Shown here one piece after another: positions 1 through 64,000 of a stretch of 64,000 nucleotides of DNA. The translations under genes were made by a program, and so were the position numbers. Below the pieces are notes generated by a model that did not search any database, was not told the DNA's origin, and saw only the letters and a list, made by a program, of their open reading frames with translations. Source of the DNA: Liolophura sinensis (lineage: Eukaryota; Mollusca; Polyplacophora; Chitonida; Chitonidae); the NCBI RefSeq assembly GCF_032854445.1, contig NC_088303.1, positions 13,649,501-13,713,500 on the forward strand, given 5' to 3'. How positions within the stretch are numbered: position 1 is the stretch's first letter; each line of letters opens with the position of its first letter.

Positions 1-2633
1 TCAATTTCGTGATAATGACCCAATATGTTGGAATGTTCTACGTTAAATATTTTTCAAAAATACATTCTATGTTTTTAAACTTGCATGTGTATCTAAATTA
101 CAATGAGAAGAACAGGACATTATGCTTTGCCAGTCTTGTAAAACTATACGAGGAGAGTATGATGAAATGTGTCCATTTGAAAACGACATTTTTGAAGCCA
201 AATATCATGAATAACCCATGCTGGAATTAAAGCTGCTTTGAACATATAGCAGCTCCAGACAAACTAAGATTGTGGAAGTTTGCTTGTTTAACAAGTAATT
301 ATTTTAAGGTCCTGGGTTAGGCATGGATCGTGCTTCGGCTCAATTAAGTGGCATGAGCCAAACATGTAGTTTACAATAAAACACCTGTAAGATGAGTCCA
401 CGAAGGACGTGACCGGTCAACCGGCAGTGACGTCACCAGCAGGGCATATCACAGGCTTGAGAACAAAAACGTCAATCCACACTCAGGTGTAAAGTAACGC
501 TCTTGAGATATAAATAACTTATTTCAATGTGCTCGTGGATAATTCATTATAGTTTTACCTTTGGTTAAAGTAGAATCCATTTACGTGTGCGCTCGATATA
601 CATGCATATATAGGTGAGCATTTCCTTCCTTATTAATTTGCCGTCACTTCCCCTACACAAGTTGCTCATGTTATATTGTACGTCGTTCACGTGTGTTCAC
701 TCTATGCATTACGCAGTAATTCTGTGGTTTAAGAGACATCAATATTACTTCCGCTTTCCCAGCACTAATTCATATAGACAAGCGAGGGCATAATTTCATT
801 GTGTTTAAGTTTCTATCGCGGTGCTTCCTATATATATATAACGGCACGCGCGTCATGAAGTATCCATCCACGCAAGGTATACACATAATACATGGGGAAC
901 GCTGTGTGTTATTCCTGTAAAAATGAGCAGCCAAGAGTTTTCATTGATGTTGGAAAGACGCAAGGAATGTTCTAGGCAAATGAATGAAATTAGTATCCAA
1001 ATCGTGTACCAGTGCTGGTTTATAAGTCGTCGATACTCAAGATATGTATCCCAGATGATCTAATTCAACACGACGAATATATATACACGGTCCGTAACCC
1101 CTGCATTATGTGTAATTACATACACATTGTTATGAAGAAGAGTGAAATTCATTCTAGACCATAATTACGTACTAGAGAATTATAGGCCTACTTATTGTAG
1201 AGATTTGGGAAGGATTAATGCCTTTGATCTAATATTCTTGACACACCAGTTTTTGCTGTGATAATTTGTTACGTTGGTTGAAACTATCACTTAACACGTC
1301 AGGATATAACAAATATGCTATACAAGGCAGGATATACACACGTCATATGCCGGGACTCCTATATGTTATTTGATGTTAATGTACACTGTTAAAGTTCTGT
1401 GTAAAGGTTTACACATTTATGTACAACCTTTATGGATTTTGTGTAATTGTGTGCCTAATTCATTTAACGTTTCGCAAATGTGTCGAGTCAAATGATGCCC
1501 AGATCTGCTTAGCTATGAGCTTATTTGAATGTTCTGAGCGTCAAATATTTGTAAAAGTATAATTTACTGATACATCAATCCAAAGCAATGCCTTACCTAT
1601 AGGCCCCCATGGAGGTAGAATTATCTAACTTGCCTCCATGCCTATACAATTAACGCAAGTCTTGATAAGCCCAGTTTTACTTAATGTTGAGTATAAACAT
1701 TATTACTTATATACATTATATAAGTAAGTGTTCTTGAAATGGTTTAATTAAAACCTATACCAGTGCGCCTATATACTTAAACAAAACATAAATCTCAACT
1801 GAATTCTCTGCAGCCCAGCTGCCACTTTTTCAGTAAAGGTTTAATACAAAATGCTTACAGTGTAGCGGTGACCGGTTTTATTTAACACTGAAACAATCAG
1901 TGGTTAAATTCTATCAATTAAGTCTTCTTGAGGAGTATAGCAGAATAAAGAGTAGGGAAATTCCAAGTGGATGTGTTCTTACACTGTACGCGTATTTGAG
2001 CGTTTAGTTCTTGAGTAAGCCGTTTAGACTTTTTAAGAATCCAAATGCAGTTGACGCCTGAATTCTTTGCCATTGCAGAACGGTACTTCTTCCAAAATGG
2101 CTGTAGTTCTTGCAGTGAATTGGTTAAGAGATTAGATACAAGTTTAGTGATACAGCTTTTTGACTTTGCAATAAAACAAGCGGGGATTTGTGCATTTGTA
2201 TATTCATATGAAATACATGGGGACTCTACTGTATATGGAAATAATTTGGCAAAGCGTTGTAAACCACTGGATCATTTAACATCCGAGGTGCATGTTAAAA
2301 CCCCTGTCAAGGTAATTTATAATTTAAGGAACAGCCTTCTATTTTTAGCAGTTTCAGCTGTTCTGAATGGTCGATAAAGCCTAAAATAAAATGAACTGAC
2401 ATATACACGGATGGAAAGGTGGTACAGAAAAGACAGAAATGGACAGTAGAAACCATCTAATTCTGTTAAATTCCATATAAACAGCTATCAATGTCCAACT
2501 TGTCACGCGTGCCATGCAGTTCTCTATTCATGTATAGGCAATTAGATGCTGTACTCAGATTAAAAATGTTTAGGATAATGTTGCCTATCAAACTTCTGCA
2601 TACATTGGATTCATTTGATAGTAGGCCCTATAT
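1..2633. other. Non-coding flank, no gene recognised
   Basis: I see no exon-like sequence with a recognisable protein family here. The DNA is AT-rich with short TATA and ATAT runs (for example around 829-840 and 1078-1085). A stop-free stretch of 110 codons lies at 2045-2377 on the + strand. It has no motif I recognise, no matching splice sites and no conserved partner, so I treat it as chance. Confidence 0.5.
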
Positions 2634-2880
2634 TTGACTGGAGTTTTACGTTGTACTCCAGAATATATCATACACACGACGGGGACCATGAGGCATTTTG
2701 GTGGAAGAATTCGCTCAAAGCTTGGGGAAAGCCACGACCTCTGCAAGCCCTTGGCAGGCCTTCCCAAGTGTATGACTGGAGAGGAAGCCATGAATTGAAC
2801 TCACAGCGATCACACTGGTATGAGATTCCACGGGTCATGTTTCGGTAACACGCTATAATTGTTAACTAGAAGGCCACGGA
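2634..2880 (-). mobile_element. Old tRNA-headed SINE copy (family 1)
   Basis: In + coordinates this reads as the reverse complement of the SINE family seen several times in this window. The tail GGAGTTTTACGTTGTACTCC comes first. The middle follows (GGAAAGCCACGACC, then CTTCCCAAGTGTATGACTGG). The tRNA-like head ends at CCACGGA near 2880. It is clearly more diverged than the copies at 10.5 and 21.2 kb. No clear target-site duplication was found. Confidence 0.7.
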
Positions 2881-3047
2881 ATTTAGCCCCGCGTACACTG
2901 GACAAATAGGCCTACTTATGGTTATGGCTAAATTCAGTTGAATGCTGAATGTCAAACATAATTATGTTAGGCCTGGGATAGAGCACTCGCTGGCGATGCA
3001 TGATGGATAAACGGCGGCTGATAGCCTACCAATACTTCTACACCAAT

Positions 3048-3676
3048 CAAATATATCGGGTGGGCATAAAAATATGGGCTGTACTTTGACATCCAATAGC
3101 TCCGAAACCCTCTTACATCAGCTTCTAAAAATGTACACACTCTAAAGCCATCATGTCCTTAGTATACAGAAATTTCAATTTCATCCTTTAAGATTTCTGT
3201 ACATGGGACCAAAATCAAAACAGAATAAAAAAACGCATGTTCCGGACATTTCAAAATGATGCTCTACCTTGTTTTACTTGAAAAGGTGATCAATTCCTTG
3301 TCCGCCGCAGAGAAAACCATCTTGATTCAGCAAAACGTGTGCCTATCTGGCAGAAGGGTTTCTCTGACACAAGAGCCAGACAATTTTTCCAGACGACACT
3401 TGATTGACACGTGTCATAGAGGTGCAGGGCACGCTCTACTTAAGACACTTGACAGGTGATGCAATGTGGGTCACCGGAACGTGCGTTTTTGAGGCTTTGT
3501 TTTCATTTTAACCCTGTGTACAGCCTACTCAAGCTATGGCCCTGAAAAATTGTCAGTATATTAACAAAATCATGCCATTTGAACGTCTGAAGTTTGAAAG
3601 GGTTTGAATAAAGGATAATGGAGCGATGCAGCATCAAAGTACGGCCCATTTTTTATGCCCACCCGATATATAAATA
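3048..3676. mobile_element. MITE-like element with terminal inverted repeats
   Basis: The left end (from about 3050) reads ATATATCGGGTGGGCATAAA and continues into a block ending TGTACTTTGA near 3090. The right end (about 3632-3674) reads AAAGTACGGCCCATTTTTTA then TGCCCACCCGATATATA, which is the inverted match of the left end over about 40 bases with a few mismatches. The interior of about 540 bp shows no recognisable transposase. The element is probably a non-autonomous DNA transposon. The exact ends and target-site duplication are uncertain because both flanks are TATA-rich. Confidence 0.7.
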
Positions 3677-4320
3677 AATGATCGTTATACACATGGAATC
3701 CCTCATATATATAACAGGGGTTAGTAACAAGGTTCAGATTCCGGAAAAGTTATACTTGACTCTGCAGACCAACAAAAGTTATTGGGATATGATCTTATAA
3801 GTCTTTCCATAAGTGAAATATTCATGAGTACGACCTGAAACAGCTATCAAATAAATAAATAAATATGTCTTCCCACGTGACCAGAAGAATTAACAGGAAA
3901 GACAACACTATGGACCAAATGTAGTTATGCATCGATAAAGTTATCAAGAATAGCTCGAATTATATCAGAATCTCCCCTGCAATATTTTTAGTGCTAAAAC
4001 GATTCTAAAGCTGTAAAAAATTTATACAGACCTAATGCATGCATCCGTCTTTGTAAATTTTAGGAACTTTACCGAATTGAACAGGAAGACATACATTGAC
4101 AAGTGAACGAGTATACTGCACATAACACTCCATGATAATTTAAAATGAAAGCTGGTTACTCTTTTAAAAATATTTTCTTTTATTATGGTGTGTATTAGTT
4201 TGTTTATTACCGGGTTATTAGTTAGTTATTAGTTTGGTTTTCCAAAGATATTCTGACAAAAGGTGGGAAGATGGGGGCACCATGTGGTATCCCCAACGCG
4301 ATAATCTATTGGTCGGAATC
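3677..4320. other. Non-coding, nothing recognised
   Basis: AT-rich sequence with a short (AAAT)n run near 3850-3865. No exon, RNA gene or clear mobile element was seen. Confidence 0.5.
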
Positions 4321-4407
4321 ATTTGGTACGAGCCAATCAGAAATCGTCTAACGTGCGCTGTACGGCCATATTCACCCTTGTTGTCGAAGACGCAATAACT
4401 AGATAAG
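4321..4407 (+). promoter_or_regulatory. Candidate NDRG promoter with CCAAT box and 5' UTR exon
   Basis: GAGCCAATCAGA at about 4328-4339 is a good match to the CCAAT-box (NF-Y) consensus. A less AT-rich stretch follows and ends in AGATAAG/GTATGT, a good splice donor at 4408. This would suit a short non-coding first exon spliced to the exons at 6.9 or 8.4 kb. This is inference from motifs only; there is no TATA box or transcript evidence. Confidence 0.35.
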
Positions 4408-6847
4408 GTATGTTTTGTTGAGTTTCAAGGAATGTTTCACAGCAGATTTTTGTTTCGTAACTACGTCAGGTCACAGATGATCACATTCAAGTTTGTAATT
4501 ACAACATGTGTTGCTTTCGATCAGGTATATTGACCTAATAGGAGATATACAGTACAACAACAACCGTCGTTGTCTGAAGTGATGTCCTGAGACATGTTTA
4601 CATTAATATAGGCCTATAGCCTGGAAATAAGGTACAGGACCTAATAGTATTTTGACAAGGGTCAGCTGTTTGGTACAGGACAAAACTGACAAATGTAAAT
4701 AAGATGGTGACTGTTCTAACAGTATTAGTAGCTGTAAAATTTATAAATCATGCCACACACCAAATTAAAAATTGAATCAGTATCGTGATATAATGACCTG
4801 ACAGATGGTGTTATATATGGTGGTGTTATATTAAGTGAATATATATTGATTGGCATGGTTTTATGGCAGTTGCTATCATGGCGCTGTTGAATCGACAGAC
4901 CTGTCTATGAGATGTGTATTCATTCTAGCAAGTATCGGAAAACCTTGCCTTTTAGCTGCTTTAGTTTGTGACTGCCCCCACCCTGTCTCCTCCATATCTG
5001 TGTGAACTTGCAGAGCTCCTGAAATCGTGTTACAGTTCATTAATTAATAATCAAAATACATGTACATGTACATCCCATTAAGCCATCAGTATTTTAGGAG
5101 TGTCGCGAGTTCACGGAGGCTTAGGAAAGATGACGTGGCGGCTGTTGTAAACTACCACAGCTAAAAGATGTTAAAACTACATGTAGTGTAAAGTCATGCC
5201 CTTACCAGCCCCTACCCTGTATTGTCTAAATGTGGGTGAACTTGATTTACCCCTGAAATGTTAATTGGGCTTTTAACACACAAGTACATATACATGACGA
5301 GGTTTACCAAGTCAAACACTCCACTGCTATCCATGAACCATGTGGCAGTTTCAAAACACGAATAAAATGCATATACAGTACATTAGTTATATACCTAAGA
5401 AAAAAATCAAATCATTTAAGTATCAGCTGTCAAGACCAGAGTTTTCCAAGCCCAAACTGGACCAGCCTGTGCATGAAATAAGCCAAAAGGGACTTGACTC
5501 TTGTATTCTTTAAATAAGAATGTGTTTTAATGTTGAAGATTGGCATAAACAGTCACACAGAGGATATAGCATAACTTATTGCATTCAGCAGCGTCAGTTG
5601 AATTTAAGATCATAGTTACTCTTGGATTTAAATTCAGATGATGTGCAATTGTAGCAATAAGCAGTCTTTCACAATATACTGATACTTGAGGCTTGAGCAG
5701 AATTGGCTTTATACTCATACTGAGAATCATTGGGTAGCATCTCATAGTCATACACATACCGTATGCGGTCTTTTCACAAGCTGCGAGCATTAAACTTCCA
5801 TGTGCATACATATCTTTTAACATGGTGCTGTAATAAATAGCCATGACACTGTTGGAGCATAGATAATTTGTAATCAGTTACGAAGCATGTCTTCTTAATC
5901 TGGGTACATTAATGTATTATCTAGGAAGGTGAGTAAAGTGACCGCGATGATTTGGAGCTCGGCTGTATTTATTTGGTTGGGGGACTGTTGAAGCAAATTA
6001 TGGATATGCAAAAAATTATCCAAGAAATATAATGACCAGTACTTTTTTTTATCTTACATATTTTTTACATGTATTTAAATACTCCAGAACATTTCACAAA
6101 TAAATATACATTGAGATAAATTTATGGGTGGAGAAGAGCGGACAGTATCTGAAGAGAAAAAAAAAAACAGGAAAAAAAATCAAAGCTCACAAGGCATTCT
6201 ACATGTGCATGGTGCTCAATTGTCTCCTGAGAGTACTCTTCAGATGGCTCAAACACTGAGGGATTTTAGGCCAGAATGAAGAAAGAACTTATAATTGTTA
6301 TTTGTTGGCTTCTAGCATTTTTTGGCATTTAATTTCTTACAGAATGTGTAGCATTGAACAACACTTTGTCAAAATGTCTGATACAAACAAAAAAAAATTT
6401 CTGGAATATGATTTAAAATGCTGGCTTGATCTAAAGAACAGCCAGGTACATGTGTGCATGGCTTAATGGATTGAGATACATCTAATAAGTAATAATGCTT
6501 GCATATATAAATTATGCAAAGATATTATATTGACATTATTGCTGGCCGGCATGTTTTTCCTGTTCGTAATACATGTAGTTAATCAAACTAAGTAATGTGT
6601 AACATCTTATTGTACTTTAATAGAATGCTGTGTAGTACATGTCTGTGTATTCTGTTTCTGTTGGTTTATTTCTTCTTTTCTATTCTAAAGCGTATATAAA
6701 TGTTATGGTGTTGTGTTATACATGTATATAAATGTAGTAGAGTAATTTCTGTAAATGGTTTCTTGTGGGATAGTAGTAGTCTTATTGTATGTATTGATTT
6801 TTGTTTGCTGTTGTTGCATGCTTGTCTCTCTTTTGATATGTCTTCAG
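4408..6847 (+). other. Probable 5' intron of the NDRG gene; nothing else recognised
   Basis: Contains A- and T-rich runs (for example 6047-6062 and 6153-6178) and ACATGTACATGTAC runs near 5057. A 105-codon stop-free stretch on the minus strand (5527-5844) has no recognisable motif and is left out. No mobile element could be delimited. Confidence 0.4.
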
Positions 6848-6874
6848 CTTGTTTTTACCCCACTTTGTGTTACG

Positions 6875-6919
6875 ATGGAGAGCCGCCGCTTGTTGGACTG
6901 GAATGGTCATGATGATGAG
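6875..6919 (+). CDS. NDRG: Candidate alternative first coding exon of the NDRG gene
   Basis: An ATG at 6875 in good context (A at -3, G at +4) opens 15 codons (MESRRLLDWNGHDDE) and ends at a possible donor GAG/GTCAGC. An acceptor-like TCTTCAG lies just upstream at 6841-6847. The junction is phase 0, and the next exon (from 8395) also starts in phase 0 with codons for DRP before the conserved methionine. Splicing would therefore give an isoform 18 residues longer (375 codons). NDRG proteins have variable N-termini, so this is plausible, but the donor is weak and there is no transcript evidence. Confidence 0.4.
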
Positions 6920-8403
6920 GTCAGCTGATTGGTTTTTATTTTCCATTTTTTGGGGTTACATTTTGGAACATTTGTCTTGGCTGTTGCTATCTGTTTGTAT
7001 ATATATTGTTTTAGCTAGTATGCAGTTATATGATGGGAAGTTTGTCTTGTGTAAATGGAATGAAATATCACAATATTATAGCATGAAGACATAAGTGTAC
7101 ACAAAACCTGAATAAATCTGTGCATGTATGTCTTTATAACAATAGCTTGACAAACATGAGTACATGTAGTTTAATCGTGTATAAAAAAGACATTTGTAGA
7201 AGTCCTAATTTCCTAAATTTTTTGCCCACAGAAGATCGACTTTGGATGCATTTTGTATACATTTATCTTCTTTCTGAAGATAATAAACTAGGATTGTGTA
7301 CTGTACTTCATGACTTGTGAGTTTATGATACAATACCATAAAAAGCATCATGTATGTGTGTATATATCTATATGCACACATGAAAAATTGTTGAAGTACG
7401 GTATATGTAATACATATTGAAATTAAATTTACATCCATGAAACATGAACATATTCAAACTTGTTAACTGTCCCTGTATACAGATTTGGATATCAGACTCT
7501 ACATGTAATTATATTTTTGCTGAAGATAATAAAAAAAAAATCACAAACAGAAAACAGGCATCATTTCTGTTTGGCTAAAATTTCACAAGAATGTGTAATG
7601 TTTTTGGTGTATCTTAATGTGGATAAACCAGAAAGTAAGACAGGTTCAGCTCATGTGTGAAAAACACAGATTACACATTGCAAGTTTTTGAGACAAATAT
7701 TGATGTGCAGTCTAGTTTAATCATTCAGTTTTTTGAAACATAGTTATTGGGTTTGTTTGATGAATAGAATTGTAATGCTGAAGCTCAAATGATGTACATA
7801 CTAGCCATGATAAAGTTCTCCATACCTGACAACTTAATTTATTTTTATTTAATTAAAGTTGTGTTGAACTGGCAATTTGAGTTACATTTATTGTAGAAAA
7901 GACGAGGATCATGAAGAAAAACTGACACCAACACTGATTAACATACATGAAAAGCTATACATTTTCTCAAAGGCTTCTATTTACATCCAGTGTGGTAACA
8001 GATTACCGGTATTTAGCCTAAAAATTAACTGTAGGTCGAGTTTGAAGTATTTGAAAAAGAAATACTTTATACATTTGATTTTGGTCTTATATCAGGCTTT
8101 GTATATAAGGCATCTTTCTTATTTATGTCATAAACAATGGAAAACCCTGTTCTTCTGCTTTATGTTGACCTGATTCTTGAGATTCTTGACGAATGGCTAT
8201 ACAGGCCTGTCCGGGGATATTTATAGAAACAACTCCACATAGTTTTGTACATGGAAATAAATGCTAAGACAAGGTCTGCAGATTTTCGAGAGGCGCACAC
8301 TTTTGGTTCATATTTTAAGCTGATCCATGGAATCTCTCACAGTCTTACTGGGATATAGGTGTCTTATATTGTAATCTGGTCACTCTCTTTCCAGGATCGG
8401 CCA

Positions 8404-11400
8404 ATGGAGAAGCTGACTGACATTGAGCTGACAAGCATCAGCAGTACGTCTGCTGAACCACGGAGGTTGCTGTCTGATGCGAATAACATCATTATTCAGG
8501 TAAAGTATGAAGGCTGGCCTGACAAGAACCTTATGGGCGTGTGGCACAGACAATAGACTGCAGTGTGCACATGTACCTGTAGACGTATTCAGGGTGATGG
8601 GATGAGGGCACCATTTCACCAGGCACCAAATCGTGAAGTGTATTTGCCAGTTTGTTAGAGTTTTACATAGCTGTGGCAGAAAGAGCAGTTCAAATGTTTC
8701 TTTTTAAAGGACATCTGAACACCATTTTTTTTTTGTTTAATCGGAACATCGCCTTTAATATGGTTGTAATGGGCATCTTGATTTACGTATGTTCATCATG
8801 TGTATTGGTAAATACCTTCATGTGTTGTGTGATCTTGTGAGCAGTGATAACTTAAAACCTAATCAGATTAGGCTGTTAAAGTAACTCACTTCCTTGACAT
8901 GATCTGAATAATTTTTAGAAAAGCGTTGTTTTATTCTTTCCATTACGGATTTTCCTAGGGCTTGAGTGTTGTACTGTGAGTGGGTTTGAACTACATGTAC
9001 CTACTGACAGTGTGTATATGTGGCACTGAGAGTGTTTCTTGATATTCCCCATAACTAGGAAACAAGGTGGTGTTGTGGGCATGCATGTACATGTACCGTA
9101 AATTGTCCATGAATAAAGTACACATTTTGCCTGGTTTTGAGTGCACAATTTATCTTAGAAGGACAGTTACATCTTTGTTTAAAAAGTAAGTTTATATCGT
9201 ACATGAAAGATGCAGGTTTCAGCACCCAAAGTTATATTTTGTGACATTTAATTATTTGTTTATGAAAAATGACCTAAAATGCAAAATTTTAGGTAATTTA
9301 CAGTACATTTTTTAGCGCAATGTCTTGTTTTGGAGTGATTCCATGTTCTTCACAGGCCATGAAATTATTTTTAATCCCAAATATGAAAATCTGTAGTTCC
9401 TGTGTAGGCAAATGATGTTATGAACTTATCTTAAGGATGTATCATACTTTATATGTCATAAGATATCTGGACAGAAACAGCATCACCTCCCTTTTATTTG
9501 TTCACAAGCTTGAAAATACTTGTAAATTTATTCTTATTTGACCTTTTACTTTTATGCTGACTTCAGTAGTGTAAGGGCCACAACATTCTTCTATCAGTCA
9601 TGTTGCAAATAGCAAATTTTCATAGTGCTCAAGGTTACAAAGCTGAAATTGGAACCTTGGTTTATGGTATTAACACTAAATACTCATGTTGATTGACAGC
9701 CCATTGCAGACATGGGTCAATAGTGTAACCCAGATCATCGTGTTAGTCAGCATTCTATCACATGTAGGGGTTCCAGTTCAAATGTTAATCCAGCTGTGTC
9801 TGATATTGTTTCTGCTCCATACAGGCAAGTTTGTCATGAGCAATTTAAAAGAGGTAAATAAATTTCATACTTTGAATGTTGAAACTTACATTTATCTAGT
9901 ATGGTACCTTCCTATCTTCCAGACAAGCTTTTGAACAACTTTCTACAATCAATAGATCTCTCAGAATCAGGCTAAATGAGACACATATATGTGGTCGTGA
10001 ACAAAATGATCAACTGCAGTATAAACATGTACAGGAACATGTCTAATCACACTGTCCCACTGTGTTGTAGGATGAAGATGTGGAGACTCCCCATGGTCGG
10101 ATCAGGGTGGCCATACAGGGGGACAGGACTAAACCTGCCATACTTACCTTCCATGACATTGGACTCAACCGTACATTTTTAAATCCATGATTTTAATTTG
10201 TCCATAGTGATTTTGTCTTGACAATCTGGCTTGAAAGAGAAGACATGTGAACCAACTAAAAAATGTTAAAGATAATATTTGTAATCCCAACCAAATCCCT
10301 GTTCTAAGAAAACTAAATGAACAAGTGCTAGAAGCCAGTGAAACAGCAATTATTGAAATCCTACAGCTCCCACAAATAGGCAGATGACTTCATCTGGAAT
10401 TGCTTAAAAGATGAAAAATAGCCATCTTCAGGTTTTAAAGAATTTCCAAAATCTGTTGTCTGCAGTGTTACTCACGGTGTAAATGAAAGGGCTGTTTTGA
10501 GTGAGGCTATTCTCTTTATCCACTTCTCTCTGGCTTGATTTATTTATTTATTTATTTGATTGGTGTTTTACGCCGTACTCAACAATATTTCACTTATACG
10601 ACGGCGGCCAGCATTATGGTGGGTGGAAACCGGGCAGAGCCCGGGGGAAACCCACGACCATCCGCAGGTTGCTGGCAGACCTTCCCACTTACGGCCGGAG
10701 AGGAAACCAGCATGAGCTGGACTTGAACTCACAGCGACCGCATTGGTGAGAGGCTCCTGGGCCATTACGCTGCACTAGCGCGCTAACTGACTGAGCCACG
10801 GAGGCCCCCTCTGGCTTGACTGTAGCCTTATATGTCAGGAGGTTTCTGGTTTGTCAGGTACATGGCAGAGGACAGTCTTCACCCATAAGGTTATTCATCA
10901 TAGTGTACCTGTACATGTAGTTGAAATCTTCTTGACCACAGGATAGAATTATAGAAACCTGATGAAAAAAATGATTCAAAATATGATTGTGGCTTATTAC
11001 AGTGTAAAATGGAGACCACCTTCTTGACCATGGGATGGAATCTTAGAACCTTAATGAAATAAATAAATACATGTACATGTAAATAATTTCAGAAATGATT
11101 GTGACTATTTACTCTGTCAAATGCAAACCTTGTTTTTGACAAACAGCATGTGGGCTTTTTTAACACTGTTGTTTGAACTTAGCTCGAACTTACAGTTTGA
11201 AAACAGTGGATAATGTCTCCTGATAACAGTGCTTTGCGTTCAGAGCCCACTTTTACAAAATTTTGTTAATCAGTTTTTCTTGTAGCTTCCAAGTATATGT
11301 AACCTGTATATACATGTACAATGCTGTAACCTACTTGTACAGGCCATGTCATTTCTGAAAAGTTTAATGGAGTTTTGTGGAAGTGGGTCCAGTTCATTTG

Positions 11401-14400
11401 AAACATGCTCATTTTAACACTGTTATTCTGTTGTGTAGATATCAGCTGTTACCAGGGTTTCTTCAGCTTCCCGGAAATGCAACCCATATTGAGACACTTC
11501 TGTGTGTACCATCTGGATGCGCCAGGCCAGGAAGAGGGTGCTCTGCAGCTCAAGCAGATGTAAGCCTATTCACAGTTGTCTGCCCCTGCATGCCTTATAT
11601 ATGCTACTGTTCATTTGGCTGATACATACAAATAGACTGGCTTTCTTCATGAAAGAAGATGTATTGTTAGTGTTATGAAGTTATGATGGATGAGGCTATT
11701 GGCTGCAGATATGAAATATTTGATGAATGGCTTTAGAAAAGAATGTGATGTTTAGACAGCATCTTGAAATATGAATGGTATTTATTTTTTAGAATATGAA
11801 TTTGAGATATAATTGTGCATTTTTAAGATGAATCACATTGCCTATTATTGTTTATTTAACATATACATTAAGTGAATTCAAACACTTGATGTAATTTTCT
11901 TTTGGAAGAAAAGATGTTTTCTATAGTCTGGTATGTATTTCAAGATTGGGGTTTAGTTTCATTTCAGAGGAACTGAATCTGTGATATGAGGCATTATAAC
12001 CGCTAAACATACATACATTAATACATTTAGTGTTGATTCATATTTCATATGAATAGTTATTTTCAATACACTTATCCCAGCATCACTGAGTTTTACAGTT
12101 GATGTGTAAACATTTGTTTGGCAAATGTTTCTTGAGAAAAGATAAAACCTATAAATGTTACCAAAAACACGAAAGAGTCATCTCTCTATTATGATGGAAA
12201 GCACATTTCCCTGATGCTGTGAATACAAATAAGCAAAACAATACGACGCAGAGCCGTATTTATCATTCTAACAATGGGAGATTTCTCAGACTGTACTGAA
12301 TTCTCCCGAGGAGGAGCTCACATTGCTTTTAATCCTTGCACTAAAAAACCCCACAAAAAACAATTCCTGTTTAAATTCAAATTAAATGTACATGTATAAG
12401 TATTCTATTCTGAGGAGCATTGTGCTACATTGAGCAATTTAATTGGCTTGCAGGTCTTTGTGACTTTGAAGTCTTGTACATGTACTTTTGAAGTTGGCGC
12501 ATTTGCTGTTTGCCTTTTTCTGATTGTTGTTTCTTTCCTGTGATTGAGTGGCATTAAAGGAATCTCTTGAATTTCACTTAAATGCACGTATCGCGTATGA
12601 TTGAAGCTGTTGAAGATACCGTTGTCATGAAAGGTATCATTATATGTTGAATTCATATGTGGGTTAAAATATTAAAACATTTTTAGACTGTTCTGAAAAA
12701 CTTCCATGAGTACATGTGGCTTTTGTACAGCGGGCTCTTTAGACTTTTGACTGATTGTTCTAAGCTCTACTGTGTGCTTGATGTAAGACCTCATTGCACT
12801 TAGCTTTTTTGTGATGTGCAACAGACAGAAGCTGTAATATTTGTATGGTTAATGCATGATGCAATATCAGATTGATATAGAGGCCAGCCAGGCTCTCATA
12901 TTGGTACACGGTGTTCTGCTGGAGACCACAGACCCTGACAACAAAGAATGTGTGTTGACAATTCACAAAACATGTACGTGTATCTCCCATGGCTTGGCTG
13001 TGGCCTTAAGCCAGGAGATTTGAGAGGTATCAGCCTCTGATTTTTTCCTGAGCTACACGGAGAATTTGGTTTCTTCCACTAATTAATGTGACTGCTGCCT
13101 TGAAATGTGATTTTTTTTTTTTTTTTTTTGATTGGTGTTTTACGCCGTACTCAAGAATATTTCACTTATACGACGGCGGTCAGCATTATGGTGGGTGGAA
13201 ACCGGGCACAGCCCGGGGGAAACCCACGACCATCCGCAGGTTGTTGACAGACCTTCCCACTTACGGCCGGAGAGGAAGGCAGCATGAGCTGGTCTTGAAC
13301 TCACAGCGACCGCCTTGAAATGTGATCACAGCTTTCATAATTCCTGATTGTGGTACAGAAGTGTGAAATAATAAGCACAGTGCTACAAGTGTATACATAG
13401 GAGATTGGCATTACTTGGATTTTGCTGTATTACATGGGTTTTAGTAGTGACAATACATGAATGTTTGAATGTATGAAAACAAAAAAAGAACTGTTATGCA
13501 GGGCTCATTTTTTTCATCCCAATAGATTACCAGAATGTCCAATTTTATATTCTCTGCATATTTTCTAAACGTAAATAAGTACTCAAATGTATGCTCTATC
13601 AGAAATAAACATGCTCATATAATTCTTCAGCTAGGTACAAATCTTGCTGACCACTTTTATAACGTTACGCCCAAAGGGAGACTTTCACATTCTGCTTCCT
13701 CTAAAATGCAAATGGAAAAATGACTACTCACAAGTTGTACCCTTTTCTGTGGAATAGTCATTTATAGTTTCTTTACGGGAATCCAAACTTTGACGCACAG
13801 GAATATTTTGGGAATCAGATTCCTGTTGAAAAAAACTAGGTCTGATGAGTTACAGTGAAAACTGTGTGTAAAATATCTCTTAGGGATAACTTTTTCCCAG
13901 ATTTTTTGTTTTTGTTTTTTCCCAAAGTCCTGTACTTTGAAAATATTTAAATTTTAAGTAGGCCATTTGGACACTGTTCATAGTGTTGAGGGATGGTGAT
14001 ACAAAAATCTGTTCTTTTTTGCTCTTTACACTGACTGTCAGATTTCATGTACCTCTTTATTATTGAATTATTCTAATGCACATGTACCTTCCAAAACTTT
14101 AACATAAAAGTGTTTTCCAATTGAAGAAAAAAAAAAATGCAGTCTTATCAAAGTTTAGTTGGTGGTTCCATTGCTGTAATGAAGTATCGAGGACCTTTGT
14201 TGTGCTGGCAGGACATCTGCTGTACAATCTGCCGTTGTGTCTGTCAAGTCATCAGATGTCTCTGTGCCAGCTCGCCTGGCCTCTGTCACTCATATACACA
14301 TCATCAACACTAACATTTTTTTAGCTCGCCTGTACTTTGTTGTACCCTGAGTGTCAGCGTCCAGTAACAGGGAAAGCAGTGTTCAACAAAATATTATTAG

Positions 14401-17400
14401 TGGTGTCTTAAAATGTACATCAAGTGTTGAGCTTAGGGTTTGAACACAGGTAGATCACAATAACACGAGGGGAATGTTACATTGTTGATGTGATGTGTGC
14501 ATATTAAATACCTATAAATTACCAAATGCCTGACTTAGTGTATTGTGTATAAAAATCAATGTTAAACAGAATGTTAGGGATGATATCTCAAAAAGTACTG
14601 CATTTATTGAGCTCAGGCTTAGTGCACGTGTAGAGCACAGTAACAGGAGGGGGATATTCCACCCTTGATTTGGTATATTAAATACCGTAAATTACTGAAT
14701 TCCTTACTTAGTGTATTGTGTATAAGAATTGATGTTCAGCAAAATGTTAGGGGTGGTGTCTCAAGAAGTATAGCATGTATTGACGTGAAGCTTTACATAC
14801 ATACAAAGTATATTGCTAAAATATTCCTTCTCTGATATGTGTGCATATTAAGTACTGTAAATTTTCCAATTCACTACTTCAGGACTTGAGCTGAAGTTTT
14901 GCAATCATGTGTCTCTACAGGGGAGGTCTGTGGTAGCCTCGCCAGTTGTGATTGTTCTTAAGTATGGGCCATCAAGGTTGCTGGACTTCTAAGGCTGATG
15001 ATTCTACAATCTGCCTTGCATATACAAAGTTCATCACGTTCATTATACATGGTACTTGTGAATTAAGCTTGCATCATAAGCCGGTTGTGCCTTTTGTCCA
15101 GTTTTATATACCAATATTTTGCATGATTCGTAGACATTTCATCTAATACGTCTAATACGTTTAAAATCTAACCTCATAACACATCCCTTTAAGAAACAGT
15201 CTTCCTCTACTAACAACTTTATGACACATTTCTTTAGGGGTGATGCCTTAGGTAATCCTGACAGCATGGGAAACAAGTAAGTCAGTCATTGGTTAAAGCC
15301 ATGGACTCCATGTATGCACTTAGTGTGATATTGTCCCATGAGTGTTGTGGCATGGACTATACCCAGAGCTGCGCGAAAGGTTGTGATGAGCATGTCAATA
15401 CAACTCGGCTGCTTATATCTGAATTATATGTACCAGTAAAAGTCCTGATGAAAACAAACTGGGTGAAAAGCAATTTTTTTAATCCACTGAGAGCAAACCT
15501 GTAAAGGCGAACCTAATTGTGGTAAGTTGGAGCAGTTAAGTGCCATATTTATATTTGTATGTTACGTGTAGCTTCTAAATTGCATGTGGGTATTTATTTA
15601 CCACAAAATAAACACATAGTTGTTTGGCCATGTTGTGAAAAACCTGCACGCTTGTCAATGTAGGCTTATTTGTTACACTCAAAAAATTAATCTGTTGATT
15701 TTAACACAAAATCTGTGGTCTAAGTGACGCTAGAATGTATTCTGTCTTTATAACATAATATTCTGTCACATTCAACATAATATCAAGTTTTCTATTGCAT
15801 GTAGAATCTCTATGTTGAATCGGTAGAATATGTGTGTTATATTTAACAGAACAATTTGCTGCAATAGCAGAAAACATACTAGAATCACACAGACAAAATT
15901 AACAGAATAATGTGACTACATGTGAAACATGCAAAATTTGTGATAGCCATGTAGAGATGGTACTAGAGCTAACTGTTGGGTTGCTGAAGGAAGAATGGGT
16001 ATGTTTATTGATCTTGTCAATTGTATGCACAATCCTCCCACCCTACCACCCTCCAGCTGTGTCCAGTTACCAAGAATCACAACTAGACACAAGAAAATCA
16101 CACTTAGTAGAATTTTGGGCTAAACTTTATGTGAAAGACGGTATGGTGATTTGCTTGCATGGTAATAATAGTTCTAATCACAGTGTTGCTTATGGTAACA
16201 GTACTCAGGATAAAGAAGGACCATAGTCTATTATGATCAATATTTTCTTATTGATTTGGTGTTTGTTTTATTTGGATATCATCTTGAATTGCATGGAACA
16301 TTTTTAGTATCCTGTGCTTGTGGTCATCCTCTGTTTCTGTTTCTGTAATCTGTATTTGTTTACGTATTGTACACTTGTGTATGTAGTTCTTTAGGTTTCA
16401 TTGTGATACTCAAATGTCTTGTCTCTCCGCATTAAGTTACTCTGTCTTTATTCTCTGTTTTCAGGTGTTCTCTAAATTATTATTGAAATGACAAGTGTGT
16501 GTAAACATGTTGAGAGTTAAGTTAATGTGGTTGAGATTAAATGACAGAATGATTCTTGCTGAGAAAATGCATGCTCTTTCGCCTAGATATTGTTAAGTAA
16601 GAGACAGGAAAGAAGGTATCTGTTTATTTAATTTACAAACTAGTATGAGTAGGGTCCATTGATGTATTTTTGGATTTTAAATAGGCACAATTCTACTTAA
16701 GATGATTCATGTGTGGTTACTCAGGCAGTATTGTATTTTCAAAGATATGTGTTATGGTAAACAAACCACTTTTCAGACATTGTTACCTGTTATATATATT
16801 TGTAATATAATATGTCAAGTGTTGAAAGGTAAGCACAAGACAGTCGTCTAGAAATGTAGTGTGGAAATATACCGGTTGTAATGTCATCATTTTACTCAGT
16901 AGTATTAAACCACAAAATCTGAAGGGCCTAGGTGGTTAGTGTGACAGCAGGAGGCAATGACCCAGCAGGCTTTCACCAATGCTGTGGTGAGATCAAGTCA
17001 TGCTGGCTTCCTCTCCCTGCTGATGGGGGGAAGGGCTGTTAGCAACTTTGCAGATGGTGGTGGGTTTCCCCAGGCTCTACCAGGTTTCCTCCCACCATAA
17101 TGCTGGTCATAGAAGATAAATAATCTTGAGTACAGGATAAAACACCAATCCAAGTAAATAAACAGTTTCAGAAACAAGGGAAGTAACTTTGTTTGACATT
17201 TCCAGGTTTATGTACCCAACCATGGACCAACTAGCTCAGGCGGTTTACTATGTCATTGACTACTTTGGGTAAGTGTTCAGACATTATGGCCAAGGTTTGT
17301 CTGCTTTGATAGAGTCTTGACATTTGGACATCATTTGAGCATGAATATTTCAACAGTCACTTGTTTGACGTAAAAACCTGCTAAGACTATGAGGCTGCAG

Positions 17401-20400
17401 GCTGGTAATTTTTTAAAGCGATGAAATAATTTAGCTGAACTATTTTGCTATAATAGTTATGTTTTATATTTTTGTATCATTTGATTAAATTTGATGAATA
17501 CATTTTACATGTGAATGTCTGGTCCAGTGTCATGATATATGACAAACATGTTTGTGAAGTGTTACTAATATAATAAAATTTATTTGTGTTTTATTAAGTA
17601 CATGTATCAAGAATTGCTTTATTATTTTCCAGGATAAAGCGAGTTCTGGGGTTCGGTGTGGGAGCCGGAGCCAATGTCCTCACAAGACTGGCTGTAAGTT
17701 GTACATACTGCAATACTTCTCACAGATCAGGTCTTTTTTAGAAGACATTTAAAATTTAAATTAAAAATTTAATTTAAAATTTAAAATTTTTGTTTTAAAC
17801 ATTTTTTTAAAAAGGTCTTCATCTTTTGAAGGTTTGCTCAAATAGTGGATGCTTCCGTTCCTGATTTATGATTTATACCAACATGTGTCATGGCAAGAAA
17901 TTGTTCATTTATAAGTATACTGAAATAACAGAAATCGGTAATAAGTTCTAATGTCTGTTCTTGCTTTTTTGTCGGGCTTGTAACAGCTGCAGCAGCCAAA
18001 TCGTGTGGATGCTCTGGTTCTGATCAATCCCACAGCCAAAATGCCAGGGTGGATTGAGTGGGGATATCAGAAGGTCAGTAATAAACCATATCAAACCATG
18101 ACTGTGACTAGAAGCTATTGTACATAAGTAACAGTATATCTGTTTACCTTATTTGTTCTAACATGCTATTAGCCCTTGTAATTGGCCATATAGACCTGTA
18201 TGAGACAGAGTAAATAAACTAAACTAAACTAAGTGTAAATGTAGTAGGCATTTGTACATGCCAAACTCAGGCCATAGAGTAACACTGTAAAAAACTAGCA
18301 GGTGTCACTTGTTTGTTCATACTCAACATTCGCATGCTGTATTATACTCTGGATCTGTCTTACTTGGTCTGAATTAATATTGCCATTGTCTAAGCAATGC
18401 ACAAAGAAAGTTTGTCAACCTCCCAGATACATGTGAAAAAAACATGTCTGCTATATTGACCATGGTTCTTTGAGCATGACCTTGGTTTTATTGTCAGATT
18501 AGGGAATAAATGTTTGTTTGTATTCACCCCAGCACAAGGCATGTTTTATACCATGCCACAGTCAGTGGATTAGCTTAATAGGGTCTGTCATGGTGTGTAT
18601 TATTTAAAATGGAAATCAGATAAAAAATTTGATGGCTTAATGTTCATCCTGACACAAATCTGTTCACATTGTGCTAGGAATTTGAAATTTTATGCATATG
18701 TGTATTTCTGTTGTAGATGAACTCTTGGTACCTATTCGGAGGACAGATGACAAACTTCACAGAGGAGTACCTGTTGTGGCACTGGTTTGGAAAGGTAAGG
18801 AGATTAAGGGTTGTGCATTCTAGCAGGCTAAGGGATAAAACACACTACAAGTGGTGATTATCCCTTCATGAACAGACCCACCATCAGTATTATCTGTGTG
18901 AAAGATGAACAGGTAATTTCTCCATTAAAATTAACTGCCATTTTATATTCCTGTTGATGAAGAAAAGCAGGGCTTACCTGCAATCAACCTGTTGTCATAA
19001 CAACGACTGTCACAGGTAATGTCGATGAAATCATTGATTAGTTTGTCAGAAGCCATTTGAGTCAGTGGAATGGAGTCTGTTTAATTAGGTCACAACAGAC
19101 GGATGAACACAGGAGTCTGAACTGCAGTGTGCATACAGAAGTGTAAATGGATGAATAAGCACTTTGAGTAGGTAAAGGACTGTATTGTGTCCTCAAGGTT
19201 GATGTTGGTGATTAATGACATTTTGTGCTTTTTTTTTTCCAGAAAACTCGCTGGCAAAACCATGACTTGGTGCATGTTTTCCAGGACTATATCAAAGTGA
19301 TGAATGCCCACAACCTGAGTCTGTTCATTGAGTCATACATCAAGTAAGACCTTCTTCTTTTGTATTACATGTACCTTCACTACGATACCTGGTACCTGTG
19401 CACTAGTGTGTAAATTATGTCATGTACCTACAAGGGTACACCAAACAGTTGTCTTAAAACAGAATAAGGCCTAAACTGGTGACAAATTTCCAGATATCAG
19501 AGCTTCAATCAGTCATTCTGTTTTCACACTTCTTTTTCACAGCTATACATGTACCTTGCTTTATGCACGTCAGCCCTACACATACATGTAAGAAAATATT
19601 TGGGCTGATATAGCTGTGTGCCATAATCATTCATTCATTCATTCTATTTTGTGTATGAGCAAATGACTAATGCATATCTTGAATTGACATGTTTGTCTGA
19701 CTACATATACATGTACTGTCAAATAGATGTTTGCATCTGTGACTGATTACAGCAACTGTTCATTTCAGACGAGATGATCTGGGTGTGGTGCGAGAACTTG
19801 ACCCAATCAAGAAATCTGTCTCAAAAGCTGTCAAGTAAGTAGTCATCATTGCATGTATATATTTACAAAAGATTGTTTGCTTTTAACATTAGCTATACTA
19901 TCCAGTATTTTTAGCTGTCTCCAATGTCATACCCTGAATGTCATCATCCAACAAAAGTGAAAACAGTATCAAGGTAAATGGGAATTCCCTAAAATAGGAT
20001 CAACCCTATGCCTTTATTAAGAGGGCAACAAAAAGTCTTCTCATGTACTTCTTAATTGTCCCTGTCACCATTGTGCAGTGTCTGTCCATCTGTCTTTCTG
20101 TCAGACCTGTCCTGGTTTCAAAATTACAGTGCACAATCCTGTATTTCATTGTTTGGTGTCACACAGTGACAACTTGTCTGATGAAATTGCTTCCTTAATA
20201 AAAGCATTTCTCTGCTTCTCAACTTGGATGACAATTTAAATCTGACCTGTGAAGCAAACTAAATTTACCTGAATAGGTTTATCATTTTCAAGAATTGAAA
20301 CTTCGTGCCACCAAAAAATTCTGATCCAGATATCCACCCAAAAAGCGCAGGTGTAATTATACATTTTAATAATGAAAGACTGTTTTGGGTGGGCTGACTA

Positions 20401-22769
20401 GATGAATAAATGTGTGCCTTAGCTCAAATCTGTGGATTGGCAACAAATGCCGTTAAGTGTATGGATGGTCATGACAGTCTAAAATACTCCGGACACGCCA
20501 GTTTCCTCCACCCATTCACCCAGCAGCTGTCATGTGAGTGAAAAGATGTTGAGAATGGCACCAATCAGATAAATGAAAAGTCTGTTACATTTGGTGGTCT
20601 GAAGTGCTATGGCTTACCTACATGTACATCTTCCAACATCCCAGAGTTATTCCCTCTTTTCTTCTAAGTGGAGTATAGTAAGTAATACTACAGAAAAACA
20701 AGAAAGAGACTTGTTTATATGGTGTTTTGTGTTACAGATGTCGCACCTTGATCCTGGTGGGAGATGACTCTCCTCATATTGATGAAGTGGTGGACATGAA
20801 TGGTAGGATGGACCCGCAGGAAACCGACTTCATGAAGGTGAGAAAATCTCCACACTATCCAACACAGAAATCTCAACAATAGCCTGGAATGTTGACCTTA
20901 ACTAACACGTCTAAACTGCATAAACAATTTACCAAGGAGAATGCTTGGAAACATTTGTTGGTCTATGGAAGTTATACACAGTATGTAGAAGTGGACGGCA
21001 GATGCACATGACACATAGATTTAATAAATGAAAGCACCTTGAAAGTGTGCTCATTTACAAATTTCCTACCCCAAACCAGTATTAAGCTTGAATTTTGCGT
21101 GCGTTGTGATTTGCAGTCGAGACAGTATGGATAATATAAATTTATGGGTGATTTTTATTTAAAAATTGAATATTCATGTGCATGTATTACATGTCCACTG
21201 ATTATTTTCATAGGGGCCTCCGTGGCTCAGGTGGTCAGCGAGCTAGCGCAGCGTAATGACCCAGGAACCTCTCACCAATATGGTCTCTCTGAGTTCAAGT
21301 CCAGCTCATGTAGGCTTGCTCTCTGGCCGTACGTGGGAAGGTCTGCCTGTAACATGGTTGTGGGTTTCCCCCGGGCTGTACCGGGTTTCCTCCCACCATA
21401 ATGCTGGCCGCTGTTTATAAGTGAAATATTTTTGATTACGGCGTAAAACACCAATAAAATATATAAAGAAAAAATAAATGAGATTATTTTCATGTAGTAA
21501 TGAATGATTACTGAGTCAACCATAAAATGTCATCACTGTCATATTAGTGAAATTTTGATAGCACTGCATTAACTACTAGTGAGAAAAGAAACAAGTTGAA
21601 AGCAATTGTCTTCAGTGAGAGGATAGCCCAGTAAAAATTCAAATATTGATGCTTACACATTGTGAATTTCAAGTCACAATTATTTCCGAGTGACCTGCGT
21701 ATCACGAAATCAAATCAGTGAGGTAAGTGTATGACAGTGTATTTTGTTTTTATGTTTCCACTATGGCCTTTAGATTGCCGACTGTGGTGGGATGCCTCTG
21801 GATGAACAACCAGGCAAAGTATGTGAGGCCTTCAAACTATTCCTGCAGGGCATGGGATATGGTGAGTAGTGATTTCGTAAACGTTTCATAAATGGTACTT
21901 AAGCGCATTTGCATATAACTCAAGTAACTCGCAGTGATGTAGACACTGGTTTATGTGTGAGTTCAGATTTCCGCTTGGAGAGTCAAAGTTCCTGTATTTT
22001 GAAGATCAATGTTAGGAAACAATGGGATACATTTTTCAGTGCAATGACAAGTCAGGTCCTAGCTGGATTGACTGTTGTTCTCTTGCAGGGAATGAGTACT
22101 ACAGTAACAGTTTGCCAGCTTGTCTTCTTTGTCACAAAAGGTTCCCTTTTACGCCAGTGTCTATTGACCAGTTTGGTACATCAAAGGTTTTAAGGCAGGG
22201 AGATTATATACGTGGTTCTGTTATAAGTAACACCTCTTCTTGAGAGCTCCATGTGAACTACATTATTGTTATATAGAGGAAAAAAAATACTGTGTCAAAC
22301 TGGACTTATACACATGTGTCTCACACGTGAGAGGTTAGAGCAAGGAAACTGGTTGGCCTGGTGTCAGTAAAATGTGGCTTGGTGGGGTGTCCTGTCTGGT
22401 GCCTTTGGCATGTTACTTCAGTGGCCGCAGCACTTTAGTGGCATGAAGTCCCAATGTCACCAGAAGACACATGCACACATTGACTAAAAATTGTTAAGTA
22501 CAAGATAAACCCAAAACATACATGCATACACATGTGCATGCATGTGATCAACTGGTTCTGGAATAGTGTTGCTTATTTGTGCTCTTTACAGGTGAACATT
22601 GGGTTTTTCTCAGAAGTTGTCACAGAAATTTAACATTTTTTTGTATTACCTTTCAGTGCCAGCACTAAAACAAACAAGCAGTGTGGCTTCTAAGGCTCGT
22701 CAACAACAACAGGCAGAAGAAATGAGCCAGATAGCCAGTGGAGAGATTCGCTCTCCAACAGTCTGCTGA
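8404..22769 (+). CDS. NDRG: NDRG-family protein (N-myc downstream-regulated gene), complete, 12 coding exons
   Basis: Exons: 8395-8499 (ATG 8404), 10071-10170, 11439-11559, 17206-17268, 17633-17693, 17987-18073, 18717-18794, 19243-19343, 19769-19834, 20738-20837, 21774-21861, 22657-22769. All introns are GT-AG, all phases join, and the total is 357 codons, within the family's usual range. The start [12 protein letters not shown] resembles the N-terminus of vertebrate NDRGs. Family landmarks: VETPHG and [10 protein letters not shown] (residues about 37-65), [11 protein letters not shown] (90-100), YPTMDQLA (109-116), [11 protein letters not shown] (133-143), ALVLINP, then [10 protein letters not shown] and FLQGMGY. 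The fold is alpha/beta-hydrolase, but the nucleophile elbow reads G-V-G-A-G, with glycine where an enzyme has serine, so the protein is expected to be non-catalytic, as known for the family. The tail has SSVAS and a terminal cysteine (SPTVC). NDRGs act in cytoplasmic signalling, trafficking and stress or differentiation responses; the specific role here is unknown. Confidence 0.95.
10539..10808 (-). mobile_element. Full-length tRNA-headed SINE (family 1) in an NDRG intron
   Basis: The element is inverted relative to the gene. It starts with an ATTT-repeat tail, then TTGGTGTTTTACGCCGTACT, ACGACGGCGGCCAGCATTAT and GAACTCACAGCGACC (reverse of the pol III B-box-like GAGTTCAAGTCC). It ends with the tRNA-like head at GAGCCACGGAGGCCCC. 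An 11-bp direct repeat CTCTGGCTTGA flanks it at 10528-10538 and 10809-10819. This is a target-site duplication and marks a rather recent retrotransposition. Confidence 0.9.
13112..13311 (-). mobile_element. 5'-truncated SINE (family 1) with target-site duplication
   Basis: A run of about 19 T (reverse of a poly-A tail) is followed by the same body as the 10.5-kb copy, but the tRNA-like head is missing: the sequence stops after GAACTCACAGCGACCGC. A 15-bp direct repeat GCCTTGAAATGTGAT lies at 13097-13111 and 13312-13326. The truncation at the 5' end plus the target-site duplication fits incomplete reverse transcription during insertion. It lies in the large NDRG intron 11560-17205. Confidence 0.9.
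14324..14900 (+). repeat. Tandem repeat of about 175 bp, three diverged units
   Basis: Recurrent blocks include TTAGTGTATTGTGTATAA (14534 and 14708), TTGAGCT near 14427 and 14607, with a related TTGACGT at 14780, and AAATACC/AAGTACTGTAAATT. Spacing is 173-180 bp. The block opens with TTTAGCTCGCCTGTAC and a non-repeat leader. A related block lies at 46.5-47.1 kb. The arrangement (unique leader plus a few satellite-like units) resembles non-autonomous elements with internal tandem repeats known from bivalves, but I cannot assign a named family. Confidence 0.7.
16923..17160 (+). mobile_element. Diverged SINE (family 1)
   Basis: Head GGGCCTAGGTGGTTAGTG, B-box-like region GAGATCAAGTCATGCTGG, body CCACCATAATGCTGGTCATA, and tail CTTGAGTACAGGATAAAACA then CCAATCCAAGTAAATAAAC. 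It is in sense orientation within an NDRG intron, only about 45 bp upstream of the exon at 17206. No target-site duplication was recognised, and the divergence suggests an old copy. Confidence 0.75.
17748..17812. repeat. A/T-only low-complexity run
   Basis: Alternating AAATTT/TTTAAA blocks just downstream of the exon ending at 17693. They could fold on themselves. This looks like simple sequence with no further feature. Confidence 0.7.
19909..20110 (+). repeat. Fragment related to the 175-bp repeat element leader
   Basis: TTTTTAGCTGTCTCCAATGT followed by CATACCCTGAATGTCATC resembles the leaders at 14324 (TTTAGCTCGCC ... ACCCTGAGTGTCAGCG) and 46498 (TTTTAGCTAGCC ... CATACCCTGAGCACTGAGTG). Only the leader is recognisable and the right limit is vague. 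Confidence 0.35.
21212..21481 (+). mobile_element. Full-length SINE (family 1) with target-site duplication
   Basis: Reads in sense: head AGGGGCCTCCGTGGCTCAGG, B-box-like GAGTTCAAGTCCAGCTCATG, GGGTTTCCCCCGGGCTGTAC, CCACCATAATGCTGGCCGC, then tail TACGGCGTAAAACACCAATA and an A-rich end. A 12-bp direct repeat GATTATTTTCAT flanks it at 21200-21211 and 21482-21493. It lies in the intron 20838-21773 of the NDRG gene. This copy gives the clearest view of the family's structure. Confidence 0.92.
22340..22545 (+). mobile_element. SINE of a second family (family 2)
   Basis: Contains GGCCTGGTGTCAGTAAAATG, TGGGGTGTCCTGTCTGGTGC, CGCAGCACTTTAGTGGCATG and a tail AAAATTGTTAAGTACAAGAT then AAACCC. It shares its 3' half with the pieces at 34.65 and 45.0 kb. 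This pattern matches, from memory, a SINE type common in molluscs; the name is not certain. It lies in the last NDRG intron. Confidence 0.65.
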
Positions 22770-23630
22770 GGAGTTACCTCCCCTTCAACCCTGCTTTACA
22801 CGTATATTGTAGGTGATCAATCTCATTCAAGGTGTGGTCAGCCTAAAACCCGGGTCACATGCTTATATACAAATAGAAACGTGCCCAGATGACATTTTGG
22901 GCAAATTTGAATGATTTTGTCTGCTTGACTCACCTTTATAACCTGTCTTACACTTGGATTTCTATCCAGTCTGTATCTTATGTATATGACACAATAACAG
23001 TGCCTCTTAAGAGCTTTGAATGACAATCTGATCACCTCTGTAAACAATGGTGTTATCTTGTGGCTTTTGTCCTACATTCACTGTGTCATCAACTACTTGA
23101 ATAGAATCAAAAGACTGTGATATATTGTCTTTTTGGTGTGTATTAAGGTTGCAAATATTGTATTTTGTAGTTAAATGACGAACTGGAAATTAAAACTACT
23201 GATGAAAAGTTATACAAGTGAAAGGAAAGATTCCACTACAAGACAAGAGTGAAGTACATGTCATTTTAACAAGTGCAGAGGATATGTTTTGACTGTGATC
23301 AATATCTGTGAACTGAAAGAAACTAGAGCCCAGAATCATTTTGTACGGTTTGTGATCTCAGAGTTTATTCAGAGGTGCTTGAACACAGTACAGTTGAAGT
23401 TGTAAATGCGGCCATTTATCTGACGCCAGTTTTACAAGCTTATATACAATGATTTAGTGTTTAATGTAGTAAATTATAAACATGAATGTTTTGTTTTTTT
23501 TCAACTGGTATGGCAGTATTGGATAGAGCCCCCAAAATGATTTTCTTGTGACAAGTTTGAATAACACATAATACTGTAATTCAGCTTCTTTATGTAGCAT
23601 GTTTAGACAGATATAAAATCATGTTAATAA
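22770..23630 (+). terminator. NDRG 3' UTR with candidate poly(A) signal
   Basis: After the stop codon at 22767-22769 there is AT-rich untranslated sequence. The first well-placed AATAAA I see is at 23625-23630. Other weaker signals follow further on, so the real end of the transcript could lie later, up to about 25 kb. Confidence 0.4.
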
Positions 23631-25096
23631 ATACATACCCTGTCAATAGATTATTAGACATACATGTTTTTAAAAGTCACTTCAGCTCTCTCCAATGCAA
23701 CTGTGATTAAGGATTTTCTCGTAAATGTACATAGAAGTAGCAGTGAGAGCATATCTCTGTATGTTTTACATGTAGTTCACTTTCATGACCATTTTGTAGT
23801 TTTGAGATCATAGATCAGTTATTCTTGATTTTTCTAACCAGATATAAAGGTGTATTAATACAGATTAATCAGCTATAATCCTCTATGTTAATTGTTACAT
23901 CAGACCATGATCTCTAAAGGATTATCCTAGCTTTACCCCTGGGCACGACTGTTTAGGAACTAATCATATTGTGATTGTACAAACCAGAGCCAGTAGTATG
24001 TGATGTAGTAATAACTCACGGAATATTTGAACCAGTTCTGTGTTATAAGGTTTAGAAATAGGCTTCCTTGCCTAACACATACTAATGAAGTAGTCCAAAT
24101 GATTCTAAGCCTTTTTTCAAACAAAGGCTTTTGATAATAGACAAGCCTTCACACTTACATGCTTTTGGCCTTTTTATTTGCATACTTTCCATTGCAAGAT
24201 TATGTTTTTTTTTGGTGGCCTTAGTTCAACCACTTAGAACAAAAAAAAAATAGGTCGAAATGTGATCCACTACTTTTCTTCATTAAAGAATGTGTCCAAA
24301 CTTCACCCTCAGCTGATCCTCAATCAGGGTGGAGTCAAAATATGATCCTGTACAAAGACAGTCCATATCTTGTGTGGTTGTTCTGTACTAACATTTTTTT
24401 TTATCATTACCGATTTGTGAGTTTGTTTTAGCATTTTTTAAGAAGCATTTGTATAAAACCATGATTTGTATTTTATGACATGCATCATCATTTAACTTGT
24501 TGGAATGCTGGTTTTGTTTCTTGCTTCAAATACATTACTGGCTATGAAACAAATTATCAGATTTATTGAATATTGCAATAGGTATATTTCTCACCAAGTT
24601 TTTAGTGTTTAAACCAAGCCTTTATCACTTTTTCCTAACCAGAACGATTCACCTGGAATGGATAGGAGGTCTGCATATGCTGCAATTTTATTACGCAGTG
24701 TATTTTCATTATCCCAACTATTTTTATGTCTTTTTTTAGTATGCTTAAATGTTTTATTGTTAAAAAGAGGCTATAGTATATTGTATATGTATTTTATTAC
24801 TGCATATTTGTGGTGTAACACAACATGTGTTCTGTGCTTCATTTGTATGCATTTATAGCAGCATTGTTCATGTAGTCAACAACAGTTCCATATGAAGTCA
24901 ACATTCCATTCTGTAAATACTAGTAATAGACAGTTCCTAATTTGTCATTTGTTGTCACGGTTCATTTAGAAGACAGGTGTTAACTTAGTCAAGCATTCTT
25001 TTTAAAAGAGTAATTTTATCATTCACAAATGATAGTTGTTTCCTGTGTGGAGAAAATTAGAATTATTATGTATATTAAGTTTAGATTGTAAATAAT
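23631..25096. other. Non-coding stretch downstream of NDRG
   Basis: AT-rich and without recognisable exons, SINEs or RNA genes. It may include extended 3' UTR of the NDRG gene. It ends where the duplicated block begins. Confidence 0.4.
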
Positions 25097-25408
25097 GTAG
25101 ACTTGTATTCAGATCTTGAAAGTGTGGTCCAAAAGTTCTAAACAAATATGTTGTAAATTTATGAGGAAAAATGAAGGTATACTTTATTCATAGATGATTC
25201 TCTTATGATTGTGAAATGGATGTAGTTTAGAAATCCAGCTGCCAGTGTTTTTAAGATTTGTATCATAACAACATGTACATACGGATGAATTCACTCAATA
25301 TCCAGAGCTGGTGCTTCAATGCAAAGGTTGATAGTATGTAAACAGAGCCTCCCTGGACTCGCTTGTATAGGGCCCGTGTTCACTTTTGCGAAGAGCTGGG
25401 TGAATTGT

Positions 25409-25485
25409 ACACACTCATAACGGGCCACAAACACACTCATAACGGGCCACATACACACTCATAACGGGCCACATACACACATATT
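25409..25485 (+). repeat. 22-bp minisatellite, about 3 units (copy A)
   Basis: CACTCATAACGGGCCACA recurs at 25412, 25434 and 25456, a 22-bp period, then decays into ACACATATTAACAGGCCAAA. The matching array is at about 35436-35510 in copy B. Confidence 0.85.
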
Positions 25486-25759
25486 AACAGGCCAAATACA
25501 CGCATATTAGTTAAATAAAGCAACTCTGCATTAAATGGACTGTCTCCTTCCCTTCAATATTAACAACTTTATTTGAAGATATATGAAACAAACAACCTGT
25601 GCAGATCCACATCATTTGTTGATGCTGATAGTGTTGGCTAATGTAAGCTCATCGTAATCTGGTGGTGAACATCAAAGCGTTTAGTTCTGGTAACAGAACT
25701 TTGATGACAGTCAGGGAGTTTTAAGCACAGAGTTTTAAGCACAGAGTTTGGGTGAATCC

Positions 25760-26295
25760 TAGAGAGTCTTCATGACAGACAAAAAGTCAGGCTGATGAAC
25801 TGAGTGCCTGGATAACCATCAGAGAGTCTTGCTGATGGAAAGAAAGTCTAGGTGATGAACAGTGCCTGGATAATGGATGGTCTGTGTGATGAGCTGAGAG
25901 TCTGGGTGATGGACAGAGAGTAGTATGGGTGATGCTTGTGGAGTCTGGGGTGCTGGACAAAATCTAAGAATAATGAGCATACAGTTTGGGTGATGGACAA
26001 AAAGTCGGGGTGATGGGCAGAAAGTCGGGGTGATGGGCAGAAAGTCGGGGTAATGGGCAGAAAGTCGGGGTAATGGACAGATGCCTGAATAACTAACAGA
26101 TAGTTTGGGTGATATAAAGTTTGAATGCAGGACAGAGTGCCTGAATAACGAACAGGCAGTCTAGATGATGACAAAAAGTCTGGGTGATTCTTCGAGTCAA
26201 GATGTAGGATAGAGTGCTTGGGTGATGGACAAAAACTCCTGATGGACATAGTGCTTGGATAACGGGCATAGTCAGGTGATGAACGGATCTGGTGC
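25760..26295 (+). repeat. Degenerate minisatellite with a perfect 20-bp core (copy A)
   Basis: Repeated phrases of the type GAGTCTGGGTGATGGACAGA and GTGCCTGGATAACG of about 20-35 bp fill the region. Four near-perfect 20-bp units (AAAGTCGGGGTGATGGGCAG, with T-to-A variants) lie head to tail at 26001-26080. The long stop-free minus-strand frames here (proline/serine/histidine-rich) are a by-product of the repeat and are not taken as genes. Confidence 0.85.
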
Positions 26296-26662
26296 CTGGA
26301 TAAGGTGCAGGTAGCCTGGACAAAAGACCGCTGGATATTATGGACGGTGAAAATCCATGATGTGCAGGTAACAAGAAAGATGATTTTAGAATGGTCGGTA
26401 TTTTAATTTGATGTATATAATGAACATGGATTTGTGATTGTGTGAGAGAAATATTGCGGACTGCACACTCAGAAATGGATTTTCCTGAAAGACGACTAGT
26501 CTTTCAGCGATGAGGTTGTATGTTGGAATGCCGCTCTCACCGGCTATATGGTTTAAAATATATATAAAAAATAAAATATTAAAAACTATGGCACATATAG
26601 GTTTTCCATCACTTACACGTATAAATCTGACCTGGTCAAGCGTAAAACACCGGTCAAATAAT

Positions 26663-28005
26663 TACTCTAACTCTTCAACCATTTCAACTGTCTCTGCAAC
26701 CAAAGTTTTGAAATATTCTGTGAGAACTGTGGGTGTAGAAAAATAATTTGTACAGTTTTATTAAGCATGCATCATCAATGACACATCATTTTTGTGTAAT
26801 TTTTTAAAACAGCTGTATGTATAAATTCCACTAAAAATGCTTAAGTGGTTGAAGATTTAGTGTAATTACTTTTGTAATTGTGCACAAATACACTATATAC
26901 AAAGCATACACAATGATGTTTGTTTTAGAAGGGTGTCTGGTATACTGTGAAGGTCATGGCCATTGTAATGGGTTGTACTGCGGGCACTCTGGTTTGCTGG
27001 GCAGTCAAGTTTGCTCCACCCAGTAACAGGCGTCATAAACCTGCATGACCACCATCAAATATAAGTGAAAAATTCCAACGAGTTGCATGGCGTTGAATAC
27101 CAATCAATCAGTCATCTTTAGGAAGGGTGTTTGTATTAGTGTTAATTTACACTAATTTGCCTGAAGCCTTGGTGGTGCAGGTCAAGAGTATATTGACTGG
27201 TACTGGTATACTTATTGCAGTGGCGAAATGTAAGTATACCATGTGCATGTGGTGCTGTTTTGAAAACGTAAGTCCGGTTAACTTTTATGTGAATTAACAT
27301 TAAAACATTTTACATGTCATATACCCGTTGTGAAAACCTGCTGTGATTTTAATAGTGTTTTCTTTACCTACTATTTTCATATTTATTTTAAACTTTATTT
27401 AACAAAAAGTTAATGTTTAATTCTCCCAATGCAAATTCAAAATGATTCATCCGCAATATGCATTTCTGTGTGTTCAGCAGTGGCATGAAGGTCGTAGTCA
27501 TAGATACCAAACAAACTCACAAAATCTAAATGAATGGCTATTCATTGGTACGCATTGGTCCTGATAATTCAAGTATACATTTTAGTACAAATCAGTACAT
27601 TTTTTGTGCTGGGTTGTATATCATCCAAAGAAAGGTGCAAGTATAAGTCCCATGCACCAGGTTAAATTTAAAGTCTGCCGGCCTTTCCATCTGCCTGATC
27701 AATTTCTGGAACCCTGCTATATATATTTACATCATGCCCTATACATACATGCATATATTCTGAGATCAGGACCTATGCATATATATACGGTAAATCTTCA
27801 ACCTTTTCAACCACTAAAACATTTTTTTCAATGGAATGTATGGATACAATCATTATGAAAATGATTCTTGTAATGAATTGTTTGTGTCATTAAAGATGCA
27901 AGCTTCATAAAACCGTGCAAATCATTTCTTTACACCCCATAGTTTTATCAGAATGTTTCAAAATATTGGTTGCAGAGGTGGTTGAAAAGGTTGAAGAATT
28001 AGGGT
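26663..28005. mobile_element. Inverted-repeat element, about 1.3 kb (copy A)
   Basis: The arm 26663-26733 (CTCTTCAACCATTTCAACTG ... GTGAGAACTGTGGG) is matched in reverse complement by 27935-28005 (CCCCATAGTTTTATCAGAAT ... GGTTGAAGAATTAGGGTA), about 70 bp with roughly 80% identity by eye. A second, inner inverted pair shares TAAATCTTCAACC (26849-26861 reversed and 27791-27803). The interior has no recognisable protein. It may be a fold-back or non-autonomous DNA transposon; limits are uncertain. Confidence 0.5.
26926..27112 (+). mobile_element. SINE-like 3' region (copy A)
   Basis: GGGCACTCTGGTTTGCTGGG, CCACCCAGTAACAGGCGTCA, then AAATATAAGTGAAAAATTCC and GGCGTTGAATACCAATCAAT with a repeated CAATCA end. 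The last part is like the tail of the other SINEs (TATAAGTGAAATATT ... GGCGTAAAACACCAATC). The head is not recognisable. Confidence 0.5.
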
Positions 28006-29121
28006 ACATATATACTCAACAGAGCATGCAAGCCGGTTGGGTTCACATACATGAGGTATCTCTTTTGATCTGGAGCAAACATCAGAAGAGAATGATATAC
28101 TATACATAGGCTAATATAGGATCTATTTTATTTGTATACCTATAAATATAAAGCCTTAAAATTTCAGCCTTGATTTTAATCAAATTTTAGTTGATCGGTG
28201 CCAATTTTCATCACTTACCATCACGGTTTAGATGTAGTATTAAGAAATGTTTTAAAAAAAAATTCATTCACATATACATTTACTGCATGGGCAGCTAATT
28301 GATGAATGCATTTTTTAAGCAAATTTTGTAACAAGTTTTTTATTTTGCGGTTGTGAAATGTCAAACCAGCCCATTTTATTATTAACCTGTACAGGGTTAT
28401 ACACCTTCTACAGGTATACATGTAGGCCCATGCTATATATTCATATATATTCCCGCGACAGGCGCCTATTAAAATACACTGTCACTTCAAAGTGTTTAAA
28501 GAGTAGATTGGCGGTGTATAGGTTATCATGTTTTCTGACCGTGAAATAAGCAGAGAGTATTAACACCAGGTTCAGGTTACACGAACCCTCTCTGTGTGGT
28601 GTGTACGAGTCAAATTGCTGCCAGTGAACAGTCTCACCAATGCTGTCAGCAATGTACCTGACTGAGCTCAATGACCGCGTAATCGATCACCTCAGGTGAA
28701 TTGCCGTATTCAGCGTATACATGTACCTGTCGCGGGTCGTATAATTGATTAGTGATGGAGGCATGGTTTAAGTGTTCTCTGCGCCAACTTGGTTTTCAGA
28801 TAGACGTTTATGTGAAGGATCGATCGGGAAATATAGGGAAAATAAACAAGTTGGTGACTTTTCCTGTACATATAGGTCTGTATCTATATACTTGTGTATT
28901 AAGAACCGATATTAGGCACGGTACGTAACATAAGCCCATACAAAAGTTAAATTTAAAACAAAATCAAAACAAACAAAACAAAAGCAACCTCCCCACCCCC
29001 CCGCCCGCCTATCCGATATTAAAAAAATCCAAGCATATATATAGCCCTATATTAGCTCTATCGATCGATTGGGAACGGCGAGTTACAAAAAAATATGCTA
29101 TATGCCTACGGTTAACACTAG

Positions 29122-29811
29122 ACTATCACAGCCCTGTCTTGTTCCATAAGCTTACATTGAACCCCTCTGCACTTCCTTTGCTGGCTTTAAAATACTACTG
29201 CTGGGCATCAAAAAATTTGTTTGTCCATAGTCATACTGATCGCATCTATCAATTCCAGGTAGGTGTTCCAATGTGTCATCACTAATAAGTATGAGAATCG
29301 TGAAAGCTGGATAAATTTTAACTCCAAACGCCATATTTGAATGCATACTCCTCACGGCCGATACAAGGGAGATAACTTGTATATTTTGTACATCTTGTTT
29401 AATCTATTCTTTAATTGTTTGAGAATTTTTTTTATTCATCAATTTTGGGTTCCTTCTATGTCATTACTGCTGAGGCTGATCCTAAACAAATAACCAGGAT
29501 GCGTGTCAAATGGTCTAACTTGCCTAATAGTGGCAGTGATAACTGTGTACATGATTCGCTTGACTGAGAGAAGTATTCATTCAAACGTGCCTGTTGGAGT
29601 TGGCGAATTTTTCCAGTTTCCATTAATTTCATGCTTGTGTGGATTTATTAGTGATGACATATGGGAAGACCTACCTGGAATTGATAGCTGAGACGACTAT
29701 GACTACGGACAAACAAATTATTTGGTACCCAGGAGTAGTATATTAAAGTCAGTAAGGGAAGTACAGAGGTGTTCAAGGTAAGCTTATGGAACAAGACAGG
29801 GCTGTGATAGT
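29122..29811. mobile_element. Long inverted repeat with about 240-bp arms (copy A)
   Basis: The left arm 29122-29352 begins ACTATCACAGCCCTGTCTTG. The right arm about 29563-29811 ends with the reverse complement, CAAGACAGGGCTGTGATAGT. The arms align along nearly their whole length (about 80% by eye) with about 210 bp between them. Both arms, each read in its own direction, keep a similar frame: ISDD..E.LPGID, YDYGQTN, SSILK and EVQR. It may be a transposon end pair or an inverted duplication of an old exon. I do not recognise the protein. Confidence 0.65.
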
Positions 29812-30705
29812 ATCACAGTCTTACAGAGCTAAACTTTTATTTTGTCCTGTAGAGGTTTTCAATCCTGTATGGTACGTAGTAGCCTTTCCCGATCGTTTAA
29901 CCTACAACTCCATGGTTTACTAGCTGGTGTAGTGTCGATATATAACCTACAATAAAATATCACTCGATACCTGCAGAAATATAGGCTATAGTTTGACAAA
30001 ATCCATCCGACTGGCAGAATATGTGGGCTATGAAAAATTGTATACCTTCAAGTAGGGCCTGCAAGTATATCATATGGAGCTACATGTAGCTAGGCCTCTT
30101 CAATTAAAATGGAATTAAAAAGTGCCCAAGTAGGCTACTGGTATACATAACCTGTACTATATTTGATTGTAAATGAAATTTAATACGTTGTCGGATATCT
30201 TGAAATGCGTATGAAATACACAGGCCTGTAAGGCCTACAATAACGAACAACTTAAATATTGTGATGAAAAAGTCCAAACATTAACGAAACTATGGGCCTA
30301 TATATAGCTAGGCTCCCATATATATATTTGTATATACAATAACAATCGAATTCGATATCCAATGTGATTGCATTGGAAAAAAAGTATATTAAAATACAGG
30401 TACACACATCTGTAGAAGTTCGATGTATTTTTGGATAAACTTGTATTTTCAGCAAAAAGCAAATTGTTATTTTATCGTGTGTTGTAGATTAATTGTTTTC
30501 ATGCATATATATAAAGCCGTGTATGCTTGTTTCTATTTTTTTTTCTTTTCTTCTCTTTTCTAGGTTGTCTTTGCTCGTTCCCTGTTTGAAGGAGACCACC
30601 GCCAGCGAGGCCGCTCATGTTAAAGGTTACCTGTCCACGCGGATCACTTTTCTGTCAACCGTTGAATATGCAAATGAGAAGTCGCGTGGAGACTTGTAAA
30701 CAGTC

Positions 30706-30741
30706 AAGATGGCGACGACAACGTTGGGACATGTCGAGTGA
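30706..30741 (+). promoter_or_regulatory. YY1-like motif and short upstream ORF (copy A)
   Basis: TCAAGATGGCGACGACA matches the AAGATGGCG core bound by YY1 near start sites of TATA-less animal promoters. The same ATG (30709) opens a 10-codon upstream ORF that stops at TGA 30739-30741, before the candidate start at 30872. Both support a transcription start close by. Confidence 0.45.
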
Positions 30742-30871
30742 CAGAAAGGTGGGGAAGAAAACCAAAAACTGCGAAGAAGATCGCCGATCCTATCTAAACA
30801 GCTATCTCTAGAAAAGTATTTGCTGTGTCAGACTTAAAAACAAATGTTGTAATATATTGGAGTTAAAGACA

Positions 30872-31009
30872 ATGTCTGAAAGTGCGAAAGGGCCTTTGGG
30901 CACTCGCACAGCCAAAACACGCACCACAACTCCGGGCGGTGAACCAGGGAAAACGAACAAATCACGACTGGCAGCTTTAGCTCCCGGCGAAAATATCAAA
31001 GAAAAACAG
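30872..31009 (+). CDS. Candidate first coding exon, 46 codons, probably dynein (copy A)
   Basis: An ATG in good context (ACA before it) opens 46 codons ending at CAG/GTATGA in phase 0. The peptide is basic, threonine- and proline-rich and probably disordered (TRTAKTRTTTPGG), and ends in ALAPGENIKEKQ. The next recognisable coding exons on this strand are those of the dynein heavy chain, whose second exon begins in phase 0 with [12 protein letters not shown]. The join [13 protein letters not shown] would be smooth. Its link to the dynein is inference; it could start another transcript. The copy at 40857-40994 is identical over the coding part. If A and B are one locus, only one exists. Confidence 0.5.
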
Positions 31010-31756
31010 GTATGACCTTAGCATAAACATTGGTGTAATTGCTGTATTGGTTGCATGATAAATGAATGATCAAAACATCAGAAAGTCTTCTGTTAGCAAA
31101 TATAAGGGTAGTTCAACAACAACACGTGCACGTTGGTGAATGAATGGGTCGGCTACTAAGCTAGGAAAAATACATGTTGTAATATATGTTAGTTTAATCC
31201 ACACTTTATTTACTTATTGGTAGCTAGGGTTTTTTTTTTTTGGTTTTTTTTTGTTTTGGTTTTTTTTACCTAATCTACGACTTTGATTTGAATGGTGTTT
31301 GGCTGTGTTACCGGTAATTGTTCACTGAATTTTAAACCGGTAAGGCACGGCAGGGCAACTGCATGTTGTCGGACAATCAAGTTTGCACAGTAGTCAGTAT
31401 ACATGCCTGTCATAGGTAATATTTTAAAATGCATAAAAGCAGGTGTCTGAAAGTCCCCTTCCTTTGTGCTGTGACTTTGTCGCGTTTAAAATGGTAAATC
31501 TTTCCCCAGAAATTCTCTTAGGTGAATTGTATAACACGAGAGAACTGACTATAATTAGCTAGAAAAGTTTAAGTAATGTATTTGTGTCTGTGTATATCTG
31601 TTGTTAACTTGAGTAGAGTAAAAAATAACTGTTGGTTTATCATGATGCAGGTGTTATTCTTCATCTTTTATTGCATAAATGACTCCAGCCAACTTTTAAA
31701 TTGTTGGATACATGGGTAAGAAGGTTTAGAACGTAAACAGTAATATGTTTTTGTGT

Positions 31757-32035
31757 TATGTCACTAAGTGGTATGACATGCAACCTTGGGATAAAGGAGG
31801 TGAAGGTTCAATCCTGGTCTTAGACAGGGATTTTGTAGATTCAGTAAGTGGTTGATTGTACTGATGGGTGCTTTGTTCACTGAATTCCATTTGGCCACCA
31901 ATTTGACGTGCAAGTCTGAATGTGACATGTGGTAAAGTTCTTTGTTTCCTTCTGATTACTTCAACTTTAAAGCTGATTTTCATTTTATAATTGGACATTC
32001 AAGTATTAAACAGTCAGTTAAATAAACAAATAAAT
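31757..32035 (+). mobile_element. Possible tRNA-headed SINE of another family (copy A)
   Basis: An A-box-like stretch (CACTAAGTGGTATGACATG) and a B-box-like GAAGGTTCAATCCTGG spaced as in tRNA-derived SINEs are followed by about 200 bp of body and a tail AGTTAAATAAACAAATAAAT. There is no second full copy in the window apart from the duplicate at about 41749-42027, so this is tentative. Confidence 0.35.
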
Positions 32036-32903
32036 TCGGGGACTAGAAATTAAGGGTGCTGAATCATACATCCACTTTCTGTAAATCTCAGTTTGCCTAC
32101 AAGTTTTTTCTTATTTGACAACTAAGATCGATTATGTTTTTTGCCTCTAGTAGTACCTGAATAGCTACATGTATTTAATTCATTCAAACTGTAACATAAT
32201 GTTTCATACATTAAAACCAGAACAGTAAAGGAATGCAAAATGAAATAAACATTAACGTATTCTCCTGTTTGAAAGCTTGTTTTTTTCCCCATGCATTTGA
32301 AGGCCCTAATACTGAGTAAAACCAAGTATGTAACTTTCAAAGCATTCATTTACATTATACGTATACAGTGCATGTAGCTTTAAAAACATTTGCTGGGTAT
32401 TCACGTATGCATGTCCATGCAAGCATTCCAGTCCTTATTGTCCTGGTGCTGGTGATAGCAAGGACAGATACATGTAGGTTAGAAAGAAGTTTTACTTTCT
32501 GTCCCTTAGTGTGACTGGTCTTTGTGGACAGGGTTCTAGTCTGGCTGGTTACTATGTCTCATTGTTCAGCTGTAAACACACATGTGAGATGAGTCTTCCA
32601 GAAGGACTACTTTGCTACCTCTTCAGTCTGCTAGACATTTAACAGAAGCACTAAATCAGTCACAATGGACAGGGGTTGTCTGTTTACTGTAAACTTCTCT
32701 CATGTGTAAAGTGCCTTGGAAACTATAATGAAACTAGCCCTTTTGTGCCTTGAAGTCAAGTATCCCCCTCCGTCCATGTTTGAGTAAGAAAGCTACCCTT
32801 AAATATAAATTTCACTGTTGGTATTTTCTTATTGTGTTTACCTGGTATAAGTACATTATAGGTTTATTCTTGTGTGATTCAACACTTTCCTATTGTCCCT
32901 TTT

Positions 32904-32990
32904 TATGCACATTTAATAATGCCTAGATTATTAATCATTTTCCCTTTGTAAAACTTAATTGTGGCTTGTTCCTTATAAAGTGTTACAATA
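32904..32990 (+). other. About 87 bp present in copy A, absent from copy B
   Basis: Copy A has ATGCACATTTAATAATGCC and following AT-rich sequence between CTATTGTCCCTTTTT and AATTTATTGACTG. Copy B joins these directly near 42896. The simplest explanation is an indel between haplotypes. Confidence 0.75.
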
Positions 32991-34644
32991 ATAATTTATT
33001 GACTGTTTTACTATATACAATATAAATAAAGGATACTGTAAGTTGGTGTTTTACCTAAGATAATATAACACTAGAAAAATGTAGATCTATTGAAAGCTGA
33101 CAATTACGAGGAACAGATTCTACTATTAAAATGATGCAGTGTTTTAGGGCATGTCAAGGGACAGAAAGCGTGATACTGTTCTTATTGTATGTGACTTTGA
33201 ACAGAGCAGATATGACTGAAGTAGGAGAATTATGCTTGAATTACATAGAAAGCATGTGTTTCACACAAGAACAAATTTTTAGAACTATCTAAGCTAGTAA
33301 GATTATCAGTCTAGAATAAGCTAATTGAGGAAGTGTAAATAAGATTAGCTCTTGGTGAACTTCATTTTCTTGGGATTGAAGGTGATTAAGATGTTTTGTA
33401 CAGCAGAATTAATAGTTTAGTGAGTAAACTCATAAAATGTGTAGTAAAACAGATCATTGATGAAAATGATGAATTTTTGTTGTATTAAATATGAACCTTT
33501 CCATGATACCAGGCAATGTATAACATCCAGTCTTTAAAGGGCCTTTTTAGTGCCAAGACGCATACGTTTTAAAAGCAAGTTTAAATGATAAGGATAGACG
33601 GACTTATTTTCTAACATTGTAAAAAAATGCATTGTTTTACAGCCGCTGTTGTTAGTTTCAAGAATAATCCAGAAACAAAAGTTTTCTGTCGTTTCCAAAG
33701 ATTTTGTCTGGTCTGACATCACCATCACTGGCGTATAGTCACAAATGATGTTCTTCTGTCAAACGTGCAGACGTTATCTGCCTGATTCATCGTCACATAT
33801 GGAAAATTTTGACGTCACATCTGGAAAATTTTAAGGAAACTGCCAAACATTTTGTTTTTGAGGACTCTTCATTTAAACGGGGAATGAGTTATTCATCGTA
33901 AATTTTTTTGGACCGTGGTGGTAGCTACATTCTATAGGGTATCCTTCATATCACTAATATTTCTGCATAGCGTCTCTTGACACTGAAGTAGCACTTTGAA
34001 TCTGTGGGAGCTGATGGATGTTATATTATGTAATCATTTCCTTTAGATATGAAGGAATATTTAGGTCTGTAGGTAGCCTGGTAGAGTGTAATCATCATTG
34101 TAGTGTTATCATTTCCTAACCCTCACTTACCTACAGAAAGTTGTAAAACTGAATGGTGTTGTAGTTTGCAACTTAGCTGCAGTAACTTTTAATTTTCACC
34201 CAAAGTCCAGATCAATTAGGGGAGACCACTCTTGATGTCATGTTGGCTCAATTTGAACAGCTAGAGGTTACCACGCTGTGGCAGCACAACTAGCTCAGTT
34301 AATTAATTCAACTTTGTTTTCACTTGAAACTCACTTTAAACATTAAGGTGCAATAATGTAAGCAGATGTGTTTTTGACCCTATGATTTTGGAAATATATG
34401 GTCGTGTTTTGTGGGTTGGTTTACCACGTTATATAATAATTAGCCTTGGAGGTTGCCAAAGGTTGACCACACTGAGCTGTAACCCAGGGAAGGAGTATTA
34501 GGTGTTTGATCATTGATGTTCATGTGGGGTAGAACTTTTTTTATGATATGTTTCCATTGTCTTCAACCAGTTCCTCTAATTAATTAATTGTTTTGTTGAA
34601 AATATTTTTACCCATTATGGTCAATGAAACCTAATTTTGTAGAT

Positions 34645-34845
34645 TCCATATGGTGGGGGTGAGGTGGATTGTCATGTCTGTTGTAGCAGCACTTTGGCGG
34701 CATGGATTCGCCTGGCCAGTGGAAGACACAATATATGTACACATACCAAATGACAACGTCGTCATATGCCTGAAAGATTGTTATGTATGACGTAAAACCT
34801 AAGCATACCTTCATACGTGCATACACACTAAAATGAATGAAAAAT
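34645..34845 (+). mobile_element. SINE family 2 fragment (copy A)
   Basis: TGTAGCAGCACTTTGGCGGC, GGAAGACACAATATATGTAC, and a tail GAAAGATTGTTATGTATGAC then GTAAAACC. It aligns with the 3' half of the element at 22340-22545. The matching piece in copy B is at about 45005-45205. Confidence 0.5.
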
Positions 34846-34922
34846 TTTAAAAAGTGCTTGTGGAATTTCTGAAAGTGATGTCGGATGTGAATTGCCTGCA
34901 CAAGCACCAGCTTATAGTCCCC

Positions 34923-35122
34923 NNNNNNNNNNNNNNNNNNNNNNNNNNNNNNNNNNNNNNNNNNNNNNNNNNNNNNNNNNNNNNNNNNNNNNNNNNNNNN
35001 NNNNNNNNNNNNNNNNNNNNNNNNNNNNNNNNNNNNNNNNNNNNNNNNNNNNNNNNNNNNNNNNNNNNNNNNNNNNNNNNNNNNNNNNNNNNNNNNNNNN
35101 NNNNNNNNNNNNNNNNNNNNNN
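34923..35122. other. Assembly gap, 200 N
   Basis: Exactly 200 undetermined bases. A round number points to a placeholder gap placed by a scaffolding program, not a measured distance. It separates the two copies of the duplicated block. Confidence 1.
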
Positions 35123-35435
35123 GTAGACTTGTATTCAGATCTTGAAAGTGTGGTCCAAAAGTTCTAAACAAATATGTTGTAAATTTATGAGGAAAAATGA
35201 AGGTATACTTTATTCATAGATGATTCTCTTATGATTGTGAAATGGATGTAGTTTAGAAATCCAGCTGCCAGTGTTTTTAAGATTTGTATCATAACAACAT
35301 GTACATACAGATGAATTCACTCAATATCCAGAGCTGGTGCTTCAATGCAAAGGTTGATAGTATGTAAAACAGAGCCTCCCTGGACTCGCTTGTATAGGGC
35401 CCGTGTTCACTTTTGCGAAGAGCTGGGTGAATTGT

Positions 35436-35512
35436 ACACACTCATAACGGGTCACAAACACACTCATAACGGGCCACAAACACACTCATAACGGGCCACA
35501 TACCACACATAT
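35436..35512 (+). repeat. 22-bp minisatellite (copy B)
   Basis: Same CACTCATAACGGG(C/T)CACA units as at 25409-25485, with a T variant in the first unit. Confidence 0.85.
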
Positions 35513-35769
35513 TAACAGGCCAAATACACGCATATTAGTTAAATAAAGCAACTCTGCATTAAATGGACTGTCTCCTTCCCTTCAATATTAACAACTTTAT
35601 TGAAGATCTATGAAACAAACAACCTGTGCAGATCCACATTATTTGTTGATGCTGAAAGTGTTGGCTAATGTAAGCTCATCATAATGTGTTGGTGAACATC
35701 AAAGCGTTTAGTTCTGGTAACAGAACTTTGATGACAGTCAGGGAGTTTTAAGCACAGAGTTTGGGTGAA

Positions 35770-36280
35770 TCCTAGAGAGTCTTCATGACAGACAAAAAGT
35801 CAGGCTGATGAACTGAGTGCCTGGATAACCATCAGAGAGTCTTGCTGATGGAAAGAAAGTCTAGGTGATGAACAGTGCCTGGATAATGGATGATCTGTGT
35901 GATGAACTGAGAGTCTTGGTGATGGACAGAGAGTAAGTATGGGTGATGCTTGTGGAGTCTGGGGTGCTGGACAAAATCTAAGAATAATGAGCAGACAGTT
36001 TGGGTGATGGACAAAAGTCGGGGTGATGGGCAGAAAGTCGGGGTAATGGACAGATGCCTGAATAACTAACAGATAGTTTGGGTGATAGAAAGTTTGAATG
36101 CAGGACAGAGTGCCTGAATAACGACCAGGCAGTCTAGGTGATGACAAAAAGTCTGGGTGATTCTCCGAGTCAAGATGTAGGACAGAGTGCTTGGGTGATG
36201 GACAAAAACTCCTGATGGACATGGTGCTTGGATAACGGGCATAGTCAGGTGATGAACGGATCTCGTGCCTGGGATAAGGT
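35770..36280 (+). repeat. Degenerate minisatellite, shorter allele (copy B)
   Basis: Counterpart of 25760-26295. The 20-bp core is present only twice (36014-36053) compared with four times in copy A. Its long minus-strand frames are repeat artefacts. Confidence 0.85.
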
Positions 36281-36637
36281 GCAGGTAGCCTGGACAAAAG
36301 ACTGTTGGAGAGTTGGATATTATGGACGGTGAAAATCCATGATGTGCAGGTAACAAGAAAGATGATTTTAGAATGGTCGGTATTTTAATTTGATGTATAT
36401 AATGAACATGGATTTGTGATTGTGTGAGAGAAATATTGCGGACTGCACACTCTGAAATGGATTTTCCTGAAAGACGACTAGTCTTTCAGCGATGAGGTCG
36501 TATGTTGGAATGCCGCTCTCACCGGCTATATGGTTTTTTGCACAAATAAAATATTAAAAACTATGGCACATGTAGGTTTTCCATCACTTACACATATAAA
36601 TCTGACGTGGTCAAGCGTAAAACACCGGTCAAATAAT

Positions 36638-37978
36638 TACTCTACCTCTTCAACCCTTTCAACTGTCTCTGCAACCAAAGTTTTGAAACATTCTGTGAGA
36701 ACTGTGGGTATAGAAAAATAATTTGTACAGTTTTATTAAGCATGCATCATCAATGACACATCATTTTTGTGTAATTTTTTAAAACAGCTATATGTATAAA
36801 TTCCACTAAAAATGCTTAAGTGGTTGAAGATTTAGTGTAATTACTTTTGTAATTGTGCACAATACACTATATACAAAGCATACACAATGATGTTTGTTTT
36901 AGAAGGGTGTCTGGTATACTGTGAAGGGTCATGGCCATTGTAATGGGTTGTACTGCGGGCACTCTGGTTTGCTGGGCAGTCAAGTTTGCTCCACCCAGTA
37001 ACAGGTGTCATAAACCTGCATGACCACCGTCAAATATAAGTGAAAAATTCCAACGAGTTGCATGGCGTTGAATACCAATCAATCAGTCATCTTTAGGAAG
37101 GGTGTTTGTATTAGTGTTAATTTACACTTAATTTGCCTGAAGCCTTGGTGGTGCAGGTCAAGAGTATATTGACTGGTACTGGTATACTTATTGCAGTGGC
37201 GAAATGTAAGTATACCATGTGCCATGCGGTGTTGTTTTGAAAACGTAAGTCCGGTTAACTTTTATGTGAATTAACATTAAAACATTTTACATGTCATATA
37301 CCCGTTGTGAAAACCTGCTGTGATTTTAATAGTGTTTTCTTTACCTACAGTTTTCATATTTATTTTAAACTTTATTTAACAAAAAGTTAATGTTTAATTC
37401 TTCCAATGCAAATTCAAACGATTCATCCGCAATATGCATTTCTGTGTGTTCAGCAGTGGCATGAAGGTCGTAGTCATAGATACCAAACAAACTCACAAAA
37501 TCTAAATGAATGGCTATTCATTGGTATGCGAGTCCTGATAATTCAAGTATACATTTTAGTACAAATCAGTACATTTTTTGTGCTGGGTTGTATATCATGC
37601 AAAGAAAGGTGCAAGTATAAGCCCCATGCACCAGGTTAAATTTAAAGTCTACCGGCGTTCCATCTGCCTGATCAATTTCTGGAACCCTGCTATATATATT
37701 ACATCATGCCCTATACATACATGCATATATTCTGAGATCAGGACCTATGCATATATATACCATAAATCTTCAACCTTTTCAACCACTAAAACATTTTTTT
37801 CAATGGAATGTATGGATAAAATCATTATGAAAATGATTCTTGTAATGAATTGTTTGTGGTCATTAAAGATGCAAGGTTCATAAAACCGTGCAAATCATTT
37901 CTTTACACCCCATAGTTTTATCAGAATGTTTCAAATATTGGTTGCAGAGGTGGTTGAAAAGGTTGAAGAATTAGGGTA
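36638..37978. mobile_element. Inverted-repeat element (copy B)
   Basis: Counterpart of 26663-28005, with arms 36638-36708 and about 37906-37978. It includes the counterpart of the SINE-like piece at about 36895-37088. Confidence 0.5.
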
Positions 37979-39096
37979 CATATATACTCAACAGAGCATG
38001 CAAGCCGGTTGGGTTCACACACATGAGGTATCTCTTTTGATCTGGAGCAAACATCAGAAGAGAATGATATACTATACATAGGCTAATATAGGATCTATTT
38101 TATTTGTATACCTATAAATATAAAGCCTTAAAATTTCAGCCTTGATTTTAATCAAATTTTAGTTGATCGGTGCCAATTTTTCATCACTTACCATCATTGT
38201 TTAGATGTAGTATTTAAGAAATGTTTAAAAAAAAAAAATTCATTCACATATCCATTTACTGCATGGGCAGCTAACTGATGAATGCATTTTTTAAGCAAAT
38301 TTTGTAACCAGTTTTTTATTTTGCGGTTGTGAAATGTCAAAACCGGCCCATTTTATTATTAACCTGTACAGGGTTATACACCTTCTACAGGTATACATGT
38401 AGGCCCATAATATATATTCATATATATTCCCGCGACAGGCGCCTATTAAAATACACTGTCACTTCAAAGTGTTTAAAGAGTAGATTGGCGGTGTATAGGT
38501 TATCATGTTTTCTGACCGTGAAATAAGCAGAGAGTATTAACATCAGGTTCAGGTTACACGAACCCTCTCTGTGTGGTGTGTACGAGTCAAATTGCTGCCA
38601 GTGAACAGTCTCACCAATGCTGTCAGCAATGTACCTGACTGAGCTCAATGACCGTGTAATCGATCACCTCAGGTGCATTGCCGTATTCAGCGTATACATG
38701 TACCTGTCGCGGGTCGTATAATTGATTAGTGATGGAGGCATGGTTTAAGTGTTCTCTGCGCAAACTTGGTTTTCAGATAGACGTTTATGTGAAGGATCGA
38801 TCGGGAAATATAGGGAAAATAAACAAGTTGGTGACTTTTCCTGTACATATAGGTCTGTATCTATATACTTGTGTATTAAGAACCGATATTAGGCACGGTA
38901 CGTAACATAAGCCCATACAAAAGTTAAATTTAAAACAAAATCAGAACAAACAAAACATAAGCAACCCCCCCCCCCCCGCCCACCTATCCGATATTAAAAA
39001 AATCCAAGCATATATATAGCCCTATATTAGCTCTATCGATCGATTGGGAACGGCGAGTTACAAAAAAATATGCTATATGCCTACGGTTAACACTAG

Positions 39097-39798
39097 ACTA
39101 TCACAGCCCTGTCTTATTCCATAAGCTTACATTGAACCCCTCTGCACTTCCTTTGCTGGCTTTAAAATACTACTGCTGGGCATCAAAAAATTTGTTTGTC
39201 CATAGTCATACTGATCGCATCTATCAATCCCAGGTAGGTGTTCCAATGTGTCATCACTAATAAGTATGAGAATCGTGAAAGCTGGATAAATTTTAACTCC
39301 AAACGCCATATTTGAATGCATACTCCTCACAGCCGATACAAGGGAGATAACTACTGATATTATTTGTATGTTTTGTACATCTTGTTTAATCTATTCTTTA
39401 ATTGTTTGAGAATTTTTTTTATTCATCAATTTTGGGTTCCTTCTATGTCATTACTGCTGAGGCTGATCCTAAACAAATAACCAGGATGCGTGTCAAATGG
39501 TCTAACTTGCCTAATAGTGGCAGTGATAACTGTGTACATGATTCGCTTGACTGAGAGAAGTATTCATTCAAACATGCCTGTTGGAGTTGGCGAATTTTTC
39601 CAGTTTCCATTAATTTCATGCTTGTGTGGATTTATTAGTGATGACATATGGGAAGACCTACCTGGAATTGATAGCTGAGACGACTATGACTACGGACAAA
39701 CAAATTATTTGGTACCCAGGAGTAGTATATTAAAGTCAGTAAGGGAAGTACAGAGGTGTTCAAGGTAAGCTTATGGAACAAGACAGGGCTGTGATAGT
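39097..39798. mobile_element. Long inverted repeat with about 240-bp arms (copy B)
   Basis: Counterpart of 29122-29811. The left arm starts at 39097 and the right arm runs from about 39551 to 39798. A short insertion lies in the spacer (39352-39364). Confidence 0.65.
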
Positions 39799-40690
39799 AT
39801 CACAGTCTTACAGAGCTAAACTTTTATTTTGTCCTGTAGAGGTTTTCAATCCTGTATGGTACGTAGTGGCCTTTCACGATCGTTTAACCTACAACTCCAT
39901 GGTTTACTAGCTGGTGTAGTGTCGATATATAACCTACAATAAAATATCACTCGATACCTGCAGAAATATAGGCTATAGCTTGACAAAATCCATCCGACTG
40001 GCAGAATATGTGGGCTATGAAAAATTGTATACCTGCAAGCAGGGCCTGCAAGTATATCATATGGAGCTACATGTAGCTAGGCCTCTTCAATTAAAATGGA
40101 ATTAAAAAGTGCCCAAGTAGGCTACTGGTATACATAACCTGTACTATATTTGATTGTAAATGAAATTTAATACGTTGTCGGATATCTTGAAATGCGTATG
40201 AAATACACAGGCCAGTAAGGCCTACAATAACGAACAACTTAAATATTGTGATGAAAAAGTCCAAACATTAACGAAACTATGGGCCTATATATAGCTAGGC
40301 TCTCATATATATATTTGTATATACAATAACAATCGAATTCGATATCCAATGTGATTGCATTGGAAAAAAAGTATATTAAAATACAGGTACACACATCTGT
40401 AGAAGTTCGATGTATTTTTGGATAAACTTGTATTTTCAGCAAAAAGCAAATTGTTATTTTATCGTGTGTTGTAGATTAATTGTTTTCATGCATATATATA
40501 AAGCCGTGCATGCTTGTTTCTATTTTTTTCTTTTCTTCTCTTTTCTAGGTTGTCTTTGCTCGTTCCCTGTTTGAAGGAGACCACCGCCAGCGAGGCCGCT
40601 CATGTTAAAGGTTACCTGTCCACGCGGATCACTTTTCTGTCAACCGTTGAATATGCAAATGAGAAGTCGCGTGGAGACTTGTAAACAGTC

Positions 40691-40726
40691 AAGATGGCGA
40701 CGACAACGTTGGGACATGTCGAGTGA
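40691..40726 (+). promoter_or_regulatory. YY1-like motif and upstream ORF (copy B)
   Basis: Same AAGATGGCG motif and 10-codon upstream ORF as in copy A, about 165 bp before the candidate start at 40857. Confidence 0.45.
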
Positions 40727-40856
40727 CAGAAAGGTGGGGAAGAAAACCAAAAACTGCGAAGAAGATCGCCGATCCTATCTAAACAGCTATCTCTAGAAAA
40801 GTATTTGCTGTGTCAGACTTAAAAACAAATGTTGTAATATATTGGAGTTAAAGACA

Positions 40857-40994
40857 ATGTCTGAAAGTGCGAAAGGGCCTTTGGGCACTCGCACAGCCAA
40901 AACACGCACCACAACTCCGGGCGGTGAACCAGGGAAAACGAACAAATCACGACTGGCAGCTTTAGCTCCCGGCGAAAATATCAAAGAAAAACAG
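40857..40994 (+). CDS. Candidate first coding exon, 46 codons, probably dynein (copy B)
   Basis: Identical to 30872-31009 in coding sequence and donor (CAG/GTATGA, phase 0). This is the copy continuous with the dynein gene without an assembly gap, so it is the one to use in a gene model. The intron to the exon at 55465 would be about 14.5 kb. The peptide is a basic, low-complexity N-terminal extension (MSESAKGPLG... ending NIKEKQ), of the kind some dynein heavy-chain isoforms carry. No transcript evidence is available. Confidence 0.5.
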
Positions 40995-41748
40995 GTATGA
41001 CCTTAGCATAAACATTGGTGTAATTGCTGTATTGGTTGCATGATAAATGAATGATCAAAACATCAGAAAGTCTTCTGTTAGCAAATATAAGGGTAGTTCA
41101 ACAACAACACGTGCACGTTGGTGAATGAATGGGTCGGCTACTAAGCTAGGAAAAATACATGTTGTAATATATGTTAGCTTAATCCACACTTTATTTACTT
41201 ATTGGTAGCTAGGGTTTTTTTTTTTTTTTTTGGTTTTTTTTTGTTTTGGTTTTTTTTACCTAATCTACGACTTTGATTTGAATGGTGTTTGGCTGTGTTA
41301 CCGGTAATTGTTCACTGAATTTTAAACCGGTAAGGCACGGCAGGGCAACTGCATGTTGTCGGACAATCAAGTTTGCACAGTAGTCAGTATACATGCCTGT
41401 CATAGGTAATATTTTAAAATGCATAAAAGCAGGTGTCTGAAAGTCCCCTTCCTTTGTGCTGTGACTTTGTCGCGTTTAAAATGGTAAATCTTTCCCCAGA
41501 AATTCTCTTAGGTGAATTGTATAACACGAGAGAACTGACTATAATTAGCTAGAAAAGTTTAAGTAATGTATTTGTGTCTGTGTATATCTGTTGTTAACTT
41601 GAGTAGAGTAAAAAATAACTGTTGGTTGATCATGATGCAGGTGTTATTCTTCATCTTTTATTGCATGAATGACTCCAGCCAACTTTTAAATTGTTGGATA
41701 CATGGGTAAGAAGGTTTAGAAAGTAAACAGTAAATATGTTTTTGTGGG

Positions 41749-42027
41749 ATGTCACTAAGTGGTATGACATGCAACCTTGGGATAAAGGAGGTGAAGGTTC
41801 AATCCTGGTCTTAGACAGGGATTTTGTAGATTCAGTAAGTGGTTGAGTGTACTGATGGGTGCTTTGTTCACTGAATTCCATTTGGCCACCAATTTGACGT
41901 GCAAGTCTGAATGTGACATGTGGTAAAGTTCTTTGTTTCCTTCTGATTACTTCAACTTTAAAGCTGATTTTCATTTTATAATTGGACATTCAAGTATTAA
42001 ACAGTCAGTTAAATAAACAAATAAATT
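41749..42027 (+). mobile_element. Possible tRNA-headed SINE of another family (copy B)
   Basis: Counterpart of 31757-32035. Confidence 0.35.
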
Positions 42028-44486
42028 CGGGACTAGAAATTAAGGGTGCTGAATCATACATCCACTTTCTGTAAATCTCAGTTTGCCTACAAGTTTTTTC
42101 TTATTTGACAACTAAGATCGATTATGTTTTTTGCCTCTAGTAGTACCTGAATAGCTACATGTATTTAATTCATTCAAACTGTAACATAATGTTTCATACA
42201 TTAAAACCAGAACAGTAAAGGAATGCAAAATGAAATAAACATTAACGTATTCTCCTGTTTGAAAGCTTGTTTTTTTCCCCATGCATTTGAAGGCCCTAAT
42301 ACTGAGTAAAACAAGTATGTAACTTTCAAAGCATTCATTTACATTATACGTATACAGTGCATGTAGCTTTAAAAACATTTGCTGGGTATTCACGTATGCA
42401 TGTCCATGCAGGCATTCCAGTCCTTATTGTCCTGGTGCTGGTGATAGCAAGGACAGATACATGTAGGTGAGAAAGAAGTTTTACTTTCTGTCCCTTAGTG
42501 TGACTGGTCTTTGTGGACAGGGTTCTAGTCTGGGCTGGTTACTATGTCTCATTGTTCAGCTGTAAACACACATGTGAGATGAGTCTTCCCAGAAGGACTA
42601 CCTTTGCTACCTCTTCAGTCTGCTAGACATTTAACAGAAGCACTAAATCAGTCACAATGGACAGGGGTTGTCTGTTTACTGTAAACTTCTCTCATGTGTA
42701 AAGTGCCTTGGAAACTATTATGAAACTAGCCCTTTTGTGCCTTGAAGTCAAGTATCCCCCTCCGTCCATGTTTGAGTAAGAAAGCTACCCTTAAATATAA
42801 ATTTCACTGTTGGTATTTTCTTATTTGTGTTTACCTGGTATAAGTACATTATAGGTTTATTCTTGTGTGATTCAACACTTTCCTATTGTCCCTTTTTTAA
42901 TTTATTGACTGTTTTACTATATACAATATAAATAAAGGATACTGTAAGTTGGTGTTTTACCTAAGATAATATAACACTAGAAAAATGTAGATCTATTTGA
43001 AAGCTGACAATTACGAGGAACAGATTCTACTATTAAAATGATGCAGTGTTTTAGGGCATGTCAAGGGACAGAAAGCGTGATACTATTCCTTATTGTATGT
43101 GACTTTGAACAGAGCAGATATGACTGAAGTAGGAGAATTATGCTTGAATTACATAGAAAGCATGTGTTTCACACAAGAACAAATTTTTAGAACTATCTAA
43201 GCTAGTAAGATTATCAGTCTAGAATAAGCTAATCGAGGAAGTGTAAGTAAGATTAGCTCTTGGTGAACTTCATTTTCTTGTGATTGAAGGTGATTAAGAT
43301 GTTTGGTAGAGCAGAATTAATAGTTTAGTGAGTAGACTCATAAAATAGGTAGTAAAACAGATCATTGATGAAAATGATGAATTTTTTGTTATATTAAATA
43401 TGAACCTTTCCATGATACCAGGCAATGCATACATCCAGTCTTTAAAGGGCCTTTTTAGTGCCAAGACGCATACATTTTAAAAGCAAGTTTAATTGATAAG
43501 GATAGACGGACTTATTTTCTAACATTGTAAAAAAATGCATTGTTTTACAGCCGCTGTTGTTAGTTTTCAAGAATAATCCAGAAACAAAAGTTTTCTGTCG
43601 TTTCCAAAGATTTTGTCTGGTCTGACATCACCATCACTGGCGTATAGTCACAAATGATGTTGTTCTGTCAAACGTGCAGACGTTATCTGCCTGATTCATC
43701 GTCACATATGGAATATTTTTACGTCACATCTGGAAAATTTTACGGAAACTGCCAAACATTTTGTTTTTGAGGACTCTTCATTTAAACGGGGAATGAGTTA
43801 TTCATCGTAAATTTTTTTTGGACTGTGGTGGTAGCTACATTCTATAGGGTATCCTTCATATCACTGTAATATTTCTGCATAGCCTCTCTTGAGACTGAAG
43901 TAGCACTTTGAATCTGTGGGAGCTGATTGATGTTATATTATGTAAATCATTTCCTTTAGATATGAAGGAATAATTAGGTATGTAGGTAGCCTGGTAGAGT
44001 GTAATCATCATTGTAGTGTTATCATCTCCTAACCCTCACTTACCTACAGAAAGTTGTAAAACTGAATGGTGTTGTAGTTTGCAACTTAGCTGCAGTAACT
44101 TTTAGTTTTCACCCGAGTCCAGATCAATTAGGGGAGACCACTCTTGATGTCATGTTGGCTCAATTTGGACAGCTATAGGTTACCACGCTGTGGCAACACG
44201 ACTAGCTCAGTTAATTAATTCAACTTTGTTTTCACTTGAAATTCACTTTAAACAATAAGGTGCAATAATGTAAGCAGACGTGTTTTTGACCTTATGATTT
44301 TGGAAATGTATGGGCGTGTTTTGAGGGGTTGGTTTACCACATTATATAATAATTAGCCTTGGCGGTTGCCAAAGGCTGACTACACTGAGTTGTAACCCAG
44401 GGAAGGAGTATTAGGTGTTTGATCATTGATGTTCATGTGGGGTAGAACTTTTTTATGATATGTTTCCATTGCCTTCAACCAGTTCA

Positions 44487-44930
44487 TGGATGTTGTAAAT
44501 TTTGACATGCTTTGGAGTTAAGATGTTGATTATCTTCCCTTTTAGATAAGTACAAAAGTAAGACATAATAGAGGATTTTTGTACATTTAGGGTATATCTA
44601 CTTATGTATAACATACAGTTATCTGTAACAGTTGTGGAGCACTATTTCACAATGTCAGTTTAATAAATTTCACTCGAGTAAAAATTAGAAATTTGATGTT
44701 TATTCTTGGGACCCAAATGGCTATAGGTCATTGTTATTGGCAACATCCAACATGTCTTAGTTTAAAATAAATGTATCCTAGTTTGAACTTTTGGTGCTGT
44801 AAACTAGCATCATATTGAAGTTTTAAATTGTTATTTAACTTGTTAAAGGCAAGACTTACCCACACATGTGAATAAGATGTATTACACTAATTGCATTTTT
44901 TTGTTTTCTTGTTCATTTCTTTCCTTCTTT
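44487..44930 (+). other. About 440 bp present in copy B, absent from copy A
   Basis: Copy A reads CTTCAACCAGTTCCTCTAAT then straight to TTAATTGTTTTGTTGAAAA. Copy B has about 440 bp between the same flanks, starting ATGGATGTTGTAAATTTTG and ending CTTCTTTTTTTAATTG. No inverted ends, tail or target-site duplication were seen, so a deletion in A is as likely as an insertion in B. Confidence 0.7.
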
Positions 44931-45004
44931 TTTTAATTGTTTTGTTGAAAATATTTTTACCCATTATGGTTCAATGAAACCTAATTTTGTAGATTCCATA
45001 TGGT

Positions 45005-45205
45005 GGGGGTGAGATGGATTGTCATGTCTGTTGTAGCAGCACTTTGGCGGCATGGATTCGCCTTGCCACTGGAAGACACAATATATAGACACATACCTAA
45101 TGACACGTTGTTATCATATGCCTAAAAGGTTGTTACGTATGAGGTAAAACCCTAAGCATACCTTCATACGTGCATGCGCACTAAAATGAATAAAAAATTT
45201 TAAAA
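45005..45205 (+). mobile_element. SINE family 2 fragment (copy B)
   Basis: Counterpart of 34645-34845, with a little more divergence in the tail. Confidence 0.5.
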
Positions 45206-45274
45206 AGTGCTTGTGAATTTCTGAAAGTGATGTCGGATGTGAATTGCCTGCACAAGCACCAGCTTATAGTCCCC

Positions 45275-46497
45275 ATTCATCTACTCCATGTAGTAGTTTC
45301 CACACCATTAACAATAGTAACTCCTACAATGTGTGTTAAGGACTGTTCGGCGCACTGCTGAAAGCTGATGAAGCTTTATCAATAAAATCATTCTTAGACC
45401 TAAAAATGAAGGATGAGAAACTTATTTGTACACATCTAAGGACATGCCATGAACTAAATAAACATTTAATAAAATTCTGTTTCACATACATGTACGTGTG
45501 CATGTATTCTTTTATTTTACCTATGCAGTATGGTAATGTCTTATGGTCAGGAGCCAGGTTTGTTGATTTGATGAATGACTTTATTATGAATTCAATGAAG
45601 GAAGAACCCCATGCAGTTTGAGATTGCAGATTAATTGATTTCCAGTGTGTCCGTCAAAGTGATGCATTGGCTTCAAATGGTTCTATACAGATCTGGTGTT
45701 CAATTGGACATCCTGAGTTGCTTCAGTAGCCTGACAAAAAGCTCTGCACACATGTTGGTAATACTGAGGAAAAAATCATTATACCCTTTCATCGCGTAGG
45801 CTTTCTTGCATGTTAAGTACATAGTACCATAACAGTAGTTCTGCCAACTGCTTTGTCGATAGTTGGTAAAGGCGTTTCTTGTCACTGTATATGATGGTAC
45901 AGCTAAGGACCTGAGTGGATGTGGTGTTAGAGATCATCGTTATAGTCACAGTGACAGGTTCTTGTATACTTTAACCGGGATAGGTGATCGTGTTACACCT
46001 GTATCCATAGTAATTCATCCATGGGATAACGGGTTGAATTACGGGTGTGTACACCGGCTTTCTTTAGTCTTATAACCACACCTGTGCTGTGGATAACATT
46101 TATCGAATGCCAAGGTACAATGTATCACACTCAGGACCAAGTAGAGGTGAGTTTTGTTGTATGATATTTTTGGATGGAAATTCATGTTCACTTCTCAAGT
46201 TTATAGTCACTGTTAGTCCATGGTACAAATACTTATACTTCTTTCTTTTAAAAGACATTAAAATTAACAGCTCATTTTCCATTGACAAATGAAATATATA
46301 AAAGGCCTCTAACTACTCAAGCATGAAACTGAAACTGTGCGGGAGGCTGTTTTAACGCAACTTCTTCATTTGTTTGCAAGTGTATCTATATGTCCTTTTG
46401 GAAATTAAATTCATAACAGAGTATGTGATTTACAACAGTAGTTGAATTTTCATGTTCTTGGTGAAAATATCCCACATTGTTTCATGAAATCTGAATT
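45275..46497. other. Non-coding, no gene recognised
   Basis: Unique sequence just after copy B. An open stretch from an ATG near 46109 (MPRYNVSHSGPSRG) ends at a strong donor-like GAG/GTGAGT at about 46147, but its phase (1) does not join the dynein exons, so I do not call it an exon. Confidence 0.4.
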
Positions 46498-47095
46498 TTT
46501 AGCTAGCCTGTACAAGGTATAGGTGTAGCTTACACGCATGTCATACCCTGAGCACTGAGTGTGGTGACGAAGTGGGTGTGTAATAAAAGGGAAAGCAATG
46601 TTAAAGTAAATGTTCGGCGTGGTATCTTAAAACTGCTGCATGTATTGAGCTCAGGTGTGCACACGTATCACAACGCAAGGCGGATGTGTATTAGAATTAA
46701 TGTAAGGGGTGGTATCTCAAAACGTACGATACCGCATGTATGAAGCTGAGGTTTTGCTTACATGTAAAACGCAATAACGTGAGAGGATATTCTGTTGTTT
46801 AATATATTTATGTAATTACAGTAAATTACAAAAGTGATGACTTGGTGTATTGTGGAGAGAATCAGTGTTTAGGTAAATGTTAGGGTTAGTACCTCAAAAA
46901 GTACTGCATGTTTTGAGATGAAGATTTGCATACATGTAAGCTACAGTCACAAGAAGGGAATGTCCCATCGTTGATGCTCACCACACATATCAACTATCGT
47001 AAATTACAAAATTCAAAACTTCACTATTTTATATATTGAACTAAAGTTTTACATTCATATTCTACAGGATAACTCTGTGGTAATCCTTGCTATCA
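46498..47095 (+). repeat. Second block of the roughly 175-bp tandem repeat
   Basis: Leader TTTTAGCTAGCCTGTACAAG, then diverged units with GGTATCT(T/C)AAAA, GCATGTATTGAGCTCAGG and ACTTGGTGTATTGTGGAG. Phase-equivalent points at about 46739 and 46913 are 174 bp apart; one unit is only about 95 bp. It is homologous to 14324-14900. Confidence 0.65.
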
Positions 47096-50000
47096 AATCT
47101 AAGCATATTTTAATGCTGAGATTGTCTGGTAGTTTAAGGGTCCTTCGCGAGAGTTCAATCCCCAGCCATGGTAGGCCTGTACTTTGAAAATCTACAATCA
47201 TACCACTCTTTGGCATGAGACTTTTGTAAGTGAATTTGTAAGGCGTTACTTGGCTTAGGGTGAGTAAACATCAAGTGTAGTGGCAGAAATTATCATTTCT
47301 CATTTTGTGCTGAAATGGGTATATTTTTTGTAAGCAGTGAGTTTTGCTACATGTATGTGTGGCTAGGGCTCTATACAGATATTTGATGGAGAGCTTGTAG
47401 GGTATACACACACATGTTTCAGTAAAGCAGTTATTATCTGTGTAAAAGAATACAAGTTAAAGTGGAAACTGTTACATTGTAACATTGTAGATGTTGTGTG
47501 ACAATTATTTATAACATAGCAGTGACTGGAGGGCCTCCTTCAAACTACAAGATTAAAATTGTGACCTCCACCCCCCTCCTAATTGTCTTTTACAAGGACT
47601 GGCGGATAATATTTCATACTTATGTACATGTATTTACAGTACAAGTAATTATGCTAGATGTTATTCAAGTGACTGCATAGGGTAGACTAAAGTGTTGTTT
47701 CAATGAAAATTTGGTGGTAAATGTATCCTTAATATTAACTGCCTTAGAAGGCTATACATTTACAGTACCCAATAGCAGACTGTGGTAAACAATTTCTGCT
47801 GTTAATTTATATGTTAACTTACTTTGTTTTGTGGAAGACTACTTAAAGGCTATAAACTCAGTTTTGTATAAGTTTATGCCCATTTAATTCATTACATTCA
47901 AAAGTTTAAGTGTGCTCTCTTTATGTAAAAAAAACAAAGGAACGAAACAAATGTATTAAATATACTGTTTTGTGTATGTTAATATGTTACCATGTGTCAC
48001 TGTTCTCACTTACATAAATATGACTAGCCATACATGCTCATTTTATGAACTCTTATTTAGTGGCTTCATTTGGTTTTATAAGAGGTTCTCTCCCTTGGTC
48101 AGTGGGACATGAGACTTTTGAATGTTTGTTGTGGTGCTGCCCCCGGCAACAGTGACTACAGATCAGATAGTGTGACAGGGAAAATCAATCTGTCTGTGTC
48201 ACTTGCTATGTCAACTCTGTGAATCTAACCACTTTCCCTGGCAGCTAGTTAACCTGTACCACAACCTGTGGGGACATGTTCCCATAGGTATACACTATAG
48301 AGACTGGTGTTATACTCGTGAAGAAAACATGCTCACAGTGGGCACAGTCTATACATATACCTGTTACATGCATGACCTTGTCTCAGTATGTATGTATAGA
48401 CTCACAAGAAACAAAATCACAAGAAATTTCTTGTTTGCTTGGAACAAATATTATTAAAATTTGGAAGAAGTTATGTGTAAAGTTATATACCTGTAGTTTA
48501 TACTGGTTTTAATCCCTAGCTTGTTAAATATCACACATTTTGTTTTTTGAATGCACTGTATGCAAGAAACACATTGGGGAGATAAGTTTGGCACTGTTTG
48601 TAAGGAACAAACTTTGCTGACTTCATAACAGAGCATAATTTTATCAGTGTGAACGGAAGAAATTTGAAATATGTTGAGTTACCAAACTTACCAGTACATG
48701 TATAAATCTATGTAGTTATTACATCACATGTACTGTATGTAAAATTATGCTCCAGGCCTACATTTGTAGACAATGATAAATTTCTATAAAGCAATTTCCC
48801 TTTACATGCTGTTCAGACACAGATGGTAGTAATCTGGATTTGAAGATTTTCTGATCATGCAGTTCATGTGGTGGTGATCAAAGAGCTGTTGATTTGTATG
48901 TTGGATGTGGTGTTAAATACTTTCGTGGTAAATATTTAAAACAGGGGACTTAAATGAATTCTTTTTCTTCATTATTCATGAATGTAAATAAGGAACTTTT
49001 TAAGACTTTAATACATCAGCATGTATTAAGAACATCAGCAACTTTTTTAAACATAAATACATCAGTCCATAACTCCTGATCATAGACTGAACCAGAACTT
49101 GAAATCGGACTGTCTCATTTGCAATTTTCACCTATTTTTCCTATATCTCCCATGTTAATTTTGTCAGAATAGGGCACCTTAAAGACCCTGAGACACCCAC
49201 CGGGCTAAACCTATGTTTCTGATGAACAAAATCATATATATGTAAATATACATTGATGTGAAAGTAATAAGCTTTTCCAGTATATGAACAGAAACATTCG
49301 AGGTTGTTCTTTGGAAAAACTGCTCATCATTAAGTTAACAAGATTTAAGCAGATAATCATCAAACAAAGGCTGTGTTGTGGGGGAATAATGGATGTACCA
49401 GTAAATTATTTACCACCATTCTGTGGACCATGCTGTTTGCTGTGTAAAATATTAAGCAGACTGAAATGGTTGTATCACTGATTGTGGATTGAGGAGGTGT
49501 AGTTATCAGTGATCACTTAGCCACACACCTGTCCGTCGTTACTGTTGTTGGGGGACGAATCTGCCTACCATGTTATAATTGAAGCAGTTCTAAGAAGTTT
49601 GTTAGCATGTGACACATATAAAAAGGAATAGGCATAGTGTGATGCTGGATGTTAAATGTAAGCCAAATCAGCCTAATAGCATTGACTGTATAATTATATG
49701 ATAACTAAGATTGATTGCAAAGGATATAGAAAATGTAAAGACTCTGTTATACTGATATACATGTTGTAATATAACACATAACAAAGAGGAAGATGTGTAG
49801 TGTATATGTAAGCTAGTGCATGATACCTTCATACTGTACTCTGTATGACATGTACATATGAAGTGTGTATTCATGGGACTTCTCTCCACAGCATATACCT
49901 TTGGTATCCTTATTAGAATTATAAATATACCAATGTATTAAGTGCTTTGGTGAGTGTTTCTTACAGTAGCAGATTTATCTGTTTGTACCATATACAAATT

Positions 50001-52331
50001 GTTCTTAGGAAAGAGGCCTTTATGGAAACAATTCAGTTGTCTATCCATCTATAGTACTGATGACATCACATTTTGCTTTATATTTAAGTACCATTCTAAA
50101 GGATGTGAAACCAGGCAATACTGTAAAGCTTTTGTTCTTTGTGAACACATGGGCAGGCATATTGAATTATTATTGTCCTGGCATTACAGTTATTAGAAAT
50201 ACAAGTATTTCATTTTGTTGATTTGTTTGATAGGAACTAATAATAACTGAGTTAATAAGATATCATAGCATCTGAAGAGATCAGTGCTAACGTTGTCCTG
50301 TTTCATCAGCTGAAGGATTTTGGATGACTGATTTTGAATTTTGTGGTAAAAAAATCTTTTCTGTGAAAATGGTTCTTGTTTATATGAGGAAAAAAAGTTT
50401 CTAACTGTTTCAGTTTGCGGCTGTTTTCAGATGTCTTTCTGGTACACGTCAATTAAATGTTTACATGTTCAGTGTACGCCTCATCCAGCATGCTATTAGC
50501 ACCAGCTCTTAACAACCCAGACTATCAGTTAATCAATAAAGCAATCAATTTACCTGATCATTATTGACAGTTAATGGCATTTTACAAGATATTTGAAACC
50601 ACTGTTTTTACCTGTTAACCCAAATGAAGGTGTAGTTTGCTGTAATTACCTGGTGATTATCTTCTACCATGGAAGTACAATGTATTACCTAACAAGTAAA
50701 ACCAGCCAGAATTACATTGTACCTCATGGTTGGCTAGGATTTGCTGGATCATTACCTGGACGGAGTTTGCCAGTTACCATACAATACTGATGTCCCATAA
50801 ATCAAGATGAGACATCTTTTGTCTGTGGAGGTAAATGGTTGTTGGATCATGCTGTTACTACAGAAACATATACAGGTACCTTAATCTATACAGGCTGAGC
50901 AAACATCAGTTTAACCAGTGCTGATGGATGTTTTATGACTTTTGCAAACCCACATCAGGAAACTTGTAATAGGAAAACATTGAAGCCTACATGTAAATCG
51001 GTTGATGTTTTTTTTTGATAGAAATTATGGATCATCGCACAGGAAACAATTGAGGACAATGCAAGCAAATGTTGGTTTAACTTTCATAGTTGATGAACAT
51101 GATGAAAAGTAAATTGGAATTTATAGTCTTTTGGTCCACATTTTATTTTTAAAAAATTGTATGCAGGTGAGTTTCTGTTTAAAGTAGTGATGCTGAGTGT
51201 GTGATATGCTGGTTGTTCAAGCAATGTGGACATAATTAACATCCTACTTCATTGTTCTGCATGTGTATACATATATAGTAAACAATTGCATTGACATATT
51301 GATGGTGCTTGCGTGATGTGAGCGTATCAATGTACTGCTTGGAAACTTGTAGCCAGCATGAATTTATGAATAACACAGTTTGATGAATAGGTGTCGGAGA
51401 TGTGAAAGGCAACCAGGGGTTTTACTTTGTTTAATAGCCCGAGCTTACGCACTTGGTACAAATACAAGTACTGGAGATTGGTAGAAGTCACTCGACAGTC
51501 ATTCTGTGGTAATGGCAGCGAACAAGTTTTTGATAAATGTGACTATGTACTAGACAGCCTGTCAGACGATAACACCATTATTTGAATAAAAGCATCTAGA
51601 TTTCCACTACGACTGCAGTCTTCCACAAGACTAATTCCATGTCTCAATGTCCCATAGGTGTAAATTGCGTTCGGTATTACTTGTTCTGGTACAAGTTTAC
51701 AGGTGAGAGCTCCAGATGTCTGAGTCGTAGGACTGTGTAACAAACAAAGCGTTCAATAACAACAGGCATTAGGAGCCTATTTGTAGTGGTCAAGTGAGCT
51801 CTATGCGTTTAAAGATACTAGTATCTGGTAGACTTCTCAACCCCTTGATATGCAGTCTGCAAGTGCTGTAATACAGTGTATGTTAAGAAGTGGACAACTG
51901 CTGGCTTGAAATCATCACAGTATAATTCATGTGACATTTATTATTCTTGGTTGCTGGTATTATCACCAAGATCTATTGAAGGGCTGAAGTGAAGGGCGTT
52001 TTTGGTGACTGCAGTTGGTGACCACGATATCCTTTCAGCAGTTGATCGATTCCATATTAAATTAAAGGCGTGAATTACTCTACATGTACCTGTGGTCATT
52101 GGATTTATACCCTGTCCTGATGGCGTTACAGGTTTTATGACATTGTTCCTGCGTGATGAATTATTATTGCACTTATCATTTCATAAGGATGGACATTTTT
52201 GGGACATATTTATAAGTTTGCATCTATGGAAAATGCAGCTGAGGAGGACATCACGTTAAATTGAATTTTATCCAGAGAGAGAGAGAAGATATTGAAGCAT
52301 CATCTGCCATTGTGTGCAAAGGTGCCAGATA
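47096..52331. other. Non-coding region upstream of the dynein exons
   Basis: No exon of a recognisable family was found. A tRNA-like stretch near 47125-47170 (AGTTCAATCCCCAGCCA with a weak A-box) may be a decayed SINE head. ACATGTA-type runs are frequent, and a short (GA)n tract lies at 52275-52287. Short ATG-to-donor frames such as 50807 (8 codons) look like chance. Confidence 0.4.
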
Positions 52332-52382
52332 ATGGCTGTAGCTGGGAAGTGGAAATATATTTCAAACATTATGATGAAGAAG
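52332..52382 (+). CDS. Weak candidate alternative first coding exon of the dynein gene
   Basis: An ATG with A at -3 and G at +4 opens 17 codons (MAVAGKWKYISNIMMKK) ending AAG/GTAAAT in phase 0, which would join the exon at 55465 in frame. The short basic/aromatic peptide is the kind seen at the start of DNAH5-like proteins, but a 17-codon frame with a donor can arise by chance. Confidence 0.25.
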
Positions 52383-54077
52383 GTAAATTCTGAATTTTTC
52401 TTCATGTTATTTGTACTGTACAGGCACTTTGTTATGGTGGATATTTGCAGTTTAATTCAGTATAGATTTGGTTTGTGTGCCAGGGGCTTAGTTTTTGCTT
52501 TCAGCATAATTTTGGTGTCCTATCATGGTGTTGTCTTCCTGCAATATGTACATTTAGGTGTCTGATATACTGTATATACATCACATGCATAAGGCTTCCT
52601 GCGACATTAGAATGACAAGCTGGAAGACCATGCTGAAGACACACCCAGGCAACTGATGATTCACACATACAGTTACTTACATATATTGCCAACCAAAAGT
52701 TTGGCCATACTGTTGTGCTGGTAAGGGCTGAATGCTATACAAGGAAGAACAGATCTTCATAGCCAGAATTGTAAATCAGCACTACTTGAGGTTGAACATA
52801 GATCTTCTAGTTGTGAGCAAAGGATCTGAGTTTGCGTAGGACAGGGAGACAAGAATCAGTCTACATATTTACATATTTACTATGTGTGGGTGGTAATTAT
52901 ACCTACACATTGCTCACATGTAGCCAGTGATGGGCCAAAATATAACCAACATGTCAACAGGCAATTTATACTGATAAGTACTGGACATTGGACAGTAACA
53001 TTAACAAGCAAAGCAATATACCGCTACACATGTACTTATTTGGTACCTACAGTGTTAATAACTTGTCAATCAAAATGACGTGCGTCAAGTTGTTACATTT
53101 GGAATTCAAAGACAGAGCTAAATAAGGCCAATGCCAGCAGGTGGGTGACCTAGCTATCACTGACAACTGTTATACAGTATTAAGGCTTACATTGTCTAAT
53201 ACTGTTGGACTTTGGAAATGAACATAAAGAACAATAGTCTGCTACCTCCAACTGGTGTAAAGTAACATGTCAATCACATAACTTGTGTCAGGTTTCAACA
53301 TTTGGATTTTAGTTGGTGACTTATTATTGCTATCTGCAGTGCACTCTGGACATGGCTATACACATTGCCTGGTCACACAAAAAGTAGGTTTGCTTAGACT
53401 TGAAGAAATAGACAATGGATGTTATGTCATTCTGTAATCACAATGGAAATGTGCCATGGTAGATTACTATTACTGTTATTTTAATCTGCAGAGAACATTT
53501 TTGTTATAAAGAGAGAACTAAATTAGCCAGTGAGGCTTTGTGTTCAGCTGTGTGCTGTAACGCTGAGCAGTTATTACAAGTTGGCAGACAGAAGTAAGGC
53601 ACAACTGACAAAGGAAAAACAGTTCCAGGAGAGGCTATTGAAAACCTAGATGTGTGTACCCTTGATGAAAAGTCTAGCTGCGGATATACATACAGAGTGG
53701 CATAGGGACATTGTTCATTGTTAAGACTGAGTCCAGCAAACAGCTTAGCAGTGTTTGTCACAGCTTTGCCTGTTTCACTCAGCCCATAGGTTTAACCTTG
53801 TCTGGCAGGAGTACAGCAGGGAGCCATATTCCTACCTGTTCTGTTTGATATATTGCTACACCAATGTTAGAACTGGGACTTAAGGTGTGTTAAACGAACT
53901 CAAGCTCGCACAGTTGGTGTGTTTGTTTTGAGTGATTATCTGTGAAAGTTACAGTTGTGCATTTTGTGGAGGAAGCATGTACAGGCATGAGTGGAAAGTG
54001 GACATTAATTATTTGTGACTTTGGATTTTACCCAAGTTGATACCCTCATTCCAAGGCCTGTAACACGATAAACAACT
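52383..54077. other. Non-coding, probable 5' UTR or upstream DNA of the dynein exon
   Basis: No mobile element or exon was recognised. The last bases before 54078 (ACACGATAAACAACT) give a good start context with A at -3 and G at +4. Confidence 0.35.
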
Positions 54078-57000
54078 ATGGCTTCTCAGCCAGCCTCAAA
54101 ACTCCGCAGAGATGATTTACTGGTATGTTTTGGTGTTTAAATTTGTCATATAATACAACATGTATTACATTATGTATTACATATGTTGAAAGTTAATGTA
54201 CAAAATACATGTACGAGCCAAGCAGACTGTGACATGTAGGAGCAAGTTGTTCAGAAATGTAGTAGGACTTGAATAGGCCCAGTATTACATTTTTGTCAAA
54301 TCTAAGGTGGATGCATTTACTTCATATTGGGATATTACACTGGTATTTATATTTAGGCTTGGTTTAACCTTACTTCAAATTCTCCATGAACCATTAGTCA
54401 AAATCTCTTGTCCACAGTCATGATATATTACATGTAGTTGTGTATTTCTGTAGTATTACCAATTAACCACAACTTGTAATATCAAATAGACTTGAACCAG
54501 TTAATAACTGACTTGAATTAAAGTGCATGGGATTTGTATAATGTCATTTATAATTATCCCATTAAGAAATTAGCTAAAAGTGTCAGTCTGTACTGTATTC
54601 TTCTCTTCAACAAATATATTGATTCAGACCTTTTGAGGGTCTGAAGGAAGGTCAGCTGTTTGTTAACTGAGTTTATCAACCCGCTGTAAATAAAGTCTAT
54701 CAATCAATCTATTCATCGTATATTGACAGCATTGTCCACAAGTTTCCACAGAAATGCCATTTTTACATAGTGGATAGCCATAGTGGATTTGCATTTTTGA
54801 ATTTTTTCTTGCATCTAAATTGTTTTTTCAAACAAGTGAAACATTCTTGAACATTATAACATTATAGACTAACTGCGGAAGTTACCATTTACTGAATATT
54901 AATGTTTAACAAAAGCAAGTTGTTTTCTTACTTGCTTGTAGCGTACATCTACTTTTGACATTTATGTAACATTGAATAACACAGCCTGTCCATGTAAAAT
55001 TGGAAACTTTCCCTTCATGTAAATATGTTCAAGAAAAATTCTTGGGGGCCTCCATGGCTGAGGTGGCTAGCATGAGCCTCTCTCCAATGCGGTCACTGTG
55101 AGTTCAAGTCCAGCACATGCTGGCTTCCTCTCCGGGCGTACATGGGAAGGTCTGCTAGCAACCAAAATTCTCGCCCTCATTACGAGTACAGCATACTAAC
55201 ACCAATCAAATAAACCCAATAAAATAAATTCTAGGGCTTTGACTAATGAAACAGTAACCTTGTCAACCATTTTGCATTCATGCATTCATGTCTACTTCAG
55301 GCTGTAGTTTTAAATCATATATAAGTGTAACATTGATAGCGTTATCATTTTTCACTGTGCACATGCATACATTTTGTGAGGACTTGTGTTCATTTGTCCA
55401 ACTACAGTATTCCGAAGAGACTCCCAATGTTGTGTCTAATTTTCACTTCTTCTTCTGTTTCCAGCAAAAACTGAAAGAAGAGCGAGATGCCAAGCGAGCT
55501 AGCCTTGATGAGCGGCACTGGTACATTCTGCAGACGGTGGCAGACTGTCTGGTCATGGAGCCTGCTGAGGTGGAGGACGCCATACTAGAGGGCAGACAGG
55601 TACGGCAGCACCATTGGCACTCAAATACATTTACATGGCACTTTTAACTACAGTCAATATTTGAAGAAAATTAGTGTGGTCTACATTTCAACTTTTCTGT
55701 GTTTAAATTTTCTAGTATTATGCCAATACCCACTTTGATTTAAAGTTATATTTGTTGGCTTTCCTGTCAATTTTGCATGGTGTGGTTTAAATTTACATTT
55801 GGTATAACTCATATATGATAAGTTTATGCTAACCTGTGACCAATTTGTTCCTTTATTTCATATTTTGTCTGTAGTTGTCTACTAAATTCTTTCATTTGTC
55901 ATCATTTGACTCAATCTTTTTCTGTCATATACGTGTATGTGATATCTATTTAAGAAGCTATGTAATTAAATACTTTATTTTTCAGATTGAGATCATTGAC
56001 AAATTTCTGGCAGAAAACGGCAGTAGTCAGTTGATGTTTTATTACCAAGAGCCAGAGGTGGAAAAAGAACCAGGTAACACTTTATGTGTATCATATTGTT
56101 GTTGATTAGGCTATTTTTTGTTTCCTTTTGATGATTTGTAAAGTAACTTTTGTTTTTCTGTTTTTATTTTTTTTATTTAGGTGAATAACTCTTAAAATGT
56201 AATTCAAAATATAATGCAGATTGGTCCTTGCACGATCTCTTGCACCTCTAATTGGTTAGATTAGTCCCATTTTTCGACTAATAAAGGGGGACATGCACTT
56301 TAATACTATTTCAAAGAATGCTCCTGTTGACTAGAAAATTAAGGTCAAGCGGTAAACTGTGGAGTTTCTTATATTGATAATCTGCAACCCTGCAGTTCCT
56401 GAACAAGGAAATAGCAATTCTGATCAAAGGTGCCTTAGTTAAATAAGAATAGGTCCAATAGACATACATTTAAATTTTTGGAGTTCAAAGTATAAATTTT
56501 TTCATGGCAGGGTACAAGAAATTTAGAGGCTTATAAATGAGGACTCTTTTTGGTGGTCATATAACCATATGAACCATAATTCCTTAACCTCTTTGCATAT
56601 CAAAGAGCAACTTTCAGTGCCATCTGTGCACAGTTATAATTGGATTTTTAGAGACAAAGCTACATTGGTTTTATTGGCCATTTTCAGTGCGTCCCAAAAA
56701 CTGTAATTTTAACAGTCTACGCAGAATAATGCCTTCAGCGTAAGTCCGAATAAACACCTTGCAGACACGAGAAAGGGTTGAAGAGTTGGAGTAACAAGAT
56801 CATAAACATACAACACTGCAAGACATGTAGTTGGACGGCAGATATGTGTTTCTGAGATGGCTCTTTAACACATATTGTATGCTGATAAATCTTGTGTTTG
56901 AAAGCTGACATCAGTCCAATGAAACAGTATTCAACACATTTGCAACATTCATTAACAAATATATGGCTACAATGACTAAGCCAATGACAGAGCAACTTAT

Positions 57001-60000
57001 AATGGTTAATACTGATGTTTAAACTGGCACAGAGTTTCTGTAGACATTGGATAATTCAATTTGAATGTTATTTTATGCAATGTAACATTTTACCTTTCAG
57101 CTGTAGAGTTTCGATTACAAAGCTCTTCCGTGAAAACAGGTGATAAGACGGTGCTATATTCACTAACATCCACTTCAGAAGTGTACCACTACAGTTTTCT
57201 TCCTCTATATAGCACAGGTCATATGCACTGCAGGTCTTGGGGTCTTATGTGTACCAGTCTCACAAAAGCTACATCTAGTAGCTAATCTCTATATTGGTTT
57301 GTTGCTAACCATAGATCTGAAGAAAAAAAAAAAGCCTCCTGCTTCAGATTTTGGCAAGGGACATTGACTCTTTTGTTTTGAAAGGAAAAATTTTGATTGG
57401 TACTCTTTTCAAGCAATGGCAAGTCATCTGATTTTCTTAGACTGAGAGTGCTTCTTCAGATCTAGTTGGTAACAATTTTTATACAGAGCAGCTCCAGGAT
57501 CTGGGGTCAATTCAACAAAATCATTTCTGACTTAAATCAAAAATTTAAATACGATCATAAAGCTTATATTTCTGCTTAAGAAATTGAAATTTTGTTCACC
57601 TCATCAGTACCAGCTGAAGACAAAAATGTCAAAATTTCTACTTCGAGAACCTCATTACTTGTTATGCATTGTAACGAGGTTTTAAACTTAAGTCAGAAAC
57701 GGCTTTACAGAATCGGCCCCTGGCTTTTTAGTGGGATTCAGGTCTCTGCTAACATTTCCTCCTGCACATACATGTATAACTCAGCTTGGCTTATTCTAGA
57801 GCATTGCGATACCCATTTGCTCATTAGTATTGAGGCAAGTGAGAGGCAACCTGCAGCCTGACAGTCAAGTAGTTGGATGTGCACATAGCACTGTTTAATG
57901 TTCGTTATGCTACAACCTTTGGTCTATGGATTTTAATCACTTGTTTTTCATTGTTCATGAACATTTAGACATATCATTTGTTGTAGTTTTTTGAAAGCAA
58001 ACCTACATTTTTGATTGCGCTTGTACTGCTGGATTTGTATGATATAATTAATTGATAAGATACATGTACAGTAGGAATATCTACATGCATGGACGTTTTA
58101 TCTTAGAGGGAAAAACAGTACGTCCTAAAGAAAATAGAGGCCATAGTAGATATGCTTTGTGTTAACCCTTGTCCTAACTGGTGGCCATGTCGGGGTTGAT
58201 CAGCTTATGTTTGTTTTAATCCCAGTGGAATGTCCCACCTGGAGGAGGGTTAACATACTTTTATAAGCCATGAAGTTCATATTTCTAGTAGCCTCTTTTA
58301 GATTGAAGTACACATTCATTATGCTTGGTGGATTATCTTGGGAGAATTGCAGAGAAGTTATAATATACACGTACAGACCTAAGTATAATAGACAAAGTCA
58401 TATCTTTAGTACACATGGTTTAGTATTGTCTGCGGTACACTAATGTAAAATGTAAAAGCTCTGAACATGTGCCAAACGCTAGATCTGCAACAACAGCTTT
58501 CTGTAATTCGTGCTGATCCTTATAATAAAGTCCATAATGCTTCTCAAGGGACGTCTGTCATTTTAAATAGCAAAGCTGGATATATGTTTATATAGATTTT
58601 TGATTTATGTTTTGTGTTGGATTGCGGGAAAGCGGTGTAGCAGTGTTCTGTAATTTAAATACCTGTACAGATATTGCTCATACAGAACTCCTCTAGAAGT
58701 ACAGGAATCTTTCATGGTTTTATACCTGCAATGATACACGCAATTTTGTACGTCATATAAAATTGTTAGTAGTTATAGTTGAATTGTAATGTTATGTTGA
58801 AAATTGGTAACTAGATGTAGAATGAAGGTACATATATTGGTCATTTAGCTGCAATAGACTCTCAGCTTGATAGAATTATTTTCTGAGCTGCTATTTATGC
58901 TTTAATGGTGTCCAAGATGGAAAAGTTGAGCTCTGAGTAAAAAGATGGATGTAGAAACAAATTTTGTTTGTGTTCTGGCTCTAGATGACACCATTTGATA
59001 CTTACACCTTGATCGTGTTTGTTGCCTCATAATGACACCATATGACCAGTATACCTTGATGAGCGTAATATCATGTGTTGGTAATTTCTTTAATTGCAAA
59101 CTTATATTCCAACAAGCAACGGAGGGAAAAGAATTTGGCTTTGTTTCTTGACCAAAATAGCACTGTAAGAGTACTCTATTGTAGTTGGCCAGCCCAGTCC
59201 AGCCTATTGATTTATTTATTAATTTGATTGGTGTTTTATTCTGCACTCAGAAACCTTCCAGGGTTCATTTTGTTCAAAGGTATATCTTATGGTGTCATCT
59301 AAGTGGGTCAGTTAAAAAACAAAGGCTTTTAAAGAAGCGAAGTGGACTGCTTACATGTTCTTTTACTTGTGGGCACATATACGTATGTACTGTCTAAAGT
59401 CAGACTGGAGACATTCTGATTTTGAAACAAAACTGCTTAATGTTACAGCAGCTTAAAATTCACAGAAACTGTCCTGGAGCATGTTTCACACAGTGCCTGT
59501 AGTGTTGCATGCTCGATGGCAACCAGTAACCAGGTCTTGTGTAATTCTGCCGATATAGCTATGGCATCTCTCATGCCAGTATTTCCATGACATCTCTCAT
59601 GCCAATATAGCGATGGCACCTCTAATGCCAATATATCTATAACACCTCTCATGCCAATATATCCATGGCACCTCTTATGCCAATATATCCATGACATCTC
59701 TCATGCCGATATTTCCATGGCATCTCTCATGTCAGTATATCCATGGCATCTCCAGTATATCCATGGCACTACTAGTACCAGTATATCTTTGGCACTACTC
59801 GTGCCAGTATATCCATGAGACCTTCAATTATTGCCAGTATATCCACGGGATCTTTGGCATCAGTATATCCTTGAGACCTCTTATGCCATGGCACTTTTCT
59901 GTCTCATGTTAGCCTATACTTTTCAGTTTACATTGGAATGTTCAATATACTTTTATACATTGATGCTGTACATGTGTACCATCACTTACTGTATATACTT

Positions 60001-63000
60001 GTTCTCACATGTTTATTATTGGTGTGTTTATGTGTATAGGTTTTATTCAGCATCCATTACCTTAATATGGGCACCGTTTTCTCCCATCATAGTGCTGGTT
60101 GCCGTCATTTATGTGAAATATTCTTGAGTACAGTGTAAAATGCCAATGAAATAAATAAATAAATACCTTATTGAGTACTTGTAAATTTACCTGTTTGCCC
60201 ACTAATATTGCTAAGTGTGTATCTTTGTTTCCTTCGCAGTGATGAGTACATGAATGCTTTGTACATGATGTTGTCTTCCTGACATGAATGAGTACATGAA
60301 TTTTGTTTCCCCTGTTCAGTAGATCAGATCCGCATTGGACCACCCCAGACTAAACCAGCCAAGGTTACCAAACCTAAAGTGTTTGTCACTGATGGGAAAG
60401 AGGTACCACTGCGAGGAATTTGTCTCTTCTTTACAAGAGGTAATACCTCCGTGGCCATTACGGAGGTCAACATTGTCAAGGTAAGACAGACAATGTGATA
60501 AATTCATTTAAGCTGGTTGATAAATGTATTTGTAGATCAACAAGAAGAACGTAATTTTCAAAGAAAGTGGTCCATTTTGATCATATTCCAAGACGTAAAT
60601 AGTAAACAGTTTGTTAGTAAATATGTGTTTACTTGAGTTGTCAAATTGAGGTCCATGATTTCAAAGAGGATATGACGTTATGTTAGTGAAAGATCTGCTT
60701 GTCAGAAGTGAGTCAGTGATGGACAATAGACGTCAGCATCACCTTTGATGCACCTGTGATTATTAGTGAATGAAAGTCACTGAAACCAAATCTTTTTTTT
60801 GTTTACCAATAGTGATGACCAATAATAATGAATGATTTTTGATGATATCAAAAAGCTGTGGAAATATGACTTGTTGATGTTTTGAAGAAGGCCCCTTGCC
60901 CAGTTAATGTGTAGTTCCAGTGTAAGTCAAGTAACAAAACCATGCCTTTGTCACCAGGAAATCAACTTCACGATCCTGGACACCAATGGTCATGGGAAGA
61001 ATGGTCGTGGCCTGCTTCATGCCATTGAGAACCTTATGTCCTCTATCTTCATTCCTGCACTGAAGAGGCTCGAGAAGGGATGGGGAGAACTGCAAACCCC
61101 TGCTGGCACCCCAGTCAGAACTGACTTCCTCAACTGCCTAGATTCTTTTGTGTCTGTCCTGGTTGGTAAGTAATGCTTATTAATTATCCTACATTTCTGT
61201 GAAAGTGAGATCTGGATTCAACCTTTCTTCCAATAAGTTTCTTTGCAGTTCTCTTAAGGTGGTCTTACGTCAACTTTGCTGAAGATTTCTTGATTTTAGT
61301 CCAACATGGAGTGGTACTTTCAGCTTGGCCTGAAGATGATAAACTGTGTGAGACACGTGGCAAAATTTTTCTGTTGCTTGCCAAGTGTCAGTGGTTTATG
61401 CTGTTGTGTACATGCAAGTAAAAACTGAGCGTACAGATGAATAGGCATTAAACCTCTTAACATTGCTTAATAGATATAAACCATGAAGGCTTGTAAAACT
61501 TTTGGATTAACCAAAATGTATCACTGGGTAAAGTGAGCGCTATCGCTAATTGCCTATACCTTTGTGAATTTATTAACAGGTGCTCAGGAGAGCCTGGAGG
61601 ACAAGGTGACCCTGAAGCCATGTGCGATGTACGACTTGTCAAAAATCCAGACACCTGCTGACTACATGGCTGTGGCTAACAGCAGTGAGGCCCTGGAGAG
61701 CATAGAGGAGTGTCTGCAAGTCTGGATCAAACAAATAGAGCAGGTAATCCACTAGGTCTGAATCAAACAAATAGGACAGGCAAACCACAGAGTCTGGATC
61801 AAACAAATGGAACAGGTAAACCACCAAGTCTGGATCAAACAAATAGGACAGGTAAACTTCCAACTCTGGATCAAACAAACAGGACAGGCAAACCACAGAG
61901 TCTGGATCAAACAAATGGAACAGGTAAACCATCAAGCCTGGATCAAACAAATAGGACAGGCAAACCACAGAGTCTGGATCAAACAAATGGAACAGGTAAA
62001 CCACCAAGTCTGGATCAAACAAATAGAACAGGTAAACTTCCAACTCTGGATCAAACAAACAGGACAGGCAAACCACAGAGTCTGGATCAAACAAATGGAA
62101 CAGGTAAACCACCAAGTCTGGATCAAACAAATAGAACAGGTAAACTTCCAAGTCTGGATCAAACAAATAGAACAGGCAAACCACAGAGTCTGGATCAAAC
62201 AAATAGAGCAGGTAATCAGGTAAGTCTGAATCAAACAAATAGGACAGGTAAAACACCAGGTCTGGGTCAAACAAATAGGACAGGTAATCCACTAAGTCTG
62301 AATCAAACAAATAGGACAGGTAAACCTCCATGTCTGGATCAGACATATAGAACAGGTAAACATCAAAGTCTGAATCAGACAACTAGTGCAGGTAAACTAT
62401 ATGTCCGGATCAAACAAATAGGACAGGCAAACCACAGAGTCTGGATCAAACAAATAGAACAGGTAAACTTCCAAGTCTGGATCAAACAAATAAGACAGGC
62501 AAACCACAGAGTCTGGATCAGACAAATGGAACAGGTAAACCACCAAGTTTGGATCAAACAAATAGAGCAGGTAATCCACTAAGTCTGAATCAAACAAATA
62601 GGACAGGTAAAACACCAAGTCTGGATCAGACATATAGAACAGGTAAACATCAAAGTCTGAATCAAACAACTAGTGCAGGTAAACTATATGTCTGGATCAA
62701 ACAAATAGGACAGGTAAAACACCAAGTCTGGGTGAAACAAATAGAGCAGGTAATCCACTAAGTCTGAATCAAACAAATAGGACAGGTAAACCTCCATGTC
62801 TGGATCAGACATATAGAACAGGTAAACATCAAAGTCTGAATCAAACAACTAGTGCAGGTAAACTATATGTCTGGATCAAACAAATAGAACAGAGAAAACA
62901 CCAAGTCTGGGTCAAACAAATAGAACAGGTAAACTTACAAGACTGGATCAAACAACTAGAACAGGTAAACCTCCATGTATCAGACTAATAGAACTGGTGA

Positions 63001-63513
63001 ACCACCAAGTCTGGATGGAACAAATAGAGCAGGTAAACCTCAGAGTCTGGATCAAATGAATAGAACAGATAAAGCTCAGAGTCTGGATCAGATGAATAGA
63101 ACAGATAAACCTCAGAGTCTGGATCACATGAATAGAACATGTAAACCTCAGAGTCCGGATCAAATGAATACATGTAGAACAGGGAAAAGTCTAGCTCTGG
63201 TGTTGTTACCTCAATGCATGATAGTGTGAAACTCTTATAGATTGGTCAGATTCATACATGTATATCTATTCTGGCTGTACATTTTATTGTAATTACATGA
63301 TGAAGATGAAGTAAGCCGTTGTGTTCCATTGATTAGGTTCTAGCGGAGAGTGAACAGATGAGGAAGGAGGCAGATGATATAGGGCCACGAGCAGAACTTG
63401 ACCACTGGAAGAAGAGGATGTCAAGGTTCAACTACCTGTTGGACCAGATCAAAGGGCCAGAGTGTAAGGCTGTATTAGGTGTGCTTACTGCAGCCAAATC
63501 AAAACTACTCAAG
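54078..63513 (+). CDS. DNAH5/DNAH8: Axonemal dynein heavy chain, DNAH5/DNAH8 group, N-terminal exons (continues beyond the window)
   Basis: Exons seen: 54078-54122 ([15 protein letters not shown]), 55465-55599, 55986-56073, 60320-60480, 60958-61165, 61580-61743 and 63337-63513. All introns are GT-AG and all phases join, giving 326 residues of a protein that is usually over 4,500. Diagnostic stretches: [72 protein letters not shown]-like [49 protein letters not shown] and [20 protein letters not shown]. These belong to the start and N-terminal tail of the outer-arm gamma-type heavy chain. The tail binds intermediate chains and neighbouring heavy chains and anchors the motor to doublet microtubules; the AAA+ motor lies beyond the window. 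DNAH5 and DNAH8 cannot be separated here. The intron after 61743 is filled by a repeat of the exon end (see 61717-63200). Confidence 0.93.
55045..55230 (+). mobile_element. SINE (family 1) with an altered 3' half
   Basis: Head GGGGGCCTCCATGGCTGAGG, B-box-like GTGAGTTCAAGTCCAGCACA, CGTACATGGGAAGGTCTGCT. Most of the middle is then missing before TACGAGTACAGCATACTAAC and ACCAATCAAATAAACCC. A 7-bp repeat AAATTCT on both sides (about 55036 and 55227) may be the target-site duplication. It lies in the first dynein intron. Confidence 0.8.
57101..57139 (+). CDS. Candidate 13-codon cassette exon of the dynein gene
   Basis: A pyrimidine-rich acceptor (TTTTACCTTTCAG) and a donor ACAG/GTGATA bound 39 bases. 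Both neighbouring exon ends (56073 and 60320) are phase 1, and this piece is phase 1 at both ends, so it can be included or skipped without a frame change. The insert would read [13 protein letters not shown]. There is no protein-family support; it is a prediction from splice signals alone. Confidence 0.35.
57503..57720. mobile_element. MITE-like element (copy 1) in a dynein intron
   Basis: The left end GGGGTCAATTCAACAAAATC ... TTTCTGACTTAA and the right end TTAAGTCAGAAACGGCTTTA ... GAATCGGCCCC are inverted matches over about 33 bp. The interior is about 150 bp. A related element lies at 63561-63744. Confidence 0.7.
59206..59256 (-). mobile_element. SINE tail fragment (family 1)
   Basis: ATTTATTTATTAATTTGATT then GGTGTTTTATTCTGCACTCA is the inverted 3' end of the family; the rest is absent, a strong 5' truncation. 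Confidence 0.55.
59549..59900 (+). repeat. 26-bp minisatellite in a dynein intron, about 13 units
   Basis: Units of the form GCCAATATATCCATGGCACC + TCTCAT start at 59549, 59575, 59601, 59627, 59653 and 59679, exactly 26 bp apart. Later units become irregular (shortened near 59750, then 27-33 bp) before the array fades near 59900. The frames that stay open through it on both strands are repeat artefacts. Confidence 0.9.
60066..60165 (+). mobile_element. SINE 3' fragment (family 1)
   Basis: CTCCCATCATAGTGCTGGTT, GCCGTCATTTATGTGAAATA, TTCTTGAGTACAGTGTAAAA, TGCCAATGAAATAAATAAAT. The head is missing. It lies about 150 bp upstream of the dynein exon at 60320. Confidence 0.75.
61717..63200 (+). repeat. 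36-bp minisatellite made of an exon end plus its splice donor, about 40 units
   Basis: The first unit starts inside the dynein exon: CAAGTCTGGATCAAACAAAT then AGAGCAG, exon end 61743, then GTAATCCAC. The unit is then repeated head to tail at a 36-bp period. Most units keep the whole exon-end/donor block, as CAG/GTAAAC or CAG/GCAAAC. Some units are 35 bp (those with AACTAGTGCAGGTAAAC), and larger blocks of several units recur at about 62284, 62571 and 62750. The last units are degraded (for example CAGATAAACC, which has lost the GT). Because 36 is a multiple of three, long frames stay open on both strands; I regard them as artefacts of the array. The array fills almost all of the intron 61744-63336. 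Confidence 0.95.
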
Positions 63514-64000
63514 GTTAGTGGGCTCACACTGTATCACTTTCCCAATGATCAGTGAGATCAGGGGTCAATTCCACAAAGCCAGTTCAGACTTAAGCCAAAA
63601 TTTTGGAGCCTTGAAATTAAACCCACCTCATGAGTTTGATAATATTAAAGATAAATGTATCAAAATTTCAACTTCCGTAAAAATTATGCACTGTAATGAG
63701 GTTTTATGTTTTGACTCAAGTCAGAAATAGCTTTGTGGAAGGCTTGTCATGTTCCTGAGAGAGTTAAGGCATTAGTTTCCTCTGCCCATATAGCTGATCT
63801 TTGTCATGTACATGTACATGTAAGTAAAAAATATTCGAGTATGGTGTTAAACACCCATTATATAAGTAAATAAACACCTTACCTTAGTACCAGTGGATAC
63901 TAGTGACTACACATACCTGCACATTTAATTAAAGTGAGCTGGTGGAAAAAAATGCACTGTTATAGGTATGTGTTGATTTTCATGTACTTTTCATGCTCAT
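63514..64000 (+). other. Dynein intron at the window edge, with MITE-like copy 2 and a SINE tail
   Basis: 63561-63744 is a second copy of the GGGGTCAATTC element: left end GGGGTCAATTCCACAAAGCC, right end AAGTCAGAAATAGCTTTGTG. About 63815-63875 (AAAAAATATTCGAGTATGGT then GTTAAACACCC) looks like a short SINE tail. The donor after the exon is AAG/GTTAGT. The gene continues past 64000. Confidence 0.6.

Follow-up and report, generated by a model that had tools for sequence, protein, structure and literature searches.

Results

Within the 64,000-nucleotide window analysed from the chiton Liolophura sinensis lies part of a gene encoding a DNAH5-type axonemal dynein heavy chain. A coding exon of 164 bases (61580–61743, plus strand), preceded by an acceptor cag that can be read directly at 61577–61579, ends in ...VWIKQIEQ and is followed by an intron of 1593 bases (61744–63336, plus strand) and by the next coding exon (63337–63513, plus strand). 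Residues 213–325 of human DNAH5 align without gaps to this exon pair (E 7e-42), and in a C1 paralogue (L003) the stretch matching the pair is encoded with no intron at that place; from this alignment and the intronless paralogue we infer a phase-0 junction 61743/63337. About nine tenths of the intron length is taken up by a 36-bp minisatellite of 40 units (61717–63164, plus strand), which Tandem Repeats Finder describes with period 36, 40.4 copies, 79% matches and a score of 1650. Unit 1 (61717–61752) consists of 27 exon and 9 intron bases. The original prediction that the end of the coding exon is itself the first repeat is borne out by the sequence and the DNAH5 alignment, and so is the view that the donor itself has been amplified. 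The dynein frame, if the exon runs on into the array, reaches TAG at 61753 and TGA at 61759 (61753–61761, plus strand), as had been claimed, and the truncation foreseen for any decoy product holds, since translation of each would reach a stop 9 bases beyond the authentic donor. These stops led us to reject the idea that the exon continues as coding sequence within the array. The long open frames that cross it (297 aa on the plus strand, 247 aa on the minus strand) are taken to result from a repeat period that is a multiple of three, and not to be genes.

The units are far from uniform, with 32 distinct sequences among the 40. Adjacent units (lag 1) never form a pair that is identical or differs by one mismatch; such pairs peak at lags of 3, 5, 8 and 13 units, and this recurrence of variants in blocks, seen in one assembly, is compatible with copy-number instability. 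A dispersed satellite as source of the array was rejected, as a two-unit query found no match elsewhere: among the matches listed, 24 of 24 fall in the array.

The authentic donor, CAG/GTAATC at 61744–61745 (plus strand), matches the consensus at 7 of 9 positions and is of middling strength for this genome. It was scored with a donor model for which 121 introns of two dynein genes were considered, 112 of them with a candidate pair and 90 with a posterior > 0.9; 37 of these 90 high-confidence donors score lower, and the placement of some donors at the bottom of the score range is probably wrong. Downstream, 27 of 39 units carry CAG/GTAA at the donor place (61816–63034, plus strand; first 61816, last 63033), continued as GTAAAC in 20, GTAATC in 4 and GTAAAA in 3. 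Seven units read CAG/GC there, two (units 36 and 40) retain the GT with a weaker context around it and three have no GT (units 33, 38 and 39). A perfect donor, CAG/GTAAGT, lies out of register at 62220–62221 (plus strand). The count of about 40 decoys proposed at the outset has therefore to be replaced by 27 good sites plus the perfect one, and the GTAAAC context, said to be common to most units and the true donor, does occur in 20 of the 39 but is not that of the true donor. Scoring of the units, which had been suggested as a check, placed the CAG/GTAA decoys level with the authentic donor, while the site at 62220 exceeds it and indeed outscores all 112 modelled dynein donors. With decoys equal to the authentic donor and one above it, modelled donor strength cannot select the true site. 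Entropies across the array are 0.39 and 0.84 at the two GT positions, against means of 0.46 for exon-derived and 0.63 for intron-derived positions; selection on the donor bases was rejected, these values indicating neither clear purging nor preservation of decoys.

The array is not a single oddity: the dynein gene has two more that copy a donor, and further ones occur outside it in the genome. The second dynein array (donor 82705) comprises 6 copies of 44 bp and includes 6 exon bases, the third (donor 94039) 18 copies of 37 bp and 16 exon bases, and both junctions are gap-free against human DNAH5. In all three (6, 18 and 40 copies), which were discovered without a motif search, the decoys are as strong as the true site. 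Across two dynein genes, three of nine arrays sit at donors where 0.54 would be expected (P about 0.014), an excess that becomes weak (P about 0.08) once the array from which the search started is set aside. The other six are wholly intronic, and none of the nine counted arrays spans an acceptor. No array sits at a donor among three in the C1 paralogue, nor at an exon end among three in the counted span of a third dynein gene, which was covered in part; outside that span the third gene has an array at 39404–40000, roughly 320 bases downstream of an exon end. Arrays whose period was below 15 or whose copy number was below 2.5 were left out of the dynein count, and three such pieces fall within 30 bases of an exon: 76553–76594 just past an exon end and 94909–94953 inside an exon, both in gene A, and 45549–45594 in paralogue B, two copies just before an exon on the acceptor side. 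Counting them would weaken the claim that no array touches an acceptor.

Arrays carrying a donor-consensus pattern were then surveyed across the genome, covering all 13 C1 and C2 arrays among the matches listed and leaving out one listed C3 array; open frames of 8 of the 13 were sent to Pfam, and 5 were assessed by visual inspection. Among these matches, 4 of 13 arrays are located at database-supported exon ends (RNA polymerase III RPC1, GH31, SMAD and DERA), 3 of 13 at likely exon ends (L026, L037 and L041), and 6 of 13 have no recognisable exon. The RPC1 exon has a PDB match and no Pfam match, with 32 of its bases inside the array. The GH31 exon, matched in Pfam, likewise has 32 bases inside the array; the frame stays open there over the 165 bases scanned, so that longer proteins could result if decoys were used. 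The SMAD MH2 exon, also with a Pfam match, has 5 bases inside its array. The DERA exon alone gave no match in Pfam or PDB; a Pfam DeoC match appears only when two exons are joined and stops 20 residues before the exon end, and the array, as called, begins 15 bases past the donor, its units matching 14–15 of the last 20 exon bases. Exon overlap is long in two of the four supported cases and partial or short in two. L026, which we take to be a polycystin, L037, presumably ARFGEF3, and L041 have no Pfam or PDB match; each is supported by an open frame that has an acceptor. The array repeats 35 exon bases in L037 and only 2 in L041; judged by eye, that in L026 begins about 8 bases beyond the presumed exon end, which would be a GC donor. 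For a control motif, 13 of the 14 arrays among the matches listed were fetched, on the 5' side only, the one left out also carrying CAGGTAAGA. None of the 13 was shown to lie at an exon end, 10 being informative, as 2 took up nearly all of the sequence fetched and 1 could not be recovered; six open frames sent to Pfam returned one sub-threshold match (E 0.03). Because donors are part of the pattern by design, the comparison with the control is no test of a bias in formation, and the arrays found by motif hold strong decoys because the consensus motif selected them. Elsewhere in the chiton genome, eight hemocyanin beta-sandwich matches stand in a row on C8, which speaks for a chiton and against amphioxus, the source that the mirage literature had suggested.

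Discussion

Tandem repeats spanning exon/intron boundaries have been described as mirages in the amphioxus Adh3, globin (BflGb6 and BflGb9), TnC (troponin C) and PGBD5 genes, for which haplotype variation and somatic instability as well as undisturbed regular splicing are reported (PMC3087553, PMC3902484). Like them, the chiton array is minisatellite-like, stands beside a genuine boundary and copies the splice signal in many units; it is a short-unit tandem array (36 bp × 40.4) whose unit spans that boundary. By its sequence it is a mollusc example of the structure already described in lancelets. The differences lie in copy number (40, against 6 and 3 in the BflGb6 haplotypes), in the side of the boundary, as the three chiton dynein arrays are at donors whereas amphioxus mirages are reported at both 5' and 3' boundaries, and in lineage, molluscan against cephalochordate in the reported cases, which is not a structural criterion. 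In the human IFI6 (6-16, G1P3) minisatellite, too, units supply splice donors (Turri et al. 1995, as cited in PMC4526556), a likeness to the usable-looking CAG/GTAA sites in 27 of 39 chiton units. Downstream IFI6 units, however, are reported to be used and to yield several mRNAs, whereas in the chiton an exon extended to a decoy would run into a stop after 9 bases. Boundary tandem repeats that alter gene structure are also reported from human segmental-duplication genes, where internal repeats at exon–intron boundaries are proposed to have formed novel introns (PMC2812944); in the chiton the intron position pre-existed and the intron has grown. Our literature search found no mollusc case of an exon-boundary minisatellite. 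The geometry, for which the original prediction gave no described case, had already been described, in amphioxus and in IFI6; the observation itself is confirmed, and its interpretation partly supported.

How might such an intron have arisen, and how would it be spliced? We consider it highly probable that the dynein array is a mirage, that the first donor is the one most likely used and that the array is removed as intron. A short segment straddling the boundary would have been duplicated in tandem, seeding the minisatellite, which then probably grew through copy-number changes affecting several units at a time; the blocks are visible in the array, and recombination or slippage may have produced them. 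Selection on the dynein protein would keep unit 1 coding and leave the other units to drift as intron. Splicing would most likely take place at the first donor, which closes the 164-base exon begun at acceptor 61579, through exon definition or early co-transcriptional commitment instead of donor strength, and the whole array would leave with the intron. If decoys are used, the transcripts would stop at 61753 and probably be degraded. The presence of donor-copying arrays at exon ends of genes with core functions (RPC1, GH31, SMAD and DERA) indicates that normal splicing is possible beside them. Against first-donor use, a share of the splicing may go to the perfect donor at 62220, and human IFI6 shows that units further down a repeat can serve as donors.

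A rather doubtful alternative, which differs from this explanation solely in the weight given to the boundary, is an ordinary intronic minisatellite whose edge reached the exon by chance, with no splicing consequence and no tendency towards donors. The six wholly intronic dynein arrays and the P of about 0.08 without the ascertained array speak for it, but three donor-spanning arrays stand against no acceptor-spanning one among the nine, and among the matches listed 4 of 13 donor-pattern arrays, against 0 of 13 controls, lie at supported exon ends. Regulated or leaky use of decoys in the manner of IFI6, at 62220 above all, would lower or tune the output of dynein by way of truncated products sensitive to NMD; we regard this as unlikely, and it may be partly compatible with use of the first donor. 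The strength of the decoys, including a site that beats every modelled donor, and the two downstream repeat units reported as donors in IFI6 (PMC4526556) would fit such a role, but every decoy isoform would carry the stop at 61753 and amphioxus mirages reportedly undergo normal splicing (PMC3087553, PMC3902484). An array collapsed, expanded or invented by assembly is extremely improbable: HiFi coverage is reported as only 14x with a mean read of 8,347 bases (PMC11068029), and a gap of 200 N in the window is flanked on both sides by near-identical sequence at 25–44 kb, but the array (1.45 kb) is far below the mean read length, its 40 units comprise 32 distinct sequences, and the only N run (34923–35122) is far away.

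Studies of how a cell chooses one donor among near-identical copies usually rely on engineered duplications. What is new here is the finding of two more donor-copying arrays in the dynein gene and of similar arrays at other exon ends of the genome. They show one concrete route of intron growth, and the dynein array extends to a mollusc a structure reported from lancelets. We speculate, tentatively and with more doubt than conviction, that introns of the chiton widely grow through donor-seeded minisatellites and that its splicing machinery settles on the first donor to follow an acceptor, although many equal or stronger ones lie within the next tens of bases; if so, donor strength would matter little in donor choice, and the arrays would be a natural, repeated counterpart of duplicated-splice-site experiments. 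Public RNA-seq from five tissues of Liolophura sinensis (SAMN35319765–SAMN35319769), namely digestive gland, foot, gill, gonad and heart, makes donor choice directly countable; an axonemal dynein would most probably be expressed in gill and gonad. One genome offers seven cases with a database-supported exon, three in the dynein gene and one each in RPC1, GH31, SMAD and DERA.

Results

At its end the window runs into an axonemal dynein heavy-chain gene of the DNAH5 type, of which it covers the 5' part. According to the DNAH5 alignment, a coding exon at 61580-61743 is joined to the next at 63337-63513, and about nine tenths of the 1593-base intron between them consists of a minisatellite (61717-63164; period 36 bp, 40.4 copies, 79% matches in a tandem-repeat scan). 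When this array is cut into units, the first comprises the terminal 27 exon bases and the initial 9 intron bases. The joined translation of the two exons aligns without gaps to residues 213-325 of human DNAH5 (E 7e-42), and a paralogue on contig C1 codes for the corresponding stretch as a continuous exon, the intron being absent at that place; the exon end at 61743 is therefore well supported. The array is real and its anatomy had been read correctly: the original prediction of a 36-bp repeat starting in the exon, with the coding exon end as unit 1, is borne out by the unit cutting and the DNAH5 alignment. A two-unit query against the 609-Mb genome gave at least 24 matches, and all 24 among the matches listed fall in this array. 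Further upstream lie a 26-bp minisatellite of 10.6 copies (59548-59817) and an open frame (55258-55647) that we take to resemble an N-terminal dynein exon.

About 40 decoy donors had been predicted, most sharing CAG/GTAAAC with the true site. CAG/GTAA is kept at the donor place in 27 of the 39 downstream units (20 GTAAAC, 4 GTAATC, 3 GTAAAA), but seven carry CAG/GC, two a GT in weaker context and three no GT; GTAAAC does prevail among the units (20/39), but the authentic donor is CAG/GTAATC. An out-of-register site at 62220 is a perfect CAG/GTAAGT. Comparison of two dynein paralogues placed 112 of 121 introns, from which a donor model for Liolophura sinensis was built; the model left out the intron of the main array and included the donors of two further dynein arrays (82705 and 94039). 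On this model the authentic donor is mid-range, scoring above 37 of 90 high-confidence donors. The unit scoring proposed with the original prediction places the GTAAAC decoys level with it (above 38 of 90), and site 62220 outscores all 112 modelled donors. Modelled strength thus cannot separate the true site from the decoys. The TAG expected at 61753 past the true donor is confirmed in the dynein frame, and this stop would be carried by any decoy transcript.

The 40 units include 32 distinct sequences. Identical or one-mismatch pairs peak at lags of 3, 5, 8 and 13 units, with single cases at lags 2, 10, 12 and 15 and none at lag 1, a pattern of block-wise expansion. Units 14, 19, 27 and 32 rank among the most diverged, as do four at the distal end of the array (36 and 38-40). 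Mean entropy is somewhat lower at exon-derived than at intron-derived positions (0.46 versus 0.63) and reaches 0.39 and 0.84 at the two GT positions; because of these values, we read units 2-40 as evolving as plain intron.

Two further arrays start at exon ends of the same dynein gene and repeat the donor (window numbering continued downstream): L008 (82699-82961 = C9:13732199-13732461; 44 bp x 6, donor 82705, 6 exon bases per unit) and L010 (94023-94689 = C9:13743523-13744189; 37 bp x 18, donor 94039, 16 exon bases per unit). Both came from the tandem-repeat scan, and each junction is gap-free against human DNAH5. Two dynein genes, in which the donors of 113 introns could be placed, hold nine arrays with 2.5 or more copies and a period of 15 or more. 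Three of the nine span a donor and none an acceptor; all three lie in the main-array gene, the paralogue having 0/3. With a donor expected in the first unit of 0.54 arrays, the excess has P ~0.014, or ~0.08 without the main array, which prompted the search. The counts hint at a donor bias. Directly before a paralogue exon, on its acceptor side, sits a two-copy piece that falls below the cut-off, and in the part of a third dynein gene that was counted, none of three arrays lies at a recognised exon end.

Genome-wide, a pattern of three CAGGTAAGT spaced 20-50 bases gave 249 matches versus 161 for the same pattern backwards, overlapping matches rather than arrays being counted. On contigs C1 and C2 the matches listed represent 13 arrays. 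Four lie at coding-exon ends with database support: RNA polymerase III RPC1 (PDB, E 2.4e-8; 32 exon bases in the unit), GH31 (L035, C1:26351200-26353600, array from 2206; Pfam; 32 bases) and SMAD MH2 (Pfam; 5 bases), where the match reaches the last residue, and DERA (L036, C1:53593500-53595850, array from 2201), where two exons were joined by hand and the Pfam DeoC match stops 20 residues short of the exon end. This DERA array was called from a point 15 bases beyond the donor, and its later units agree with the final 20 exon bases at 14-15 positions. At three more loci, L026, L037 and L041, the array marks the end of an open frame that has an acceptor and no database match; L037 repeats 35 exon bases and L041 no more than two. 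Overlap with the exon is short or partial in SMAD, DERA and L041, which slightly lowers our confidence in the overall reading. No exon was seen at the other six, and for none of the 13 control arrays could a start at an exon be demonstrated (10 informative, 6 open frames tested).

In all nine donor-copying arrays scored (three dynein, RPC1, GH31, DERA, SMAD, L037, L041), at least one decoy is at least equal to the authentic donor or within 0.3 bits of it; strong decoys are built into the others by the search pattern, a bias that spares only the three dynein arrays. In three of the nine (RPC1, GH31 and L041) the closest decoy of this strength lies 26-44 bases downstream and is a perfect consensus, stronger than the authentic donor.

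Some of these loci have features of their own. The DERA locus holds another array directly after the preceding exon (639-841, 19 bp x ~10), which was rejected as donor-copying since it begins 2 bases beyond the donor, of which it holds no copy; that preceding exon shifts frame at a run of G, through assembly error, polymorphism or decay. The 39-bp (13-codon) GH31 array is open in the exon's frame across the 165 bases scanned, and decoy use there could lengthen the protein by added repeats. L039 (C2:107200-109550) and L040 (C2:174700-177050), which resemble each other and lie about 67 kb apart, share a 40-bp donor-like array, and no exon was recognised at either.

Discussion

To accommodate the observed geometry, donor equality on the model, block-wise expansion and recurrence, we propose a minisatellite seeded at the exon boundary, of which the first donor is used and the array is spliced out as intron, a reading that we hold with considerable confidence. 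The first donor would be chosen by pairing with the acceptor of its own exon (exon definition); alternatively, it may be the earliest transcribed and committed. Splicing at the first donor would remove the entire array, and any decoy use would yield transcripts stopped at 61753. Gross mis-splicing beside such arrays seems unlikely, as RNA polymerase III RPC1 is among the genes that have the same arrangement. Public RNA-seq could decide donor choice at these arrays directly.

The geometry had been thought undescribed, but boundary-spanning arrays of the same kind are already on record; in amphioxus such repeats are termed mirages and reportedly leave regular splicing undisturbed (PMC3087553), and one study gives TnC and PGBD5 as further genes (PMC3902484). 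In human IFI6, downstream units of a donor-carrying minisatellite are reported to serve as donors (PMC4526556). What makes the main array notable is its copy number and the fact that the arrangement recurs within one gene and within one genome. Searches of open-licence papers listed a single one on molluscs, which deals with Conus introns; its accessible text describes simple repeats and mentions no boundary arrays (PMC3862624); the available text on earthworm metallothionein describes first-intron minisatellites and no boundary copy (PMC12783039).

An assembly artefact is unlikely for an array of 1.45 kb, because the HiFi reads average 8,347 bases at 14x, according to the accessible part of the assembly report (PMC11068029), which gives 609.5 Mb in 632 scaffolds with an N50 of 37.34 Mb; the species was later corrected to L. 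sinensis (PMC12441733). Eight consecutive matches to mollusc hemocyanin, a domain that marks molluscs, also point to a mollusc; the 14 control genomes had none. Elsewhere in the window, two direct copies of ~9.4 kb, 96-98% identical (25097-34573 and 35123-44485), flank a gap of 200 N (34923-35122). The second begins where the gap ends, and this suggests that a haplotype copy was left unpurged at a scaffold join and that the pair is not a genuine tandem duplication.
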